This document shows, one piece after another, positions 1 through 64,000 of a stretch of 64,000 bases of DNA. Origin of the DNA: Muribaculaceae bacterium Zag1 (GTDB lineage Bacteria; Bacteroidota; Bacteroidia; Bacteroidales; Muribaculaceae); contig NWBJ01000045.1 of the NCBI GenBank assembly GCA_002633115.1, forward strand, positions 23,739-87,738. The letters are read 5' to 3'. Under the pieces are notes generated by a model. It saw only the letters and a program-made list of their open reading frames with translations. It did no database searches and was not told the origin of the DNA. The position numbers and the translations under genes were made by a program. Position 1 is the first letter of the stretch; every line of letters starts with the position of its first letter.

Positions 1-19
1 GGAAACAAATGCTGGATTT

Positions 20-46
20 CCGTGTAATCCGTGTAATCCGTGGTTT
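20..46. repeat. CACGGATTACACGG-family repeat arm
   Basis: Two to three tandem copies of the word GTGTAATCC end in CCGTGG. The same word and its reverse complement form stem-loops near 20.1 kb and 52.4 kb in this window. Here only one arm is seen, just past the 3' end of the minus-strand MIP18 gene; the other arm may lie outside the window or within the next bases (GTGGTTTTA). Confidence 0.6.
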
Positions 47-65
47 TATTCGAATCTCAGTGGTT

Positions 66-386
66 TTACAAGAATCCCAGTTCGAGTTTGGCTTCTTCGC
101 TCATCATGTCTTGGTTCCACTCTGGTTCGAACACCAGGTTGACATTGACCGACTTGATGCCGTCGATGCTGCGCAGCTTGTCGTAGACATCGTTGACCAG
201 AAAGTCGGCCATCGGACAGTTGGGAGCTGTCAGCGTCATATCCACATTGAGGTTGGCGTCATCGTCGAGGTCGATCTTATACACCAGCCCGAGGCTGTAG
301 ATATTCACCGGTATCTCCGGGTCATAGACAGTGCTCAACATCTCCACTATCTTCTCCTCCAATCTCAATTTCTCTTCTGCAGTCAT
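66..386 (-). CDS. MIP18/DUF59 family iron-sulfur assembly protein (SufT/PaaD-like)
   Basis: A 106-aa protein that fills the whole MIP18 (DUF59) family length. It carries the family signature around residues 20-35 (YDPEIPVNIYSLGLVY) and a TAPNCPM segment near residue 55 whose cysteine is the conserved family cysteine. Family members help mature Fe-S proteins or accompany SUF genes; in Bacteroidetes the gene is often near suf genes, but none is visible here. The track starts at a TTG codon two residues upstream; the ATG at 386 is the more likely start. The protein has no signal peptide, so it is cytoplasmic. The family call is firm; the exact role is inferred. Confidence 0.85.
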   Translation of the reverse strand: MTAEEKLRLEEKIVEMLSTVYDPEIPVNIYSLGLVYKIDLDDDANLNVDMTLTAPNCPMADFLVNDVYDKLRSIDGIKSVNVNLVFEPEWNQDMMSEEAKLELGFL

Positions 387-452
387 ATACAATATAGTAT
401 AATGGGTTAAAAATTCATTCTTACTTTCTATTGAGAGCCGGACTATCGCATT

Positions 453-640
453 CTAATCTACTTCCCAGGAAGTTTCATACCCCACATTCCGTGGCATTCC
501 ACTCAACTTGGTATCCGGATGGCTAGTGCGTAGCACTGCCATCCGGACACCTGTGGGATCGAGTAACCCTCCAGGTACGGTTGATTGACAGGAGACGTGC
601 AACGCGCTAGCCATCCGGAAACCTATTAGACATGGGGGCA
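453..640. repeat. REP-like palindromic repeats with ATCCGGATGGC arms
   Basis: This gene-free stretch (393-907) holds short palindromes. The clearest is at 514-547: arms TCCGGATGGC and GCCATCCGGA enclose a second hairpin AGTGC-GTA-GCACT. The inner word GTGCGTAGCAC recurs at 53.3 kb and 57.3-57.6 kb. A further GCCATCCGG copy lies near 612. ORF 453-641 in the track runs through the repeats and is not credible. Bases 650-780 are A/G-rich with no visible gene. Confidence 0.65.
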
Positions 641-767
641 AAGCCCCAAAAGGAAAATAGGATATGCAAAGGTAATTATTTTGGTTGGAATGACAAAGGG
701 GGAGAGGGGTGAATTGAGGGGAGAGGGAGAGGAAAAAGGGGTGATTATCGTTTTTTATGGTGATTTA

Positions 768-799
768 TTTCGGTATTTTAAGCGAAATTCGTATCTTTG
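768..799 (+). promoter_or_regulatory. Bacteroidetes-type promoter for the 908 gene
   Basis: TATCTTTG at 792-799 matches the TAnnTTTG -7 box. TTTC sits 20 nt upstream in the place of the -33 TTTG, a three-of-four match. It implies a leader of about 100 nt before the ATG at 908. Confidence 0.6.
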
Positions 800-907
800 C
801 GCATTAATTTCCCGAAATAGCAATTTCAGACAAGTCTGCAAATAGCGATTGAGAAAAGTAAACAAATCTGCAAACTGACCATCAAGCAATTTCAACGACC
901 CTATAAT

Positions 908-2596
908 ATGAAAAAATTTTTACTATCCTTGCTCTGCGTCGCCGCTTGCGCCACCAGCGTCATGGCTGAGACCTGGACGTGGCAGGGCAACGGATTCTAC
1001 CGCGTAGAAAACTACAAAACCACCCGCATAGCCTACCTGATGGACCGCCACGCCGTGGTCGACAAGACAGCTGCTAAGGTCGACTTCTCAGCCATCGAGC
1101 TATATTACACCCACGAGACCGCCCTCTCTGACCCAGCATCAGTGCTGTATATCGAGAAGGTGGGCAGCCTCTACAACATCAAGGCCCAGAACTGCAGCGT
1201 CTACGACATGGTCGAAGCGTACATGAACTTGTTGGCCGAGGGCGAAAATGGCGCCTGCCTGGCCTATGGCACCTACAGCGGCATGACCAAATACATGGGC
1301 GACATGGACTATTCGACCAAGGAGATGACCTACATGGTTGACAACGCCGTCAACGCCGGACGCCTCTGGTACACCCACCCCATCAGCGAGACTTCATCTG
1401 ACAACTTCTTCGGTTTCAAGCCCACCGTCACCGCCGACGGCAACAACTACTGCGTGAGCTACTGCTCATTCGCCTACACCATGCCCGACGGCATGGAGGC
1501 CCTGTATGTGACCACTGTCGACAACAAGCGCGGCCTGGCCGTGTATGACACCATGACTGGCACAGTGGCCGGCGGCGCTCCCGTCGTAATCAAGTGCAAG
1601 GGCGCCAACGTGGCCGACAACATAGTAACCCTCAAGGCATCAGGCGGCACTACCCCCTCGGGCAACAAGCTCCAGGGCGCCTACTTCGCCAGCAACCGCG
1701 CTAACCACGTGGCTTACACCGATTGGGACAAGTCGACCATGCGCGAACTCGGCATTACCTCAGAGGGCAAACTCGGCTACATCTCAGCCGACTATGAAAT
1801 GGTGCCCCGAAACACCAGCTACCTGGTGGTCGACGCTGACGCTCCCGCCGAACTGCGCCTGGTGAGCAAGGCAGAATATCAGTCGATCATCGATGCCGAA
1901 ATCTCTGTGGAGAGCCTTACCCTCAACGCTGACAAGTGCGAACTCGAGATTGGCGACACCTACCAGCTCAATGCCACCATCCAGCCCACCAACGCTACCT
2001 GGCCCGAAGTGACTTGGACTATTGGCAACAACAGCGTGGCTACCATCAGCGCTACCGGACTCGTGACCGCTGTAGGTGAAGGCACCACCACCGTTACGGC
2101 TACCGCTGACGGCATCAAGGCCACAGTGTCGGTGAGCGTAAGCAAGAAGGCTCAGTCGATCACTTGGAATCAGGACTTCTCGACCGTATACGACAATGAG
2201 ACCATCACCCTCAACGCTACCGCATCGAGCGGCTTGGCAGTGAGCTACCAGGTGGTGAAAGGTTCATCGATCGCCTCCATTTCTGGCAACGTGCTGACCC
2301 TGACCGGCGATGGCGAAGTGTCGATCAAGGCTACCCAGAGCGGCAACTCGACCTATGCTGAGGCAGCCTCGGTGACCATGACATTTAATGTGCTGGCTGG
2401 CATCTCATCGGCAGCAGCCGATGGCGGCTTCACAGTGAGCGGCCGCGAACTGCTCAACCCGCAGCGCGAACAAATGGGCGTGTACTCAATCCTCGGCGCA
2501 GCCGTCTACCAGGGCCAGGCTGAGAACATCACCCTCAACCCCGGCGTCTACATCGTGCGCACCCCCACCACCGCCAAGAAAATCGTCATCAGATAA
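908..2596 (+). CDS. Secreted Big_2-domain protein with T9SS-like C-terminal tail
   Basis: A 562-aa protein with a clear signal peptide (MKKFLLSLLCVAACATSVMA). Residues 20-330 match no domain I recognise. Residues about 338-415 form a bacterial Ig-like (Big_2) domain, seen in the VTWTIGNNSVATISATGLVTAVGEGTTTV pattern, and about 415-500 form a second all-beta module resembling MBG-type repeats. The C-terminus (YSILGAAVYQGQ, then PGVYIVR and a basic end) resembles T9SS sorting domains. It is probably exported by the T9SS and anchored on or shed from the surface. It is monocistronic: a promoter lies upstream and a large inverted repeat follows at once. The cargo role is inferred and the ligand unknown. 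Confidence 0.75.
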   Translation: MKKFLLSLLCVAACATSVMAETWTWQGNGFYRVENYKTTRIAYLMDRHAVVDKTAAKVDFSAIELYYTHETALSDPASVLYIEKVGSLYNIKAQNCSVYDMVEAYMNLLAEGENGACLAYGTYSGMTKYMGDMDYSTKEMTYMVDNAVNAGRLWYTHPISETSSDNFFGFKPTVTADGNNYCVSYCSFAYTMPDGMEALYVTTVDNKRGLAVYDTMTGTVAGGAPVVIKCKGANVADNIVTLKASGGTTPSGNKLQGAYFASNRANHVAYTDWDKSTMRELGITSEGKLGYISADYEMVPRNTSYLVVDADAPAELRLVSKAEYQSIIDAEISVESLTLNADKCELEIGDTYQLNATIQPTNATWPEVTWTIGNNSVATISATGLVTAVGEGTTTVTATADGIKATVSVSVSKKAQSITWNQDFSTVYDNETITLNATASSGLAVSYQVVKGSSIASISGNVLTLTGDGEVSIKATQSGNSTYAEAASVTMTFNVLAGISSAAADGGFTVSGRELLNPQREQMGVYSILGAAVYQGQAENITLNPGVYIVRTPTTAKKIVIR

Positions 2597-2782
2597 AGAC
2601 CATAAGGACATAAGAAACGTAAGCACGTAAGAAAACGTAAGCACGTAAGAAAACGTAAGCACACTATAGGTAAATTAAATTTAAATTACCTGAGGTGTGC
2701 TTACGTTTTCTTACGTGCTTACGTTTTCTTACGTGCTTATGGTTTCTTACGTGCTTATGGTTTCTTATGTGCTTACGTTTTT
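2597..2782. repeat. Reiterated inverted repeat, copy 1 (GTAAGCACGTAAGAAAAC words)
   Basis: The left arm is built of repeated GTAAGCACGTAAGAAAAC words and the right arm of their reverse complement, around an AT-rich centre (TAAATTAAATTTAAATTA). It starts directly after the stop codon at 2596. Six elements of this design occur in the window. A terminator or mRNA-end stabilising hairpin is plausible here. Confidence 0.8.
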
Positions 2783-2790
2783 GGTAGGTA

Positions 2791-2854
2791 CAAAAAAAAT
2801 TATTCGTCGTCACGACGAATAATCTTCTACCTTAAATCTAATACCATGAAAAAC
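2791..2854 (-). ncRNA. Candidate small RNA, copy A
   Basis: Read on the minus strand, a TACCTTTG promoter box is followed by GCATCAGTTTTTCATGGTAT, a TTAGATTTAAGGTAGAAG stretch, a 12-bp hairpin (ATTATTCGTCG... ACGACGAATAAT) and a run of eight Ts. That is a complete transcription unit of about 64 nt with no reading frame. A second copy lies on the plus strand at 49912-49976. The two hairpins differ by changes that keep pairing. No minus-strand gene lies close downstream, so it is not a leader. I cannot name an RNA family for it. Confidence 0.6.
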
Positions 2855-2859
2855 TGATG

Positions 2860-2891
2860 CAAAGGTACGACTTTTATGTTATACAACATAA
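2860..2891 (-). promoter_or_regulatory. Promoter and 18-bp palindrome of small RNA copy A
   Basis: On the minus strand TACCTTTG (2860-2867) is the -7 box. Six nt upstream lies the near-perfect palindrome TTATGTTGTATAACATAA (2874-2891), occupying the place of the -33 box. Copy B has the same palindrome at the same 6-nt distance, which suggests an operator or activator site. Confidence 0.55.
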
Positions 2892-3003
2892 TTTTTCGGC
2901 AAAAATCTACACTCATTTCACATTATTTAGCCTTTCTACCGATTTCTCACCTAATATTTAGAAATCTTATCCCTCAACTGGCTATTATTTGAAGAAAAAT
3001 GAG

Positions 3004-3011
3004 TAACTTTG
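3004..3011 (+). promoter_or_regulatory. -7 box for lysS
   Basis: TAACTTTG matches the TAnnTTTG consensus. It lies downstream of the ATG at 2999 that opens the ORF in the track, so transcription probably starts after that ATG. This favours the ATG at 3044 as the lysS start. No good -33 TTTG is found at 20 nt. Confidence 0.6.
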
Positions 3012-3043
3012 CATTTAAATCCATAAATACGCAACTATTGAGC

Positions 3044-4552
3044 ATGAACGAATTGAGCGAACAAGAAGCCATACGCCGCGCCTCGCTGCAGAAGCTTCGC
3101 GATATGGGCATCGAGCCCTACCCCGCCGCGCTATATCCCGTCGACGCATATACCGACGAAATCAAGGCCAATTTCTCTGACGAGCAGCAGCCTCCGCGTC
3201 CCGTTACCATTGCCGGACGCCTCATGAGCCGCCGCATCATGGGCAAAGCATCATTTATCGAACTAATGGACTCGCGTGGACGCATCCAGGTGTATGTGTC
3301 GCGCGATGAAATATGCCCGGGCGAAGACAAAGACATGTACAATGTGGTGTTCAAGAAACTGCTCGACATCGGCGACTTCATCGGAATCAAGGGATTCGTA
3401 TTCCGCACCCAGACCGGCGAAATCACCGTGCATGCCCAAGAATTGACAGTGCTCAGCAAGAGCCTGCGCCCCCTGCCCATCGTTAAGGTCAAGGACGGCG
3501 TGGCTTATGACGCATTCGAGGACCCCGAGCAGCGCTATCGCCAGCGCTATGTCGACCTGGTAGTCAACCCCGGCGTGAAGGATATCTTCCTCAAGCGCAC
3601 AAAGGTCTACAACTCGATGCGCGAATATTTCAACCAAGCCGGCTACATCGAGGTTGAAACCCCCATCCTGCAGTCAATACCCGGCGGCGCATCTGCTCGC
3701 CCATTCATAACCCACCACAACGCCCTGGACATCCCCCTGTACCTGCGCATCGCTGATGAGCTGTATCTCAAGCGCCTGATCGTGGGCGGTTTTGAGGGCG
3801 TGTACGAGTTCTCAAAGAATTTCCGCAACGAGGGCATGGACCGCAACCACAATCCAGAGTTCACCTGCATGGAGATTTATGTCGCCTACAAAGACTACAA
3901 CTGGATGATGGACTTTACCGAGAAGATGCTCGAGAAGATTTGTCTCGACGTAAACGGTACCACCGAGGTCAAGATTGGCGACAATGTGATCAGCTTCAAG
4001 GCTCCCTATCGCCGCGTGACCATGATCGACGCCATCAAGGAGCATACTGGCATCGACATCACCGGCATGGACGAGGAGCAGCTGCGCGACGTGTGCCGCC
4101 AACTCGACATCGATGTCGACCCCAAGCTGGGCAAGGGCAAGCTCATCGATGAGATTTTCGGCGAGAAGTGCGAGGGCAAATACATCCAGCCCACCTTCAT
4201 CATCGACTACCCAATCGAAATGTCGCCCCTCACCAAGAAGCACCGCAACAACCCCGAACTCACCGAGCGCTTTGAGCTGATGGTCAACGGCAAAGAGCTG
4301 GCCAACGCTTACAGCGAGCTCAACGACCCCATCGACCAATACGAGCGCTTTGTCGAGCAAATGCGCCTGGGCGAAAAGGGCGACGATGAGGCTATGATCA
4401 TCGACCAGGACTTTGTGCGCGCCCTTGAATACGGAATGCCTCCGACATCAGGCATGGGCATTGGCATGGACCGCCTGGTGATGCTGATGACCGGCCAAAC
4501 CGCCATCCAAGAGGTGCTGCTATTCCCCCAAATGCGACCCGAAAAGAAATGA
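3044..4552 (+). CDS. lysS: Lysyl-tRNA synthetase, class II
   Basis: Charges tRNA-Lys with lysine in the cytoplasm. The protein has the OB-fold anticodon-binding domain at the N-terminus ([18 protein letters not shown]-like segment) and the class II catalytic core, with motif 2 [15 protein letters not shown] and motif 3 GIGMDRLVM near the C-terminus. From the ATG at 3044 it is 502 aa, usual for the family; the upstream ATG at 2999 would place 15 residues in front of a promoter box. It heads a same-strand run with gpsA, ruvX and def. Certain by family. Confidence 0.97.
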
Positions 4553-4622
4553 AAAATTAAAAATGAAAAATTAAAAATTCATTGTTCATTTTTCATTGTT
4601 CATTATTCATTTTTCATTAGAA
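4551..4622. repeat. Simple AT-rich repeat between lysS and gpsA
   Basis: Reiterated AAAAATTAAAAATGAAAAATT words are followed by their complement (TTCATTGTTCATTTTTCATT), giving a weak AT-rich stem. Similar ATGAAAAATGAA words occur after adk (9.7 kb), before the DUF1573 gene (40.0 kb) and at 46.57 kb. Confidence 0.6.
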
Positions 4623-4624
4623 CT

Positions 4625-5620
4625 ATGGAGTTTCCTGGCAAGATAGCTGTGATGGGCGGCGGCAGTTGGGCTACCGCCTTGGCAAAGTTGCTGCTGCGCA
4701 ACTGCGAAACCGTGGAATGGTACATGCGGCGCGACGACCGCATCGAGGAGTTCAAACGCGAGGGCCACAACCCCGCCTACCTGACCGATGTGGAGTTTGA
4801 CACCAGCCGCATATTCTTCTCATCTGACATCAACGAGGTGTGCCGCAACTGCGACACCCTGCTCTTGGCCACCCCCTCGCCCTACTTCAAGGACCATGCG
4901 GCCAAGATCAATGTCGACATAAGCCAAAAGGCCGTAGTGTCGGCCATCAAGGGCATCGTGCCAGATGAGAATATGCTCGTCACCGACTATATGGCCCAGA
5001 AATTCGGCATAGCCCGCGACAACCTGTTGGTGATTTCCGGCCCATGCCACGCCGAGGAGATAGCCCTCGACCGCATCAGCTATCTCACCATCGGTTGTCA
5101 CAACCTGCAGCGTAGCAAGGACTTTGCCAAGTGCATCTCCAGCAAAAACTCGCATACCATAACCTCGACCGATGTCGACGGCATCGAATACGCCGCTGTG
5201 CTCAAGAATGTCTACGCCATCGCCGCCGGCATCATCCACGGCATGAAACGCGGAGACAACTTCCTGGCCATGCTCGTGAGCAACGCCATCCGCGAGATGG
5301 AGCGATTTGTCCACGCCGTAAGCCCCCGGCCGAGGCAGATTTGCGATTCGGTGTATCTCGGCGACTTGCTGGTGACATCCTACTCGCGATTCTCGCGAAA
5401 CCACAATTTCGGTTCGATGATCGGCAAGGGCTATTCGGTCAAGGCCGCTCGCATGGAGATGGAGCAGACTGCCGAGGGATACTACGGCACCAAGTGCATC
5501 CACGACATCAACCAGCGGCGCCAGGTCGACATGCCTATCCTCGACACCGTATATGACATACTCTACCGCGGAGTGCCGGCCTACCGCGCCATCAGCGCTC
5601 TGAGCGACAAACTCAAATAA
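4625..5620 (+). CDS. gpsA: NAD(P)-dependent glycerol-3-phosphate dehydrogenase
   Basis: Makes sn-glycerol 3-phosphate from dihydroxyacetone phosphate for phospholipid synthesis. The N-terminal Rossmann motif is IAVMGGGSWATALAK (residues about 7-21). The C-terminal domain carries the segment AAVLKNVYAIAAGIIHGMKRGDN, which holds the catalytic lysine. At 331 aa the length is normal. It follows lysS after an AT-rich repeat and is followed by ruvX after 6 nt, so gpsA and ruvX are probably co-transcribed. Confidence 0.95.
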   Translation: MEFPGKIAVMGGGSWATALAKLLLRNCETVEWYMRRDDRIEEFKREGHNPAYLTDVEFDTSRIFFSSDINEVCRNCDTLLLATPSPYFKDHAAKINVDISQKAVVSAIKGIVPDENMLVTDYMAQKFGIARDNLLVISGPCHAEEIALDRISYLTIGCHNLQRSKDFAKCISSKNSHTITSTDVDGIEYAAVLKNVYAIAAGIIHGMKRGDNFLAMLVSNAIREMERFVHAVSPRPRQICDSVYLGDLLVTSYSRFSRNHNFGSMIGKGYSVKAARMEMEQTAEGYYGTKCIHDINQRRQVDMPILDTVYDILYRGVPAYRAISALSDKLK

Positions 5621-5626
5621 GCGAGA

Positions 5627-6076
5627 ATGGGCAGGCTGCTATCGATCGACTTTGGGCGCAAGCGCTGCGGCATAGCGGTGACCGACCCATTGCGCATAGC
5701 CGCCAACCCGCTCGAGACGGTGCGCACCTGCGACCTGGTGGCATTTCTCGCCAAGTATTGCGCCGCCGAGGCGGTCGACAAGATCATCGTGGGGCTCCCC
5801 ACCACCCTGAGGGGCGAACCCTCGGAATCACAACGATGGCTGCGCCCGGCCATGGCCCAGGTGCAAAAAGCCCTGCCCGAGATGCCCATCGAATATTACG
5901 ATGAGCGATTCACCTCGGTGCTGGCCCATCGGGCCATGCTCGATGGAGGCCTCGGCAAGATGGCGCGCCGCGACAAAGCCACAGTCGACCGCGTGTCGGC
6001 CGCTATTCTATTGAACGATTATCTACAAGCAAGCCCCCAGCCCCCTAAAGGGGGGAGCTCCGGAGAGGGGATTTGA
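5627..6076 (+). CDS. ruvX: Holliday junction resolvase-like / pre-16S rRNA nuclease YqgF (RuvX)
   Basis: An RNase H-fold nuclease of the YqgF family, linked to 16S rRNA 5' maturation and annotated as a putative Holliday junction resolvase. The N-terminal strand with the first acidic residue is LLSIDFGRKRCGIAVTD; later conserved parts are IIVGLPTTLRGE, YDERFTSV and the C-terminal DRVSAAILLNDYL. The family usually ends soon after this last motif. Here the frame runs 14 more residues (ASPQPPKGGSSGEGI), encoded by a GC-rich intergenic repeat. The gene abuts gpsA and precedes def, a common Bacteroidetes order. Confidence 0.93.
   Translation: MGRLLSIDFGRKRCGIAVTDPLRIAANPLETVRTCDLVAFLAKYCAAEAVDKIIVGLPTTLRGEPSESQRWLRPAMAQVQKALPEMPIEYYDERFTSVLAHRAMLDGGLGKMARRDKATVDRVSAAILLNDYLQASPQPPKGGSSGEGI
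6031..6074. repeat. GC-rich palindromic repeat that extends the ruvX frame
   Basis: CCCCCTAAAGGGGGG and GAGCTC palindromes lie inside the last codons of ruvX. The sequence encodes the non-conserved tail PQPPKGGSSGEGI. A repeat that entered the 3' end of the gene and replaced the old stop codon would explain it. Confidence 0.55.
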
Positions 6077-6101
6077 TACTAACAGAAACATACCTGAGCT
6101 T

Positions 6102-6671
6102 ATGAAGCTACCAATATACCTGTATGGCCACCCGGTGCTACGCGCCGTGTCTAAGGACCTGACACCCGAATACCCCGATCTGCAAAAGCTGATCGACGAC
6201 ATGTTTGAGACTATGTACTTCTCTGAAGGCGTAGGTTTGGCTGCGCCGCAAGTGGGCAAGAACATACGCCTCATCGTGATTGACGCCACGCCCGTGGCCG
6301 AGAACTTCCCCGACTGCGACGGCTGGAAAAAAGCCCTCATCAATCCCAAGCTCGAGGTGCTCGACGGCGACATGGTAAGTCGCAGCGAGGGCTGTCTGAG
6401 CCTGCCAGGCATGTCGGAGGATGTCAAGCGCGTAGAGCACATACGCCTCACTTGGCTCGATGAGAATTTTGAGGAGCATTGCGAGGAGTTTACCGGCTTC
6501 CTATCGCGCATCATCCAGCACGAATGTGACCATCTCGAGGGCAAGGTGTATATGGACCGCGTATCGGCCATCCGCCGCCAGCTCGACCGCTCAAAGCTCA
6601 ACAACATAGCCACCGGCAAAGTCCACTGCGACTACCCCACCCGCACAGCGCCGCCCAAGCGCAAGCGCTAA
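6102..6671 (+). CDS. def: Peptide deformylase
   Basis: Removes the formyl group from the N-terminal methionine of new proteins; a metalloenzyme of the cytoplasm. All three family motifs are present in order: GVGLAAPQVG (about residue 45), EGCLSLPG (about 105, metal cysteine) and QHECDHLEG (about 145, two metal histidines and the catalytic glutamate). At 189 aa the length is typical. It sits 25 nt after ruvX, as in many Bacteroidetes. The C-terminus is basic (TRTAPPKRKR). Confidence 0.96.
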   Translation: MKLPIYLYGHPVLRAVSKDLTPEYPDLQKLIDDMFETMYFSEGVGLAAPQVGKNIRLIVIDATPVAENFPDCDGWKKALINPKLEVLDGDMVSRSEGCLSLPGMSEDVKRVEHIRLTWLDENFEEHCEEFTGFLSRIIQHECDHLEGKVYMDRVSAIRRQLDRSKLNNIATGKVHCDYPTRTAPPKRKR

Positions 6672-6738
6672 GGTGCGATAGCGCTAAAGCGCAATATGCG
6701 CAGGCGCCAATATGCGCCAAGGCGCAATAGCTGACGCA
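6672..6738. repeat. Cluster of GCGC palindromic words
   Basis: Small palindromes are packed together after def: AGCGCTAAAGCGC, AATATGCGC, GGCGCCAATATGCGCC and AAGGCGC. They can form several alternative hairpins. A stretch of CCAAAAACTAAAAACCAAAG simple repeats follows up to ettA. Confidence 0.55.
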
Positions 6739-6799
6739 GTGGCCCAAGAGGGTAATATTTCCAAAAACTAAAAACCAAAGACCAAAGACCCAATAACTC

Positions 6800-6828
6800 A
6801 TGGCTGACGATAAAAAGTAATATTCTCG
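6800..6828 (+). other. ettA: Frameshifted N-terminal codons of ettA
   Basis: The ATG at 6800 opens MADDKK and then hits TAA at 6818. Adding one A after position 6817 would give MADDKKIIFS and join the 6829 frame exactly, with Met-6829 as residue 11. That restored N-terminus is, from memory, what Bacteroidetes EttA proteins carry. So 10 codons of the gene lie here out of frame because of a 1-nt deletion, or a sequence error. Confidence 0.75.
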
Positions 6829-8484
<1,656 letters not shown>

Positions 8485-8486
8485 TA

Positions 8487-9041
8487 ATGAAACCAGAAGT
8501 AACATACTGCGGACTGACATTTGTGCCATATATCACCCGCGAACAAATCGAGGCCCGCATCCAAGCTATCGCGGAGGAAATAACTGCCGACTGCCGCGAC
8601 AAGAACCCCCTGCTCCTATGCGTGCTTACCGGGGCATTCCCCTTTGCCAGCGACCTATTCCGCGCTATCGACACCGATGCTGAGATAGCCTTCATCCGGC
8701 TTAAGAGTTACTCGGGCACCCAGACCACCGGTCAGGTGCGCGAGGTGCTCGGCCTGAACGAGGATATCACAGGGCGCACCATCATCATTGTCGAAGACAT
8801 CATCGACACTGGCCACACAATGTTCAACCTGGTAAACACCCTGCGCGAGAAGCGTCCAGCCGACATCAAGATCGCTACGCTCCTCTACAAGCCCCAAGCG
8901 CTGGCCCTGCCGGTCAAACCCGACTATGTGGGATTTGAAATCCCCACAAAATTCATCATCGGATTTGGCCTCGATATCGACGGCAAGGCCCGTAACCTCA
9001 ATGATATTTATGTAATCAAGGAGAATCAGCCAACCAACTGA
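8487..9041 (+). CDS. hpt: Hypoxanthine phosphoribosyltransferase
   Basis: Purine salvage enzyme that joins hypoxanthine or guanine to PRPP. The 184-aa type I phosphoribosyltransferase fold shows the PRPP-binding motif IIIVEDIIDTGHTM (residues about 96-109) and the N-terminal LLCVLTGAFPFASDL loop that binds pyrophosphate. The C-terminal segment VGFEIPTKFIIGFGLDIDGKAR is the family's purine-side region. It lies 2 nt after ettA and 89 nt before adk, so purine salvage and nucleotide phosphorylation are neighbours. Confidence 0.95.
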   Translation: MKPEVTYCGLTFVPYITREQIEARIQAIAEEITADCRDKNPLLLCVLTGAFPFASDLFRAIDTDAEIAFIRLKSYSGTQTTGQVREVLGLNEDITGRTIIIVEDIIDTGHTMFNLVNTLREKRPADIKIATLLYKPQALALPVKPDYVGFEIPTKFIIGFGLDIDGKARNLNDIYVIKENQPTN

Positions 9042-9130
9042 CCCTCTCGAGTGTTAGTATTCAAGCAGGGTTGGCCCTCAGATTCATTTTGGTCCCCTCA
9101 ACTATTTATTTATTCTTTTATTAACACGCC

Positions 9131-9712
9131 ATGATCAATATTGTAATTTTCGGCGGTCCGGGTTCCGGCAAAGGCACTCAGAGCGCCAAGATAGCTAAGA
9201 AATACGGGCTATTCCACATCTCCACCGGCGATGTGCTACGCGATCATATAGCCCGCAAGACAGATATCGGCAAAGTGGCTCACAGCTATATCAGCCAAGG
9301 CATGCTTATACCCGATAAGTTGATGATCAAGATTCTTGAGGATCTGATGCGCAGCCGCGTTGAGGAGACCAAGCACGGCGTGATCTTCGACGGCTTCCCC
9401 CGTACCCTGCCTCAAGCCCAAGAGCTTGACATGCTGCTCACTACCCTCGACACCCGCATCGAAGCCGTAATCGGCCTCGAGGTGCCAGACGACGAACTCA
9501 CCAAGCGCCTGCTGCTGCGCGGCCAAGAGTCGGGCCGCAGCGACGATAACGCTGAAGCTATCCGCACCCGTCTCGCTGTATACCACAAGCAGACCAAACC
9601 GCTGATGGAATACTACAAAGAGACCGGTCGCTACCACGCTATCAACGGCGTAGCCACCATCGATGAAATCTTCGACCAAATCTGCGCCGTCATAGACAAA
9701 GCAAATGAATAA
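9131..9712 (+). CDS. adk: Adenylate kinase, short form
   Basis: Interconverts AMP and ATP with two ADP. The P-loop is FGGPGSGKGTQ (residues 7-17), the AMP-binding segment is STGDVLRDHI, and DGFPRTLPQA is the conserved Arg-containing motif. At 193 aa it is the short form without the zinc-finger LID insertion (LID region is RGQESGRSDDN). It follows hpt by 89 nt. The stop lies in ATGAATAATGAAAAATG-type repeat sequence. Confidence 0.95.
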   Translation: MINIVIFGGPGSGKGTQSAKIAKKYGLFHISTGDVLRDHIARKTDIGKVAHSYISQGMLIPDKLMIKILEDLMRSRVEETKHGVIFDGFPRTLPQAQELDMLLTTLDTRIEAVIGLEVPDDELTKRLLLRGQESGRSDDNAEAIRTRLAVYHKQTKPLMEYYKETGRYHAINGVATIDEIFDQICAVIDKANE

Positions 9713-9713
9713 T

Positions 9714-9780
9714 GAAAAATGAATAATGAAAAATAATCCAGTTGGGTTATTTTTCATTATTCATTTTTATTTTTTAATTT
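9714..9780 (+). terminator. AT-rich hairpin after adk
   Basis: AATGAATAATGAAAAATAA pairs with TTATTTTTCATTATTCATT across a short CCAGTTGGG loop, followed by TTTTTAATTT. A long stem with a T-rich 3' side directly after adk suggests a terminator. Confidence 0.6.
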
Positions 9781-9792
9781 AAATACTACCTT

Positions 9793-11469
9793 ATGTCGGT
9801 TCTCCTCAAATACTTTGAAGAATCTTTTCGCGACAACTATGAATTGCCAGCACTGACTGATTATTCCTCAGGCAACACCCTCACCTACGGAGCATTCGCC
9901 AAGCGCATAGCCCGCACTCACCTATTGTTTGAAGGAGCTGGCATCAAGCCCGGCGACAAGATAGCCCTGCTCGGTCGCAATACCCCCGAGTGGGTGGCTA
10001 CGTTTATGGCTACCCTCACCTACGGAGCCGTAATCGTGCCTATTCTCAACGATTTCAATCCCATCGATGCTCAGCATATTGTAAACCACTCTGACGCCGA
10101 GATCCTCTTTGTCGACGAGAATATCTACGAGCACATGGAATTTGAGAATATGCCCAAAATCCAAGCCGTGATATCGCTCGGTTCGCGCGCTATCCTCGCT
10201 GAGCGCAATCCCGAAGCTCGGCAGACAATCAGCCGCGCCATGAAGAGCGTGACGCGCCGATTCAACAAGGCTTATCCCGACGGATTCTCGGCCGAGTGCA
10301 TCAAATACCCCGACATCCCCGACAGCAATATCGGCATCATCAACTATACCTCTGGCACCACCGGTTTCTCTAAGGGCGTAATGCTCACCCACAGCAACCT
10401 GGAGGGCAATGTAGGATTCGGCATCGACTCCAAACTGCACTATCGCGGTTCGCGCGCCTTGTCGTTCCTGCCTCTGGCCCACGCCTACGGCTGTGCATTC
10501 GACATGCTGGTGCCTCTGGCAGTGGGCAGCCATGTCACCATCCTTGGCAAGACTCCTACGCCGGGCGTGTTGCTCAAGGCTTTCGCCTCGGTCAAGCCGT
10601 CGCTTATCATCTGCGTGCCTCTGATTCTGGAGAAGATTTACAAGAAGATGATTGTGCCGATGATCACCAAGCGTCCGCTGCGCTGGGTGCTGGCTGTGCC
10701 GGGCCTCGACCGCGCCATCTACGGGCGCATCCGCTCAAAGCTGGTTGAGGCATTTGGCGGCGAATTTGAAGAGGTAATCGTGGGCGGCGCTCCCCTCAAC
10801 GCTGAGGTCGAGCAATTCCTGACCAAGATAAAATTCCCATTCACCGTGGGCTATGGCATGACCGAGTGCGGCCCGCTGATCAGCTACACACCCTGGCGTT
10901 CATTCATACCCTCATCATCTGGCCATACCCTCCCCGGCATCATGACCGCCAAAATCGGCCGCACCGAGGGCATGAACATCGATGGACAAGGCGAAATCAT
11001 GGTGCGTGGCAAGAATGTGATGAAGGGATATTACAAGAATCCCGAGGCTACCGAGGCAGTGCTTGAACCTGATGGCTGGCTGCATACCGGCGATATGGGA
11101 TATCTGGGCGGAGCCGACGGCCAGACGGTATTTATCCGTGGCCGCTACAAGACCATGATCCTCACCGCCAACGGCCAGAATATCTATCCCGAGGAGATTG
11201 AGGCTAAGCTAAACAATATGCCGTATGCGGCTGAGAGCTTGGTGGTTGACCGCAACGGTCACCTCACCGCGCTCGTCTACCCGGATATGGACCAGGCCGA
11301 TGCCGAGGGATACCGCATCGAACAGATCGAGAACATTATGGCCAACGAAATCCTGCCAGAGCTCAACAAGCTGCTCGCTCCCTACGAGCGCATCCACCGC
11401 ATCCAGCTCGTGCCGCAGGAATTCGAGAAGACCCCCAAGCGCTCAATCCGCCGCTTCCTCTACTCATAA
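9793..11469 (+). CDS. AMP-binding acyl-CoA synthetase (long-chain fatty acid--CoA ligase type)
   Basis: Activates a fatty acid through an acyl-adenylate and passes it to CoA or another carrier. The core ATP motif is NYTSGTTGFSKGVMLTHSN (residues about 183-201). VGYGMTECGPLIS (about 355) and DGWLHTGDMGYL (about 428) are the further family motifs, and the C-terminal GRYKTMILTANGQNIYP hinge is intact. The C-terminal lysine segment is EKTPKRSIRRF. At 558 aa the protein is full length for Bacteroidetes members. The chain length of the substrate cannot be read from sequence. It ends directly before an inverted repeat element. Confidence 0.9.
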   Translation: MSVLLKYFEESFRDNYELPALTDYSSGNTLTYGAFAKRIARTHLLFEGAGIKPGDKIALLGRNTPEWVATFMATLTYGAVIVPILNDFNPIDAQHIVNHSDAEILFVDENIYEHMEFENMPKIQAVISLGSRAILAERNPEARQTISRAMKSVTRRFNKAYPDGFSAECIKYPDIPDSNIGIINYTSGTTGFSKGVMLTHSNLEGNVGFGIDSKLHYRGSRALSFLPLAHAYGCAFDMLVPLAVGSHVTILGKTPTPGVLLKAFASVKPSLIICVPLILEKIYKKMIVPMITKRPLRWVLAVPGLDRAIYGRIRSKLVEAFGGEFEEVIVGGAPLNAEVEQFLTKIKFPFTVGYGMTECGPLISYTPWRSFIPSSSGHTLPGIMTAKIGRTEGMNIDGQGEIMVRGKNVMKGYYKNPEATEAVLEPDGWLHTGDMGYLGGADGQTVFIRGRYKTMILTANGQNIYPEEIEAKLNNMPYAAESLVVDRNGHLTALVYPDMDQADAEGYRIEQIENIMANEILPELNKLLAPYERIHRIQLVPQEFEKTPKRSIRRFLYS

Positions 11470-11474
11470 TACAT

Positions 11475-11591
11475 AAAGACCGTAAGGACATAAGAAACAT
11501 AAGGACATAAACTATATAAGACTTTTCAAATTAAGTTTATCTGATAACATAAGCCTTGAGTCCTTATGTTGCTTATGTCCTTACGGTCTTT
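11475..11591. repeat. Reiterated inverted repeat, copy 2
   Basis: Left arm AAAGACCGTAAGGACATAAG plus AAACATAAGGACATAA; right arm TCCTTATGTTGCTTATGTCC plus TTACGGTCTTT. The centre is unrelated AT-rich sequence. It fills the gap between the acyl-CoA ligase and the 998-aa secreted protein, both on the plus strand. Confidence 0.8.
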
Positions 11592-11631
11592 ACTCCTATA
11601 AAGGAATTAAATCACAAATTATTTACCAATC

Positions 11632-14628
11632 ATGAAGAAACTGTTTCTTGTGTTCTTTGCGCTCATAGGAATGATGGCGCAAGGACAAGACCAAATCACC
11701 ACAGCCTATGCAATCAGATTTTACTCACCATCGACCGAGGAACAAGCCTTGGTAAAATTCTCAGTCACCGACCCGGGCACCATCACCGAAGTAATGGCGC
11801 TGCCTAACGGCATGTACACCCGAGGCGCCGCTTGCTACCAAGGCAAATACTACATAATCCAAAGCGATGACGGCATGGTCCCCTACTCGCTCTGGACCCT
11901 TGATATCACTACCAAGCAAACCACCAAGATCGCCGACTATACCACTCGCGACCGCGAGAGCGCCCTTATCATCATGGATATGACCTGCGACCCCAGCACC
12001 GGCGCACTCTATTGCTGGGCATTTGACCTTGACGGCGACCCGGATTTCTCTGACGATGAGGAGGTTGACATTCCCTTTGGCCTTTTCCTGATTGACACCG
12101 CTACTGGCGCTGTCACACTGATAGGATACGAAGAGGATGCCCAAGTGGTTGGCTCGGCCATCAACGAGGCTGGCGAGATGGTAGCCATCGATGCCCTCGG
12201 CAACCTGTGGCAAGTCGACATCATCACTGGCCAAATGGATAAATTGATTGGTCGCGTGGCTACTACCTCATCGCTATTGCAATCAATGGCTTACGACTAC
12301 AATACCGGCTATCTCTACTGGGCCGGTGTGGTAGAGAGCAACGTGGATTTGGTGCCTGATGACCCCTTCCTCGGCAGAATCGAAGTGAAAAAGGCATCGC
12401 TGACTTACGACTATATCGGCGCTTTTGAGGATCATCAAGAGCTAATCGGCCTCTACATCGACCCCGAAACCGTGTCGGCTTACGCGCCCCAAGCACCCAC
12501 CGAGGTTGCAGTAACTCCCGGCGAGCATGGCGCACAAACCGCTACAATCACTTGGCAGAATCCGGGCAAGACCATGAACAACCTGCCCCTCAGCGGCGCT
12601 GTCACTGCCAATATCTACCGCGATGGTCAGCTGATTGCCGAAACCATGGGCGGAAGTTATGAGTATAAGGAATACACCGATACCGAGGTACCCGACGGAC
12701 TGCATCTCTACAGCGTGAAATGCGCCAACGACTACGGCGAGGGCTATGCCACCTACGCCGAAGAGACATATATCGGCAACGACGTGCCTGGCGCTCCGGG
12801 CGATATCCAGGCTGAAAAAGAATTAAACATGTATGATGTCTGTCTGAGCTGGGAGGCCCCGACCATGGGCGAGCATAATGGCTGGTTTGACACCGAGACC
12901 CTGTGCTACAACGTGGTACGCCACCCCGACGAAGTGGTTATTGCCACCGACCTCAAGGAGACATCGCTCGTTGATACCTCAATCACCGAATTGGCTGGCT
13001 ACAGCTACACTATTACCGCTATCAATAGCAAGGGCGAAGGCGGAGCTGCTACAAGCGACATTGTGGTATCAGGTCCGGCTCTCGAGCTGCCTTACTATTG
13101 CGATTTCTCGACCGAGGCCGAAGCTAACCTGTGGACAGTCAAGGATTGGGACGGCGATGGCCAAACCTGGACTCGCGACTGCTTCACCTCAATCGACCAA
13201 TGGTATATGCGCTACGTGCCTGACTATGAGATTGACCCGGCTAAATCGGCCGATGACGAACTGATTTCGCCCCCATTCCAAGTCGAAATGGGCAAGAAAT
13301 ACATGGTGAAATATCAGCTCAGACTCTATGGGACAATGTTCCCCTACAGCTACTCGATAGGCTACAAGATTGGGGAGATGACTGACGACTTGCCACAAGT
13401 GATTGAGCAATATACCAATGTCACTGATACCTCGCTGCAATTTGTTGAGCATTATGTGAAATTCATAGCCACTGGCACCGGTGCTTGCAAGGCATATTTC
13501 ACCACTCTCAACTTGTCGATGGCCAATATCACCAATGTCAGCATCGAGGAGGTTACCGACTATGACTTAGCTGCCACCAATCTGGCTTGCGACCCAGTGG
13601 GCATGGTGGGCGTAGCTATGCCGACCGAGGTGACTGTCACCAACTACGGCGACAAGGATATCAGCACATTCTCAGTTGAGCTGCGCGAGGCTGAATCAAA
13701 CGTGCTGCTCGCATCGCAGACTTTCAGCCAGTCGATACCCACGCAGCAGAGCGTGACAGTGACTCTCGACCTTACGCCCACAACCGAGGGCGACTTGGCA
13801 TTCTACGCTACAGCCGTTATCGATGGTGACCAGAATAATGAGAATGATGCGAGCCCGATCGTAGAAATCAACGTATTGCCTGCTGGCCAATGGATCAACG
13901 TGGGCAGCGGCACGACCGAACAAATCATCGTGCCATTCCACCTGTATCGCCCATACAGCACCACCCAGACCCTGTACACAGCCAAATCGCTTGGCGACAA
14001 GACTGGCGAGATTGCTGGCATTAAGTTCTACTACACCGTCTACGCCAATCGCGCAGTCGATGACTTCTATGCCAGAATCTATCTAAGCGAGACTATGGAA
14101 TCGCAACTCAGCGAGAACCCCATCGACCTGGAGCAGATGACCTGCGTATTCGAGGGTTTGGTGACTGTCGACTCTTACGCCTCGGTGATGGCATTTATGT
14201 TTGATGAGAGCTATCAATGGCAGGGAGGCAACCTGCTTGTGGTTTGCCAGCAGGAGAATCCCGGAGGCAGTACCAACCTGCGCTGGCTTGGCACATACTC
14301 GTCGGGCGGACCCCAATACACTGCCTACAGCAGCGGCTCGACCCCCTACGATGGAGGCACATTTACCACAATGTCAGACCTGCCCAATGCATCATTCTAT
14401 CTGCCTGACACTGGCGGCATCGCCGACCTGGAGATGGAGGGCATCAAGGTGGGTGCCTCGTCGATTACTGGCCCCTGGAGTCGAGCACAGCTGTATTCGC
14501 TGTCGGGCATAGCCCTGCGCAGCAGCAACGATGCCATCGAAATCAGCGGCCTGCCAGCCGGCCTGTATATCCTGCGCTTTACCACCACCGATGGCCGCAC
14601 CCTCACAGCCAAGCTGCCAATCAATTAA
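11632..14628 (+). CDS. Large secreted multidomain protein with T9SS-like tail
   Basis: A 998-aa protein with a signal peptide (MKKLFLVFFALIGMMAQGQ). Residues 25-280 show repeating LYCWAFD / LFLIDTATGAVTLIG / LWQVDIITG blades that suggest a beta-propeller. About 285-470 hold two fibronectin type III-like modules (PTEVAVTPGEHGAQTATITW, PGDIQAEKELNMYDVCLSW). About 475-625 resemble a jelly-roll 'choice-of-anchor' domain (LPYYCDFSTEAEANLWT). About 635-735 are CARDB-like. About 735-910 resemble the N-terminal module of the two Omp28 paralogues at 21-25 kb. The end (LYSLSGIALRSS, GLYILRFTT) is a sorting-tail pattern. Probably a surface protein; the function is unknown. Confidence 0.75.
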   Translation: MKKLFLVFFALIGMMAQGQDQITTAYAIRFYSPSTEEQALVKFSVTDPGTITEVMALPNGMYTRGAACYQGKYYIIQSDDGMVPYSLWTLDITTKQTTKIADYTTRDRESALIIMDMTCDPSTGALYCWAFDLDGDPDFSDDEEVDIPFGLFLIDTATGAVTLIGYEEDAQVVGSAINEAGEMVAIDALGNLWQVDIITGQMDKLIGRVATTSSLLQSMAYDYNTGYLYWAGVVESNVDLVPDDPFLGRIEVKKASLTYDYIGAFEDHQELIGLYIDPETVSAYAPQAPTEVAVTPGEHGAQTATITWQNPGKTMNNLPLSGAVTANIYRDGQLIAETMGGSYEYKEYTDTEVPDGLHLYSVKCANDYGEGYATYAEETYIGNDVPGAPGDIQAEKELNMYDVCLSWEAPTMGEHNGWFDTETLCYNVVRHPDEVVIATDLKETSLVDTSITELAGYSYTITAINSKGEGGAATSDIVVSGPALELPYYCDFSTEAEANLWTVKDWDGDGQTWTRDCFTSIDQWYMRYVPDYEIDPAKSADDELISPPFQVEMGKKYMVKYQLRLYGTMFPYSYSIGYKIGEMTDDLPQVIEQYTNVTDTSLQFVEHYVKFIATGTGACKAYFTTLNLSMANITNVSIEEVTDYDLAATNLACDPVGMVGVAMPTEVTVTNYGDKDISTFSVELREAESNVLLASQTFSQSIPTQQSVTVTLDLTPTTEGDLAFYATAVIDGDQNNENDASPIVEINVLPAGQWINVGSGTTEQIIVPFHLYRPYSTTQTLYTAKSLGDKTGEIAGIKFYYTVYANRAVDDFYARIYLSETMESQLSENPIDLEQMTCVFEGLVTVDSYASVMAFMFDESYQWQGGNLLVVCQQENPGGSTNLRWLGTYSSGGPQYTAYSSGSTPYDGGTFTTMSDLPNASFYLPDTGGIADLEMEGIKVGASSITGPWSRAQLYSLSGIALRSSNDAIEISGLPAGLYILRFTTTDGRTLTAKLPIN

Positions 14629-14634
14629 TCAAAA

Positions 14635-14709
14635 ATAGGAATCCTAGGCGACCTAGGATTCCTATAATGCTATCAAAAATAGGAATCCTAGGCGACCTAG
14701 GATTCCTAT
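14635..14709 (-). terminator. Tandemly duplicated perfect hairpin at the end of the M16 operon
   Basis: ATAGGAATCCTAGG - CGA - CCTAGGATTCCTAT forms a perfect 14-bp stem at 14635-14665 and again at 14679-14709, as a 44-bp tandem unit. On the minus strand each stem is followed by five Ts, so these are likely two successive terminators for the minus-strand operon ending at 14832. They also lie just past the plus-strand gene ending at 14628. Confidence 0.75.
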
Positions 14710-14734
14710 TATGCTATGTCTGGGCCCCAACTTT

Positions 14735-14836
14735 GCGCCTTTGCTCCTTTGCCCCTTTGTCGGGGCCAATTTGCTCCAAGCTGGTTTGTCGGGGCCTGTT
14801 TGCTCCAAGCTGGTTTGTCGGGGCCAGTTTGCTATT
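14735..14836. repeat. About 30-bp tandem repeat (TTTGCTCCAAGCTGGTTTGT words)
   Basis: The unit TTTGCTCCAAGCTGGTTTGT plus CGGGGCC occurs in two full copies and partial flanking ones between the hairpins and the M16 peptidase stop. The small ORFs at 14667 and 14716 in the track run through it and are not credible. Confidence 0.65.
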
Positions 14837-16073
14837 TCTGGGGTCTGATTATTACCACAGCGGGGCTGTGGTCGATAAAGATGCGCTGGGCGGCATCGGC
14901 GATGTCTTGCAGGGTGAGCTGCCGATAGAGAGGCACATTGTTGTTGATGTCCTCGCCATGGTATAGGGCAGTCGCCAGATTCTGCGCCCGATTGATGAGG
15001 CCAACATTGTCAAATGTGAATGTGCTCTCATATCGATTCTTGGTGCGCAGCAGCTCATAATCGCTCACATCGCCCGGCTGCGCCAGCAGTTTGGCCTGGG
15101 CTATCATCATATCGATGGCGCGGTCTACAGCCTCATCGGCCTCCTGCGCCACCTGAGCTGTAAGGATCAAGAATCCCGAGTGCTCTGAGCCGGAAATTGA
15201 GGCATCGGCCGTGGTAAACAGGTCAGTGCCCATCACCAAGCGCTGAAAGAATCTCGCGCTCTTGCCGGCGCTAAGGATATCCGTGATGGCATCGGCGGCG
15301 CGATACTGGTTGGTGCCGTAGGGATCCATGCGGTAGGCAATGGCCACAAGCGTCTGCGGCACATTGTCGTACACTACCTCGCGATGCGGCTCATTGAGCC
15401 ATGGGTCGTCGGTGAGGTGCCGCTTCTGTACCTCGCGGCGTGGTATCGGCCCGAACCACTTTTTGGCATACTCGTGCGCCTTGCCCTTGGTGATGTTGCC
15501 AACCACGGCGAGCGTGGCATTGTTGGGGGCATAGTGGCTGAAGAACCAACGGCGTACCTGCTCCTGCGTCACCTTGTCGATGTGGCTCGGGTCAACGCCT
15601 ATCACCGGCCAGCGGTAAGGATGGTTGGGATAGAGCAATGGTCTGAGCGTGTGCATCAGCATGCCGTAGGGGCGATTGAGGCACACTTGCTTAAACTCCT
15701 CGATCACCACATGGCGCTGCACCTCGAGGGCCTTGTCGCTGAATGCCAAGCCGAGCATGCGGTCGCTCTCGAGATAGAATGCAGTCTCGGCATTCTGCGC
15801 CGGCAGAATGTCGTAAAACACGGTGAAATCGTTGCTCGTAGCGGCATTGTTGGTGCCACCGGCCAACTCAAGCGTGGCATCAAAATGCGGCACATTGACC
15901 GAACCGCCAAACATCAAATGCTCAAACAGATGAGCGATGCCGGTGCTGTCAGGGCTCTCATCGCGCGCCCCGGTGTCGTAAAGCACGCACAGGGCTACCA
16001 TAGCCGACTGCGGGTCGTAGTTGCTTACGACCCGCAGTCCGTTGTCAAGTTCAAATGTCTCGTAGGGTATCAT
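14832..16073 (-). CDS. M16 family zinc peptidase (insulinase-like)
   Basis: A 413-aa single-unit M16 peptidase. The inverted zinc motif HLFEH (residues 48-52, HxxEH) is intact, with the downstream glutamate region EEFKQVC about 75 residues later. The second half has the family's substrate-binding fold with the R/Y-rich segment near TKNRYESTF. No signal peptide is seen, so it is probably cytoplasmic or an unprocessed periplasmic form. It overlaps the cyclophilin stop codon by ATGA, so the two are translationally coupled. The substrate is unknown. Tandem terminator hairpins follow. Confidence 0.9.
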   Translation of the reverse strand: MIPYETFELDNGLRVVSNYDPQSAMVALCVLYDTGARDESPDSTGIAHLFEHLMFGGSVNVPHFDATLELAGGTNNAATSNDFTVFYDILPAQNAETAFYLESDRMLGLAFSDKALEVQRHVVIEEFKQVCLNRPYGMLMHTLRPLLYPNHPYRWPVIGVDPSHIDKVTQEQVRRWFFSHYAPNNATLAVVGNITKGKAHEYAKKWFGPIPRREVQKRHLTDDPWLNEPHREVVYDNVPQTLVAIAYRMDPYGTNQYRAADAITDILSAGKSARFFQRLVMGTDLFTTADASISGSEHSGFLILTAQVAQEADEAVDRAIDMMIAQAKLLAQPGDVSDYELLRTKNRYESTFTFDNVGLINRAQNLATALYHGEDINNNVPLYRQLTLQDIADAAQRIFIDHSPAVVIIRPQK

Positions 16074-16927
16074 TCCACTACCTTCATGCTGAGGATGCGA
16101 ATGTCTTCTTTAGGCCGGTCTTGCGAATCGGTCTTTGCTTTTTCTATCTTCTCAATCGTGTCCATGCCCGAGATAACCTCGCCATACACTGTGTATTGGC
16201 CGTCGAGGTGGGGCGCGCCGCCTACGGTGCTGTACACCTTGACTTGCTCCTCGGTCATCGGACCCTCGCCAGCGGCAACCTTAGCCTCGGCTTTCTGCAC
16301 CAGCTCTTCTTGCAGAGCTTGCAGCCCGGCGCGGTCGCCAGCCTGTTGCATCTGGCGTATGCGCGGCATATCGGCATCGGCCAGCTGCTGGAAAGCCATC
16401 TGCAGCTGCATATTCTTGAGTTCATCGCCAGTGAATGTGCGCCCGGTCACTACATAGAATTGCGAACCCGACGAGCGGCGCTCGGGATTGACATTGTCGC
16501 CAGTGCGAGCGGCAGCGAGAGCTCCGCGCTTGTGGAAATGCTTGGGATATTTGATTTCGGCCGGCAGGGTGTAGCCGAGGTCGCCATTGCCAAGCATCTG
16601 CCCGGGACGCGCTTTCTTTGAATCCGGGTCGCCGCCTTGCACCATGAATTGGTCAATCACGCGGTGGAATAGCAGGCTGTCGTAGAAATTCTGGGTTACC
16701 AGCTTGAGGAAATTGTCACGGTGGATAGGAGTGTCGCCGTAGAGCAGCACGGTGAAGTCGCCCACGGTGGTCTTTACCTCCACTTTTACTGAAGTGGTGT
16801 CTGTTTCCATTTCGTTGAGGGATGGTTGGTTTTCTGAATCGGCTTGGTTGGCGTCTTTGTTGGCCGACGAAGAGCAAGCAGCGAGGCCAAAGGCCAAAGC
16901 GGCCAGTAGAAGGGCTTTCTTGATCAT
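16070..16927 (-). CDS. Cyclophilin-type peptidyl-prolyl isomerase, lipoprotein
   Basis: A 285-aa lipoprotein (lipobox LAAC at residues 15-18) facing the periplasm. The cyclophilin fold is recognisable in FLKLVTQNFYDSLLFHRVIDQFMVQGGDP, GALAAARTGDNVNPE and GSQFYVVTG. An insert of roughly 80 residues (about 175-235) rich in Q, E and A separates the last beta strands, as is common in Bacteroidetes. It would help fold exported proteins. It lies in an operon: it overlaps the upstream 125-aa gene and the downstream M16 gene by 4 nt each. Confidence 0.92.
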   Translation of the reverse strand: MIKKALLLAALAFGLAACSSSANKDANQADSENQPSLNEMETDTTSVKVEVKTTVGDFTVLLYGDTPIHRDNFLKLVTQNFYDSLLFHRVIDQFMVQGGDPDSKKARPGQMLGNGDLGYTLPAEIKYPKHFHKRGALAAARTGDNVNPERRSSGSQFYVVTGRTFTGDELKNMQLQMAFQQLADADMPRIRQMQQAGDRAGLQALQEELVQKAEAKVAAGEGPMTEEQVKVYSTVGGAPHLDGQYTVYGEVISGMDTIEKIEKAKTDSQDRPKEDIRILSMKVVE

Positions 16928-17301
16928 ATAGGATTGTTGGGATAAAGCCGCTTGTAGATACGGCGGAAGTTGTTGTCAGTGGTTATGAGCTCATCGGCAC
17001 GCTCTTCGTAGTTGGGGCCGTAGATGTTTTGCAAGATGTCGCCAATGTAGCGGTGCTCGCGGTCGCGGTCGATGGTCGAGGCCACCAGGGCGCGTATCTG
17101 TTTTTGGAATTTCTTAGGGTCGATTGCGTGGAGATAGCGGGCGGCGCTGGCGAGGAACTGGCCATTGAGGTCGGCGCGGGCCATGTTGTCAATCACGTAA
17201 TCTATTTCATCAAGACCGCTCTCGATGTTATTGGCAATGTATTCATAAGACTTGAGGCCGTCAACATCGGCCGCCAATGTCTTTTTTTCTTCTTCAGTCA
17301 T
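16924..17301 (-). CDS. Conserved hypothetical protein, 125 aa
   Basis: I do not recognise a named family. The protein is small, soluble, helix-rich and acidic at the N-terminus (MTEEEKKTLAADVDGLKSYEY), with no signal peptide. The segment AARYLHAIDPKKFQKQIRAL and the C-terminal NFRRIYKRLYPNNPI look like packed helices. It is the first gene of the operon with the cyclophilin and the M16 peptidase and has a strong promoter. The coding call is firm because of the promoter and the ATGA overlap. Confidence 0.8.
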   Translation of the reverse strand: MTEEEKKTLAADVDGLKSYEYIANNIESGLDEIDYVIDNMARADLNGQFLASAARYLHAIDPKKFQKQIRALVASTIDRDREHRYIGDILQNIYGPNYEERADELITTDNNFRRIYKRLYPNNPI

Positions 17302-17335
17302 AGTCTTAAATTTCTGTGAGAAATTTCTTTGGGCA

Positions 17336-17367
17336 CAAATGTAAGGAATTTTTTCGTAATTACCAAA
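17336..17367 (-). promoter_or_regulatory. Promoter of the 125-aa / cyclophilin / M16 operon
   Basis: On the minus strand TTTG (17364-17367), exactly 20 nt, then TACATTTG (17336-17343). This is a full match to the Bacteroidetes consensus, 35 nt before the start codon. Confidence 0.8.
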
Positions 17368-17370
17368 TAA

Positions 17371-17404
17371 AAAGAGCCTTTGCTCATGCGCAAAGGCTCT
17401 TTTT
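17371..17404 (-). terminator. Terminator of the 66-aa lipoprotein gene
   Basis: AAAGAGCCTTTG - CTCATG - CGCAAAGGCTCTTT is a strong stem with T-rich ends on both strands. It lies between the 66-aa gene and the next promoter. Confidence 0.85.
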
Positions 17405-17446
17405 CTGTATGGAGCTTAGATAGCTTCTGAGGGATGGTCCCGAATA

Positions 17447-17647
17447 TTATTCGGCGACTACGTCTTCTTCGCCAACCACGAGAGTGGAATCAGCATTGAG
17501 GCTGTCGAGCTCAACGGCTGCGTTCTCCTCCACGATCTCAGCTGCGGGAGCTTCTTCAACAGCAGCTTCCTGAGCCTTCTCCTTGTTGCCACAAGCAACG
17601 AGGCAAGCAGCGAAAGCAACGGCTACGAGATAAACTAACTTTTTCAT
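17447..17647 (-). CDS. Small acidic lipoprotein, 66 aa
   Basis: A 66-aa precursor with a lipoprotein signal (lipobox LVAC, cysteine at residue 19). The mature part is only 48 residues, dominated by A, E and V (EEAPAAEIVEENAAVELD), with no known domain. It has its own consensus promoter and its own terminator, so it is an independent, probably well-expressed gene. Small Ala/Glu-rich lipoproteins of this kind are common in Bacteroidales; the role is unknown. Confidence 0.8.
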   Translation of the reverse strand: MKKLVYLVAVAFAACLVACGNKEKAQEAAVEEAPAAEIVEENAAVELDSLNADSTLVVGEEDVVAE

Positions 17648-17700
17648 TTCGTAAACTTGTAAATGTTAAACAAATATTTTATTTAGCTTCAAAAACGTTG

Positions 17701-17731
17701 CAAATTTACTGCTTTTTTCTGACCTGACAAA
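17701..17731 (-). promoter_or_regulatory. Promoter of the 66-aa lipoprotein gene
   Basis: On the minus strand TTTG (17728-17731), 19 nt, then TAAATTTG (17701-17708). The leader to the ATG at 17647 is about 45 nt. Confidence 0.75.
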
Positions 17732-17796
17732 AAATTTTTCCGAAAAAATGACATTATCGATTAAACCTTTTTATAATGCTTTAGTTTTCAGATATT

Positions 17797-17832
17797 TATA
17801 AGCCTAAGCACCACACGGTGCTTAGGCTTATA
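17797..17832 (-). terminator. Terminator hairpin of the secreted-protein block
   Basis: TATAAGCCTAAGCACC - ACAC - GGTGCTTAGGCTTATA is a perfect 16-bp stem located 26 nt past the stop of the 722-aa gene. Confidence 0.8.
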
Positions 17833-17857
17833 GTCAGGCTAGAACGGTGAATGAATG

Positions 17858-20026
17858 TCAACGTATGCGGGTCTTTACGCCATTGATGATGTAAATGCCC
17901 GGGGTGAGGCGCGATGCGTCGGTGCCGCAATCGATGCCCTGCAGGTTGTAGATATGGCCATTGAGAGTGTCAACAGCGGCCGAGCGGATAGCCGACGACT
18001 TTATGATTGACTCCTCGCTGTAGCTTACGCCCATGAATACCAAGTCGCCATAGGTGTCTTTGATTGGGAAGCCTTGCACATACCATGTGCCAGCCGGCAC
18101 TGAGCAATACTGGGTGTCAAGTTCTATCTCATCGCCATTGGCATCAGTGAGGACTACGCTGTACCAGCCTTGTTCCTCTGACTCAACCTGCTGCAGCTCG
18201 CAGTAGGAATAGAGAGGCTCTGAGGCCAAATCGGCGATATTGGCCACTGCTATGGGCTCGATAGTGCCTACATTCTCAGTCGATTCGCCAAATGCCTCAA
18301 ACGGAACATAGTAGACAGCGGTATCATCATACCATGATGCCGGATAGACTGTCACTGTAGCGCCAGCGGGAATCACATCGCCCATAGCATACTCGAGACC
18401 AGCCATGTACAGTGTGCCCTGTATGTCGTAGATGCGAGCGTATTCGTCGCCAGCCTTGACAAACATGTCGCGACCAGCCTCGATATTGGCATGGTAGATG
18501 ACGGTCATCGGGAAGTTGAATGTAGCCACTGAGTATGTGCCCAGCTCGTTAGCCTCGGCAAATGTCGAGCACTCGGTCACGGCTGTGATATAGACGCGAG
18601 CCATAGCCACACCCGAGAGGGTGCCATCCTCGCCTTGGGCGATAGCCTTGATGGTGACGCGGCCGTCGCCATAGACATTAAATTCGCCCACGTAGAGAGT
18701 AGATTCAATGGTTGGCTCAGAGCCATCGATGGTGTAATAAACCTTGCATCCCTCATCGGCAGTGATGGTGACAGGAGCGTAGTTGAGATAGTCAGTGTAC
18801 GGGTCAACATTGATTACGGGCAGAGCAACTGTAGAGTTGTAGATAAACTCGCTGACAATCACCCAATAGCCCGAGCCATAGAAGGCGCGAGCCAGGAATC
18901 CGCGCACATTGTACGGACCGCTGCCATCGGGATAGTCAACCATATAGTCGAGGGTCTGAGGATATAGCTCATTGCCCTCGGCATCCTCGATCATGTAAGT
19001 CGATGCATTGTAGTAGGTACCCTCGAGCAGCAGTGCGGCGTTGAGCAGCGAATCGTTGAGAGTAGCGAAGTCAGTCACCACGGTCGGCTCCGGCACTTCG
19101 TTGCCAGTCGATTCGACGGTCAGATCGCTCATGGGGAGCCAAGCCTCATTGTTTTCAAAGTCGTAATACTCAAGCTGCACTCCGGCGGCAATCATATCGC
19201 CAGCGTCAAAAGTGGCTGGGCCATTGACCATTGTCCACTCCTCGAGATAGAGCAGTCCCGGCTCGCCATCAGCAATCACATACAGGTTGGTATTCTCCTG
19301 GCCCACAACGAGCATAGGCGAGGTCATCAGCACGCGCACATCGCAATTGGCTGCTGCCTCGGTGAAGTTGGCCACCTCGGTGGGAGCGGTAATCACATAC
19401 TCGCGAGTGGTGACATTGGTCCATTGCTCATCGGTGTAGGTGGCGGCTTTGACGGTGCATGATTCTGAAATCACAAACGGCTCGGTGTATTCTGTCGATT
19501 CCAAAGTCGGGTCGGTGCCATCGAGAGTGTAGTAGGTAGTGCCCTCTACGCCAGCGATGGTAATGGTCTGTGCCTCATAGTAGGTGCCAGAGGCTGGCGA
19601 GATGGCGGGAGCGGTGTCATAGGTAATGGTCATCGATGACAGGTTGTACTGCATCACGCTGTTGTTAGTGAATACCACCTTGGCCACGCCGATTTCTGAG
19701 CAAGTGTTGCCATCCATCACACCGGCGCTCGGGCTGAAGGGCAGAGCATCGTCATCGGCCACGAATGTCACCTCCTGGATTGTGCCCACCGAGGTGTCGA
19801 CGGTGATGGTGTTGTAAGCATTGACGCGCAGCATGTTGTTGTAATAGCGCGGAGCGGTCATGTTCATTCCGGCTGAGAATGACACATTGACATCGCCGCT
19901 GGCGATGCGAGTGGCCTGAGTGCCGTCCTCAGCGCCTTGGGCGGTGAAGTCGACAGTGACTGTCTCGGCCAAAGCCATCGCGGGCAGCATAGCAGCCGCC
20001 AGTAAAGAGTAAAAAAGTTTTCTCAT
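17858..20026 (-). CDS. Secreted protein with chitobiase-like domains and T9SS-like tail
   Basis: A 722-aa protein with a signal peptide (MRKLFYSLLAAAMLPAMALA). Residues 20-130 form a beta-rich module also found at the N-termini of the 56962 and 59001 proteins. Two CHB_HEX_C-type domains follow (SPASGTYYEAQTITI with TTYYTLDGTDPT near 140-210; CKVYYTIDGSEPT near 430-480). OB-fold-like beta modules lie between and after (VANFTEAAANCDVRVLM; VTECSTFAEANELGTY). The C-terminal tail is IYNLQGIDCGTDASRLTPG then IYIINGVKTRIR, a T9SS sorting pattern. Chitobiase-like domains here are structural and no catalytic domain is seen. Confidence 0.78.
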   Translation of the reverse strand: MRKLFYSLLAAAMLPAMALAETVTVDFTAQGAEDGTQATRIASGDVNVSFSAGMNMTAPRYYNNMLRVNAYNTITVDTSVGTIQEVTFVADDDALPFSPSAGVMDGNTCSEIGVAKVVFTNNSVMQYNLSSMTITYDTAPAISPASGTYYEAQTITIAGVEGTTYYTLDGTDPTLESTEYTEPFVISESCTVKAATYTDEQWTNVTTREYVITAPTEVANFTEAAANCDVRVLMTSPMLVVGQENTNLYVIADGEPGLLYLEEWTMVNGPATFDAGDMIAAGVQLEYYDFENNEAWLPMSDLTVESTGNEVPEPTVVTDFATLNDSLLNAALLLEGTYYNASTYMIEDAEGNELYPQTLDYMVDYPDGSGPYNVRGFLARAFYGSGYWVIVSEFIYNSTVALPVINVDPYTDYLNYAPVTITADEGCKVYYTIDGSEPTIESTLYVGEFNVYGDGRVTIKAIAQGEDGTLSGVAMARVYITAVTECSTFAEANELGTYSVATFNFPMTVIYHANIEAGRDMFVKAGDEYARIYDIQGTLYMAGLEYAMGDVIPAGATVTVYPASWYDDTAVYYVPFEAFGESTENVGTIEPIAVANIADLASEPLYSYCELQQVESEEQGWYSVVLTDANGDEIELDTQYCSVPAGTWYVQGFPIKDTYGDLVFMGVSYSEESIIKSSAIRSAAVDTLNGHIYNLQGIDCGTDASRLTPGIYIINGVKTRIR

Positions 20027-20056
20027 AAACGGTATTTAATTATGTTTTTTCTTAAT

Positions 20057-20164
20057 AACCACGGATTACACGGATTACACGGATATATGGAATATGCAAG
20101 ATTATAGTTAATCGCTTGGGGTTGCACGGACTATGTTGATGGTATCCGTGTAATCCGTGGTTCT
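20057..20164. repeat. CACGGATTACACGG inverted repeat
   Basis: Left arm AACCACGGATTACACGGATT, right arm ATCCGTGTAATCCGTGGTT, with a loop of about 60 nt. The same element design recurs at 52315-52435, and one arm at the window start. It fills the gap between the 722-aa gene and the FISUMP-like gene. Confidence 0.75.
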
Positions 20165-20174
20165 ATTCAATGGG

Positions 20175-20936
20175 TTAGTTTCCTTGGTTGTAGACTGGGC
20201 GGATGGGCAGTCCCTCCACTCGCGGGCAAGCCATGAAGGGGAGCTCTGCTGTGCCAGTGCCGGCTACCACCGATGCGGTCTCAGTGTTCTCCTCGGCCTG
20301 GGCGCAATACATGATATATGCGCCCTCGATATTCATAGTGAAGCGCAACCCCGACCAATACATGCCGTATAGGCCCACCTCTTCGGCTTGGTCAGATGAG
20401 GTCTTGCGGCCAGCCAGCGGGAAGAATACGCTATTGCCATTCTCCGCAGTAAAGCGCACGCCATCGACATTGTTGAGGGTCTCAAATGTTGCAGTTGTGT
20501 TGAGCATCAGCTCCATCTGCTGAGCCGGGGTAGGCACTGCCCAACCCTCGCCATAAGCGGCTGTGGCTGCATCATAAGCCGGATCGCCTGAGATGTCGGA
20601 TGGCATCTCATCGAAATAATAGTCGCTATAATCATCCTCGGTGTATGCCTCGCCCTCGGGGTGAGGAGCTATCTCGCCCCAAGCATAGTAATATCCGCAG
20701 TCCTCCTCGGCATCTGCGCCCAGGTTGCACTGAGCCCACAGCAGACCCGAGGGAAGTCCCAGATCGACCAAAGTCGGAGTCGAGGCTGCGCTCTCCTCAA
20801 AAGTTACCACATCAATATCATTGACATCAATCTCGATGCGCGTTTGGTCGGTCTTGGTGATGACCATCTTGGTCTGAGCACTGACGGTGAGGCACATTGC
20901 CATCAAGGCGATGGCGCATAGCATTATCTTTTTCAT
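20175..20936 (-). CDS. Secreted FISUMP-like domain protein
   Basis: A 253-aa protein with a signal peptide (MKKIMLCAIALMAMCLTVSA). After a short lead-in (KTDQTRIEIDVNDIDVVTFEE) it carries a domain of the Fibrobacter succinogenes major paralogous type: VDLGLPSGLLWAQCNLGA, YYYAWGEI, GEGWAVPTPAQQMELM and a C-terminal SLPIRPVYN-like end (EGLPIRPVYNQ). Such domains are common in Bacteroidetes surface proteins; the function is not known. Its ATG overlaps the stop of the upstream 163-aa gene (ATGA). Confidence 0.8.
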   Translation of the reverse strand: MKKIMLCAIALMAMCLTVSAQTKMVITKTDQTRIEIDVNDIDVVTFEESAASTPTLVDLGLPSGLLWAQCNLGADAEEDCGYYYAWGEIAPHPEGEAYTEDDYSDYYFDEMPSDISGDPAYDAATAAYGEGWAVPTPAQQMELMLNTTATFETLNNVDGVRFTAENGNSVFFPLAGRKTSSDQAEEVGLYGMYWSGLRFTMNIEGAYIMYCAQAEENTETASVVAGTGTAELPFMACPRVEGLPIRPVYNQGN

Positions 20937-21424
20937 TTCTTCAGGATTTTTACAGTTTGGCGATTATTGACATTTAACAGATACACACCAGTGGGGAGGT
21001 CCTCAAGCGACACCTCCATGGTGGGCATCGATGTTCCCTTCTGGGCTGACAGCACAACAGCTCCGCTCATAGTGAAGAGGCGAGCGGTGACCGGCCCCTC
21101 AGCGGCGATTTCCACACGGTTGGGCGCTGTGAACCGGAAAGTGATATTCTGTACATCGGCCACTGGAGCCGCAATGCCGGCAGCCGGCGATTCAGAGAAA
21201 AAGTAAGACGCAATATCCGCGATGGGATAACTCACCTCTTCTTGTTGGGTCAAGATGAGTAGGGTGGATGCATCGGGGAAAATGAGCTCGGGCTGCGATG
21301 CGAAGGCATAGCTGTAGACCGCGCCATCGTTGAGCTTGAGGTTAAGATAAGCCAAGTCGGCCGCTCTGCCCCACAGGCATCCCAGCGCCAGGCATAGCAA
21401 GGAGATTATCAGATGTTTTTTCAT
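20933..21424 (-). CDS. Small secreted protein with T9SS-like tail
   Basis: A 163-aa protein with a signal peptide (MKKHLIISLLCLALGCLWGRAA). The N-terminal part (LNLKLNDGAVYSYAFASQPEL and a VSYPIADIASYFFSE strand) resembles the short lead-in found in many Bacteroidetes secreted proteins. The second half is almost only a sorting domain: RLFTMSGAVVLSAQ, PTGVYLLNVNNRQTVKILKK. It may be a minimal cargo or a carrier for the overlapping downstream FISUMP-like protein. Confidence 0.75.
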   Translation of the reverse strand: MKKHLIISLLCLALGCLWGRAADLAYLNLKLNDGAVYSYAFASQPELIFPDASTLLILTQQEEVSYPIADIASYFFSESPAAGIAAPVADVQNITFRFTAPNRVEIAAEGPVTARLFTMSGAVVLSAQKGTSMPTMEVSLEDLPTGVYLLNVNNRQTVKILKK

Positions 21425-21440
21425 ACCGGGGTTGGTTTTG

Positions 21441-23348
21441 TCATTTTACATTCACTTTTTGAGCTTGATTGCCGCAGCGCACAATATACACGCCGCTCGG
21501 CACGGAGATCGACTCGGCCATTGACTTGGCGCGTAGCGAGCCGTCGATGCCGTAGACCTCCACTGGAGCCTTAGCGCCCGTCACGCGGATAGCGCCACAG
21601 TCGCCAACGGCCTTAAATGCTTGGTCAACAGCCACGCTCTCAATGCCAGCGGGCAGGTCGAGAGGCACTCTCTGGGTGTTGATCACCTCACACTGAGCCG
21701 GATTGCTGGTGCTGAAGTATGACACGAATACGCATGCCCACATATCCTCGGGCTTATTGTAGACGTATCGGCCAGATGTCAAGTCCGGGATTACATAACT
21801 GAACGATCCGCTATAATCCTTGGTCAAGTCGATTGCAGTGCCCCAGCAGCCGGTGGCATTGCCGCGATACACGTGATTATGGGTCCAATCGATGGTACCG
21901 TCGTAGCTCTGTTGGCGACCAGCGATATTGTCCTCCATCACATAGATATTGAGGCGTACCTCGCGATCAGAGAGAGTGGCGAGCGGCGAGGCAGTAATGT
22001 CAAAGGTAATGGTGCGCGAGGCAGCGTCATAAGATGCCTCGGCTCCCAATTCTACTATGGCTGGCAAAGCGAGGGCCGAATTGATGGCACTCTTTACGGT
22101 GATGGCATCAGACGGGAACATCACCGGGGTGTAACTGCCCGAGGTGAGCACGGTGCGGTCGAGCATGATGGCCGGAGCATAGGTGCTGCCGTTGTAGAAC
22201 CATACATAATTCTCGTCATCCTGGGTTGTGAGGAAGTCGGTCTCATATCCGGCATGATGGGACACCCATACCACATTGTCGCCAACCTCCTCCATCACTT
22301 GCTCGAGCACCTCATCGGCTGCCGGGCAGTTGACGCATGCTTGGGTGGTGAAATGCTCCATCAGCACTGTGCGCTGCTTGGTACCAGCCAGCACTGAGAA
22401 TCGGCCAGTCCAGCTGTTGTTGCTGAGCGTGGGGTCGTCACTGTCAGATGGGGTCAAGGTAAGCACAACATCAACATCGCCAGCCATATCGGCCGTGACG
22501 GGGAGACCCATATTGAGTTCTGCCGTCTGACATGAGCCCAGGTCGCAAGCAAAGGTGCCAGTGAGGGTTTGGCTCTCTGCCTCGCCATAAGACACCACTG
22601 CCTCATAATCAATCGCTGTGAGTGACTGGGCACCGCTGTTGTAGATAAAAGCCGACAGGGCGCAGTCGGCACCGGGATAACCGAAATTGTCAAGTTGTCC
22701 GTCGAGTATCTCTATGTCATTGGCTGGCAGGTTTTCGCCCTCGATATACAGGCCGATGCAATTGGCATAGCCCGAGGCATTGACAATGTATGCCCCATTG
22801 TTGGAATAATAACCATACAGGTCGTTGGTGCCAGTGATGGTAAGGCGCGTGTCGGCGCCCTCAACGATTGGACGGCTCGACGAACTGGTAGCCACTTGGT
22901 ATCCCACATACAGTTCTTCACCTCCGGTGATGGTATAAGGTGCGTCAAGCTCTATATCGTAAACCACGGGGGTGGTAGAATCCTCGGCCGAGACCACATC
23001 GGCATCTTGCTGATACTCGAAGTAGCCGTCTTCGCGGCAGTCCTTGGTGATATTGATTTTGAAGTTGGGACGTGAGCGGAAAGTGCCTAGCACTACCCTC
23101 ACTTTGGTGATTTTTGCGCCATTGTACAGGGCGGTGCGTTCGGCTGGCAGACAGATGTAGGCAAACGAGGTAGTTGAGCCAGTCGAGATAGTTCCCACCG
23201 AGGCATCAGTCGGCACATAAGTGAATAACATCTCTTCTGCCTCGGCACGGCTTGCCTCAGGTGCCTTTGCGGGCTGGATGTCAACCTGGGCCGATGTGGC
23301 AAGCGCCATGCATGCCATCATGGGCAATAATATGTGTTTAAGTTTCAT
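21441..23348 (-). CDS. Omp28-related secreted protein with CxxC site and T9SS-like tail
   Basis: A 635-aa protein with a signal peptide. Residues 40-200 form a beta module shared with the 633-aa neighbour. About 205-320 look CARDB-like. About 325-560 are the Omp28 domain, a thioredoxin-like fold with a CVNC motif (VLMEHFTTQACVNCPAADEV). The C-terminal VYGIDGSLRAKS / PSGVYIVRCGNQAQKVNVK is a sorting tail. The two cysteines could serve redox chemistry; that is inferred. It is followed closely by the 163-aa gene and preceded by its paralogue. Confidence 0.82.
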   Translation of the reverse strand: MKLKHILLPMMACMALATSAQVDIQPAKAPEASRAEAEEMLFTYVPTDASVGTISTGSTTSFAYICLPAERTALYNGAKITKVRVVLGTFRSRPNFKINITKDCREDGYFEYQQDADVVSAEDSTTPVVYDIELDAPYTITGGEELYVGYQVATSSSSRPIVEGADTRLTITGTNDLYGYYSNNGAYIVNASGYANCIGLYIEGENLPANDIEILDGQLDNFGYPGADCALSAFIYNSGAQSLTAIDYEAVVSYGEAESQTLTGTFACDLGSCQTAELNMGLPVTADMAGDVDVVLTLTPSDSDDPTLSNNSWTGRFSVLAGTKQRTVLMEHFTTQACVNCPAADEVLEQVMEEVGDNVVWVSHHAGYETDFLTTQDDENYVWFYNGSTYAPAIMLDRTVLTSGSYTPVMFPSDAITVKSAINSALALPAIVELGAEASYDAASRTITFDITASPLATLSDREVRLNIYVMEDNIAGRQQSYDGTIDWTHNHVYRGNATGCWGTAIDLTKDYSGSFSYVIPDLTSGRYVYNKPEDMWACVFVSYFSTSNPAQCEVINTQRVPLDLPAGIESVAVDQAFKAVGDCGAIRVTGAKAPVEVYGIDGSLRAKSMAESISVPSGVYIVRCGNQAQKVNVK

Positions 23349-23395
23349 GTTGGTTTTTGGTTTTTAGTTTTTGGCTTTTGGCATTATAGCCCCCA

Positions 23396-25297
23396 TCATC
23401 TTATGCAGATTTTCTTATTAGTCTGTCCAAAGCTCAGGATATAGAAGCCCGGACGCAATGTCGCGGTTTCACCGGCTCTCAAGTTGGCTGCCACACGGCC
23501 ATCAAGAGTAATCACTTGGCCAGAGGCAAGGGCGGTAAACACCCGACCATCCAAAGCATAAGCCGCAGTGCTGTCGCTATTGACACTGCTCACCCCGTTG
23601 TATCCTGGAATGTCAGCTATATATGGCAGGTCGAGACGCAACTCGGTAGCATTTAGCACCTCGGCTTGCAATGGGTCGGCACCGTCATAGTAGCTGAAGA
23701 AGCCCACAATGCTCAGATTGCGTGAATCAACCACACCGTTGAGAGACAGAGTGAAGCGAGGGATATCGTCAGTAAAGATATCGAGATCTTTCCTTACTCC
23801 CCAAGCATCGCCGAGGCTGCTGCGAGCCACGCGATTGTGGGTGAATGAGCGATAGTTGTCGGCGCCTTTCTGGTAGCCCACAACGCTATCCTCAACCAGC
23901 ACGGCATTAAAATAGGTGGTACGCCCCTCAATCAGGCCATCCATGACTCGGAAAAGCAGGTCAAAGCTTACCTCATATTTCTCCTCGTCGACCTTAACAT
24001 TGTCAAGCCAGAGCTCAACGCAGGCCGGGATTTCAAACATCTCCTTGCAAAGCGCTCCGGTGTTTTCATAAGGATAGGTGATGGGGATATCCACATCGTC
24101 GTCATACTGGGTGCGGTCCATCATCACAGCCGGGAGCTGCATAGCGTAGGGCCAATAGAAAAATTGGAAATCATTGATGATTGGCGAGGTGAGTTCGTCG
24201 CTATCGGCATAGTGGCGCACCTGGATTACATTGTCGTATCCCACATACTTAGCGGCAGCCTCAAGGCGCTCATAAGCGGTAACCGAGGTCACATCGTAGA
24301 TTGACATCAAGCTCTCCATCAGCACTTTGCGCGGAGCCGCATCAGCTAAGCATGTATAGGTGACAGTGGCCGAATTGTTGTCGGGGTATTGGTCAATTGC
24401 TCCACGGGGGTCTATGTCTAAGGCTACCTTGACGCGGCCAGCCATCTCATCGACATTGTTGACATCGTAGGTAAAGACATCAAAGGCCCCGGGAGCCAAC
24501 TCTTTGTCGACCGAAATCACTTCGCCCTCATAGCTCATCTCTCCTTGTTCCGGATCGGTGTACGATACAAACACAGCGGCGCTATATCCGCTCAGGGTCG
24601 CTGAGCCATTGTTCTTGACCATGGCGCTGATGGTGATGGTGTGGCCCGAGTAGCCGTAACGGTCAGTCCACGAGCGCACAAGCTCTAAGTCGTAGGCTGG
24701 AGCATTGTCGCCCTCGATCACCAAGATGATGGGATTGACATAGCCCGACGAGCGGCAAGGGCTCGTCCCATCATCGAGGGTATAACCCGTGATGTCGTTG
24801 AGGCCAGTCTTCACCGGGTAGTCGGCCGCATAAGCCCAAGGATACTGGTCGGCAGTAGCATCAACCTGATAGCCAACGTATATCGGCTTGCCCGCCTCAA
24901 TCTGATAGGGTTCGGCCAGAGCTACCGTATTCCAGGCCGGAGCCGACGCTGTGCCAGGAGTGATTTCGCCCGTCTGCTGATATTCGTACGATGAATTTGA
25001 GAGATAGTCGGTGGTGATGTTTAGGCTGAAATTAGTGTTTGGCGACTTGCGGCATGAGCCCACGGCAAACTTTACGGCTGTAATCTTGCAACCGTCAAGC
25101 ACCTGGGTATATGCCGATGAGAGGCCCACGTAGGAGAAATGTGTGGTGCGTCCCGCCGACTTGGTGAGCGACAATTCGGCATCCTCGGGACAATAGGCGT
25201 AATGGATTTCTCCGGCATGCGCCCATCCGCTCAAAGCAAAGGCTGCGAGGGACACGAGCATCGCCCTCGATAGGTTTTTAGGTAAAGATTTTGTCAT
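23396..25297 (-). CDS. Omp28-related paralogue lacking the CxxC motif
   Basis: A 633-aa secreted protein (signal peptide ending near GWAHAG) with the same order of modules as the 635-aa neighbour. The place of the CxxC motif reads VLMESLMSIYDVTSVTAYERL, with no cysteine, so any redox role is lost. Downstream Omp28 landmarks remain (QLPAVMMDRTQYDDD; GADNYRSFTHNRVARSS). The C-terminal tail is PGFYILSFGQTNKKICIR. It is the first gene of a minus-strand block of five secreted proteins and has a divergent promoter facing a Crp-like regulator gene. Confidence 0.8.
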   Translation of the reverse strand: MTKSLPKNLSRAMLVSLAAFALSGWAHAGEIHYAYCPEDAELSLTKSAGRTTHFSYVGLSSAYTQVLDGCKITAVKFAVGSCRKSPNTNFSLNITTDYLSNSSYEYQQTGEITPGTASAPAWNTVALAEPYQIEAGKPIYVGYQVDATADQYPWAYAADYPVKTGLNDITGYTLDDGTSPCRSSGYVNPIILVIEGDNAPAYDLELVRSWTDRYGYSGHTITISAMVKNNGSATLSGYSAAVFVSYTDPEQGEMSYEGEVISVDKELAPGAFDVFTYDVNNVDEMAGRVKVALDIDPRGAIDQYPDNNSATVTYTCLADAAPRKVLMESLMSIYDVTSVTAYERLEAAAKYVGYDNVIQVRHYADSDELTSPIINDFQFFYWPYAMQLPAVMMDRTQYDDDVDIPITYPYENTGALCKEMFEIPACVELWLDNVKVDEEKYEVSFDLLFRVMDGLIEGRTTYFNAVLVEDSVVGYQKGADNYRSFTHNRVARSSLGDAWGVRKDLDIFTDDIPRFTLSLNGVVDSRNLSIVGFFSYYDGADPLQAEVLNATELRLDLPYIADIPGYNGVSSVNSDSTAAYALDGRVFTALASGQVITLDGRVAANLRAGETATLRPGFYILSFGQTNKKICIR

Positions 25298-25347
25298 CTA
25301 TTGGAGTTAAAAAAGATAAATTTAAGTTTTTTAATTGGTTCTGAACG

Positions 25348-25379
25348 CAAAGATAGGTATAAAAGTCGAATGAAACAAT
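25348..25379 (-). promoter_or_regulatory. Promoter of the Omp28-paralogue block
   Basis: On the minus strand ATTG (25376-25379), 20 nt, TATCTTTG (25348-25355). It diverges from the regulator promoter with about 20 bp between the two -33 regions, so one bound regulator could affect both. Confidence 0.7.
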
Positions 25380-25399
25380 TTGAATTTCCAATAAATCTA

Positions 25400-25430
25400 T
25401 TGAGAAAACATAAAAAAAATGCTATCTTTG
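25400..25430 (+). promoter_or_regulatory. Promoter of the Crp-like regulator gene
   Basis: TTG (25400-25402), 20 nt, TATCTTTG (25423-25430). The box lies after the ATG at 25419 used in the ORF track, so the coding start must be further downstream, at 25452. Confidence 0.7.
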
Positions 25431-25451
25431 CAGAAACATTATTCTTTGACT

Positions 25452-26414
25452 ATGGACCAACTAATCGATGCCCTCAAAAAGGAGGCAATATACTTTCCGC
25501 CCGAAGAGACTGTAAGACGTTTTCTAGACCTCGGCGAACGACGTTACTATCCAGCCAAAAGCTACATTATCGCCCCGGAAACCCTCAACGATTCGCTGTA
25601 TCTGACCATGGTCGGAACAATCAGAGTGGGATGGTTTGACTCACAAAAAGAGAATACATTCGGCTTTGGCAGCACCGGCACTTTCTTCCTGTCGCCTCGC
25701 AGCTTCATGGGACGCGAAAAAGCCCATTATTTCCTTGAGACTTGCACCGAGTGCGCAATGATGGCTTGGTCTAAAGCCACTGTTATGCAAGTGCTTGAGG
25801 ATGAGCCGCTACTGGCCAAATGGCTTTTCTTCTTGTGCATCTCTCAGTTCTACGGAGCCGAGATGAAATCCTATGTAATCAAGGGCACAGCCAAAAATCG
25901 CTATGATACGCTGGTCAACGGCTCGGGTCGCGAACAGATGAAGCACATGGCCAAGCGCCCCGACATCCTCAAGCTAGTGTCGTCAAAGGTCCTCGCCTCA
26001 TACCTCGGCGTGTCACCATCCTACCTGTCTAATATCCGCAAGGAATCGCTCAAGGGCGGAGCAGACAAGGAATCGCAGGGCATATCGGTCAAGGCAAGGA
26101 AACCGCGCGCCAGCAATGTTGCCAAAGCCGCTACGGCCAATGGTGCCATCAATGGTGCCAAAACGACAAGCGCCAATGGTGCCAATATTGGTGCCACCAA
26201 AGAAGAGAGGCTCGCCACAGTGCTGCGATACTTGAGCGCCACGCCGCCCCTATCCTTCCAAGCCATCGCCGAGGTCACGGGCTACGGGCTGCGTTCGATC
26301 AAGCGTTACTCGGCAGAATTGCAAGCCTCGGGAGCCATTTCGCGCTCGGGCGCAACGCGCTCTGGACATTGGATTGTCAACGCCCCAAAGCCGGAATCGA
26401 GTGGGGAGATGTAA
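25452..26414 (+). CDS. Crp/Fnr-like regulator with extra C-terminal winged-helix domain
   Basis: A 320-aa protein from the ATG at 25452. Residues about 10-140 look like a cyclic-nucleotide-binding-like domain (RYYPAKSYIIAPETLNDSLYL... TGTFFLSPRSFM). Residues about 140-215 hold a helix-turn-helix with the recognition helix SSKVLASYLGVSPSYLSNIR. A low-complexity linker follows (NGAINGAKTTSANGANIGA, coded by repeats of AATGGTGCC), then a second helix-turn-helix or winged-helix segment (LSFQAIAEVTGYGLRSIKRY). Normal family members are about 190-240 aa and lack this last part. It diverges from the Omp28 block, which it may regulate. Confidence 0.75.
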   Translation: MDQLIDALKKEAIYFPPEETVRRFLDLGERRYYPAKSYIIAPETLNDSLYLTMVGTIRVGWFDSQKENTFGFGSTGTFFLSPRSFMGREKAHYFLETCTECAMMAWSKATVMQVLEDEPLLAKWLFFLCISQFYGAEMKSYVIKGTAKNRYDTLVNGSGREQMKHMAKRPDILKLVSSKVLASYLGVSPSYLSNIRKESLKGGADKESQGISVKARKPRASNVAKAATANGAINGAKTTSANGANIGATKEERLATVLRYLSATPPLSFQAIAEVTGYGLRSIKRYSAELQASGAISRSGATRSGHWIVNAPKPESSGEM

Positions 26415-26444
26415 TAAACCGAGGGTGGGGAGCGTTAATAAGGG

Positions 26445-29400
26445 GTGAAATTGAAGCGCGGAGCATATATGAATCTCGGCGCCGCCTTGCTTGTGGCAAT
26501 GGTGGCTCTGTTGTTGTGCGGCTGCAATCCCCACAAGAAAAACACTGCGGCCGCGCGCCAATACACGGCCTTTATCACCCGCTACAATATATATTACAAC
26601 GGCGACAAGCACTACAAGGAGACGCTTGCCGACATGGAGAGCAAATACGAAGACGACTACACGCGCTGGGTATTCATGCACCCCATCGAGGCCAAGGCCG
26701 ACGAGAAGGCCCCCCAGCCCTCGGGCAGCTTTGACCGCTCGATCGAGAAGGCCCAAAAGGCTATCCAGGTGCGCTCGATCAAGAAAAAGCCACAGCGCAA
26801 CAGCAAGAAAGCGTCAGACCCGGAATACAAGGCTTGGCTCAAGAGAGACGAGTACAACCCGTTTCTCCACAATGCTTGGATGATGATGGGTCGGGGACAA
26901 TATTACAATGGCGACTTCCTCGGCGCTGCCTCCACCTTTTTCTATGTCACCAAGCACTTCACCTGGCTCCCCAACACTGTCACCGAGGCAAAGCTGTGGC
27001 AAGCCCAGAGCTACCTGGGCCTCGACTGGCTGTATGAGGCAGAACTAATCCTCACGCGCATCAAACCCGAGCAACTCGACAACAAGTCGCTCAAAAACCT
27101 GTATAATTTCTGCTACGCCGACTTCCTGATCAAGAGCAAGGAATACGAAAAAGCCCTACCCTACCTGCTCGACGCCATCAAGGGCGCCAAGGGAGCCCAA
27201 AAGACGCGCCTATATTTCTTGCTCGGCCAAGTCTATGCCCATCTTGACCGCAAGCAAGAGGCTTACAAGGCATTCAAGAAGGCTGGCAGCTCGCAAAGCA
27301 CCAGCTACCGCACCAAGCTCAACGCCCGCATCAAGCAGAGCGAGGTGTACACCGGCGCAAACATAGAGCCCGAGGTCAAAGCCCTCAAGCGCATGACCCG
27401 CTATGACCGCAACAAGGACTACCTCGACCAGATATACTATGCCATAGGCAACCTGTACCTGTCGCGCGGCGACACCATCAAAGCCATTGAGAATTACGAA
27501 CTTGCTGCCGAAAAGAGCACCCGCTCGGGCATCGAGAAAGCTATCTCGCAGATTACCCTCGGCACCCTGTATTTCGACATGCGCAATTACGAGAAGGCTC
27601 AGCCGTGCTATGCCGAGGCTGTGCCCATGCTCCCGGAGTCATACCCCAACTATCCCCTGCTCAAGCGCCGCAGCGACGTACTTGACGAATTGGCCGTGTA
27701 CTCGCAAAATGTCAACCTGCAGGATTCGCTTTTGCGCCTCGCCGCCATGCCCGAGGACCAGCGCAACGCCGTCATCGACAAGATCATCGAAGACCTGAAA
27801 AAGAAGGAAAAAGAAGAGGCTGAAGCTGCCAAACGCGAGGAATACCTGGCCCAGCAAGCCGCCCAGGGCAACCAGCTGCAAGACCAAAACAGCCGAGAGT
27901 TCAACATCAACACTGACGATTCCTGGTATTTCTACAATTCCACCACCAGGCAGTCGGGCAAGACCGAGTTCCAGAAGAAATGGGGCGCCCGCAAGCTCGA
28001 AGACGACTGGAGGCGTAGGAACAAGGCATCATTCAACACCAGCGACTTTGACGCTGACGAGGAGGATGAGGAAGGCGAAGAAGGAGAAGAAAAGCCCGAA
28101 CTCACCCCTGAGGAGGCCGAAGAAAAGGAGAAGCTCGAGGCAGCCAGTGATCCGCACAATCGCGAATATTACTTGGCTCAAATCCCATTCACTGATGAGG
28201 AGAAGGCCAATGCCCACGAGATTATCCAGGACGGCCTGTACAATATGGGCCTTATCCTCAAGGACAAGCTTGAGGATTTCCCGGCAGCACAAGCCATCTG
28301 GGACCGTCTGCTGCGCGACTATCCGGACAATGTGTACCGCCTCGATGTGTATTATAATCTATATTTGATGTATATGCGCCTGGGCGATACAGCTCGCGCC
28401 GAGACGTATAGACAGTTGATTCTTAAGGACTTCCCAGAGTCGCCTTATGGCTTGGCTCTCAAGAATCCCAACTATATTGAGAATCTGCGCCAGATGGACA
28501 CCAAGCAGCAAGAGCTGTACGACCAGACCTATCAGGACTATCTCGACAATCGCAACGAGCGCGTGCACCAGGCCTACCAGACAATGATGGAGGAATACCC
28601 GCTGAGCAAGATTATGCCCAAGTTTATGTTCCTCGATGCTCTGGCTTATGTCACTGAGAAGAAGCCGGAGGAGTTCAACGCCGTGCTGCGCGACCTGCTC
28701 GACCGCTATCCTCAGACCGACATCACTCCTATCGCCTCGGCATGGCTCAAGGGCATGGCCCAAGGGCGCCAGCTGCAGACCTCGACTGAGGGCAAGAATA
28801 TGCGCGGCATGCTGTGGGATATCCATCTGAGCAACGACTCGGCAGCATTTGCCAACGACAGCATCGCGGCCGCCTTTGAGATCAACGAGGAATCGCCCCA
28901 GCTGCTGGTGCTGGTGTTCCCGACCGACCAGGTGTCGGCCAATGAGCTGCTATATGAGGTGGCGAGGTTTAATTTCAGTTCGTTTGTGGTCAAGGACTTT
29001 GACCTGGAGATGATGAACTTTGGGCGCCTCGGCATGCTTGTGATCCGTGGATTTGACAACCAGAAGGAACTGAACCATTACCGCTCGGTAATGGCCTCAA
29101 GCGCCATATTCAAGCTGCCGCCGGGAGTGCAGCCCATAGCCATATCTGCCAAGAATTTTGAGACCCTGCTGCGCGAGGGGCGCACATTTGACGACTATTT
29201 CCGCTTCCTGCAGGAGCAGAACTATGTCGATGCCCAGGCCGACCTGCTCCAGCCCACCGAGATCGAGACCCTCGACGAGGCCGAGGAGGCCGAGGCCATC
29301 CGCGCCGAGGAAGCGAGCGAGCCAATCGACACAATCGAGCAGCCAGCCCAGCAGCAACCAGATCAGCAGCTCCAGCAGCAACCCGATCAGGGCACCACTG

Positions 29401-29576
29401 TGCCTGGCGCTTCGGGCGCCAGTAGCGGCCCTGCCGCCGGTGCCAGTAGCGGCCCTGCCGCCGGCGCCGGTCAGCAACCGGCTGCCAAGCCAGCCACCCA
29501 GCCAACCACCACCCCAGCCACCACCCCAGCTATCCCTGACGGCAGCGAGGGCGATGACCCACTGCTCGACGATTAA
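26445..29576 (+). CDS. porW: Type IX secretion system lipoprotein PorW/SprE
   Basis: A TPR-rich outer-membrane lipoprotein needed for T9SS activity (PorW in Porphyromonas, SprE in Flavobacterium). The N-terminus is a lipoprotein signal (LLLCGC), followed by the family hallmark RQYTAFITRYNIYYNGDKHY. TPR-like helices fill residues about 130-420. A K/E-rich coiled stretch lies at about 445-480, an acidic stretch at about 535-570, and more TPRs at about 590-760. The last 60 residues are Q/P/A/G/S/T low complexity. The GTG at 26445 gives a basic n-region (MKLKRGAY); the ATG at 26469 would lack it. porX follows by 84 nt. Confidence 0.88.
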   Translation: MKLKRGAYMNLGAALLVAMVALLLCGCNPHKKNTAAARQYTAFITRYNIYYNGDKHYKETLADMESKYEDDYTRWVFMHPIEAKADEKAPQPSGSFDRSIEKAQKAIQVRSIKKKPQRNSKKASDPEYKAWLKRDEYNPFLHNAWMMMGRGQYYNGDFLGAASTFFYVTKHFTWLPNTVTEAKLWQAQSYLGLDWLYEAELILTRIKPEQLDNKSLKNLYNFCYADFLIKSKEYEKALPYLLDAIKGAKGAQKTRLYFLLGQVYAHLDRKQEAYKAFKKAGSSQSTSYRTKLNARIKQSEVYTGANIEPEVKALKRMTRYDRNKDYLDQIYYAIGNLYLSRGDTIKAIENYELAAEKSTRSGIEKAISQITLGTLYFDMRNYEKAQPCYAEAVPMLPESYPNYPLLKRRSDVLDELAVYSQNVNLQDSLLRLAAMPEDQRNAVIDKIIEDLKKKEKEEAEAAKREEYLAQQAAQGNQLQDQNSREFNINTDDSWYFYNSTTRQSGKTEFQKKWGARKLEDDWRRRNKASFNTSDFDADEEDEEGEEGEEKPELTPEEAEEKEKLEAASDPHNREYYLAQIPFTDEEKANAHEIIQDGLYNMGLILKDKLEDFPAAQAIWDRLLRDYPDNVYRLDVYYNLYLMYMRLGDTARAETYRQLILKDFPESPYGLALKNPNYIENLRQMDTKQQELYDQTYQDYLDNRNERVHQAYQTMMEEYPLSKIMPKFMFLDALAYVTEKKPEEFNAVLRDLLDRYPQTDITPIASAWLKGMAQGRQLQTSTEGKNMRGMLWDIHLSNDSAAFANDSIAAAFEINEESPQLLVLVFPTDQVSANELLYEVARFNFSSFVVKDFDLEMMNFGRLGMLVIRGFDNQKELNHYRSVMASSAIFKLPPGVQPIAISAKNFETLLREGRTFDDYFRFLQEQNYVDAQADLLQPTEIETLDEAEEAEAIRAEEASEPIDTIEQPAQQQPDQQLQQQPDQGTTVPGASGASSGPAAGASSGPAAGAGQQPAAKPATQPTTTPATTPAIPDGSEGDDPLLDD

Positions 29577-29660
29577 CAATCCCCGCGCTTCACTTGTTAC
29601 TACCATAGCCCCTCGCGGAGCTACCTTATCACTAATCACTTATACCTTATACTTATCCTC

Positions 29661-31223
29661 GTGGTCAACAACAAATACCGTATCCTCTGGGCCGACGATG
29701 AGATCGACCTCCTTAAGCCCCATTTGCTCTTCCTCAGAAACAAGGGCTACATAGTAGACATTGCCAACAATGGCCGCGACGCCCTCGACCTCGTGGCCAT
29801 CGACCCTACCATCGACCTGGCTATCCTCGATGAGAATATGCCCGGCCTCACCGGCTTGGAGACACTGAGCCAAATCAAGCAGGCGCGCCCCGAGCTGCCC
29901 GTGGTGATGATCACCAAGAGCGAGGAGGAAAACATTATGGACCAAGCCGTGGGCAACAAGATAGCCGACTATCTGATCAAGCCGGTCAACCCCAATCAGA
30001 TACTATTGGCTATCAAGAAGATACTGCATGGCGGCCAATTGGTGTCGCAGCAAGCCTCGACCGACTACCGCCAAGAATTTGCCAACATATCCACCCAAAT
30101 CAACAACGCCTCGACCATCGAGGATTGGAGCGAACTCTATTCCAAGCTGGTCTATTGGGAGATGGAGCTCGCCTCGGCCGAGACAAATATGGACGAGATG
30201 CTGGCTCTGCAGCGCGAAGAGGCCAACAGCGAGTTTGGCAAATTCGTCAAGCGTCACTATGAAAAATGGGTATCAGCCGATGGCATCTGCGAGGGCGCCC
30301 CGCTGATGTCCCCCCAGCTGATACCTAAGAAGGTGTTTCCGATGCTCGACGAGGGTGAAAAGGTTTTCTTCATCGTCATCGACAACTTCCGCCTCGACCA
30401 ATGGCGCACAATCAAGCCCCTCCTCGCCGAGAGTTTCACTTTTGACGAGCAGCTCTATTGCGCCATGCTCCCAACTGCCACGCAATACGCCCGCAATGCC
30501 ATTTTCTCGGGCCTGATGCCTCTGCAAATTGAGAAAATGTTCCCCGAACTATGGGTCGATGAGGATTCAGAGGAAGGCAAAAATCTCAACGAATCGCCGC
30601 TGGTAGCCACCCTGTTTGAGCGCTATCGCCGCAAGTGCAGCTTCACATACAACAAGCTCAACGATTCGGTGGCCTGCGAGAAGCTGCTGCGCGAGTATTC
30701 GCGCCTCGAGGATGCCGACTTCAATATAATAGTGGTGAATTTCATCGACATGATGAGCCATGCGCGCACCGAATCGAAGATGATACGCGAACTGGCTGGC
30801 ACCAATGCCGCCTACCGCTCGATCACTGAGTCTTGGTTCCGCCACTCGCCCATCCTCGACATCTTCCGCCGCATAGCCGAGAAGGGCCACAAGATAGTGC
30901 TCACCACCGACCATGGCACCATACGCGTAGAGACACCCGTCAAGGTAGTTGGCGACAAGAACACCAACACCAACCTGCGCTACAAGGTCGGCAAGAATCT
31001 CAACTATCCGCAAAAGCAGGTCTATGAGGTGAAGCGCCCTGAGCAATTCGGGCTGCCATCGCCCAACATCTCATCGACCTACATCTTTGCCACTGGTCGC
31101 GACTTCTTTGCCTACCCCAACAACTACAATTACTACGTGCAATACTACACGGGCACCTTCCAGCACGGCGGCATCTCCCTCGAAGAAATGCTCGTCCCCC
31201 TCGTCGCCCTCACCCCCAAGTAA
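29661..31223 (+). CDS. porX: PorX, response regulator with PglZ domain (T9SS control)
   Basis: A two-part cytoplasmic regulator. Residues 1-125 form a CheY-like receiver with acidic pocket ADDEID, phosphoacceptor LAILDENMPG (Asp about 52) and the switch lysine in YLIKPVN. Residues about 210-515 form a PglZ alkaline-phosphatase-like domain with metal-ligand landmarks IVIDNFRLDQW, LPTATQYARNAIFSG and LTTDHGTIRVETP. PorX with the kinase PorY and a sigma factor controls T9SS genes in Porphyromonas; no porY is in this window. Start is GTG at 29661. Adjacent porW supports the assignment. Confidence 0.93.
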   Translation: MVNNKYRILWADDEIDLLKPHLLFLRNKGYIVDIANNGRDALDLVAIDPTIDLAILDENMPGLTGLETLSQIKQARPELPVVMITKSEEENIMDQAVGNKIADYLIKPVNPNQILLAIKKILHGGQLVSQQASTDYRQEFANISTQINNASTIEDWSELYSKLVYWEMELASAETNMDEMLALQREEANSEFGKFVKRHYEKWVSADGICEGAPLMSPQLIPKKVFPMLDEGEKVFFIVIDNFRLDQWRTIKPLLAESFTFDEQLYCAMLPTATQYARNAIFSGLMPLQIEKMFPELWVDEDSEEGKNLNESPLVATLFERYRRKCSFTYNKLNDSVACEKLLREYSRLEDADFNIIVVNFIDMMSHARTESKMIRELAGTNAAYRSITESWFRHSPILDIFRRIAEKGHKIVLTTDHGTIRVETPVKVVGDKNTNTNLRYKVGKNLNYPQKQVYEVKRPEQFGLPSPNISSTYIFATGRDFFAYPNNYNYYVQYYTGTFQHGGISLEEMLVPLVALTPK

Positions 31224-31384
31224 AGACCATAAGGACATAAAGACCGTAAGGACATAAAGACCATAAGGACAAAAGGGACGTAAGGATTTAATAAAAAAGT
31301 CCCAACCTCCTTTCTGTCCTTACCCTCTTATGTACTTATGCCTCTTATGTTCTTATGGTCTCTTATGTCCTTACGGTCTTTTTT
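31224..31384. repeat. Reiterated inverted repeat, copy 3
   Basis: Three copies of AAGACCATAAGGACATAA-like words begin right after the porX stop; the right arm ends TCTTATGTCCTTACGGTCTTTTTT. The arms are less perfect than in the other copies (GTACTTATGCC, GTTCTTATGG variants). The T-run at the right end could serve as a plus-strand terminator for porX. Confidence 0.78.
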
Positions 31385-31437
31385 GTTAAATTACTTATAA
31401 AAATAGGGGAGGGGTGGTGCAATTGGAGATTAATTCG

Positions 31438-31445
31438 TAACTTTG
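31438..31445 (+). promoter_or_regulatory. -7 box for the DUF2723 gene
   Basis: TAACTTTG matches TAnnTTTG, 30 nt before the ATG. No clear -33 TTTG at 20 nt. Confidence 0.55.
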
Positions 31446-31475
31446 CAGGATTTTTACGCGTAACCAATCATTGAA

Positions 31476-34400
31476 ATGAAAAAATACAACCTTGTCAACG
31501 ACTTGATAGGCTGGATTTGCTTCGCAATTGCGGCGGTGACTTACCTGCTCACCATCGAGCCTACAGCCAGTTTTTGGGACTGCCCCGAATTTATCTCCCA
31601 AGGGGCCAAGCTTGAAGTGGGCCACCCGCCGGGCAACCCCATATTCATGCTCACTGCCCGCTTCTTCGTAACCCTCTTCGGATGCGAGATTTCTCGCGCA
31701 GCCGTGGCTGTCAACTGCATGTCGGCCCTGCTCAGCGCCGCCACAATATTGCTCCTGTTCTGGACTATCACCCACCTGGTCAGGAAGATTCTGGTGCGCG
31801 ATGATGCCAAGGAGGTCTCTCTTGGCAAACTCATCACCATCATGGGCGCCGGCGTATGCGGTGCCTTGGCTTACACCTGGAGCGACACATTCTGGTTCTC
31901 AGCTGTCGAGGGCGAGGTCTACGCTTTTTCATCGTTCTGTACCGCATTGGTATTCTGGCTCATCCTCAAATGGGAAAATCGAGCCGACCAGCCCCACAGC
32001 GACCGCTACCTCGTGCTGATTGCCTACGTAATCGGCGTGTCAATCGCTGTGCACCTGCTCAACCTGCTCTGCATCCCGGCCATCGTGCTGGTATTCTACT
32101 ACCGCAAGTGGAAAGACGCCAACCTCGTTGGGTCGCTCATCTCGCTCGGCGTATCGTTTGTGCTGGTGGCCGCCATCCTCTACGGCTTGGTGCCTGGATT
32201 TATCAAGGTGGCCCAATTCTTTGAGATTTTCTGCGTCAACACCCTCGGTTGGGGCTACAACAGCGGCGTGCTCGTCTATGCCGCCCTGCTCGTGGGCGTG
32301 TTCTGCTGGACAATCTACGAATTGTATCAAGGCAAGAATCCCGGCAACATCAAGTGGGGCGTATTCCTGTGCGCCTGCCTCTCGGGTCTGACCTTCATCA
32401 GCGACAACGGCTGGATCTGGGCTCTGCTTGTGGCAGCTCTCGCCGCCTACTTGGCAGCTTTCTGTCCTCGCGTGCCTCAGCGCATATTCAACGTGGCTAT
32501 CCTCAGCATCTTCGTGATATTCGTGGGCTATTCGTCCTACGCGCTGCTGCTAATCCGCGCTTCGGCCAACACCCCGATGAACCAAAACGCTCCCGACAAC
32601 GTATTCTCGCTCTCGTCTTACCTCAACCGCGAGCAGTATGGCCAGCGCCCACTGTTCTACGGCCCAGTCTATGGCGAGACCCTCAACGCATACCGCGACG
32701 ACAACGGTCGCCTCGCTTACGTGCAAGTCGATGACAAGGGCATCCCAGTGGTCACTCCCCTGGGCATCTCTGATGCAATCTATTACCGCAAGTCGGCCGA
32801 TGGTACCCGCTACGAGCCCATCGACAATGGCAAATTCACCTATGCCAAGGTGGCCAAGACCAGCCCTGACCAACCCGATGAGTATGTCAAGGAATCTTGG
32901 ACTCCCGACTATGAATATTCTCCCGGCCTCAACACCCTATTCACCCGTATCTACAGCCTTGACGCTAAGGGTGTGGCCGGATACAAGAGTTGGGGCGGGT
33001 ATGTCAACGAAGACCTACAGCGCGTGGCTCAAGCCAGCCCCGAATTGCGCCAGCAATGGGCCAAGGATGGCTGGGCGCCTTTCTACCAAATAGCACCCTA
33101 CCTGCAGCACCTTACCTATATGCCGCTGATTGAGGACAGCTATGAGGCCGAACAGATACCAATCTGGAAGGCTTCGTTTGGCGACAACCTGCGCTATTTC
33201 CTCAACTACCAGCTCAACCACATGTATTGGCGCTACTTCATGTGGAACTTTGCCGGTCGCCAAAACGATATCCAAGGCAATGGCGAGCCCAACCTCGGCA
33301 ACTGGATCTCAGGCATCCCGGCCATCGACAATGCTCGTCTCGGCGACCAGAGCCTGCTGCCCGAGGAATACGCTACTGGCAACAAGGGCCACAACGTATT
33401 CTATATGCTGCCCCTCATCCTGGGTCTGCTCGGCATCGTCTGGCAAGCCCTGTGCACCCACAAGCACAATCCCGAGCGCGGCATCGAGCAATTCTGGGTG
33501 GTATTCTTCCTCTTCTTCATGACCGGCATCGCCATCGTGCTTTACCTCAACCAAACACCCGGTCAGCCGCGTGAGCGCGACTACGCATTCGCTGGTTCGT
33601 TCTATGCGTTCGCAATCTGGGTAGGCATGGGCGTGCCCTGCATCGCTCGCTTCTTGATGGACCTCTTCAAGGGAGTCAAGAGCAAGAAAGACAAGGCCGA
33701 AGGCGAAAAGGTCGACCCGGTGGTGCGCTACTCGGCCGTAGGCGTGGCTTGCGCAATCGGTCTGTTTGTGCCTATCCAGATGGTATCTCAGACCTGGGAC
33801 GACCATGACCGCTCGCACCGCTACACTACCCGCGACTTTGGGGCCAACTACCTCAACTCGCTCGGCCCGAATGCTATCATATTCACCAACGGCGACAACG
33901 ACACCTTCCCTCTCTGGTACTCGCAGGAGGTTGAGGGTCTGCGCACCGATGTGCGCGTGGTCAACCTGTCGTACCTCGCTACCGACTGGTATGCCAACCA
34001 GATGAAGCATCCCACCTACGATGCCCCGGCAGTGAAGATGATGGCTCAACCCACCGACTATGCCTACGACCGCTTGGGATATTCGCGCGTAAGCAGCAAC
34101 CCGGTACAGACCACTGTGCCGGCTCTCGAGGGTCTGCGCAAGTTCTACGACAATCCAAATGCGGGCCTGGCTTCCCCTAAGATGTACTCGCCCGTCGACC
34201 GCACCGCCGTCATCAAGGCATTCAACCTCAACCCCGGCACCACCGACTCGATATTCACCCAAGAGGGCTTTGAACTGGATTACACCCTCGATCCCAACTC
34301 GCTCGACTCGGTAAATGTGATTCCTTACATTCAGGACATCGAGATGCCCGGCTTGGCTGGCGGTTTCAGCCTGAGCAAGCTGCTCAGCTTTGACATCATC

Positions 34401-35396
34401 GCCAACAGCGTGGCCGACGGCTTCAAGCAGCCGGTGTATTTCGCCACCACCGTGCCAAACAGCTACTACCTCGGCCTCGAGCCGTATCTCTACTCGACTG
34501 GCGTGGCTCAGCAGGTGACCCCATTCAAGGGGCCCGAGGTTTCGCCTATGGCTGAGACTACTTATGAGAATATCATGTCGAAATTCGCATGGGGCGGTCT
34601 TGACGATGAGCGCTACAACTGTGGCCTATACCTCGACGAGACTGTGCGCCGCATGGTATCGACTATGCGCAACGCGCTGATCGAGACAGCCGACGAGTTA
34701 TCGATCATGGGCGACCTGCCTGCCTCTAAGTTCGCCGTCGAGTGGGCTCAAGAGCATGGCCAACCCGTCCCGGCCACTCGCTACGATATGGCACGCAACC
34801 TGCTCAACCTGATGGAGGAGAAGATGCCGATCTACGCTACCCCCTACGAGAGCCTGACCGACATCCAAGCAGTGGCCCAGTACCTGCGCCTCTATGCCGC
34901 AACTGGCAACCCAGCCGACCTGGAGCATGCCGAGGGCATCTTGCAACCGGCTCTGCGCCGCCACGCTCGCCTCTCGACCTACGCTGCCTCGCTGCCGACA
35001 AGCAAGCTTGCCACTATGAGCAGCAGCGACCTGTATCTGCTGCAGTACACGCCGATACTGATGGGTTACCAGAATTATATCGACCTGCAGAAGAAGCTTT
35101 TGGCCAACGAAAGCACCCTCACGCCCGAATTGCTTGAGATGGTCAACCAGACTGTCGACTTGGCAAATGCTCAGAATGTATATCCCTACGTGCTGCTGCA
35201 AGACGAGCTGACCGCCGATATGTTTGAGCAAGAAGCCGATACCGTAAGCTACTGGGGACAAATCTACGGCATGACCGGAGCCATGATGCGAGCCAACGAG
35301 GCCCTGGGCATCAACCCGCTGCAATATGCCGACGATATGCTGCGCCAGTACGGCTCTTCGGTCGATGAGGTATTGCTATTCACTCGCTCAATCTAA
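31476..35396 (+). CDS. DUF2723 integral membrane protein (GT117-like)
   Basis: A 1306-aa protein. The N-terminal signature is YLLTIEPTASFWDCPEFI followed by AKLEVGHPPGNPIFML, the DUF2723 hallmark resembling the acidic motif of membrane glycosyltransferases. Many hydrophobic segments lie in residues 10-380 and again about 640-790. The C-terminal third (about 800-1300) is soluble and probably periplasmic, with NGDNDTFPLWYSQEVEG near 805. The family is placed with GT-C-fold enzymes and suspected to glycosylate exported proteins; the donor and acceptor are unknown. A polysaccharide deacetylase gene follows after 7 nt, supporting an envelope glycan role. Confidence 0.88.
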   Translation: MKKYNLVNDLIGWICFAIAAVTYLLTIEPTASFWDCPEFISQGAKLEVGHPPGNPIFMLTARFFVTLFGCEISRAAVAVNCMSALLSAATILLLFWTITHLVRKILVRDDAKEVSLGKLITIMGAGVCGALAYTWSDTFWFSAVEGEVYAFSSFCTALVFWLILKWENRADQPHSDRYLVLIAYVIGVSIAVHLLNLLCIPAIVLVFYYRKWKDANLVGSLISLGVSFVLVAAILYGLVPGFIKVAQFFEIFCVNTLGWGYNSGVLVYAALLVGVFCWTIYELYQGKNPGNIKWGVFLCACLSGLTFISDNGWIWALLVAALAAYLAAFCPRVPQRIFNVAILSIFVIFVGYSSYALLLIRASANTPMNQNAPDNVFSLSSYLNREQYGQRPLFYGPVYGETLNAYRDDNGRLAYVQVDDKGIPVVTPLGISDAIYYRKSADGTRYEPIDNGKFTYAKVAKTSPDQPDEYVKESWTPDYEYSPGLNTLFTRIYSLDAKGVAGYKSWGGYVNEDLQRVAQASPELRQQWAKDGWAPFYQIAPYLQHLTYMPLIEDSYEAEQIPIWKASFGDNLRYFLNYQLNHMYWRYFMWNFAGRQNDIQGNGEPNLGNWISGIPAIDNARLGDQSLLPEEYATGNKGHNVFYMLPLILGLLGIVWQALCTHKHNPERGIEQFWVVFFLFFMTGIAIVLYLNQTPGQPRERDYAFAGSFYAFAIWVGMGVPCIARFLMDLFKGVKSKKDKAEGEKVDPVVRYSAVGVACAIGLFVPIQMVSQTWDDHDRSHRYTTRDFGANYLNSLGPNAIIFTNGDNDTFPLWYSQEVEGLRTDVRVVNLSYLATDWYANQMKHPTYDAPAVKMMAQPTDYAYDRLGYSRVSSNPVQTTVPALEGLRKFYDNPNAGLASPKMYSPVDRTAVIKAFNLNPGTTDSIFTQEGFELDYTLDPNSLDSVNVIPYIQDIEMPGLAGGFSLSKLLSFDIIANSVADGFKQPVYFATTVPNSYYLGLEPYLYSTGVAQQVTPFKGPEVSPMAETTYENIMSKFAWGGLDDERYNCGLYLDETVRRMVSTMRNALIETADELSIMGDLPASKFAVEWAQEHGQPVPATRYDMARNLLNLMEEKMPIYATPYESLTDIQAVAQYLRLYAATGNPADLEHAEGILQPALRRHARLSTYAASLPTSKLATMSSSDLYLLQYTPILMGYQNYIDLQKKLLANESTLTPELLEMVNQTVDLANAQNVYPYVLLQDELTADMFEQEADTVSYWGQIYGMTGAMMRANEALGINPLQYADDMLRQYGSSVDEVLLFTRSI

Positions 35397-35403
35397 GCCT
35401 CAG

Positions 35404-36021
35404 ATGCTAATCGAACAACCGCCACTCCTATACCGCCTCCTCTTCCCGGAGGCGGCTTGGCGTATTAATAAGCGTGGTCGAAAGATTGTGTACCTGACTT
35501 TTGACGACGGCCCGATACCCGAGACTACCCCTTGGGTGCTCGACTTGCTCGACCGCGAGGGTATCAAGGCCACATTCTTCATGGTCGGCGACAATGTAAA
35601 GCGCAATCCCGAGCTGTTTGAGGAGATCAAGCGGCGCGGCCACAGCTACGGCAACCACACGATGCACCATCGCCAAGGATTCAAGACGCGCAGCAAGACC
35701 TACCTGCGCGACATCCTCGAGGCCGATGACCTGATCGAGAGCAGCCTGTTCCGGCCTCCCCATGGGCTGATGCGCTGGGGGCAAGCTTATGTGATCAAGA
35801 AGCATTACAATATCGTGATGTACGACTTGGTGACGCGCGACTACAGCAAGAAGCTCACCCCCGAGCAGGTGCTGCAAAATGTCAAGCGTTACGCCCGTCC
35901 GGGGTCGATCATAGTGTTTCACGATTCGCTCAAGGCGTGGCCCAATATGCACAAAGCGCTGCCCGAAGCTATCCGCTGGCTCAAATCCCAAGGCTATGAA
36001 TTCTGCCCTTTAGAGATGTAA
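35404..36021 (+). CDS. Polysaccharide deacetylase (NodB family)
   Basis: A 205-aa NodB-domain hydrolase that removes acetyl groups from a glycan or peptidoglycan. Motif 1 is YLTFDDGPIP (catalytic Asp and metal Asp), motif 2 GNHTMHH (metal histidines), motif 3 FRPPHGLMRWG, and IIVFHDS is the C-terminal conserved part. The track ORF begins 26 codons upstream inside the DUF2723 gene; the ATG at 35404, 7 nt after that gene's stop, is the likely start. There is no signal peptide, so the catalytic site may be cytoplasmic or exported in another way. Confidence 0.92.
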   Translation: MLIEQPPLLYRLLFPEAAWRINKRGRKIVYLTFDDGPIPETTPWVLDLLDREGIKATFFMVGDNVKRNPELFEEIKRRGHSYGNHTMHHRQGFKTRSKTYLRDILEADDLIESSLFRPPHGLMRWGQAYVIKKHYNIVMYDLVTRDYSKKLTPEQVLQNVKRYARPGSIIVFHDSLKAWPNMHKALPEAIRWLKSQGYEFCPLEM

Positions 36022-36184
36022 AAAAGGAAACGTAAGCACGTAAGATTAACGTAAGCACGTAAGATAAACGTAAGCACTATGAGACTTCCTTATATTATTT
36101 ATATGGATACACTGAGTGTATATCAGTGTGCTTACGTTAATCTTACGTGCTTACGTTAATCTTACGTGCTTACGTTTCCTTTTG
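36022..36184. repeat. Reiterated inverted repeat, copy 4
   Basis: Left arm words GTAAGCACGTAAGATTAAC, right arm GTTAATCTTACGTGCTTAC, matching each other precisely although they differ from copy 1 (GTAAGCACGTAAGAAAAC). The centre is AT-rich with its own small hairpin (ACACTGAGTGTATATCAGTGT). The track start of queG at 36166 (GTG) lies inside the right arm. Confidence 0.8.
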
Positions 36185-36189
36185 CGCTT

Positions 36190-37089
36190 ATGGTCTTAAA
36201 AAAACATATACGTCGATGGGCACTGGAGGCGGGGGCTTGCCGTTGCGGATTCGCGGTGGCGGAGCCTGTCGATGATGCCCATTGGGCTCGCCATCAGGGC
36301 TGGATTGACGCCGGCATGCACGGCGAGATGGACTATTGCGCTAAATACGCCGATGTGCGCCGCGACCCGCGCCTGCTGCTCGATGGCGCCCGCACGGTAA
36401 TCGTATGCGCATTCAACTATCACACTGATGCCAAATCTCCGCTGATCGCCTCTTATGCCCTGGGGCAAGACTACCACTATGTGCTCAAGAGCCGCCTTAT
36501 GGCTCTGGCCCAACGCATCACCGAGGAGTATGGCGGCGAGTGCCGCGCCGTGGTCGACACGGCCCCAATCCCTGAGCGCTATTGGGCTATCCGGTCCGGA
36601 GTGGGTTTCCAAGGATTGAATGGGCAGCTGATTGTCGATGGCGTGGGCTCGTACGTCTTCATAGGCATATTGCTTTGGACTGGCGAGGTCGAGCCAGATG
36701 ATCCTAACACTGGCCACTGCCTGGGGTGCATGGCTTGCGTCAAGGCATGTCCCGGCCAAGCCCTCGATGGCACTGGCCGATGCGATGCCCGTCGCTGCGC
36801 CTCGTACCTCACAATCGAATATCGCGGCGACCTGCCCGATGATGCGCGCCTTGGCGGCATGGCCTACGGTTGCGACCGATGCCAGACTGTCTGTCCCCAC
36901 AACGCTAAGGCCCCAGTGACTACCATACCCGAGTTTCAGCCACGCGCCGAAATCCTAAGCCTCGACCGCGAGGCCATCATGGAGATGACCCCAAGCCATT
37001 ACAAAAAGCTGGTAGCCACGAGTGCCATGCGCCGCGCACCGCTCAAGCAGCTGCAGCGCAATCTGGGCGCCGCGCAGGGCGAAAAGTGA
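36190..37089 (+). CDS. queG: Epoxyqueuosine reductase
   Basis: Last step of queuosine synthesis in tRNA: reduces epoxyqueuosine with a cobalamin cofactor and two [4Fe-4S] clusters. The cluster motifs are CLGCMACVKACPGQAL and CDRCQTVCPHN. The N-terminal VIVCAFNYHTD and VDTAPIPERYWAIRSGVGFQG are family motifs, the latter including the catalytic Asp region. At 299 aa it lacks the C-terminal HEAT-repeat extension of longer QueG. The ATG at 36190 avoids the repeat-derived residues MLTFPFAL of the track start. Confidence 0.93.
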   Translation: MVLKKHIRRWALEAGACRCGFAVAEPVDDAHWARHQGWIDAGMHGEMDYCAKYADVRRDPRLLLDGARTVIVCAFNYHTDAKSPLIASYALGQDYHYVLKSRLMALAQRITEEYGGECRAVVDTAPIPERYWAIRSGVGFQGLNGQLIVDGVGSYVFIGILLWTGEVEPDDPNTGHCLGCMACVKACPGQALDGTGRCDARRCASYLTIEYRGDLPDDARLGGMAYGCDRCQTVCPHNAKAPVTTIPEFQPRAEILSLDREAIMEMTPSHYKKLVATSAMRRAPLKQLQRNLGAAQGEK

Positions 37090-37105
37090 TAATAAACTTT
37101 AAATA

Positions 37106-37137
37106 TTTGGTAGTGTCGGGGAAAATCCCTAACTTTG
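37106..37137 (+). promoter_or_regulatory. Promoter of the sigma factor operon
   Basis: TTTG (37106-37109), 20 nt, TAACTTTG (37130-37137): a perfect consensus for the housekeeping sigma factor, 27 nt before the ATG. Confidence 0.82.
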
Positions 37138-37164
37138 ACCACAGAATAGAATTTGACCCTAACT

Positions 37165-37722
37165 ATGGCAGAATACCCCCGCGAAAACCCAGATTTGATC
37201 GAGCGTCTGCGCGACCCAGATAAGTGCCGCAGCGCCTTCACGGAGGTTATAAACACTTATACCGAGCCATTGTATTGGCAAATCCGACGCATGGTGCAGA
37301 ACCATGACGATGCCAACGACCTGTTGCAAAACACATTTCTCAAAGCTTGGCAGTCGCTCGAATCGTTCCGAGGCGAGGCAAAACTCTCGACTTGGCTCTA
37401 CAAGATTGCCATCAACGAGAGCATAAGCCACCTCGAGCGCGAACGCAAGCGCCTCTCCCTGTCGATTGATGATGAGGAGTCGCACCTGGCCCAGCAAATC
37501 GAGGCTGACGAGCATATCGATGGCGATGCTCTGGCTCAGAAACTGCGCCGAGCAATTGCCACGCTGCCTGAAAAACAGAGGCTGGTCTTCAACATGAAAT
37601 ACTTTGACGAGATGAAGTATGAAGACATGTCTGAGGTGCTTGGCACCTCGGTCGGGGCTCTAAAAGCCTCGTATCACCTGGCAGTGAAAAAAATTGAACA
37701 ATTTTTTGAAGAAAACGATTAA
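37165..37722 (+). CDS. ECF-type RNA polymerase sigma factor
   Basis: A 185-aa sigma-70 family protein. Region 2 (about residues 20-85) contains the -10 recognition helix landmarks DANDLLQNTFLKAWQSLESFRGEAKLSTWLY. Region 4 (about 125-180) contains LPEKQRLVFNMKYFDEMKYEDMSEVLGTSVGALKASY, a full helix-turn-helix. The track starts at TTG 37153; the ATG at 37165 is preferred. It lies 61 nt before a gene for a one-TM protein and a Spy-like periplasmic protein, which suggests control by a membrane-bound anti-sigma factor. Confidence 0.92.
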   Translation: MAEYPRENPDLIERLRDPDKCRSAFTEVINTYTEPLYWQIRRMVQNHDDANDLLQNTFLKAWQSLESFRGEAKLSTWLYKIAINESISHLERERKRLSLSIDDEESHLAQQIEADEHIDGDALAQKLRRAIATLPEKQRLVFNMKYFDEMKYEDMSEVLGTSVGALKASYHLAVKKIEQFFEEND

Positions 37723-37783
37723 ACCTTTTGGGCCTCTCCCTATCAAAGAAGTAAAGAAAATTATAACCAACAACGCATAAGTC

Positions 37784-38224
37784 ATGAAAGAAGAAAAGGA
37801 CATATCAAGGCTCATCGGCAAGAGCGACGGCATGACCGTCCCCGAGGGGTACTTCGCATCCTTTGCCGCTCGCATGGCTGATTCGCTGGAACCAAACTCG
37901 CTTGAGGAGTCGGCCCACGCTGCGCCTCGCCCACAGAGCTTCTGGCATCGCATTAGACCCTACGTCTATCTCGCTGCCATGTTTGCCGGGGTGTGGTGCA
38001 TGCTCAAAATGTTTACCATTTTCACCTCAAATCCCACCGATGGCTTCTCGCCCTCGCCGGTGCTCGCCGAGGCTCTCGGCAACGAGATTTTTGTCACCGA
38101 CTATCTGATCGATGACCTCGACCAGTGGGACTTGATGGATGAAATGATGGAGAACGGTGTCGAAGTGCGTACCCTATTCTCCAACTTCTACGAAACCGAC
38201 CCCGACCAATACCAGTCACTATGA
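37784..38224 (+). CDS. One-TM protein, candidate anti-sigma factor
   Basis: A 146-aa protein I cannot assign to a named family. The N-terminal 60 residues are soluble (SDGMTVPEGYFASFAARM, a short motif common in Bacteroidetes proteins of this kind). One transmembrane helix follows (VYLAAMFAGVWCMLKMFTIF, about 64-83), then an acidic periplasmic tail (VTDYLIDDLDQWDLMDEMM). Position after an ECF sigma gene and topology (cytoplasmic N-terminus, one TM, periplasmic tail) fit an anti-sigma factor, but no known zinc anti-sigma motif is seen. It overlaps the next gene by ATGA. Confidence 0.75.
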   Translation: MKEEKDISRLIGKSDGMTVPEGYFASFAARMADSLEPNSLEESAHAAPRPQSFWHRIRPYVYLAAMFAGVWCMLKMFTIFTSNPTDGFSPSPVLAEALGNEIFVTDYLIDDLDQWDLMDEMMENGVEVRTLFSNFYETDPDQYQSL

Positions 38225-38709
38225 GAAAGTTGGCATTTTCACTCCTCCTCCTCTTGTGCGCCTACAGCGCAGTGGTTGCTCAATCACCGGACCGCCCAGC
38301 CCTCTCTAACGAAGACAGGGCCAAATGGCTGTCTGAGATGCGCAACTTCAAGCACGATTACCTCACTCGCGAGCTTGCCTTGAGCAAGGAGCAGCAGGAC
38401 GCCTTTTTCCCCGTCTACGACGCGATGGATGACGAAATCATGGCCATAGCCAACGAGACGCGCGACTTGGAAAACCAGGCTGAATCCAATCCCGAAGCCT
38501 CGGATGTCGAGATTGAAGCAGCCGCACAGGCCCTATTCCAGCAGAAAAGCCGCGAAGGCGAGGTGGAAACTCGTTATTTCGAGCAATTCAAGGAGATACT
38601 CACACCGAAACAACTTTTACGCCTCAAAAACGCCGAACGCAAGTTCACAACCCAGTTAGTCAAACACCACGGCAAACAAAAGACCGATGGTCCGCGACGC
38701 AAACAATAA
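38221..38709 (+). CDS. Spy/CpxP-like periplasmic protein
   Basis: A 162-aa protein with a signal peptide (MRKLAFSLLLLLCAYSAVVA). The mature part is helical and charged. It has two LTxxQ-like elements, RELALSKEQQDAFFPVYDAM (about 58-77) and EILTPKQLLRLKNAERKF (about 135-152), as in the Spy/CpxP fold. Such proteins bind misfolded envelope proteins. Third gene of the sigma operon; it may be both a target and a sensor of the sigma factor (inferred). Confidence 0.8.
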   Translation: MRKLAFSLLLLLCAYSAVVAQSPDRPALSNEDRAKWLSEMRNFKHDYLTRELALSKEQQDAFFPVYDAMDDEIMAIANETRDLENQAESNPEASDVEIEAAAQALFQQKSREGEVETRYFEQFKEILTPKQLLRLKNAERKFTTQLVKHHGKQKTDGPRRKQ

Positions 38710-38732
38710 CACAACTTTTTCATCTCAACAAA

Positions 38733-38775
38733 AGCGAGGCCCCGCACCTTATAGCCGGGTCTCGCTTTCTTTTTT
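38733..38775 (+). terminator. Terminator of the sigma factor operon
   Basis: AAGCGAGGCCCCGC pairs with GCCGGGTCTCGCTT across ACCTTATA, followed by TCTTTTTT. Confidence 0.85.
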
Positions 38776-38804
38776 GGTTTTGTACAGAATTATTCGTAAC
38801 TTTG
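38773..38804 (+). promoter_or_regulatory. Promoter of meaB
   Basis: TTTG (38773-38776) in the T-run of the terminator, 20 nt, TAACTTTG (38797-38804). The leader to the ATG at 38891 is about 80 nt. Confidence 0.7.
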
Positions 38805-38890
38805 TGCCTAAATCCGGCCCCCCTGGGGCAGTCGAGTGCCACGCTGCTTCACAGCGGCGGTCCCCTATCAGCAATCAACAACCCTAATAT

Positions 38891-39991
38891 ATGGAACATC
38901 CAGAAAACGACTCGAAATACACCGGTCTTACCGTCAATAGCGGAGTGGCCCAGCCACCGTCGGTCAACCCATACCTCAACTTGCGCCCGCGCCGCAAGCC
39001 CCTGCCACCGCCATCTGAGCTGGTCGAGGGCATCGTCAAGGGCGATATCACCGCCCTGGCCCGCGCCGTCACGCTGGTCGAGAGCATGCAGCCGGCCCAC
39101 CAGGCTGTGGCACAAGAGGTGATTGAGAAATGTCTGCCCCACTCGGGCAACTCGCGCCGCATAGGCATCACGGGTGTGCCGGGAGCCGGCAAGAGCACCT
39201 CGATCGATGAGTTTGGCATGCACATCCTCAAGCGCGGAGGCAAACTGGCCGTGCTCGCCATCGACCCGTCGAGCGAGCGTACCAAGGGAAGTATCCTCGG
39301 CGACAAGACCCGCATGGAGAAACTGTCGGTGCAAAACGATGTCTTCATCCGTCCCAGCCCCTCGGCTGGCAGCTTGGGAGGCGTGGCTCGCAAGACCCGC
39401 GAGACGATTGTGCTGTGCGAGGCTGCCGGTTTTGACAACATCTTTGTCGAGACCGTGGGCGTGGGCCAAAGCGAGACTGCCGTGCACTCGATGGTGGATT
39501 TCTTCTTGCTCATACAGCTTGCCGGCACCGGCGACGAGCTGCAAGGCATCAAGCGCGGCATCATGGAGATGGCCGACGGCATCGTCATCAACAAATGCGA
39601 TGGCGACAACGTGGACCGCGCCAAGCTGGCCGCTGCCCAATTCCGCTCGGCCCTTATGCTCTTCCCGCCAACCGAGTCGGGCTGGACACCCGAGGTGCTC
39701 TGCTATTCAGGCTATTACGGCCTGGGTATTGCCGAGGTGTGGGATATGATTGACCGCTACTTTGAGTTTGTACAAGGCAACGGCTATTTCGACGAGCGTC
39801 GGCGCAAACAAGCGCGCTATTGGATGTACGAAACCATCAACGAGCAGCTGCGCAACAATTTCTATCAGAATCCTGATGTGCAAGAGCTGCTCTTGGCCAA
39901 GGAGCAACGTGTACTCAGCAACGAGCTCAGCTCGTTTATCGCCGCTCGCGACGTCACCGACTTCTACTTCAAAATGAAGAATGAAAAGTGA
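38891..39991 (+). CDS. meaB: Methylmalonyl-CoA mutase-associated GTPase MeaB
   Basis: A G3E-family GTPase that guards loading and repair of the B12 cofactor in methylmalonyl-CoA mutase, part of the propionate pathway of Bacteroidales. Walker A is GVPGAGKSTSIDEFG (about residues 96-110). The G3 region is FVETVGVGQSE and G4 is INKCDGDN. The C-terminal part (residues about 270-360) is the helical dimerisation arm. 366 aa is normal for Bacteroidetes. The mutase genes are not in this window. The DUF1573 gene follows after 10 nt. Confidence 0.94.
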   Translation: MEHPENDSKYTGLTVNSGVAQPPSVNPYLNLRPRRKPLPPPSELVEGIVKGDITALARAVTLVESMQPAHQAVAQEVIEKCLPHSGNSRRIGITGVPGAGKSTSIDEFGMHILKRGGKLAVLAIDPSSERTKGSILGDKTRMEKLSVQNDVFIRPSPSAGSLGGVARKTRETIVLCEAAGFDNIFVETVGVGQSETAVHSMVDFFLLIQLAGTGDELQGIKRGIMEMADGIVINKCDGDNVDRAKLAAAQFRSALMLFPPTESGWTPEVLCYSGYYGLGIAEVWDMIDRYFEFVQGNGYFDERRRKQARYWMYETINEQLRNNFYQNPDVQELLLAKEQRVLSNELSSFIAARDVTDFYFKMKNEK

Positions 39992-40001
39992 AAAATGAAA
40001 A

Positions 40002-40391
40002 ATGATGAATAGGATACTGCTTACGATAATGTTTTGGGTAGCTGCTGTGGCTGGGGCGTTTGCCTCAGACGGCGGTCCCCATATTGAGTTTGCCGAGAAG
40101 ACCCACGACTTTGGCACCATACATGAGAGCAACGGACGGGTAAGCACCTCGTTTGAGTTTACCAACACGGGCGACAAGCCCCTGGTGATCGTCACCGCCT
40201 ACGCCTCATGCGGCTGCACCAAGCCCAAATATCCCGAGGCTCCCATCGCGCCGGGACAAAAAGGCGAAATCTCGGTGACTTACAACCCGGCCAACCGCCG
40301 AGGCGAGTTCTCCTCGACTGTCACCGTCACCACCAACGACAAGAAAAACAAAAAAATCAAGCTAAAGCTCACCGGTGTGATAGTGCCATAG
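40002..40391 (+). CDS. DUF1573 secreted protein
   Basis: A 129-aa protein with a signal peptide (MMNRILLTIMFWVAAVAGAFA) and one DUF1573 domain, an Ig-like ASPM/SPD-2/Hydin-type fold: EKTHDFGTIHESNGRVSTSF, FTNTGDKPLVI, and the typical ASCGCTKPKYP loop. Very common in Bacteroidetes; function unknown. Two ATGs in a row (40002, 40005) can start it. The gap to meaB is made of GAAAAATGAA simple repeat. Confidence 0.9.
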   Translation: MMNRILLTIMFWVAAVAGAFASDGGPHIEFAEKTHDFGTIHESNGRVSTSFEFTNTGDKPLVIVTAYASCGCTKPKYPEAPIAPGQKGEISVTYNPANRRGEFSSTVTVTTNDKKNKKIKLKLTGVIVP

Positions 40392-40408
40392 CGGCCCCTA
40401 TAAATCAA

Positions 40409-40438
40409 ACGAGGAGATGCCTCCCGGAATCTCCTCGT
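40409..40438 (+). terminator. Hairpin after the DUF1573 gene
   Basis: ACGAGGAGAT - GCCTCCCGGA - ATCTCCTCGT is a perfect 10-bp stem, 17 nt past the stop. A T-run is missing, so termination is possible but not certain. Confidence 0.55.
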
Positions 40439-40594
40439 AAGATAATAAACCAATCATTATCACATTTCTTGCAATGGAAAAAGTATTTTTGCTATGTATA
40501 AGTAAAACGCCAGAGCAAAAATATTGTTTGCGCCTTAGATAGGCATTAACGTTTATTAGCAGTGGTGAGCAATATTGTTGCCCAGTAAAATTGC

Positions 40595-40602
40595 TAACTT
40601 TG
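40595..40602 (+). promoter_or_regulatory. -7 box for recA
   Basis: TAACTTTG, 28 nt before the recA ATG. A TTG at 40575-40577 is 17 nt upstream, a short spacing. No SOS box could be identified by eye. Confidence 0.6.
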
Positions 40603-40630
40603 CATCAGAAAATAAAATGAAAATATAGAT

Positions 40631-41839
40631 ATGGAAAAAACCGAAAAGCCTAAGAAGGCAGCTGCCAAAAAGGGAGCAAAAGACACTGGTGTCGATGCCG
40701 CACGCAACGCCAAGCTCGACGCCCTCAACCAGGCATTGGGAAAGATTGAGAAATCATTTGGCCGTGGCGCAGTCATGAAACTCGGCGATGACGTAATCGA
40801 GCAAGTCGAGGTAATCCCCTCGGGCTCGATCAGCCTCAACTATGCCCTCGGCGTAGGCGGATACCCCAAAGGGCGTATCATCGAAATCTATGGCCCGGAA
40901 TCGTCAGGTAAGACTACTCTGGCCATCCACGCAATCGCTGAGGCCCAAAAGGCTGGTGGAATTGCCGCTATAATCGACGCTGAGCACGCTTTCGACCGCT
41001 TCTACGCTCAGAAGCTCGGCGTGAATGTCAATGAGCTGCTCATCTCGCAGCCCGACAACGGCGAACAAGCACTCGAAATCGCTGAGCAACTGATCCGCTC
41101 ATCGGCCATCGACATCATCGTCATCGACTCTGTTGCCGCTCTAACCCCCAAGAACGAAATCGAGGGCGAAATGGGCGACCGCAACATGGGTCTCCAGGCT
41201 CGACTGATGTCGCAAGCCATGCGCAAACTCACCGGCGCTATCTCGCGCACCAACACCACCTGTATCTTCATCAACCAGCTGCGCGAGAAGATTGGCCAGA
41301 TGTTCGGCCCCACCGAGACCACCACTGGCGGCAACGCGCTGAAATTCTACGCCTCGGTGCGTCTCGACATCCGTTCGCGCAATCCCATCAAAGACGGCGA
41401 GGATGTGCTCGGCAAGCGCGCATACATCAAGGTCGTGAAGAACAAGGTTGCGCCTCCATTCAAGCGCGCTGAGTTTGACATCATGTTTGGCGAAGGCATC
41501 TCCAAGTCGGGCGAAATCCTCGACCTCGGCGTTGACTACAATGTGATCCAGAAGAGCGGTTCGTGGTTCAGCTACAACGGCACCAAGCTCGCTCAGGGTC
41601 GCGACGCTACCAAGAAGATGATTCAGGACAATCCCGAACTGGCCGAAGAGCTGGAGAAGAAGATCATGGACGCTATGTACAGCGCCGACCATGACGGATC
41701 CGCTCCCAAGCCTGTCAAGAAGGAGGAGAAGCCCGAAGTCGCCCCCGAGGACACTCCGGCTCCCGCCGATCCCGATGAGGGCCTTTTTGACGCCGACCTC
41801 ACCGACGATGACGAATTCGGCATCGAGGAAGACCTATAA
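40631..41839 (+). CDS. recA: Recombinase RecA
   Basis: Homologous recombination and SOS co-protease. The N-terminal tail is lysine- and alanine-rich ([13 protein letters not shown]). Walker A is [10 protein letters not shown], the Walker B region is [22 protein letters not shown], and loop L2 is [22 protein letters not shown]. The last 40 residues are acidic and proline-rich ([20 protein letters not shown]), giving 402 aa, longer than the 350-aa E. coli form but normal for Bacteroidetes. A heptanucleotide repeat array follows. Confidence 0.98.
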
Positions 41840-41840
41840 A

Positions 41841-42012
41841 TAAGTAATAAGTAATAAGTAATAAGTAATAGTGAATAGTGAATAGTGAATAGTGAATAAC
41901 TCATAACTCATAACTCATAACTCATAACTCATAACTCATAACTCATAACTCATAACTCATAACTCATAACTCATAACTCATAACTCATAACTCATAACTC
42001 ATAACTCATAAC
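41841..42012. repeat. Three consecutive heptanucleotide arrays
   Basis: About four copies of TAATAAG, then about four of TAGTGAA, then 16 copies of CTCATAA (41900-42011). Each array is close to perfect. The last unit ends 3 nt before the ATG of the TatD gene, so the whole ribosome-binding region of that gene lies in the array. Confidence 0.9.
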
Positions 42013-42014
42013 TA

Positions 42015-42545
42015 ATGGAAAGGTTGAGGGGGTATAGGGATGTGCATACGCATCGGATGGATGCGGGCTCGGAGGCGATTATCAATTTGCCGATGGGTGC
42101 TGAGGTGCCCGCCGATGGCTCATACAGCGTTGGCATCCACCCCTGGAACACCTCTCAATCAGACGATTCTATACAACAGCAAATGGGCTGGGTGGCGCAA
42201 TGTGCCATCCAGCCCAATATTGTTGCTATCGGCGAGTGCGGCTTAGACGCTCTGCGCGGCGCTCCCCTCCCCGACCAAGAGCGAATCTTCCGCTGGCACA
42301 TCGCACTGAGCGAGCAGCTGCAAAAGCCGCTAATACTCCATGTAGTCAAAACAGCCGACCAAATAATCAGGCTGCGCAAAGAGCTGCGCCCCACACAGCA
42401 ATGGATTGTGCACGGATTTCGCGGCAAGCCCCAATTGGCTCAGCAATTGCTAAGGGCCGGCATAGATATTTCGCTTGGGGATAAATTCAATCCAGAGACC
42501 TTGGCTGTGATTCCGCCTGACCGTCTCTATCGCGATTCTGACTGA
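42015..42545 (+). CDS. TatD-family hydrolase, shortened
   Basis: A 176-aa metal-dependent hydrolase of the TatD type. Motifs in order: RDVHTHR (metal histidines), SVGIHPWN, AIGECGLDAL (metal Glu), LILHVVKTADQII and WIVHGFRGKPQLAQQLL. It ends at [10 protein letters not shown], where family members continue with the ETD-type motif and 30-50 more residues. The DSD may be the remains of ETD, so the C-terminus seems cut right after it. The last 19 nt overlap the 3' end of the convergent ABC transporter gene. Activity is uncertain. Confidence 0.82.
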   Translation: MERLRGYRDVHTHRMDAGSEAIINLPMGAEVPADGSYSVGIHPWNTSQSDDSIQQQMGWVAQCAIQPNIVAIGECGLDALRGAPLPDQERIFRWHIALSEQLQKPLILHVVKTADQIIRLRKELRPTQQWIVHGFRGKPQLAQQLLRAGIDISLGDKFNPETLAVIPPDRLYRDSD

Positions 42546-44215
42546 GCGCCGAGAGCCAGCATAGCATCGTAATGGGCAGTGATGTCGTTGCGATGCGAGA
42601 TAAACACCACAGTGGTCTGTGGCAACCGCGCCTCAAGGCGTTGCATCAATGTATCGGCCGTGTGTTTGTCAAGGGCCGAATTAAATTCGTCAAGTATCAG
42701 TATGGGTGTCTCGCGCAGCAAGGCTCGCGCTATGGCTATGCGCTGGCATTGGCCCTCGCTCAGGCTGCTGCCAAGTTCTCCGCAGGGTGTATCCAACCCT
42801 TCGGGCAGGTCATACACAAATTCGGCGGCTGCCGAGTACAGGGCATCGCGCATCTGCTGCTCGGTAGCATCGGGATTGCCAAGCTGCAGATTCTGCCGGA
42901 TAGTGCCAGCAAGCAGGGAGTTGCCCTGAGGCACATACGACATATAGCGCCTCGTGGCTCGCGACACGGGTTCACTCCCATCGTGACCATACACTGAGAT
43001 GCTCCCCTGTTGGGGTCTCAGCACTGCCAGCATCAGCTTGGTGAGGGTGCTTTTGCCTATGCCCGACGGACCCATCACCACTGTCTTGCTACCCGGTGCG
43101 AAGTCGTAGGTCAGATGGTTAACCACCACTGGGGAATTGGGAGAATAGGCAAATGTAACATCTTGAAATTTGATTCCGATCTTTCCTTGCAGCCGTGGCT
43201 CTGCTGTCTCCGCCTCCCCGTCCTTATCCGCTGTAATCTCCATCAGACGGTCGACAGCCGTTGCCGCTGCCACAAGCCCCGGAATAGTAGAACTAAGAGC
43301 CGAAATCGGCCCCTGGATGCGGCCCACCAGCTGCAAGAATGCGGTCATGATGCCAAAGGTTATGACCCCGGCATGCAACTCAAAGATGCTCCAAATAAAT
43401 GCAGTGAGATAACCAGCGATGAATCCCAAGCGCACTGTGGTGCGCGAATACAGGTTGAGGCGCACTTGGGCGCCGACGGTGGCCAACAAGTTCTGCTGCA
43501 ACAGGTTGAGCGAAGCCGTCATGGCTGGTTGGCATTGCAGAGCGCTGACCACGAGGCGATGCTGCAGTCCCTCTTGCATATTCTGATGGATGCGGCTCTC
43601 GTTCTGGCGTATCTGCGAGTTGAGCTGGCGCATACGCCGGAAATAAATTTTGCTTGAGATTATAGCCAAGGGCGATATTATCAAAGCGCACAGGGCCAGG
43701 GTGGTATTCATGGTACAAAGCAGCCAGAATGCGCCAATCAGTTGCACCGATGTTACCAAAATCATTGGTATCGTATCCGTGGCGGTATCTGTAGCCGTGG
43801 ATACATCGATGGTGAGGCGATTGAGCAGGTCGCCCGAGTGGCGCGTATCGGCAAAACTGTCGCCCTCGATCAGATGCGAATAGATGTCATGGCGCATCGA
43901 GTTTGCCATCTTCTGATATCCCAATTGGCGTATGTATTGCACGGCTTGCGACAGGGCCAACTCTGCAAGCATGGTACCGACCAGAGCGGCAGCCAACCAC
44001 CATAGGCGCTCAACCGGCACCGAGCCGTCGGTGGCAGTGTCGATTATCACCTTACTAAGCCAAACGAATGTCAGTCCGGCCCCCACGCGCAATACTCCTA
44101 ATAATGCCACAGCCACTATGCGCCCATGCACCCGCTTGGCCGCATGCCACAGCCAGCGCGCCAACACCGGCAGCGGAGCCGAGGGGGTCTGAGCGAAAAG
44201 CGAGGCAATCTTCAT
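42527..44215 (-). CDS. ABC exporter, fused membrane and ATPase domains
   Basis: A 562-aa half-transporter. Residues about 30-310 hold six transmembrane helices of the type I exporter fold. Residues about 340-555 are the ATPase: Walker [15 protein letters not shown]-loop YVPQGN, signature [16 protein letters not shown], Walker [13 protein letters not shown] and H-loop FISHR. The signature has SEGQ where SGGQ is usual. It works as a dimer; the substrate cannot be read. Its ATG overlaps the stop of yidD by 4 nt, so it is translated with the yidD-rnpA cluster. Confidence 0.92.
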
Positions 44216-44433
44216 GGCACAGGGTCATACCCGCTGCCTCCCCAAGGATGGCATCGGCTTATGCGCTTGATAGCGAGCCATGAGCCTCGCAGTGGGCCGT
44301 GCTTGCGCAGAGCCTGCAGGGCATACTCGCTGCATGTGGGCAGGTAACGACAATTCTGTCCGAGCATCGGCGAGATGCACAGACGATAAAAATGTATGGG
44401 CAGGCTTAAGAGCCACACGAGGCACTGACGCAT
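44212..44433 (-). CDS. yidD: Membrane protein insertion efficiency factor YidD
   Basis: A 73-aa protein with the YidD core: a hydrophobic/amphipathic N-terminus, then [22 protein letters not shown] with conserved cysteines, and [16 protein letters not shown] at the C-terminus. It assists the YidC insertase. Overlaps the end of rnpA by 28 nt, an arrangement widely conserved. Confidence 0.93.
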
Positions 44434-44792
44434 TGCAATAGTTTTTTCATCGCCTTGTCGACCTTGGCGTAGGGTTGCAACCCCGAATCAACATACACAA
44501 ATGCCACGTCAACCTTCACGCCCTCGGGCCAAGGATAATCCTGCCAATTGAGGCGAAAAGCCTCGCGGATGCGGCGCCTCATCTTCACCCGGTCTACGGC
44601 ATGGCGCAGCCGCTTCTTGGGCACAGAGATCAGGAATTGCACCGGGGCCGACGAGTGGCGCCCGGGATTGCGGCGCCATACCGCCCGGACTGGAAAGGAC
44701 AAAGCAGCCTCGACACCCTCGCCTCGGCCAAAAAGGGCCTCGATGGCAAGGGTGCTGCACAATTTCTGCTGCTTATACAATCGCAAAGCCAT
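44406..44792 (-). CDS. rnpA: Ribonuclease P protein component
   Basis: Protein subunit of RNase P that helps process pre-tRNA 5' ends. The 128-aa protein shows the basic RNR-like signature [21 protein letters not shown] (residues about 63-83; conserved RNxxKR-type variant) and VDVAFVYV near residue 100. It lies upstream of yidD with overlap. The usual neighbour rpmH is not here, as in many Bacteroidetes. Confidence 0.92.
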
Positions 44793-44823
44793 CTGTGGGC
44801 GCGCCTCAGCTCTCGTTACTGAT

Positions 44824-45588
44824 TCACTCCTCAGCTTGCGCTTCTGCTTCCTGATTCTCGGCCAGGTACAGGTCGAGAGCGGCAGTCATCGACGGAGCCT
44901 TGGCGGTAGGAGCCTCGAGGTCGAGCCTCAGGCCGGCGTCTTTGACAGCCTTGGCTGTGGTGGCGCCGAGGGTGGCGATCTTCAGGTCGCCCTGCTGGAA
45001 GTCAGGGAAATTCTTGAGCAGGGATTCAATGCCTTGCGGGCTGAAGAATACGAGCATGTCGTAGTCGAAAGCCTCGTCGGGGGTGAAGTCGTTGCTCACC
45101 GTGCGGTACATCACAGCACGAGTGTAGTCGATATTGTTCTTATCGAGAATGTTGGTTTCGGCGCTGTGCACATCGCTCACAGCGAAGAGATACTTCTCAT
45201 TCTTGTGTTTGAGAATGTAAGGGAGCAAGTCGTCAAACTTGCCGGTGGAGGCATGGAAAATCTTACGCTTGCGGTACACGATGTACTTCTGCAGATACAG
45301 GGCGATAGCCTCGGTGGTGCAGAAATATTTCATAGTGTCAGGGATGGTGATACGCATCTCCTCGCATAGGCGGAAGAAATGGTCGATAGCGGTCTTGGCC
45401 GTAAAGATTACGGCGGTAAAATCAGGAATCTGCACCTTCTGCTGGCGGAACTCCTTAGCTGACAGCCCTTCTACCTTAATGAAAGGGCGGAACACGACCT
45501 CGACGCCATATTTCTCAGAGATATCAAAATAGGGCGACTTGTCTCCTTTAGGTTGAGGCTGCGATACTAAAATCTTCTTAATCTTCAC
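44824..45588 (-). CDS. hemD: Uroporphyrinogen-III synthase (HemD family)
   Basis: A 254-aa HEM4-type protein that cyclises hydroxymethylbilane. The two-lobed fold can be followed from VKIKKILVSQPQPKGDKSPY through AVIFTAKTAIDHFF, ALYLQK and YLFAVSDVHSAETNI to MLVFFSPQGIESLLKNF and IATLGATTAKAVKDAGL. The start is a GTG at 45588, which gives the N-terminus MKIKKILVSQPQP typical for Bacteroidetes. The gene lies between DUF4271 and rnpA, a conserved Bacteroidetes order. No other heme gene is near, so a non-heme role of the paralogue cannot be excluded. Confidence 0.88.
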   Translation of the reverse strand: MKIKKILVSQPQPKGDKSPYFDISEKYGVEVVFRPFIKVEGLSAKEFRQQKVQIPDFTAVIFTAKTAIDHFFRLCEEMRITIPDTMKYFCTTEAIALYLQKYIVYRKRKIFHASTGKFDDLLPYILKHKNEKYLFAVSDVHSAETNILDKNNIDYTRAVMYRTVSNDFTPDEAFDYDMLVFFSPQGIESLLKNFPDFQQGDLKIATLGATTAKAVKDAGLRLDLEAPTAKAPSMTAALDLYLAENQEAEAQAEE

Positions 45589-45618
45589 TTCTTAAATGGT
45601 TATCAAAGGGTGGAGACA

Positions 45619-46566
45619 TCATAGGCTATTTACCAGAAATAGCGCAATCTGGCACACTAAAATCAAGGGTATGATTTCAAGAGTGCAAAGATACAAAATA
45701 AAATAAAGCAACGAGCCAAAATTAGTGTAAAAAATTCTAAAACCCTTTGCAATAAAGATGACTCTTGCGACAATATACAACGAAATTCCTATCACAACGC
45801 ACACTGCGGCGGCATCGGGATAGAAAATTGCTACCAAAGCGGGGATGATAAGAGCAAAACCGAGCAATAGCTGCGAGGCCTCAAATCCCTTGACGAATAG
45901 GCGCCGACCGGCGCTGTCTGAGAAGGTGTAGCCCAGCAGCTGGTAAACCCCGTACTGCACCACGTAATACACTGCCATCAAGCCGATGAGCAGTCCGGTG
46001 TGCACAAATGCCTTGCCGGGCAGCAACAAGGCATGCACCCCCAAGGCGCTGTCGGCCGAGGCCACGCTGATGCCGCTGTAGAGCAGCAGCCCGGTGTAGA
46101 CGCACCACTGCACGGCCATCAACACTATATATCGAGTTTCGTTTGACGTATGCGGATCGAATACATTTGCTCGGCGCCTCATGCCCCACAGCTGGTGGCC
46201 AAGCGACGAGAATAGGCGGCGGCACTGCTTGTAGCCGAGCATCATCAGTATGAATATGCACGACACGATGGCCAGCACCCCCGAGTTGTCGCCGATGTTG
46301 ATGGGTCGCTCATCGCCGAGGCGTCCCTCGCGCCAATTCTCGGTCGGCAGCTCTGGTTCGGTCTCAATCAGGGCCTCGTCCTCGGGGCCGATCAGCAGGC
46401 AGGGCTCATCGGCATCCTGTCCAGCAAACAGGGAATCGAGCGCGGCCATCTTGGCAGCGTCGAGAGAATCGAGCTGCGCCTTCTGGGCCGCAGCAGCCGA
46501 ATCCAACGCCACCGGCGCCTGTGCCGTCACGACAGAATCATTCTGTATTTTTCCCACCGGCCTCAT
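45619..46566 (-). CDS. DUF4271 membrane protein
   Basis: A 315-aa protein. The N-terminal 90 residues are polar, rich in A, D and S (ALDSAAAAQKAQLDSLDAAK). The rest holds about seven hydrophobic helices (SGVLAIVSCIFILMMLGY; IVLMAVQWCVYTGLLLY; LLLGFALIIPALVAIFY; LLYFILYLCTLEIIPLILV), typical for DUF4271. The function is unknown. It is consistently next to hemD in Bacteroidetes, as here (30-nt gap). Confidence 0.85.
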   Translation of the reverse strand: MRPVGKIQNDSVVTAQAPVALDSAAAAQKAQLDSLDAAKMAALDSLFAGQDADEPCLLIGPEDEALIETEPELPTENWREGRLGDERPINIGDNSGVLAIVSCIFILMMLGYKQCRRLFSSLGHQLWGMRRRANVFDPHTSNETRYIVLMAVQWCVYTGLLLYSGISVASADSALGVHALLLPGKAFVHTGLLIGLMAVYYVVQYGVYQLLGYTFSDSAGRRLFVKGFEASQLLLGFALIIPALVAIFYPDAAAVCVVIGISLYIVARVIFIAKGFRIFYTNFGSLLYFILYLCTLEIIPLILVCQIALFLVNSL

Positions 46567-46572
46567 CCCTTA

Positions 46573-47136
46573 TTATTCATTCTTCATTATTAATTCAACT
46601 GCCTTTTTGGGATTGGTAGCCACCATCCAAGGCAGATGCTCGGCCTCGGTGAACTCCTGCTCGATCGAGAGTTGTAGCCAAGCCAGCAGCGGGTCGAAGT
46701 AACCGTTGATGTTGAGTATCACCACCGGACCGTGATAGAGGCCCAACTTGTGCCAAGTCATCATTTCGGCCAGTTCGTCGAGGGTGCCCACTCCGCCCGG
46801 CATAGCGATCACGCCGCGCGACAGTCGCGCCATCGTAGCCTTGCGCTCGTGCATGTCCTTGGTCACGATCATGTAGCTCAAGCTCTTGTGATGGCGGTCG
46901 GCCTCAAACATAAACTGAGGGATAACCCCGATGGCGATGCCGCCAACCTCGAGGGCGCCCTCGGTGACAGCCGCCATCATGCTCATCTTGCCTCCGCCAT
47001 TGATCACTGGCACCCCGGCGCGGGCTATGTCTACGCCCAACTCGTGGGCTGCTTTGAGATACAAGGGGTTGATGCGCGTGCTCGACGAGCAGTAGACCGC
47101 GATTCCCGGCTTGATGTTGGCAAGATTTATATTCAT
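46573..47136 (-). CDS. LOG-family nucleotide monophosphate phosphoribohydrolase
   Basis: A 187-aa protein with a Rossmann fold, related to plant LOG cytokinin-activating enzymes and often misnamed lysine decarboxylase. The hallmark is PGGVGTLDELAEMMTWHKLG (residues about 113-132). The preceding VINGGGKMSMMAAVTEGALEVGG is the nucleotide-phosphate loop. It is expected to hydrolyse nucleoside monophosphates to base and ribose 5-phosphate. Same strand as DUF4271, with a 6-nt gap. Confidence 0.9.
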   Translation of the reverse strand: MNINLANIKPGIAVYCSSSTRINPLYLKAAHELGVDIARAGVPVINGGGKMSMMAAVTEGALEVGGIAIGVIPQFMFEADRHHKSLSYMIVTKDMHERKATMARLSRGVIAMPGGVGTLDELAEMMTWHKLGLYHGPVVILNINGYFDPLLAWLQLSIEQEFTEAEHLPWMVATNPKKAVELIMKNE

Positions 47137-47190
47137 ATTTGGTGTTTAGTTTTTGGAAAGAATAGCTATTATATTAACAAGGAGAGGGGG

Positions 47191-48420
47191 TTATGGGTTT
47201 TCGTTGACACCGAGCTTGCGGCTGAAGAGCGCGGCAACGGCAGCCGAGCACAGGGCTATGATGCAAACCAAGCCCAGCACTGCCAGCAGGTCAATGCCCT
47301 CGACGCGCACCGGATATACCGAGATTGACAGGTGCGCCGGGTCGCCCGACAGCTTGATTAGCCCCAACCATTGTTGCAACAGCGACAGCACTGCCCCGAG
47401 TATGATTCCCGCCACTCCTCCGGCTATGCTGATCAGACAGCCGAGGTCGACAAACACATTTCTCAGCAACGAGCGCGGAGCGCCCAAGGCCGAGAGGGTG
47501 TGCATATTGGCACGCTTCTCAATCACCAGCAGCGACAGGGTCGAGATAATGTTGAACGACGCTATCACCAGTATGAACGCCAGCATCAGGAATGTGATCC
47601 ACTTCTCGACCATTATCATCTTGAAGCTGTCGGCCTCCTGCTCGCTGCGCGTCAGCACCCGATACCCGGGGCCAAGCTGCTGGACCAAGGCCGAGGCTTC
47701 TGCCTCGGGCGTGCGGCCGGGAGCTACTGTTAGCTCGATGGCTGTAGCCTCTGTATCGTATTCAAGCAGGTCGCGAGCCACGCTCAGCGGCACATACATA
47801 TAGTCGGCGTCATATTCGGGCTGGTCGATCTGAAACACCGAGGTTACCAGCATCTGCTGGCCCCTGAACGCTGTCGAGGGATTTGCCGGGTTGATGCGCC
47901 CCACGCGCCGAGGCACATACAGTTCGACTACGCTGCCGAAGTCGGGGCGGGCGTTGAGGTTGACGGCTACACCGGCGCTGAGCATTGCCGCTGGGGTATC
48001 GTAAGCCTCGCGCAGATATTCGCCATCGATCACTATGTCGGCCACTGGCACCACGCTCTGGTAGGCCTCGTCGACACCTTTAAATATAACGGGTTTCTGC
48101 AGACTGCCGCAGATAGCCAGTCCGCGCTCCTCGATCACCGGCGCGGCAGCCGCAATTGTCGGCAGGGCTTGCAGAGCCAAGGCGAGCGAGTCGGCGTTGG
48201 CGATAGCCTTGCCCTGGGTCGGGGTGATCTTCAGTTCCGGGTCGATGGCCGAGAGGCGCCCGGCGCTGAGGGTGGTGAAGCCGTTGAATACCGACAACAC
48301 GATTACGATGGCAGCCGTGGCTACTGCCACGCCTGCCACCGAGAATATCGATATTATGTTGACGGCGCCATGGCTCTTTTTTGAGAGCAGGTAGCGCAGC
48401 GCTATTCTCAGCGAGAGCAT
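47191..48420 (-). CDS. LolC/LolE-type ABC transporter permease
   Basis: A 409-aa inner-membrane permease of the MacB/FtsX class. Residues about 20-45 are the first transmembrane helix (IISIFSVAGVAVATAAIVIVL). A large periplasmic domain spans about 50-265. Three helices follow (FLMLAFILVIASFNIISTLSLLV; GVAGIILGAVLSLL; LGLVCIIALCSAAVAALF). Architecture and N-terminal RIALRYLLSKKSHGAVNIIS are those of LolC/E, which extract lipoproteins from the inner membrane. The ATPase partner (LolD) is not in the window. It lies 24 nt after rbfA. Confidence 0.9.
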   Translation of the reverse strand: MLSLRIALRYLLSKKSHGAVNIISIFSVAGVAVATAAIVIVLSVFNGFTTLSAGRLSAIDPELKITPTQGKAIANADSLALALQALPTIAAAAPVIEERGLAICGSLQKPVIFKGVDEAYQSVVPVADIVIDGEYLREAYDTPAAMLSAGVAVNLNARPDFGSVVELYVPRRVGRINPANPSTAFRGQQMLVTSVFQIDQPEYDADYMYVPLSVARDLLEYDTEATAIELTVAPGRTPEAEASALVQQLGPGYRVLTRSEQEADSFKMIMVEKWITFLMLAFILVIASFNIISTLSLLVIEKRANMHTLSALGAPRSLLRNVFVDLGCLISIAGGVAGIILGAVLSLLQQWLGLIKLSGDPAHLSISVYPVRVEGIDLLAVLGLVCIIALCSAAVAALFSRKLGVNENP

Positions 48421-48444
48421 GCTGCTTGGGCGCCCCAGCGGGGA

Positions 48445-48792
48445 TTATTGGCCATCTTTGATGCCTAACAGGTGGTCGATGTTGTCGATATAGTCGAGCG
48501 AATCATCAAGGTAGAAGCTCAATTCCGGTGTCTTGCGCAGTTGGAATCTTACTTTCTGCGCCAGGTTGTAGCGGATTGTCTTTTCCTGGGCCTTGATGTT
48601 CTTCATTATCTCTGCGCTCTTGTCTGAGGGGAATATTGAGAGGTAAACCTTGGCGATCGATAGATCGGGAGAAACCCTGACCTGGCTCACCGACACGATA
48701 GTGCCGTGGGTGGCAGCGGTCTGTTGGCGGAATATTTCGCTCAGCTCCTTCTGCAGGAGGCGGGCTATTTTAGCTTGACGGGTCGATTCCAT
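48445..48792 (-). CDS. rbfA: Ribosome-binding factor A
   Basis: A 115-aa KH-like protein needed for 30S maturation and 16S 5' end processing. Recognised by MESTRQAKIARLLQKELSEIF at the N-terminus, VSVSQVRVSPDLSIAKVYLSIF in the middle and FQLRKTPELSFYLDDSLDY at the end. First gene of the long minus-strand run with the LolC/E permease next. A -7 box lies about 60 nt upstream. Confidence 0.94.
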   Translation of the reverse strand: MESTRQAKIARLLQKELSEIFRQQTAATHGTIVSVSQVRVSPDLSIAKVYLSIFPSDKSAEIMKNIKAQEKTIRYNLAQKVRFQLRKTPELSFYLDDSLDYIDNIDHLLGIKDGQ

Positions 48793-48849
48793 AATACTAT
48801 TATTTGATCAGTTACGTTATTTTTCTAATAATAACGCAATTCGTGACCG

Positions 48850-48857
48850 CAAAGTTA
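48850..48857 (-). promoter_or_regulatory. -7 box for rbfA
   Basis: Minus-strand TAACTTTG. The leader is about 50 nt and contains CGTTATTTTTCTAATAATAACG, a possible hairpin. No -33 TTTG at 20 nt: that place is the edge of inverted repeat copy 5. Confidence 0.55.
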
Positions 48858-48877
48858 CGAATTTTTCCTCAAAAAAC

Positions 48878-49008
48878 GACCGTAAGGACATAAGAAACAT
48901 AAGGACATAAGAACAGTGGAGCAAGCATTTTAGAGTAAATATAAGGAAAATATGAGGAAATGGTCTATATTCTTAGGTCCTTATGTTTCTTACGTCCTTA
49001 CGGTCTTT
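48878..49008. repeat. Reiterated inverted repeat, copy 5
   Basis: Left arm GACCGTAAGGACATAAGAAA plus CATAAGGACATAAG; right arm CTTAGGTCCTTATG plus TTTCTTACGTCCTTACGGTC. It lies between the divergent genes rbfA and the O-methyltransferase, so it is upstream of both. The track start of the methyltransferase (48952) runs through it. Confidence 0.8.
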
Positions 49009-49023
49009 CAAACACCCTCAGCT

Positions 49024-49653
49024 ATGGAGATTGACGATTATATATTGGAGCATATCGAGGCTGAGCCGGAGCATCTGCAGCGGCTGTATCGCAACACGTA
49101 TCTGAGGCACCTGTACCCGCGCATGTGCTCGGGCCATCTGCAGGGCCGACTGCTGAAGATGCTGACCCAGATGATCCAGCCCAAGCGCATCATCGAGCTG
49201 GGCACATTCACCGGCTACAGCGCCCTGTGCTTCGCCGAGGGCATGCCCGACGATGCCGTGCTGCACACGGTCGAGATTGACGACGAGATGGCCGACGAGC
49301 TGCGCTCGACCTTCGATTCCACCCCCTGGGCCGACCGCATACATCTGCATATCGGCGATGCGCTCGAGGTGGTGCCGACGCTCGACGAGCAGTGGGACCT
49401 GGCATTTATCGATGCCAACAAGCGCAACTACATCGAATATTACGAGATGCTGGTGCCGCGCATGCGCCCCGGCGGCTACATCATAGCCGACAACACCCTG
49501 TGGAGCGACAAGGTGCTCGACCCAGCTGCCAACCACGACCCCCAGACCCGCGCCGTCCTCGCCTTCAACGACCACATAGTCCGCGATCCGCGCGTCTCTG
49601 CCGTCATCCTCCCCCTCCGCGACGGCATGACCCTGATCCGGATACAACCCTAG
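49024..49653 (+). CDS. Class I SAM-dependent O-methyltransferase (family 3)
   Basis: A 209-aa methyltransferase of the catechol / caffeoyl-CoA O-methyltransferase type. The SAM-binding motif I is IIELGTFTGYSAL (about residues 59-71), followed by VLHTVEIDDEMADE (acidic end of beta 2), IHLHIGDALEVVP and DLAFIDANKRNYIEYYE, with the metal-binding Asp, and GGYIIADNTLWSDKV. The ATG at 49024 avoids residues coded by repeat copy 5. The substrate is unknown. The gene is flanked on both sides by related inverted repeats (copies 5 and 6). Confidence 0.92.
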   Translation: MEIDDYILEHIEAEPEHLQRLYRNTYLRHLYPRMCSGHLQGRLLKMLTQMIQPKRIIELGTFTGYSALCFAEGMPDDAVLHTVEIDDEMADELRSTFDSTPWADRIHLHIGDALEVVPTLDEQWDLAFIDANKRNYIEYYEMLVPRMRPGGYIIADNTLWSDKVLDPAANHDPQTRAVLAFNDHIVRDPRVSAVILPLRDGMTLIRIQP

Positions 49654-49659
49654 GGAATC

Positions 49660-49830
49660 AAAGACCGTAAGGACATAAAGACCGTAAGGACATAAGAAAC
49701 ATAAGGACATAAGCAATGTTGTTACATGGATTTTCTGTTTTTTATGTGGCCTTACGTTTCTTATGTCCTTACGTTTCTTATGGCCTTACGTTTCTTATGG
49801 CCTTACGTTTCTTATGTCCTTATGGTCTTA
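49660..49830. repeat. Reiterated inverted repeat, copy 6
   Basis: Left arm AAGACCGTAAGGACATAA twice plus GAAACATAAGGACATAAG. Right arm holds CTTACGTTTCTTATGTCC and CTTACGTTTCTTATGGCC words and ends TTATGGTCTTATTTT. It separates the O-methyltransferase from small RNA copy B. Together with the next two entries it accounts for the gap 49654-50062. Confidence 0.8.
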
Positions 49831-49874
49831 TTTTCCTTAAATAATGCTAAATCGAAAATATTTTTGCCCCAAAA

Positions 49875-49906
49875 TTATGTTATATAACATAAATGTTGTA
49901 ACTTTG
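49875..49906 (+). promoter_or_regulatory. Promoter and 18-bp palindrome of small RNA copy B
   Basis: TTATGTTATATAACATAA (49875-49892) is a perfect palindrome. Six nt later TAACTTTG (49899-49906) is the -7 box. The palindrome covers the place of the missing -33 TTTG. Same layout as copy A. Confidence 0.6.
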
Positions 49907-49911
49907 CATCA

Positions 49912-49976
49912 GTTTTTCATGGTATTAGATTTAAGGTAAGAAGATTAGTCGTCGCGATGACGATTAATTTTTTTTG
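49912..49976 (+). ncRNA. Candidate small RNA, copy B
   Basis: Starts about 6 nt after the -7 box: AGTTTTTCATGGTATTAGAT, TTAAGGTAAGAAG, then hairpin ATTAGTCGTCG - CGA - TGACGATTAAT and a run of seven to eight Ts. About 65 nt. It shares nearly all bases with copy A outside the hairpin; inside, G-T wobbles in B match T-A and G-C pairs in A. The TlpA gene downstream has its own promoter, so the RNA appears to be an independent transcript. Confidence 0.6.
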
Positions 49977-50013
49977 TACCTACTTAATCCATGGGCAAAT
50001 TTTGCAGTCAAAA

Positions 50014-50045
50014 TTTGTAGATTTAGAGAAAAAGCAGTAATTTTG
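50014..50045 (+). promoter_or_regulatory. Promoter of the TlpA-like / DUF6029 / Omp28 cluster
   Basis: TTTG (50014-50017), 20 nt, TAATTTTG (50038-50045); the ATG is 17 nt further. Confidence 0.75.
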
Positions 50046-50062
50046 TAGCACATTAAAAAATA

Positions 50063-50557
50063 ATGATTATGTCTTTGAGAAAATACTTTCTTTTAGCTGT
50101 TTGCGCCCTCGTTGCTATCTGCGCAAACGCCCAGCTGCCCTCAGTGCAGCTCAAGACCCTCGATGGCCAAACCGTCAACGCCTCTGAGCTCTCCAACGAC
50201 GGCAAGCCGTTTGTGATTTCATTCTTCGCCACCTGGTGCAAGCCCTGCAACCGCGAGCTCAAGGCCATCCATGAGCAATACGTCGACTGGCAGGACGAGA
50301 CCGGCATGAAGCTCTACGCCATCTCGATCGATGAGGCCCAGAACGCCAGCAAGGTTAAGCCTCTGGTTGACGCCGAGGGCTGGGAATACGACGTGCTGCT
50401 CGACAGCAATAGCGAACTCACCCGCACCCTGGGCATCCAGTCAATCCCCCACGTGCTCATCATCGACGGCAAAGGGCAGATCGTTGACAGCCGCTCAGGC
50501 TACACCGACGGCTCAGAAGAGCACATCATCGAGAAAATCCGCGAACTGATTAATTAA
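50063..50557 (+). CDS. TlpA-like thiol-disulfide oxidoreductase
   Basis: A 164-aa exported thioredoxin-fold protein. Signal peptide MSLRKYFLLAVCALVAICANA (starting from either ATG 50063 or 50069). The active site is FFATWCKPCNREL (WCxxC, about residues 56-60), and the cis-proline segment is SIPHVLIIDGKG. It would reduce or exchange disulfides in the periplasm. It leads a cluster with a DUF6029 barrel-type protein and an Omp28 lipoprotein that has its own CxxC, suggesting a shared redox step. Confidence 0.92.
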   Translation: MIMSLRKYFLLAVCALVAICANAQLPSVQLKTLDGQTVNASELSNDGKPFVISFFATWCKPCNRELKAIHEQYVDWQDETGMKLYAISIDEAQNASKVKPLVDAEGWEYDVLLDSNSELTRTLGIQSIPHVLIIDGKGQIVDSRSGYTDGSEEHIIEKIRELIN

Positions 50558-50629
50558 TCCATTCCTAACAAGCCACCAGGATAGCGGCCACCCACGCGGG
50601 GCCATTCCGTGGCCCCACCAATCCCACCA

Positions 50630-52282
50630 ATGAAAAAACTGCTTGCTATCGCCCTCGCCTCTTCTCTTGCCGCCTCGGCCTCGGCTTTCACTGTTGGCAA
50701 AGACGGCGTCACTGTCCACGGCAGCCTGCAGAGCGACATCCTTTTCCCCGAAGAGGACGTCGCCATCGGCACCGAGAAATACAGCGACAAAGTGCTCACC
50801 AACACCTACGCCAATCTGGGCCTCTTCAGCAAATATGTTGACGCCGGCGTGCGTGTCGAATACCTCGAGCATCCTCTGCCCGGCTTCGAGCCTGACTTCA
50901 AGGGTTGGGGCGTGCCCAACTTCTTCGCCAAATTCAAATACAAAGGCTTGGAGGTCACCGGTGGCGACTTCTACGAGCAGTTTGGCAACGGTTTCATTCT
51001 GCGCACCTACGAGGAGCGTTCGCTCGGCATCGACAACAGCATCCGAGGCGGCCGCGTCAAGTTTGACGGCCTCAAGGGTTTCCGCTTCACCGTGTTGGGC
51101 GGTTGGCAGAGAGTTTTCTGGGATTGGGATACTCACAAGACGGTATGGGGCGCCAATCTGGAATGGGACGCTCACGAGTACAGTCAATGGATGCGCGACA
51201 ACAAGATAGTCTGGACCTTCGGGGCCAGCTATGTCCTTAAGCACGAAAAGGATGAGGACATCCTGGTGTCGGGAGCCAACTACAAGCTCAACCTGCCCCA
51301 GAATGTTAGCGCATTTGATGTCCGCACCCATTTCTATACCCAGGGCCTCGACCTGCAGGTTGAGTATGCCTGGAAGGGCCAGGACCCGTCGTTCGACAAC
51401 GGATACACCTACGGCTACGGCTCGGCCATAATGCTGTCGGGTTCATATTCCAAGCCGGGTTGGAGCGTGTTCCTCCAGGCTAAGCGTTCCGACAATATGT
51501 CGTTCCGCTCACGCCGCACCCAGAGCCTGTCGGCAGCCTTTATCAACTCGCTGCCGCCGTTTGCCTACCAGCACACCTACGCTCTGGCGGCCATGTATCC
51601 CTACGCCACTCAGATGGCTCCCGGCGAATATGCTCTGCAAGGCGCATTTGCCTATACCTTCAAGCGCGGCACAGCGCTGGGCGGCAAGTATGGCACCAAG
51701 TTCAAACTCAATGCCAGCTACATCTGCGGAATCGACCGCGACCTGGCCTATAATAATTATGGTGGGCAAATGGGTACCGACTGGTACATCCCCGGCACTG
51801 AGTCGTTTGGCGAAACATACTACACCGACGTGAACCTGCAGATGGAGAAGCGTCTCACCAAGAGCTTCAACCTCACCGCGATGTATATGTTCCAGAAATA
51901 TAACAAGACGGTGATTGAGGGCCATGGCGGCATGATCAACAGCAACATCTTTGTGGCTGAGGGCAAGTACAAGTTTGACAAGAAGTACACCCTGCGCATG
52001 GAGCTCCAATACCTGCAGACCCCCGACGACGAGCGCGACTGGTGCTACGGGCTCGCCGAATTGTCAGTGGCTCCCTATCTGATGTTCACAGTGTCAGACC
52101 AGTGGAACCATGGCACATCGATGACCCACTACTACATGGGGGCCGTCACTGGCACCTACAAGGGCGCTCGCCTGATGGTTAGCTACGGACGCACTCGCGC
52201 CGGCTACAACTGCTCTGGCGGTGTTTGTCGCTACGTCCCCGCTACTCGCGGCTTCCAAATCGCCCTAACTTATAATTTCTAA
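50630..52282 (+). CDS. DUF6029 family outer-membrane-type protein
   Basis: A 550-aa protein with a signal peptide (MKKLLAIALASSLAASASA) and a long series of amphipathic beta strands ending in a C-terminal aromatic (QIALTYNF), as expected for an outer-membrane beta-barrel. The N-terminus SLQSDILFPEEDVAIGTEKY and TGGDFYEQFGNGFILRTYEERSLGIDNS resemble proteins annotated DUF6029 in Bacteroides. The track start is seven codons upstream; MKKLL at 50630 gives a proper signal. It sits 72 nt after the TlpA-like gene. Function unknown. Confidence 0.82.
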   Translation: MKKLLAIALASSLAASASAFTVGKDGVTVHGSLQSDILFPEEDVAIGTEKYSDKVLTNTYANLGLFSKYVDAGVRVEYLEHPLPGFEPDFKGWGVPNFFAKFKYKGLEVTGGDFYEQFGNGFILRTYEERSLGIDNSIRGGRVKFDGLKGFRFTVLGGWQRVFWDWDTHKTVWGANLEWDAHEYSQWMRDNKIVWTFGASYVLKHEKDEDILVSGANYKLNLPQNVSAFDVRTHFYTQGLDLQVEYAWKGQDPSFDNGYTYGYGSAIMLSGSYSKPGWSVFLQAKRSDNMSFRSRRTQSLSAAFINSLPPFAYQHTYALAAMYPYATQMAPGEYALQGAFAYTFKRGTALGGKYGTKFKLNASYICGIDRDLAYNNYGGQMGTDWYIPGTESFGETYYTDVNLQMEKRLTKSFNLTAMYMFQKYNKTVIEGHGGMINSNIFVAEGKYKFDKKYTLRMELQYLQTPDDERDWCYGLAELSVAPYLMFTVSDQWNHGTSMTHYYMGAVTGTYKGARLMVSYGRTRAGYNCSGGVCRYVPATRGFQIALTYNF

Positions 52283-52314
52283 AAAGATTAATCGGATACT
52301 TTCCGATGATATCT

Positions 52315-52435
52315 CTAAAAAACCACGGATTACACGGATTGCCATCCGGCTCCGTAAATCCAACCAAATGACATTAACTGAGCCATAGCAAAAATCCGTG
52401 TAATCCGTGTAATCCGTGTAATCCGTGGTTTTAAA
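52315..52435. repeat. CACGGATTACACGG inverted repeat
   Basis: Left arm AAAACCACGGATTACACGGATT, right arm with three copies of GTGTAATCC ending CCGTGGTTTTA. The loop contains GCCATCCGG, the word of the other repeat family. It separates the DUF6029 gene from the Omp28 gene; a further CCGTGGTTTTAAAA follows at 52445. Confidence 0.78.
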
Positions 52436-52466
52436 AAATAGAAACCGTGGTTTTAAAAGAAAAGAT

Positions 52467-53270
52467 ATGAAATATACACATAAAATAATATCCCTGTGGG
52501 CCTTGGGTGCGGTGGCATCCCTGGCCGCTTGCGATTCGGTGGATGACAACGACCGCTTCATCGAGCTCCCCGCTGTCGAATCCTCCCGTGTCGTGCTCCT
52601 CGAGGAGTTTACTGGCCAGATGTGCATCAACTGTCCTAATGCACACGAGACCATCGAAGCTCTCCAAGCTCAATATCCTGACAATTTCATTGCTGTCAGC
52701 ATCCATAGCGACAACCAAGGCACCGGATCTCCAATGGAGCCATCGGGTCTTCTCAACGAAGACGGCGCATCATATTGCTCTCAATTCAATGTCTACACTC
52801 TGCCTTGCGGACAAGTTAACCGCGTATCCGGTCTGTTGGATATGGATCAATGGGCCGCTTACGTCTACAATCAGACTAAGGAAGCTGCTTCCCTCGACCT
52901 CGCTGTCTCGGCTTCGCTCAATGATGACCTGACCGAGATATCAATCGTTACCGACATCGACGCCTACGATAATATCAGCGGCTATCTCCAGCTCTGGGTA
53001 CTCGAGGACGGCATTGTAGCTCGCCAATTCCTGCCCGATGGCTCTCAAAACCGCTCGTATGTGCACAACAATGTGTTCCGTGGTGCTGTCAACGGCATCA
53101 ATGGCGAATCTGTCTCCCTCACCACTCGCGAGGAATACTCATTCTCCAATACAATGGCTGTCAAGGATTTCTGGGACACGGCCAATCTCTCAGTCGTAGC
53201 CTTCGTCTACAACTCCACCGGCGTCCTCCAAGCCGCCAAAACCACAGTCATTGTACCTACTACCGAATAA
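52467..53270 (+). CDS. Omp28-related lipoprotein with CxxC
   Basis: A 267-aa lipoprotein (lipobox LAAC, cysteine near residue 20) with an Omp28 thioredoxin-like domain. The motif is LLEEFTGQMCINCPNAHETI, with CxxC; ending landmarks are QNRSYVHNNVFRGAVNGING and VAFVYNSTGVLQAAKTTV. The track start 14 codons upstream lies in repeat sequence, so the ATG at 52467 is used. It carries no sorting tail, unlike the Omp28 proteins at 21-25 kb. It may work with the TlpA-like protein two genes upstream (inferred). Confidence 0.87.
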   Translation: MKYTHKIISLWALGAVASLAACDSVDDNDRFIELPAVESSRVVLLEEFTGQMCINCPNAHETIEALQAQYPDNFIAVSIHSDNQGTGSPMEPSGLLNEDGASYCSQFNVYTLPCGQVNRVSGLLDMDQWAAYVYNQTKEAASLDLAVSASLNDDLTEISIVTDIDAYDNISGYLQLWVLEDGIVARQFLPDGSQNRSYVHNNVFRGAVNGINGESVSLTTREEYSFSNTMAVKDFWDTANLSVVAFVYNSTGVLQAAKTTVIVPTTE

Positions 53271-53282
53271 ACGCTACCAGAA

Positions 53283-53400
53283 ATAACCCAGCCGGATGGT
53301 AAGTGCGTAGCACGATTCTTGTCTGTTAACCCCACATAGAGTGCGTAGCACGTAATGTGGGGTCAGGCAATACCCGGATGGCGAGTGCGTAGCACGACTC
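53283..53400. repeat. GTGCGTAGCACG palindromic repeats
   Basis: Three copies of GTGCGTAGCACG, each a small palindrome, are combined with GCCGGATGG / CCCGGATGG words and CCCCACAT ... ATGTGGGG arms. The same words form the large inverted repeat at 57.3-57.6 kb. Confidence 0.7.
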
Positions 53401-53430
53401 TAAAATACTAACAACTAAATATAACCGCTT

Positions 53431-54183
53431 ATGAAGAAAATCTTTACTTTGATCACTGTCGCTGCAGCCACTCTGTCGATGGCCGCAAGCGACTTCCAGC
53501 TCTACTTCAAGGATGCTCCCGTTGTAGACGGCGCAACCTATCAGGCTGGCTATGAAGTTTCTGACAAGTGGGTTGATCCTAACGACCCCGATTGGATTGA
53601 GATCACTTGGATTCAGGATTCCTATCTTTATCTCCACGGCACCCCCGGAATTTCTGTAACTGCTACCGTCACTACTGATGCTCCTATTTCATGGTGCGGC
53701 CTGGCCCAGACTTGCGCCGACATGACCGCAGGCCAGACTCTAACTCGCACTGCCAACCTCACCAAGGATGGCCAAACCATGCAGCTCGACAACACTGACA
53801 GCAATCTTGACTCGTCATGGAATATCATCGATGGCAAAGACAAGCCTGAATTCGGAACTGTCAATCTGACTGTTACCGCTCAGGAGACTGGCGACGATTC
53901 ATCCAAGGTTACCGTCTATCTGCAGCTACTCAACGTGCCTGACGATGAATTGTCTGGCATCAGCAGCGTTGCTCTCGATGGCCAATTTGTTAAGGCTGTG
54001 GCTGGCAACACCATCAGCTACAACGTAGCTGGCACCAAGACCCTCGCCCTCTACTCGATCACTGGCCGCATCGTTGGCCGCTACCAGATCTCCGGCGCCG
54101 GCACCCTCAACCTCTCGTCCCTCCCCTCTGGAATCTACATCTACACCGACGGCCAGCACAAAGGCAAAATGATCATCCGCTAA
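53431..54183 (+). CDS. Small secreted protein with T9SS-like tail
   Basis: A 250-aa protein with a signal peptide (MKKIFTLITVAAATLSMAAS). Residues about 20-165 are a single all-beta domain of unknown family (FQLYFKDAPVVDGATYQAGY; TVYLQLLNVPDDE). The C-terminal 70 residues form a full T9SS-type sorting domain: KTLALYSITGRIVGRY, LPSGIYIYTDGQHKGKMIIR. It follows the Omp28 gene after a repeat cluster and might be the cargo of the preceding redox set. Confidence 0.78.
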   Translation: MKKIFTLITVAAATLSMAASDFQLYFKDAPVVDGATYQAGYEVSDKWVDPNDPDWIEITWIQDSYLYLHGTPGISVTATVTTDAPISWCGLAQTCADMTAGQTLTRTANLTKDGQTMQLDNTDSNLDSSWNIIDGKDKPEFGTVNLTVTAQETGDDSSKVTVYLQLLNVPDDELSGISSVALDGQFVKAVAGNTISYNVAGTKTLALYSITGRIVGRYQISGAGTLNLSSLPSGIYIYTDGQHKGKMIIR

Positions 54184-54240
54184 TTCCACCAGGTGAAATT
54201 GTTGCGCCTCTCCGAGGCGCTTTGGTGGAAACGTCCCATA

Positions 54241-54279
54241 CCCCAGGTTGCTTCGGGCTTCGCCCTCTGCAACCTGGGG
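54241..54279. repeat. CCCCAGGTTGC hairpin
   Basis: CCCCAGGTTGC and GCAACCTGGGG enclose 17 nt that again contain CGGGCTTCGCCC. It may end transcription of the preceding gene; no T-run follows. Confidence 0.6.
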
Positions 54280-54296
54280 CTAATTTTCCACATTTT

Positions 54297-54428
54297 GCGG
54301 TAGCGTGCAAATCCTACTCCAAACATTTCGCGGTAGCGTGCAAATCCTACTCCAAACATTTCGCGGTAGCGTGCAGATTATGGTTCAAACATTTCGCGGT
54401 AGCGTGCAAATTCAGCTTAAAACATTTT
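54297..54428. repeat. 33-bp tandem repeat before the DUF4143 remnant
   Basis: Four units of 33 bp start at 54297, 54330, 54363 and 54396, each GCGGTAGCGTGCAAATCCTA-like followed by CTCCAAACATTTC; a fifth start (GTGGTATGG) is degenerate. The period is a multiple of three and the array is in frame with the downstream DUF4143 fragment, reading HFAVACKSYSK-like units. Confidence 0.85.
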
Positions 54429-54443
54429 GTGGTATGGAGTAAG

Positions 54444-54860
54444 ATGTATCTTGCCGATACTGGTCTGTTCGTGACCTTGGCTTTTTACGACAAGGACAGT
54501 TCTGAGAATACTATCTATCACAAACTTTTGTCTGACAAGCTTAAGGTAAACTTGGGCTATGTATACGAGAATGTCGTGGCTCAGCTGTTCCGAAGCGCTG
54601 GTCACCGACTATTTTATTACACTTTCCCCACCCCAAATGGTAAAAGCTACTATGAAATAGATTTCTTGCTCTCCCAAAGCGGTAAGGTCAGCCCCGTAGA
54701 AGTAAAATCATCTGGCTACACCACTCATACCTCTATGGATGCTTTCTGCCAGAAATTCTCTGAGCGCATTCTCAATCGCTATCTCCTCTATCCCAAAGAT
54801 TTGAAGAAAGATGGCCAAATGCTCTGCCTCCCTATCTATATGGCCGGGCTGTTGAAATGA
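54444..54860 (+). pseudogene. Remnant of AAA ATPase / DUF4143 gene
   Basis: About 138 codons matching the C-terminal DUF4143 part of Bacteroidetes AAA-type ATPases: MYLADTGLFVTLAFYDKD, GYVYENVVAQLFRSAGHRLFYYTF, YEIDFLLSQSGKVSPVEVKSS. Full proteins are about 380-440 aa with a P-loop AAA domain first; that domain is absent and the 33-bp repeats stand in its place. The EVKSS nuclease-like motif is kept. The track ORF 54222-54860 joins repeats and fragment in one frame; whether this is translated is unknown. Most likely a decayed gene. Confidence 0.75.
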
Positions 54861-54897
54861 AAAAAGCCGCGCCCAGGTTGAGGGACGCGGCCTTTGC
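54861..54897 (-). terminator. Terminator of the 681-aa protein gene
   Basis: GGCCGCGTCCCTCAACCTGGGCGCGGCTTTTTT on the minus strand: a GC-rich stem and six Ts, 20 nt past the stop. Confidence 0.82.
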
Positions 54898-54916
54898 TTA
54901 TAATAGGTAAGGGGGG

Positions 54917-56962
54917 TTATTTGACAATCTTAGAAGCCTTGCCGTCGGCGATGCGGATGTAAACCTTGCCAGCCTCGGGATTAGCAACGCGGATGCCTTG
55001 CAGGTTGTAGTATTGAGCCTCGCCATTGCCGTCAGCCTTGACAGAGCTGATGCCCAAGGCTGCCTCGCCCCATTCTACAAAGTATACGCCTTCAAATGAG
55101 TCGCCATCTTCATTTACAAAGTAAGAATATAACATCAAATAGCTTGCATAGTACTTAGAGTAGCTCTCGCCATAATCATAGCAGTAGCCATAGCCTGAGC
55201 TGATGTAAGGCTGCAAGCAATACCAATCATAGAGACCGGTGTAGAGGCTAGCATATCCAGAGGTTGTGGCATCTCCCTCAACGCCGTCAATGATAGCCGC
55301 TACGCTAGTGACAGAAGGATAAGAAGCAGTTGCATCATAGCAAACTTTCAGGTCATAGCCTTCAACACCAGCAAATCCGCGTACAATTACAAAGTCCTCA
55401 TAGCAATCTACGGTAGCAGTGCATTCGGGAATATAGTTAAGAAGGCTTTCCCAGCCTGATACATCGTTATTCTTAACGCGACCTGTAGCTGACCAAACGA
55501 GCACGGGCTCGGGCTGTACGGGTTCCTCGCCGGGCTCCTCAATGGCTATGGGTTGGAATTGCACAGTGTCTTTGTAGATTGATACGAAACCAGTCACATT
55601 GTATGTGCCAGCCTCGACAGAAGCCACGCTGAAGCGGTTGTAGAAATTGATGGTGTCTTCGCCAGCCAGGCCGGTGAATGAGCCAGACTCGGGAGTAGCA
55701 TCCTCAAATACGATGCCCTCGAGGCAGAGGTAAGCGCAGAGGTTGTTGGCTGCAACATTCATAGCCACGTCGGCAGTCTCAACGTGGGTTGGGTCGGGCA
55801 CAGTAGCTGTTCCGCTAACTTCGATATCGGTGGTGGGCACGAGCTCGGGCAGGTTGTTGTAGATGCTCATTTCGCCTTGCCAGCCAGCAGCGATCACGTC
55901 GCCAGCCTCGAGGCCGAGACCATACTTGTAGATAAGAGCATAAGTGGTGCCGTCTGTTACATAGTTGTATGAACCGTTAGCGTAAACAACGGTAAGGTCG
56001 ATGCCCATTTCGAATTCTGCGCCATCAGCAAAGTCGGTCAGAGCATTCAGGCTCGATACGCTCTCAACAGGAGCTACATAAGGCCATTCTACCCACCAAG
56101 TGCCCCAAGGAGTAGTAGCTTCTTCATCATTGTAATAATAATAAACAGTCAGTGCTGTATAGCCTTCTGATGTGCCGTTGTCATAAGCATAGGTATAGCC
56201 TGAGCCAATATAGACAGCCATGGAATAGACTTCATCAGCACCGGTCAAGCCAGTGTAGATGTAGGCATACCCCCAAGAATCGGTGCCTTCTGATTTAACT
56301 TCACCGTTTTCGTAGCTTATGATATTAGTAACATTGGTATCTTCATCATAATAAATCGCAACATCGTAACCTTCTACACCTGCCAATGATTTGATTACGA
56401 AATAGCCATCATAGCTATCAACAGTCACTATGCACTCGGGCATTAGATTATCAGCCCAACCCCAGTCGGCTGGAGGATTGGTAACAAAGCCTTCGGCAGT
56501 GTAGTTGGGACGAGCCACGGGTTCGCCGCCGTAGGTAATCTCCATAGACACGATGCGGAACTGATTGCCAGCGCCTGTGGTAAGCTCCATATCATAAGCA
56601 GAACCAGTCCAAGTAAGAGTAGCATCCTCAATGGTATAGTCTCCAGCAGTGACTTCGGTGGTCTCAGATGCTACATAGCTTGAGCTTACGCAATTGAAGA
56701 CGATTTGGGTGAGTTCTTGTGTGCAAGCAAACGTAATGGTGTTGCCAGCGTACACACGCAAAGCGCTGCCGCCATCATAATACTTAGGAGCGTTGCTGTT
56801 GGTGCCGGCTCCGAGGGTGACAGTGACGGCATCGTCGACCACGATGGTCTCGACTGCCTCGGCATTTTCATAACCCTGGTCAGCGGCTACCCAGGTCACG
56901 GTTTCGGCTGAAGCCCAGCTCATGCCGAGCAATGCAGCGGATAGAAGTAATAGTTTTCTCAT
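54917..56962 (-). CDS. Repetitive secreted protein of the A/B-module family, 681 aa
   Basis: Signal peptide MRKLLLLSAALLGMSWASA, then the N-terminal beta module (about 20-150; NSNAPKYYDGGSALRVYAGN) shared with the 59001 protein. An A module follows (about 155-295: ADNLMPECIVTVDSYDGYFVI ... SLAGVEGYDV ... YIYTGLTG), a B module (about 300-475: SLNALTDFADGAEFEMGIDLTV... GLEAGDVIAAGW, OB-fold-like), a second A module (about 490-630), and the tail YYNLQGIRVANPEAGKVYIR plus KIVK, a T9SS-like end. Intact in this window, so it serves as reference for its two damaged relatives. Confidence 0.8.
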   Translation of the reverse strand: MRKLLLLSAALLGMSWASAETVTWVAADQGYENAEAVETIVVDDAVTVTLGAGTNSNAPKYYDGGSALRVYAGNTITFACTQELTQIVFNCVSSSYVASETTEVTAGDYTIEDATLTWTGSAYDMELTTGAGNQFRIVSMEITYGGEPVARPNYTAEGFVTNPPADWGWADNLMPECIVTVDSYDGYFVIKSLAGVEGYDVAIYYDEDTNVTNIISYENGEVKSEGTDSWGYAYIYTGLTGADEVYSMAVYIGSGYTYAYDNGTSEGYTALTVYYYYNDEEATTPWGTWWVEWPYVAPVESVSSLNALTDFADGAEFEMGIDLTVVYANGSYNYVTDGTTYALIYKYGLGLEAGDVIAAGWQGEMSIYNNLPELVPTTDIEVSGTATVPDPTHVETADVAMNVAANNLCAYLCLEGIVFEDATPESGSFTGLAGEDTINFYNRFSVASVEAGTYNVTGFVSIYKDTVQFQPIAIEEPGEEPVQPEPVLVWSATGRVKNNDVSGWESLLNYIPECTATVDCYEDFVIVRGFAGVEGYDLKVCYDATASYPSVTSVAAIIDGVEGDATTSGYASLYTGLYDWYCLQPYISSGYGYCYDYGESYSKYYASYLMLYSYFVNEDGDSFEGVYFVEWGEAALGISSVKADGNGEAQYYNLQGIRVANPEAGKVYIRIADGKASKIVK

Positions 56963-57348
56963 GTAGTTGACTGTATTTAGTTAGAAATTAGTTGCTCTTA
57001 ATTATACGATCACAATTGACACGGCAAATATAATTAATATTTTTGGATTTTCGTAACAATTTTTCGTGAATTTTTAATTTTTATCTGCAAAATCCTTACA
57101 ATTGACTACCATTATCCAAAATGGATAATGGTAAGGCATCACAAATGTTAGCGTTGGATTTTACAATTTACACGGATTCTATCTCCCTTACCCCAGAGTG
57201 AGAAAAGTTTTGTTTGGAACATTGGTCGTAATATGGCCATACCCAATCAACATACTAAACATCTTTATGGAGAATTGTTACGCCTAAGTGAACTGTCAAT
57301 TTGAAATTAAGTTTTGACTCAAGAATTTTCCATCAATGAAGGTAATTT

Positions 57349-57579
57349 CAGTGCGTAGCACGGATCTTGTCTGTTAACCCCACATGGAGTGCGTAGCACG
57401 GAATGTGGGGTAGACCGATACTCTCTTCTCTTAAGAAGAGTGCGTAGCACGGCCCGGAAGCGACGTATAAGCTGAATAAGGGCCGTGCTACGCACTCGCC
57501 ATCCGGATACACCGATACCCCACATTCCGTGCTACGCACTCCATGTGGGGTTAACAGACAAGATCCGTGCTACGCACTG
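57349..57579. repeat. Perfect 63-bp inverted repeat with GTGCGTAGCAC words
   Basis: Arms 57349-57411 and 57517-57579 are exact reverse complements over 63 bp. Each arm holds two GTGCGTAGCACGG words. Between them lies an inner pair, AGTGCGTAGCACGGCCC and GGGCCGTGCTACGCACT, so the structure is nested. Confidence 0.9.
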
Positions 57580-57643
57580 AAAAATGCATTTTTGTTAAAA
57601 TTCAAAATGACACCCTACTTGAGTAATGGGTCATTTTAAATTT

Positions 57644-57868
57644 AAGCTTCCTTCTCAGATGTGCCCGGATGGCTACCCCGTAGGGGTTGTTTCATCTAGC
57701 TATGGGCGCATACCCCTCCCCCTCCTACCCCGTAGGGGTTGTTTCACTAACTTTCTGAGCACTAGAATGAAACAACCCCTACGGGGTAGCCATCCAGGTG
57801 TTAACCTATATGCTAGATGAGACAACCCCTACGGGGTAGCCATCCGGGTACATCTGAGAAGGAAGCTT
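57644..57868. repeat. Nested inverted repeat with CTACCCCGTAGGGGTTGTTT words
   Basis: Outer arms AAGCTTCCTTCTCAGATGT and ACATCTGAGAAGGAAGCTT; four copies of the palindromic ACCCCGTAGGGGTTGT word lie inside in both orientations, next to GGATGGC / GCCATCC words. The whole 225 bp can fold into one long hairpin. Confidence 0.88.
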
Positions 57869-58112
57869 AACTAAATCGCCCCTTTACTTATTGATTTACT
57901 TAAGATATAGTTTGCGACCGAGATTAGATAATCTCGGTCGTGAATTATTTATAGATAATTTTAAGGAGTTGGTATATTTTAATTTAAAATTTTAAGTTAA
58001 GGGTGGGATAATGGTAGAAAATTTACGTATTTGTGACCAAACTCCATGAAGATTTTAACAGATTATAATACGTACCTAAACCTATTATCAAATCAACTAA
58101 ATTAGATTCGAC

Positions 58113-58725
58113 ATGAGAAAAATTACTACTTCTTACTGCAGCACTGCTCACCCTAGGTTGGGCGAAGGCTTATCCTGTCTACACAGCAACAGGCTTGGTT
58201 ACCAACTTCTCAGGCTGGGCAGACAATCTAGTGCCCGAAGTCAACGCCACTGTCGAGAGCTACTACGGCTCGATTCTCGTCAAGGCGTTTGCCGGCGTCG
58301 AAGGCTACGACCTCCAAGTCAACCACGACGGGTCTGGCAACGTCACCGAGCTCATCAATCTCGTTGACGGCGAGGTATATCAGAGCGGTACAAGCGGCTA
58401 TGTCTACCTCTACACCGGTCTTGACTACTACTACTGCTTCGCACCTTATCTGTCGTTAGGCTACTGCTATGTCTATGGCGAAGACTCCTCATACACAAGC
58501 TATCTTATACTTTGCGCTTACTTCACCAATGAGGACGGCGAGCAAGAATATGGCGCTTACTATGTAGAATGGAGTGGCAGAGTCAGCGGCATATCTGCCA
58601 TCGAAACTGAAAGCGCTGCCGATGCAGTCTACTACAACCTGCAGGGCGTACGCGTTGAGAACCCCACCGCTGGCAAGGTTTACATCCGCGTTGCCAACGG
58701 GCAGGCAACCAAGGTAGTAAAGTAG
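58113..58725 (+). pseudogene. Single A-module secreted protein, frameshifted in its signal peptide
   Basis: ATG 58113 begins MRKITTSYC, out of frame with the ORF 58195-58725. Removing one A from the run of five at 58117-58121 gives MRKLLLLTAALLTLGWAKA, the exact signal-peptide type of the 54917 and 59001 proteins, and then reads on unbroken for about 203 codons. The product would hold one A module (WADNLVPEVNATVESYYGSI ... AFAGVEGYDLQ ... YLYTGLDYYYCF) and the tail YYNLQGVRVENPTAGKVYIR. Either slippage in the A-run, true decay, or a sequence error. The track start (TTG 58195) would lack export. Confidence 0.78.
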
Positions 58726-58781
58726 TCCCCGATACCTCATCCTCCTAATCTTTATGTAGCAAGGAGGACTCATTTACCATA

Positions 58782-58818
58782 GAGTTGCACCCTGTGAGGG
58801 CGCGACTCTTTTTTTTGT
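58782..58818 (+). terminator. Terminator of the 58113 gene
   Basis: GAGTTGC ... GCGCGACTC forms a stem followed by eight Ts. A second small hairpin (CCTCCT ... AGGAGG) precedes it at 58741-58767. Confidence 0.8.
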
Positions 58819-58885
58819 TATTTTGTCCATAAACTATATAAAATGTTCCGATTGGCCGATTTTTGCTTAAATTTTAAAGTAAAAA

Positions 58886-58916
58886 TTGGTTTAGGTCTAA
58901 AAATTACGTATATTTG
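58886..58916 (+). promoter_or_regulatory. Promoter of the giant repeat protein gene
   Basis: TTG (58886-58888), 20 nt, TATATTTG (58909-58916). Leader about 78 nt to the ATG at 59001. Confidence 0.7.
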
Positions 58917-59000
58917 TAGCCTAAAATACCATGGAAAAATATGGGAATTTGAAATGTACTTACCAACTAACCCTAAATATTAACTAAACAGGCTATTTAA

Positions 59001-59474
59001 ATGAGAAAACTATTCCTTCTGACTGCAGCGCTACTCGGCCTCGGCTGGGCTAACGCTACTACCGTCACTTGGACGGCAGCCGATCAAGGGTATGAGAATC
59101 AGGAAGCAGTGACTTCAGCCACTGTCAATGACTACATTACCCTCACATTCGACGCCGGTACCAACTCAAATGCCCCCAAGTATTACACTACGGGCAATGC
59201 GCTGCGCCTCTATGGGGGCAATACCATGACCGTCACTTGCGACGGAACTATTTCTGAAGTGGTATTCACCACCGGTTCAAGCAACACAGTCAACGCTGAA
59301 TCAACAGTATCCGTTGGCGAACTCGCCATCGATGGCTCGACTGCCACTTGGACTGGCGACGCATCATCGTTCACATTCACCCAAGGTGGCTCAAGCGGCC
59401 ATGTTCGTATCGAATCTCTCACCTTCACTTATGAAGAATCCACCCCAGTGGCCGGTCTCAACTACAAGGCTTAG
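59001..59474 (+). CDS. N-terminal piece of giant A/B-module protein (ends at in-frame TAG)
   Basis: 157 aa: signal peptide MRKLFLLTAALLGLGWANA and the N-terminal beta module (NSNAPKYYTTGNALRLYGGN; GHVRIESLTFTYEE), ending GLNYKA. The next codon is TAG at 59472-59474. The same place in the last A module of this protein reads NYEAQG, and in the 54917 protein NYTAEG. The next frame continues without a break at GLISTLDSWGEN. So the stop most likely replaced CAG (Gln) by one C-to-T change. As it stands, the cell would export only this fragment, without a sorting tail. Confidence 0.75.
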   Translation: MRKLFLLTAALLGLGWANATTVTWTAADQGYENQEAVTSATVNDYITLTFDAGTNSNAPKYYTTGNALRLYGGNTMTVTCDGTISEVVFTTGSSNTVNAESTVSVGELAIDGSTATWTGDASSFTFTQGGSSGHVRIESLTFTYEESTPVAGLNYKA

Positions 59475-59477
59475 GGT

Positions 59478-62400
59478 TTGATCTCTACCCTCGATAGCTG
59501 GGGCGAGAACTACATTCCCAAGGGCAATGCCCAAATGGAGAGCTATGACGGTTATGTGATCGTCAAGGCTTGGGCTGGAGTCGAGGGTTACGACCTCCGC
59601 GTCGACTATGATTCAAGCTACGCAGTCACTGGACTGGCATGCCTCCTCAATGGCGAAGAGTACACCTCTGGCACTAGCGGAGGTGTGTATCTCTACACCG
59701 GTCTCGATGTTTACTATTGCTTCTATGCTTATGTCGAAAGCGGATATGGCTACTGCTATGACATGGGCGAAGGCAACAGCAGCTATCTCGTTCTCTCTGG
59801 CTACTTCTACGATGCCGACAACAATAGCCTAGGAGCATACTATTTCGAGTGGCCAGCTGAGACCTACGTGGCTCCTCTGCCCACAGTCGACAACCTCAAT
59901 GCCCTCGTTGACTTTGAGAATGGCGCTGAGTTCACCATGAATGTCGACCTGACTGTCATTTATGCCAACGGCTCGTATGTGTATGTGACCGACGGTATCT
60001 CAAATGCTCTTATATATAAGAGCGGTCTTGGTCTAGAGGCTGGCAACATCATCGCTGCCGGATGGGATGCCAAACTCTCAATCTATAAGAACCTGCCCGA
60101 GATCATACCAAGCGTTGACCTTACCGTAAGCGGCGATGCTGAAGAACTACCTACTGCTATCCCGGTTGAGACAGCCGACGTCGCTACATTCGTAGCCGCC
60201 AACAATCTCTGCGCTTACCTCAACCTGCAGGGCATCGAATTCACCGAGGTTACTCCTGAATCTGGCGAATTCAAAGGCCTGGCTGGCGAGACAGAGGTGA
60301 CTTTCTACAACACCTTCAAGCTCGAATCACAGGTTGCTGGCATCTACAATGTCACTGGCTTTGTATCGATCTACAACGAAACCGTGCAATTCCAGCCTGT
60401 AGCTTATGAACTCGTGAAGGAGACCCCGATTCTCCAATTCACCGCCCAGGGCGCCGTAATTAACAACAACCAAGGCTGGAGTTACCTCAACATGGTTACT
60501 CCCTGCAACGTAGCAGTCGAGTGCTACAGCGCTAACACCATCATCATCCCGACCATTGCTGGTGTTGAGGGCTATGGCATGAAGGTTGAATTTGACACCA
60601 ACAACTACATCACCGGCATCACCCCGATTGAGAATGGAGTAGAAGGTACAACTGTTACCTCTGGTTACTGTGGCATCTACACCGGCCTTGACGACTACTA
60701 TTACTTCTATGCTTATGTTGGCACTGGCTACGGCTACGCTTACAACTCCGAAAGCGGCTATGTGATGCAGTGCGGCTACTTCTATGATGCCGACGGCAGC
60801 AGCACTTATGGCGCTTATTATGTAGAATGGCCTGCTCCTACCGTGGTTGACAACCTCAACGCAATTGGTGATTTCCCGAACGATGAGCAATTCATCATGG
60901 GCGCTCCTCTGACCGTGCTCTATGCTAACGGCAACTACGCATTCGCTACCGACGGCGTAACCAATACTCTCCTCTATGCTGAGGAACTTGGCCTCGCAGC
61001 TGGCAATGTGATCAAGACTGGTTGGAAGGGCGCTAACGGCGAAGTCGACGGCGTAGAGGTTATACTCCCCGCACAGTCGCTGAGCGCATCCTCGACCGTT
61101 GAGGTGCCCGCCGCTACAGAGGTTGAGACCGCCGACGCTGCCTCGATGATTGCTGCTTACAACCGCAACGCTTATCTCTGCCTGCAGGACATCACCTTCG
61201 CTGAGGCTACTCCGGAGGAAGGTGAATTCACTGGCCTGGCTGGCGCAGAGAAAATCCCGATGCTCAACTTCTTCGGCCTACCGTCGATGAAGGCTGACAC
61301 CTACGATGTGATCGGCTTTGTATGGGTCGACGGCGAAACAGTTACCTTCGTGCCCGTATCAATCGAATACCGCTACCTCGGCACATCTACCGGCGCTGTG
61401 ATCAACAACAACCAGGGCTGGTCTTATCTCAACATGGTGACACCATGTAACATCCAGGTAAAGCGCTACGGCCATTTCCTGATTCTCCCGACAATCGCCG
61501 GAGTTGAGGGCTATGGAATGAAGATCGAGTTTGACGAAAACAACTACATCACCGCTATCACCCCGATCGAGGATGGAGTGGAAGGCACAACAGTGACCTC
61601 TGGTTACTGCGGCATCTACACCGGCCTTGACGACTACTATTACTTCTATGCTTATGTTGGCACTGGCTACGGCTACGCTTACAACACCGAAAGCGGCTAC
61701 GCTATGCAGTGCGGCTACTTCTATGATGCCGATGGCAACAGCACCTATGGCGCTTACTATGTAGAATGGCCGGCTCCCACTGTGGTTGACAATCTGAATG
61801 CTATCATCGACTTTGCTGAGGGTGAAGAGTTCATCGTTGGCGCTCCGCTAACCGTGCTCTACGCTAATGGTGCTTACAACTATGTGACCGACGGTACCGT
61901 AAATGCTCTCGTTTACGCTGAGGACCTCGGCCTCGCTGCTGGCGATGTACTCAAGACTGGCTGGAAGGCCGCTATCGGCGACCTCGACGGTGGCCAAGTG
62001 ATCGTGCCCGCTCAGTCGCTCACCGCTCAGTCGACTGTTGACGTGCCCGCCGCTACTCCGGTTGAACCAGCCGACGCATCGATGATGATCGCTGCTTACA
62101 ACCGTAACGCTTACCTCTGCCTGCAGAGCATAGCATTTGCTGAGACCACTCCGGTTGAAGGCCTGTTCACCGGTATGGCTGGCGAAAATGAAATCCTGTT
62201 CAACAACATCTTCGCTGTTGACTCTGTGGCAGCTGGCAATTATGATGTGACTGGCTTCGTGGCCGCTGATAGCACTCAAGTGGTGTTCCTGCCCATCTCT
62301 ATTGCTCCTCACATGAATTATGAGGCTCAAGGCTTTGTGACCACCTACACCAGCTGGGGCAAGAACCGCATACCTAAGACCAACGCTCAGGTTGAAAGCT

Positions 62401-63422
62401 ACGACGGCTTCATCATCATCCGCGCATGGGCTGGCGTTGAAGGCTTTGACGTGAAGATGGCTTATGACGCTGACGGCTATATCACCGGCATCACCCCGAT
62501 CGTCGACGGCGTTGAGGGCGAAGAGACCACCAGCGGATACGTATATTGCTACACCGGCCTTGAAGACTACTATTGCTTCTCAGCTTACGTAGGCCGTGGT
62601 TATGGCTACCTCTACGACCAAGGCGAAGGCAACGAAAGCTACGCTCTGCAGTCGGGCTACTTCTACAGAAGCGATTCCGATGACTACAAGTATGGCGCAT
62701 ACTACATCGAATGGCCCGCTGAGGACTATGTCGCTCCCGACACTGTTGACAACCTCAACGCTCTCACCGACTTTGAGGCTGGCGCAGAATTCATCTATGG
62801 CGCTCAACTCACAGTGATCTACTCCAACGAGGAGAATCAGATCCAGTACGTAACCGACGGCGTGACCAACGCTATGATGGTTACTGAAGACACCTTCGAG
62901 GCTGGCACCGTGATCAGTGCTTCTTGGGAAGGCGTTGTGGCCGACCTCTTCTATCAGCCGACTATCGTGCCCACTGAGGAACTCGAGACCGAGGCAGAAC
63001 TCGCCGAAGTACCCGATGCAACCCCGGTTGAGGCTGCCGACGCTGAGATGATGGTTGCTCTCTACAACATCAATGCTTACCTCTGCATTGAGAAGGTTGT
63101 GATTGCTGAGAATATCGCCACCAAGGGCGAATTCACCGCTACCGTAGGCGAAGGCTCAATCATCCTTGACAACCGCTTCGTTATGGATATCGAGGCTAAC
63201 CGCTACTATGTGACTGGCTTCGTTGGCTCGAATGGCACAAGCGCAGTATTCGTGCCGGTAGCCGTGGTTGCTGATCCTTCTACTGGCATCGATGGCATCG
63301 GCCTCGATGGCAACAACGAGGAAATCTATTACAACCTGCAAGGCATCCGCGTACAGAAGCCCGCCGCTGGCAAGGTCTACATCCGCGTTGCCAATGGCAA
63401 GGCTGAGAGAATCGTCAAGTAA
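59478..63422 (+). CDS. Main part of giant A/B-module secreted protein (same frame after TAG)
   Basis: 1314 codons in frame with the 59001 ORF; without the stop the whole protein would be 1473 aa. Four A modules (each with an AGVEGYxxxxxxD core, YTGLDxYYxF and GAYYxEWP end) alternate with four B modules (VDNLNA start, LTVIYANG, GLGLAAGDVI, NAYLCLQ, FTGLAG), roughly 314 aa per A+B pair. The second and third pairs are nearly identical over more than 150 aa. The tail is YYNLQGIRVQKPAAGKVYIR plus RIVK, T9SS-like. On its own this piece lacks a signal peptide; the first ATG is at 59535. Confidence 0.75.
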   Translation: MISTLDSWGENYIPKGNAQMESYDGYVIVKAWAGVEGYDLRVDYDSSYAVTGLACLLNGEEYTSGTSGGVYLYTGLDVYYCFYAYVESGYGYCYDMGEGNSSYLVLSGYFYDADNNSLGAYYFEWPAETYVAPLPTVDNLNALVDFENGAEFTMNVDLTVIYANGSYVYVTDGISNALIYKSGLGLEAGNIIAAGWDAKLSIYKNLPEIIPSVDLTVSGDAEELPTAIPVETADVATFVAANNLCAYLNLQGIEFTEVTPESGEFKGLAGETEVTFYNTFKLESQVAGIYNVTGFVSIYNETVQFQPVAYELVKETPILQFTAQGAVINNNQGWSYLNMVTPCNVAVECYSANTIIIPTIAGVEGYGMKVEFDTNNYITGITPIENGVEGTTVTSGYCGIYTGLDDYYYFYAYVGTGYGYAYNSESGYVMQCGYFYDADGSSTYGAYYVEWPAPTVVDNLNAIGDFPNDEQFIMGAPLTVLYANGNYAFATDGVTNTLLYAEELGLAAGNVIKTGWKGANGEVDGVEVILPAQSLSASSTVEVPAATEVETADAASMIAAYNRNAYLCLQDITFAEATPEEGEFTGLAGAEKIPMLNFFGLPSMKADTYDVIGFVWVDGETVTFVPVSIEYRYLGTSTGAVINNNQGWSYLNMVTPCNIQVKRYGHFLILPTIAGVEGYGMKIEFDENNYITAITPIEDGVEGTTVTSGYCGIYTGLDDYYYFYAYVGTGYGYAYNTESGYAMQCGYFYDADGNSTYGAYYVEWPAPTVVDNLNAIIDFAEGEEFIVGAPLTVLYANGAYNYVTDGTVNALVYAEDLGLAAGDVLKTGWKAAIGDLDGGQVIVPAQSLTAQSTVDVPAATPVEPADASMMIAAYNRNAYLCLQSIAFAETTPVEGLFTGMAGENEILFNNIFAVDSVAAGNYDVTGFVAADSTQVVFLPISIAPHMNYEAQGFVTTYTSWGKNRIPKTNAQVESYDGFIIIRAWAGVEGFDVKMAYDADGYITGITPIVDGVEGEETTSGYVYCYTGLEDYYCFSAYVGRGYGYLYDQGEGNESYALQSGYFYRSDSDDYKYGAYYIEWPAEDYVAPDTVDNLNALTDFEAGAEFIYGAQLTVIYSNEENQIQYVTDGVTNAMMVTEDTFEAGTVISASWEGVVADLFYQPTIVPTEELETEAELAEVPDATPVEAADAEMMVALYNINAYLCIEKVVIAENIATKGEFTATVGEGSIILDNRFVMDIEANRYYVTGFVGSNGTSAVFVPVAVVADPSTGIDGIGLDGNNEEIYYNLQGIRVQKPAAGKVYIRVANGKAERIVK

Positions 63423-63436
63423 CCCTGACCCCACCT

Positions 63437-63520
63437 CGACCCAGCCCCACCCCGGGCTGGGTTCGACCTCCCAATAACCAGGAGCCGCCCCCCCCCACCC
63501 GGGGCGCGGCTCTTTATCTT
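63437..63520 (+). terminator. Two GC-rich hairpins after the giant protein gene
   Basis: TCGACCCAGCC ... GGCTGGGTTCGA (63437-63467) and GAGCCGC ... GCGGCTC (63483-63512), the latter followed by TTTATCTTTTT. The second is a good terminator. Confidence 0.8.
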
Positions 63521-63533
63521 TTTATCAAAGTAT

Positions 63534-63564
63534 TTTGTTATTCAAATAAATAGTCGTAAATTTG
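63534..63564 (+). promoter_or_regulatory. Promoter of the toxin-antitoxin operon
   Basis: TTTG (63534-63537), 19 nt, TAAATTTG (63557-63564), 23 nt before the antitoxin ATG. Confidence 0.7.
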
Positions 63565-63587
63565 CATAAACTCAAAAAACACTATAT

Positions 63588-63803
63588 ATGGCACAGCAAT
63601 TCATTCTTACGATAGAAGATAATAATACCCTGTCAATTTTCCGTAAATTGGCCTCGGTTCTGAATGGAGTCACTCTCACTCCAATAAAGAAAAAGAAAAC
63701 AAAATCCAGTTATGAGGAATCCTTAGAGGATATTAAGGCTGGAAGAGTCACCACTTGGGAAAGTACTGATGCATACTTCAAAGCTATGGGCGCTAAAAAA
63801 TGA
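63588..63803 (+). CDS. Putative type II antitoxin (partner of YafQ-type toxin)
   Basis: A 71-aa protein. The C-terminal half (SYEESLEDIKAGRVTTWEST, DAYFKAMG) is typical of short antitoxins that wrap a RelE/YafQ toxin. The N-terminus (AQQFILTIEDNNTLSIFRKL) is unlike the usual RelB/DinJ ribbon-helix-helix and may bind DNA in another way. Its stop overlaps the toxin start by ATGA. The family name is not certain. Confidence 0.75.
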   Translation: MAQQFILTIEDNNTLSIFRKLASVLNGVTLTPIKKKKTKSSYEESLEDIKAGRVTTWESTDAYFKAMGAKK

Positions 63804-64000
63804 AATATACTATCCGCACCACCAATCGTTTCGACAAAGATTTCAAACGATGCATGAAGCGAGGTCTCCCTTTGGAAGAATTAGAAAAGGTATTTAAAAA
63901 GTTGGAAGAAAAAGGCACCTTGCCAGCAGAGTACAAGCCACATAAATTAACTGGCGATCATAAAGGGGAATGGGAATGCCATATTCAACCTGAGTGGTTG
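63800..64000 (+). CDS. YafQ/RelE-family mRNA interferase toxin, cut by window end
   Basis: The first 67 codons of a toxin normally about 90 aa long; not in the ORF track because it runs off the window. The N-terminus KYTIRTTNRFDKDFKRCMKRG and the active-site region YKPHKLTGDHKGEWECHIQP, with its two histidines, match YafQ. It cleaves mRNA in the ribosomal A site in the known family members. Start ATG 63800 overlaps the antitoxin stop. Confidence 0.88.
   Translation, partial: MKYTIRTTNRFDKDFKRCMKRGLPLEELEKVFKKLEEKGTLPAEYKPHKLTGDHKGEWECHIQPEWL

Follow-up and report, generated by a model that had tools for sequence, protein, structure and literature searches.

Several kinds of dispersed or self-complementary hairpin offer a comparison for the elements described here. 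REPINs are doublets of REP sequences that form hairpins, with two conserved inverted arms, a variable spacer, an extragenic location, hundreds of units and compensatory differences between the arms (PMC3116915). GTAG/CGTC-tagged palindromes are short and dispersed, and often touch stop codons (PMC3733652). The BrickBuilt MITE of Porphyromonas gingivalis, from the same order as the bacterium studied here, forms long intergenic stem-loops of short tandem repeats with a unit of 23 nt; its about 19 copies of 100-1000 nt have IS5-like ends and are mostly conserved in place between strains (PMC4596501). Hairpins can also be created and corrected by template switching, loop inversions included (PMC8794818).

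Our window, a stretch of 64,000 nucleotides from Muribaculaceae bacterium Zag1, contains six large inverted repeats, all of them where a preliminary description had placed them (Table 1). We lean, with no great confidence, towards regarding these as dispersed REPIN/MITE-like hairpins that occupy gene 3' ends; they are probably retained there as structures independent of sequence, and template switching would copy one arm from the other.

Structure, vocabulary and distribution of the hairpins

The arms of all six elements are complementary, and as RNA the elements fold far better than dinucleotide shuffles (z -9 to -20).

Table 1. Inverted repeats of the window, their arms, arm complementarity and RNA folds (z relative to dinucleotide shuffles).
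Element	Position	Strand	Type	Arms	Complementarity	Fold	Neighbouring genes
1	2597..2782	.	type A arms (GTAAGCACGTAAGAAAAC) nested in type B words	main arms 2615-2679 / 2680-2744; extra words of right arm up to 2781	91% over 65 nt	-92.5 kcal/mol, z -19.9	begins at stop codon of ORF ending 2596
2	11474..11592	.	type B	11474-11506 / 11560-11592	97%	z -9.3	
3	31221..31387	.	type B	about 31221-31286 / 31325-31387	79% over 34 nt	z -10.6	
4	36022..36183	.	type A, ATTA linkers	36022-36082 / 36123-36183	95% over 61 nt	-100.6 kcal/mol, z -18.3	
5	48875..49008	.	type B	48875-48913 / 48970-49008	92% over 39 nt	z -10.3	between divergent gene starts, rbfA (-) and O-methyltransferase (+)
6	49642..49839	.	type B	left about 49660-49719; right 49737-49839, with extra word copies	77-86% in complementary registers	z -13.0	3' of O-methyltransferase gene

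The arms are written in a small vocabulary: the first arm uses RTAAG words and the second CTTAY words, an order held in the parsed elements. Type A consists of AACGTAAGCACGTAAG-NNNN-ACGTAAGCACACC, an AT-rich loop and the reverse complement, and type B of GACCGTAAGGACATAAGAAACATAAGGACATAAG, a loop and the reverse complement; the two can be nested, as in element 1. The same word recurs in both arms of copy 1 (AAGAAAAC) and of copy 4 (AAGATTAAC), as first reported. Element ends read AACGTAAG or AGACC, and the end words by which a parent insertion sequence would be recognized are GACCRTAAGG or AACGTAAGCAC. The core word RTAAGNACRTAAG occurs 23 times in the window (0.03 expected), always inside the six hairpins, and 173/169 times in the genome (4.46 Mb, 137 contigs); the reversed control has 2/0 occurrences.

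Parsing of stretches around word matches yielded 82 elements across the genome, a list that is large rather than exhaustive, and we estimate about a hundred elements. The type A unit has 55/56 occurrences in the genome and is also carried by a sister genome, G549 (4.1 Mb, ~93% identity in flanks); it was absent from 395 other genomes drawn from the phylum in a draw without the sister. As exact patterns, the TAGGAATCC and CCRCAAGG families were found in only these two of 49 genomes of the genus. Elsewhere in the genus and family, most species have few of the words or none; tens occur in a few members of other genera. Loci in genomes G034, G054, G117 and G146 hold inverted pairs of this design, accompanied by different words. 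No Rfam family covers the elements. The hairpin-rich pair also has large genomes, 4.5 and 4.1 Mb as compared with 1.8-2.9 Mb for the 47 other genomes of the genus.

Were the words recognition sequences, for DNA uptake or another purpose, and their pairing as hairpins incidental, one could understand their many copies, their family-specific 'dialect' and their occurrence as inverted pairs after genes. However, the words of the window are confined to the hairpins and not over-represented in genes or elsewhere, and most relatives in the genus lack them; we find this reading scarcely credible. A phage origin was rejected, exact type A or B units being absent from viral contigs. Integron attC sites, considered for their matched arms and judged informally, were set aside as well: the elements lie kilobases apart and adjoin unrelated genes.

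Other structured features share the window. Rfam matches to FopS (RF04319), just above the gathering score, lie directly beside elements 1 and 6, at 2790-2856 (-) and 49910-49977 (+); FopS are paralogous sRNAs that act on polysaccharide-use operons in Bacteroides thetaiotaomicron (PMC11697453). Two very large inverted repeats of other families occupy 57346-57582 (a 67-bp perfect pair with GTGCGTAGCACGG words) and 57642-57870 (a 59-bp pair with GCTACCCCGTAGGGGTTGTTTCAT). Heptamer-based arrays are present at 4547-4618, 9703-9780 and 41839-42013, some of them palindromic (AAATGAATAATGAA and its reverse complement); one heptamer array has 17 copies of ATAACTC right after recA. The protein encoded at 29661-31223 combines a response-regulator receiver domain with a PglZ domain.

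Location at gene ends and turnover between sister genomes

The stem starts a median of 4 nt from the nearest stop codon, and 83% of starts lie between -5 and 40 nt. In a simple ORF model, neighbouring genes are tandem on the plus strand in 27 cases, convergent in 17, tandem on the minus strand in 15 and divergent in 4, such that divergent regions hold about 5% of elements. Copy 5 is a true divergent case, and the earlier argument that not all copies can be terminators stands for it, although most copies lie directly 3' of stop codons.

Both flanks of 63 elements were found in the sister genome, giving 62 orthologous sites after removal of one duplicate. In this comparison of two genomes, with gain and loss unpolarized by an outgroup, the sister has the same element at 8 sites, another strong hairpin (mostly from a different repeat family) at 41, no strong stem at 9 and a nearly empty site at 4. 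The 41 differing hairpins comprise 16 of the CCACAAGGACATAAAACC family, 6 of TAGGAATCCTAGG and 4 of CACAGATT, the rest being mixed or unclassified. All six window elements are affected: in the sister, the site of element 1 holds a different hairpin, the stop codon before element 2 is followed by an unrelated inverted repeat of CACAGAT words, a TAGGAATCTTAGG hairpin of 72 nt stands in place of element 3, the site of element 4 is empty, and those of elements 5 and 6 each hold a CCACAAGG-type hairpin. At a further locus (L093) the sister retains a single arm word, with a short shared ACGT at the join, which can be read as loss of the hairpin by deletion. Several elements have the same loop in the two separate assemblies, so that an assembly artefact is unlikely.

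Strong stems were found at 50/63 sister sites as compared with 2/295 shuffles, and at 32/44 sites picked from our genome's own flanks alone. A sister stem is present at 27/36 element sites versus 8/25 control gene ends (p 0.0014), the controls being a small set of our genome's own tandem or convergent gene ends with neither element nor stem, taken from a rough ORF model, and the comparison being confounded by operon-end status. This confounder itself fits a terminator reading. The differing sister hairpins at the same gene ends matter more than the matching of arms with which the preliminary description was concerned.

Sister differences of other kinds also occur within the window. The hairpin at 9703-9780 is missing from the sister, and about 8.6 kb (17776-26404) is absent from sister contig JAJBUH010000025.1 at that point, the gap ending at a small TAAGCCTAAGCACC hairpin (17797-17831). 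A tandem pair of TAGGAATCCTAGGCGACCTAGGATTCCTA hairpins at 14628-14717 is in the same place in the sister too; it belongs to a family that replaces several type A/B elements there.

The location after stop codons and the strength of the stems would be expected of ordinary intrinsic terminators, with arms held in pairing by selection for compensatory substitutions. Nevertheless, at 30-60 bp the arms are longer than a terminator requires, the loops too are long, and the T-runs that follow the stem are weak (at least 5 T of 8 in 16/75). The combination of GC-rich stem, short loop and T-run typical of intrinsic terminators was not found, and a standard terminator scan of 30500-50400 did not call the elements. 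Moreover, the sequences belong to a shared repeat family, hairpins are replaced whole instead of being edited, and retained elements change mostly in one arm; these last two observations disfavour ordinary compensatory evolution. We consider the terminator explanation highly improbable.

A bolder proposal, which we put forward tentatively and would sooner expect to fail than to hold, is that gene 3' ends of these bacteria hold interchangeable hairpin cassettes: unrelated families would replace each other quickly at the same sites, the structure being inherited through its position as the sequence is exchanged, with arm-to-arm copying keeping the pairing. A limited literature search, of partial coverage, found no report of whole-hairpin exchange at orthologous gene ends.

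Dispersal of elements and matching of their arms

At least one whole element is dispersed. Element 1 and an element ~21 kb away on the same contig (L070) share 86% identity over 188 nt in inverted orientation, and with 4.1 kb around element 1 as query the similarity is confined to the element, thus revealing one whole element at two loci with unrelated neighbours. Near-identical units of 27-30 nt also recur at tens of unlinked loci.

These observations bear on the idea of neutral minisatellite growth, in which seeds at gene ends would lengthen by slippage and turn palindromic by template switching, without dispersal or function. Tandem word arrays, some of them without a second arm (L096), are in keeping with such growth, as are the heptamer arrays elsewhere in the window and two cases in which stems run into the host flanks. 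But near-identical units at so many unlinked loci need copying between loci, and a whole-element copy has unrelated flanks. The idea is largely refuted by dispersal and explains only part of the length variation; as a full account it is improbable. The two stems in question extend 6-10 nt into neighbouring host DNA (L073 and L136, of which the latter may be a gain or a loss); inverted copying of host flanks was rejected as a general insertion footprint, being clear in only these 2 cases among 45 sites.

Like MITEs, the elements have terminal inverted repeats, lack coding capacity and exist in dispersed copies. They might be non-autonomous transposons of the classical sort (MITE or REPIN proper) that a specific transposase mobilizes, for which the 3'-end position is merely harmless and the hairpin functionless. 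Whole-element dispersal, empty sites, conserved arms with free loops and a patchy distribution all speak for this. However, at the small number of empty sites 3, 74 and 75 no direct target-site duplication was seen beyond 2-3 nt of microhomology (site 75 has an inverted copy of the flank), and a genome search that covered the Y1 matches on contigs C80 and C34 found no linked transposase. In addition, hairpins of other families recur at the same sister sites more than at control gene ends. On balance we hold the transposon explanation to be possible and rather unlikely.

Five Y1 transposase matches are present in the genome, on C34, C66, C80, C85 and C131. For the best, on C80, the 1,976-base locus is free of element words, which speaks against a RAYT link; this match carries YIENQKEHH, the signature of Y1 subclass 1.2, a subclass reported without REPs (PMC6006769). 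The match on C34 has no listed core word within 6 kb. Bacteroidetes also have Y1 subclass 2.6, flanked by atypical structures (PMC6006769), which may be seen as a lead.

The preliminary description held that arms are matched within, and not between, elements, and had proposed comparing arm-to-arm with between-element identity. For left arms against reverse-complemented right arms of the 72 usable elements, similarity is 0.686 within elements versus 0.428 between them, exceeding the maximum of 20,000 permutations (0.526). The corresponding values are 0.739 and 0.582 for type A (permutation maximum 0.664), and a marginal 0.618 and 0.536 for type B (maximum 0.612); within elements, GTAAGCAC-type arms match strongly and GTAAGGACATAAG-type arms weakly. 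The innermost arm-unit linker, of 2-7 nt and mostly 4 nt in type A, is equal in both arms in 32/55 elements (shuffle mean 6.07, maximum 15), the 55 including several type B units. As fixed words are common to elements, "not between elements" applies to linkers and most loops, not to the whole arm. The loops, described as unrelated, mostly are, save for two pairs: that of copy 1 is related, inverted, to that of L070 (C45:5.4 kb), and one duplicate pair lies 2.5 kb apart. The latter consists of two type A elements with an identical loop (L095:1380-1476 and 3935-4027), taken as a duplicate.

That arms evolve together within an element is supported by matching beyond chance and by one clear case each of concerted change and loop inversion. 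In the first, L078 and its sister counterpart L164 have the same loop, while the linker of both arms is CTTA/CTTA in our genome and TTAA/TTAA in the sister, with two compensatory pairs close to the changed linker. In the second (L056 and sister L162), the loop is inverted between conserved flanks, and the linker differs in one arm. Template switching or strand swapping would be expected to leave both kinds of trace. The remaining retained orthologues, by contrast, have about 13 one-arm stem changes versus 2-3 paired ones (L054, L064, L067, L059 and L088 show mainly the former), and type B is matched only slightly. Since most changes affect one arm, arms are corrected only now and then, and a large part of their matching must go back to the origin or spread of the elements.

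A model of hairpin turnover and its relation to known systems

In the reading that we favour, of dispersed hairpins kept as 3'-end structures, hairpin families would spread within the genome and insert or re-form preferentially just after stop codons, where selection or tolerance may act on the presence of a stem. The hairpin would be tolerated, and probably kept, as a sequence-independent 3'-end structure, with candidate roles in terminating transcription on both strands and/or in shielding the 3' ends of mRNAs. As such a structure would not depend on sequence, one hairpin family could replace another, and hairpins would be lost by deletion or supplanted by other families. The arms would match through intramolecular template switching, one being copied from the other at formation and occasionally later. 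Against this model stand the failure to find a linked transposase or, at empty sites, a clear target-site duplication, modest T-runs, the absence of a terminator call, the mostly one-arm changes and the ~5% of elements in divergent regions.

If confirmed, the model would mean that close species can share 3'-end hairpins as conserved structures whose sequences are hardly conserved at all, through substitution of mobile-like families. Sequence-based comparison would then miss conserved 3'-end structures in Bacteroidales, and the elements would provide a natural system in which to measure hairpin birth, loss, arm correction and loop inversion.

Each of the known systems accounts for part of this picture. 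Template switching, or quasipalindrome mutation, predicts perfect stems, changes of several bases in both arms and inverted loops, features seen at L078 and L056 (PMC8794818), but it is a mutation process and not an element, and leaves the shared vocabulary and position unexplained. Intrinsic (Rho-independent) terminators likewise form a stem-loop right after the stop codon, and the outer 3' arm here is pyrimidine-rich, often ending in TT; however, our elements have longer stems and loops and a weak T-run, are also found in divergent regions and consist of repeat-family sequence. With BrickBuilt they share the design of intergenic stem-loops, though with units of 17-19 nt, and its ends GAGACC/GGTCTC resemble the type B ends AGACC/GGTCT, over 6 nt only (PMC4596501). 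Unlike BrickBuilt, they number about a hundred, are short, turn over fast and have no demonstrated insertion sequence. GTAG/CGTC palindromes differ in unit size and in their end tags, neither GTAG nor CGTC appearing in the consensus here. The elements share with REPINs inverted conserved units, a variable spacer, extragenic location and high copy number, but their arms are multi-word and up to about 60 bp long, they are placed tightly after stop codons, and their families swap at orthologous sites. No GTAG-type tetranucleotide was seen at the palindrome foot, nor was a linked RAYT gene found at the C80 and C34 matches, and we do not claim REPIN membership; the nearest known relatives are REPINs, GTAG/CGTC palindromes and BrickBuilt MITEs.

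Follow-up and report, generated by a model that had tools for sequence, protein, structure and literature searches.

FopS-family small RNA genes in Muribaculaceae bacterium Zag1 carry predicted Cur sites in their promoters

A short unit with the features of a small RNA gene occurs at two places in the stretch of Muribaculaceae bacterium Zag1 DNA analysed here (64,000 nt in full; the window), at 49912-49976 on the plus strand (copy A) and at 2791-2854 on the minus strand (copy B), and raises the question of which RNA it encodes and what controls its production. The two places given in the initial annotation, which had been made from the sequence alone, were borne out. The 25-nt seed TTTTTCATGGTATTAGATTTAAGGT has two exact occurrences in the window, 49913-49937 (+) and 2829-2853 (-), with 0 mismatches between the copies, against a chance expectation of 0.00 and no occurrence in 100 dinucleotide shuffles of the window; no third place was found in the window even when up to 3 mismatches were allowed. 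A TAnnTTTG box had been placed before each copy, and the -7 boxes can be read directly as TAACTTTG at 49899-49906 (+) for copy A and TACCTTTG at 2860-2867 (-) for copy B. In each RNA the fold leaves the 5' stretch unpaired and forms a single terminator hairpin (copy A -16.1 kcal/mol, z -3.5; copy B -16.4 kcal/mol, z -3.7), the hairpin and T-run of copy A spanning 49943-49976 (+). The seed lies in the unpaired stretch; it is antisense to the start-codon-like sequence CTAATACCATGAAAAA, and its reverse complement contains CTAATACCATGAAAAAC, which resembles a start-codon region.

The hairpins of the two copies differ at paired places just as had been described, with a G-U pair in the stem of copy A answered by U-A in copy B, and G-U at the loop-closing position answered by G-C. 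The 107 copies compared, all sharing the spacer GGTA(N)GAAGATT, reduce to 27 distinct hairpins. Of the 12 stem positions, eleven are paired in at least 26 of these 27 and the one closing the loop in 25, the counts being of sequences and not of independent events. The most variable pair, the first of the two differences above, takes the forms U-G, U-A, G-U and A-U. Since pairs are kept across the 27 distinct hairpins, the hairpin is conserved by pairing, as expected for an intrinsic terminator.

The initial annotation could name no family for this unit. A cmscan search against Rfam 15 placed both copies over the gathering score (56) of RF04319, BTncRNA_FopS, each along the full model (1-71), with 60.2 bits for copy A (49910-49977, +) and 57.6 bits for copy B (2790-2856, -). 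On these tests of sequence and structure it is near certain that both units are genes of the known FopS small RNA family. The family was reported in 2025 from Bacteroides thetaiotaomicron, which has 14 paralogues, FopS-01 to FopS-14; there the 5' seed R1' pairs near the start codon and represses susC translation, and the RRM protein RbpB binds the RNA and relieves repression (PMC11697453). The earlier picture, a small RNA standing on its own whose terminator hairpin is accompanied by a conserved unpaired region for a target or protein, agrees with this description, and its predicted length of 65 nt is near that of the homologous RNAs of B. thetaiotaomicron, for which Northern blots give about 65 and 70 nt (PMC11697453). 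The Zag1 copies share with B. thetaiotaomicron FopS the full-length model, an unpaired R1 seed at the 5' end with a single Rho-independent terminator hairpin after it, a canonical sigma-ABfr promoter with its TAnnTTTG box (copies A and B and four further genome copies) and a multicopy arrangement. They differ in having six promoter-bearing copies rather than 14, in the spacer sub-type GGTA(A)GAAGATTA, common in Muribaculaceae, in a genome without an RRM_1 protein, and in promoters bearing the consensus of the regulator Cur, which is absent from the text of the FopS paper. GibS (RF04182) was considered and rejected, the window copies scoring 27.4 bits and the best genome match 43.5 against a cut-off of 115; the start of the R1 seed is common to both families, but GibS is about 145 nt long, carries an additional seed (R2) and is driven by a PM2 promoter (PMC7366714).

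It had also been stated that copy A has no gene downstream on its strand. This was wrong: a thioredoxin-like (thioredoxin/AhpC-TSA-type) ORF at 50063-50557, on the same strand, begins 86 nt beyond the T-run, and with a gene so placed copy A might be its 5' leader or attenuator. We regard this as very improbable. The terminator is strong and no antiterminator is visible in the fold, the ORF is separately preceded by its own TAATTTTG box at about 50038, copy B has no gene close downstream, the thioredoxin-like ORF was not found beside the copies in relatives, and the homologous RNAs are separate transcripts. The terminator and the promoter-like box of the ORF thus still uphold the original view that copy A is not a leader, and we treat both copies as free-standing fopS genes.

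The unit is two-copy in the window, as first described, but not in the genome. Across the Zag1 assembly (4.46 Mb, 137 contigs) there are seven FopS matches at E below 1e-4, five of them over the cut-off, in keeping with the several paralogues typical of the family, and TAnnTTTG is present at six of the seven. The remaining copy (L007, G000:C45:90290-90361) lies 2.6 kb past the end of the window and about 390 nt after a same-strand gene. Its dismissal as a look-alike, on the resemblance of its opposite strand to a start region, was dropped in view of a hairpin typical of FopS; more plausibly it is a copy that lacks a promoter or derives from a 3' UTR, and it may be decayed. A further match of 25 bits (L008) is probably due to chance.

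Homologues occur elsewhere in the order. Matches were found in all 36 congeners searched and in 74 of 344 genomes drawn across Bacteroidales; conservation of FopS had been given as within Bacteroidaceae (PMC11697453). The closest named contig, JAJBUH010000025.1 (Bacteroidales bacterium U_126944), is 92-96% identical over the copy B region, and many named matches of this sub-type are from Muribaculaceae, including Duncaniella muris and Paramuribaculum intestinale. In named MAGs the relatives' copies recur near pgi or rbfA; their orientations differ, so we make no firm claim of orthology. The same Muribaculaceae-type FopS is also present on four contigs titled Clostridiales, Paenibacillus, Staphylococcus and Clostridium (L083, L084, L098 and L162), which are most likely mislabelled metagenome bins.

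No RRM_1 protein over the cut-off was found in the Zag1 genome, in the 36 congeners or in the four other Muribaculaceae genera drawn, all of which have FopS. A Zag1 RRM homologue seen at a loose threshold was dismissed as a partial match of only 13.4 bits. By the same search RRM_1 was found in 229 of the 344 order genomes, many of which are drafts in which a very divergent RRM could escape. Comparison of the two result tables places FopS in 43 of the 229 RRM-positive and 31 of the 115 RRM-negative genomes, proportions that give no sign of a dependence of FopS on RRM_1; 31 of the 74 FopS-positive genomes are without it. An RbpB-type RRM_1 partner is a property associated with FopS in B. thetaiotaomicron and no part of the family definition, and it was not found in Zag1. 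As a small RNA, then, this one is ordinary and already in Rfam; what is new is its membership in a lineage without RRM_1. That FopS is maintained with no need of an RbpB-type RRM protein narrows the possible roles of RbpB.

The seed was also compared with start regions of SusC and other genes. Seed duplex energies, expressed as z-scores against 200 dinucleotide-shuffled seeds, averaged -1.17 for 27 SusC start regions and -0.42 for 130 other starts (Mann-Whitney p 1.3e-4), the SusC starts having been picked by hand and the controls automatically. The top-scoring SusC region, L220, can pair at two sites, ATGAAAAA and TTACCTTAAAT. Predicted pairing with SusC fits the published mechanism; the complementarity is modest and, because the two sets of starts were chosen in these different ways, the result is suggestive only.

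The box, seed, hairpin and T-run had all been recognised in the initial annotation, which had missed the most informative part of the unit, a palindrome upstream of the box. The Cur/BT4338 consensus is wwwTATGTTnTAnAACATAwww (PMC6989115), and its form TATGTTnTAnAACATA is present without mismatch in both fopS promoters, overlying the -33 box. The predicted sites are TATGTTATATAACATA at 49876-49891 for copy A, an exact match, and TATGTTGTATAACATA (minus-strand reading) at 2875-2890 for copy B, likewise matching the consensus. If transcription starts at the G of GTTTTTC, the palindrome has its axis at -28.5, with TATG standing in place of the -33 box. A search for the core consensus with two mismatches allowed gave only two places in the 64-kb window, both exact and both in fopS promoters. 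Over the whole genome eight 18-mer matches at up to 3 mismatches were found, against one for the reversed control, and three of the eight are fopS promoters.

The palindrome is not peculiar to Zag1. When 157 cellular FopS promoters were anchored on TAnnTTTG, dyad symmetry had a single peak 15 nt upstream of it, and 89 of the promoters had ATGYTN4ARCAT starting 22 to 26 nt upstream of the box, against 0.015 expected from mononucleotide shuffles; this sample was gathered partly by an exact search for the sub-type, and the rate of 57% is not an unbiased one. With 20 further regions added, the palindrome was present in 12 of 16 Bacteroidales families sampled, including the FopS promoters of Bacteroides finegoldii and Parabacteroides distasonis; none was found at this position in the sampled copies from Prevotella nigrescens and Phocaeicola massiliensis. 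It is absent from 43% of the sampled promoters, among them three of the six promoter-bearing copies of Zag1, and copies without it often have a canonical -33 TTTG at the same place. PM2 was rejected as the identity of the upstream motif, its elements being at -10 and -30 and tied to GibS, and fopS promoters being called canonical. The words Cur, BT4338, Crp and catabolite do not occur in the text of the FopS paper (PMC11697453), and a Cur site at fopS may be present as an unlinked ChIP peak in published supplementary tables.

Zag1 appears to encode the matching regulator. Six cNMP_binding-type proteins are present in the genome, and one of these (L303) is 59% identical to a Crp/Fnr protein of B. 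finegoldii, the next best of the six being 19% identical; its helix-turn-helix stretch, YLSREDLANLSNMTTSNAIRTLS, is unchanged relative to the B. finegoldii protein. This reference was itself assigned by gene order. Its gene adjoins glutamine synthetase III, and a SAM-dependent methyltransferase gene bearing FopS lies a few genes away; since FopS-14 of B. thetaiotaomicron derives from BT_4331, whose transcript is about 1,400 nt (PMC11697453), locus numbering puts the B. finegoldii protein at approximately the position expected of BT_4338. We infer from this that L303 is the Cur homologue. The gene order around it is not common to B. finegoldii within the 15 kb examined.

Taken alone, Cur control of FopS is likely, and we hold with good confidence that the two units are fopS genes under such control, its sign being left open. 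The well-supported putative operator could place FopS inside the catabolite control of Bacteroidales. Two counter-points are that many of the sampled promoters are without the palindrome and that the bile induction of B. thetaiotaomicron FopS is not explained by Cur. The palindrome might instead be read by another regulator with a similar site, such as a bile-induction factor, with Cur not involved: for bile stress, a regulator yet to be named is postulated in the FopS paper (PMC11697453), and L303 is one of six proteins of its type. The exact agreement of the palindrome with the published Cur consensus and the identical helix-turn-helix stretch of the Zag1 Cur homologue speak against this reading, which we judge improbable.

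With Cur as the regulator, we favour repression, with somewhat less assurance than control as such. A Crp/Fnr site over the -33 position usually means competition with RNA polymerase, and the fopS site is centred near -28, over the -33 box, in contrast with other Zag1 sites that lie farther upstream of such a TAnnTTTG box. Published FopS levels on glucose are about three times those on high-mannose N-glycan, in agreement with repression by a regulator that glucose silences. The opposite sign, under which Cur would activate FopS when sugar runs out and selected transporters would be shut as part of a starvation programme, seems to us unlikely, for the position of the site and the lower level on N-glycan both tell against it. 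Activation is nevertheless conceivable because Cur, known mainly as an activator, activates the small RNA MasB (PMC10994844); a subset of B. thetaiotaomicron small RNAs near BT4338 sites is up under carbon limitation, and the FopS paper frames repression of its targets as acting when substrates are limited (PMC11697453). MasB resembles FopS in being Cur-controlled, which for FopS is a proposal, and differs in being a single, Cur-activated RNA with another target, BT_1675 (PMC10994844).

On the reading we favour, each fopS gene would be transcribed from its own Bacteroidetes -33/-7 promoter and end at the intrinsic terminator, and the unpaired 5' seed would pair with start-codon regions of mRNAs, for example those of SusC-like transporters, and block translation, a step seen in B. 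thetaiotaomicron only and carried to Zag1 by homology. Cur, a Crp/Fnr-type protein, would bind the palindrome overlapping the -33 box and repress FopS when the preferred sugar is absent; with plentiful glucose FopS would be made and glycan transporters kept untranslated, as with CRP and Spot 42 in E. coli. Spot 42 (Spf) is lowered by a Crp-family regulator without the preferred sugar and represses genes for secondary carbon sources; it works with Hfq, and CRP senses cAMP. The likeness to FopS, which is not homologous, would exist only if the repression model holds, and cAMP has not been detected in Bacteroidetes. In the Zag1 lineage the circuit would have to run without an RbpB-type RRM antagonist.

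In the FopS paper the identity of the factor controlling fopS transcription was not settled (PMC11697453). The perfect Cur site in fopS promoters appears to be new, as does the persistence of FopS in a family without an RbpB-type protein, and together they offer a concrete and cheaply testable link between Cur, a master regulator of carbohydrate use, and a small RNA family acting on glycan transporters. A wider reading, to which we give an even chance, is that, throughout Bacteroidales, carbon catabolite control by Cur has FopS as a post-transcriptional arm, with Cur, most likely as a repressor, acting directly on many fopS genes through the -33 site and the Cur-FopS-SusC circuit running without RbpB where this is missing.

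FopS seeds are also present on phage-like contigs (L046, L247, L264 and 28 other IMG/VR stretches). On L046 the seed starts 6 nt past the end of a tRNA-Arg gene, and on L247 and L264 the sequence upstream of the seed resembles a tRNA 3' end; some of the viral copies may lack their own promoter and be released from tRNA transcripts instead. The window itself contains intergenic arrays at 2603-2781, 31221-31387, 36028-36176 and 49660-49839, in which TAAGGACATAAG-type units of 17-19 nt give way to units of the same type in reverse complement, so that long hairpins could form after genes. Both FopS copies adjoin such an array, and the one beside copy B differs in length in a close relative (L115). 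A perfect 7-nt array (ATAACTC x 16.9) and an array of a 33-nt repeat (ACATTTCGCGGTAGCGTGCAAATCC...) lie at 41896-42013 and 54290-54434, respectively.
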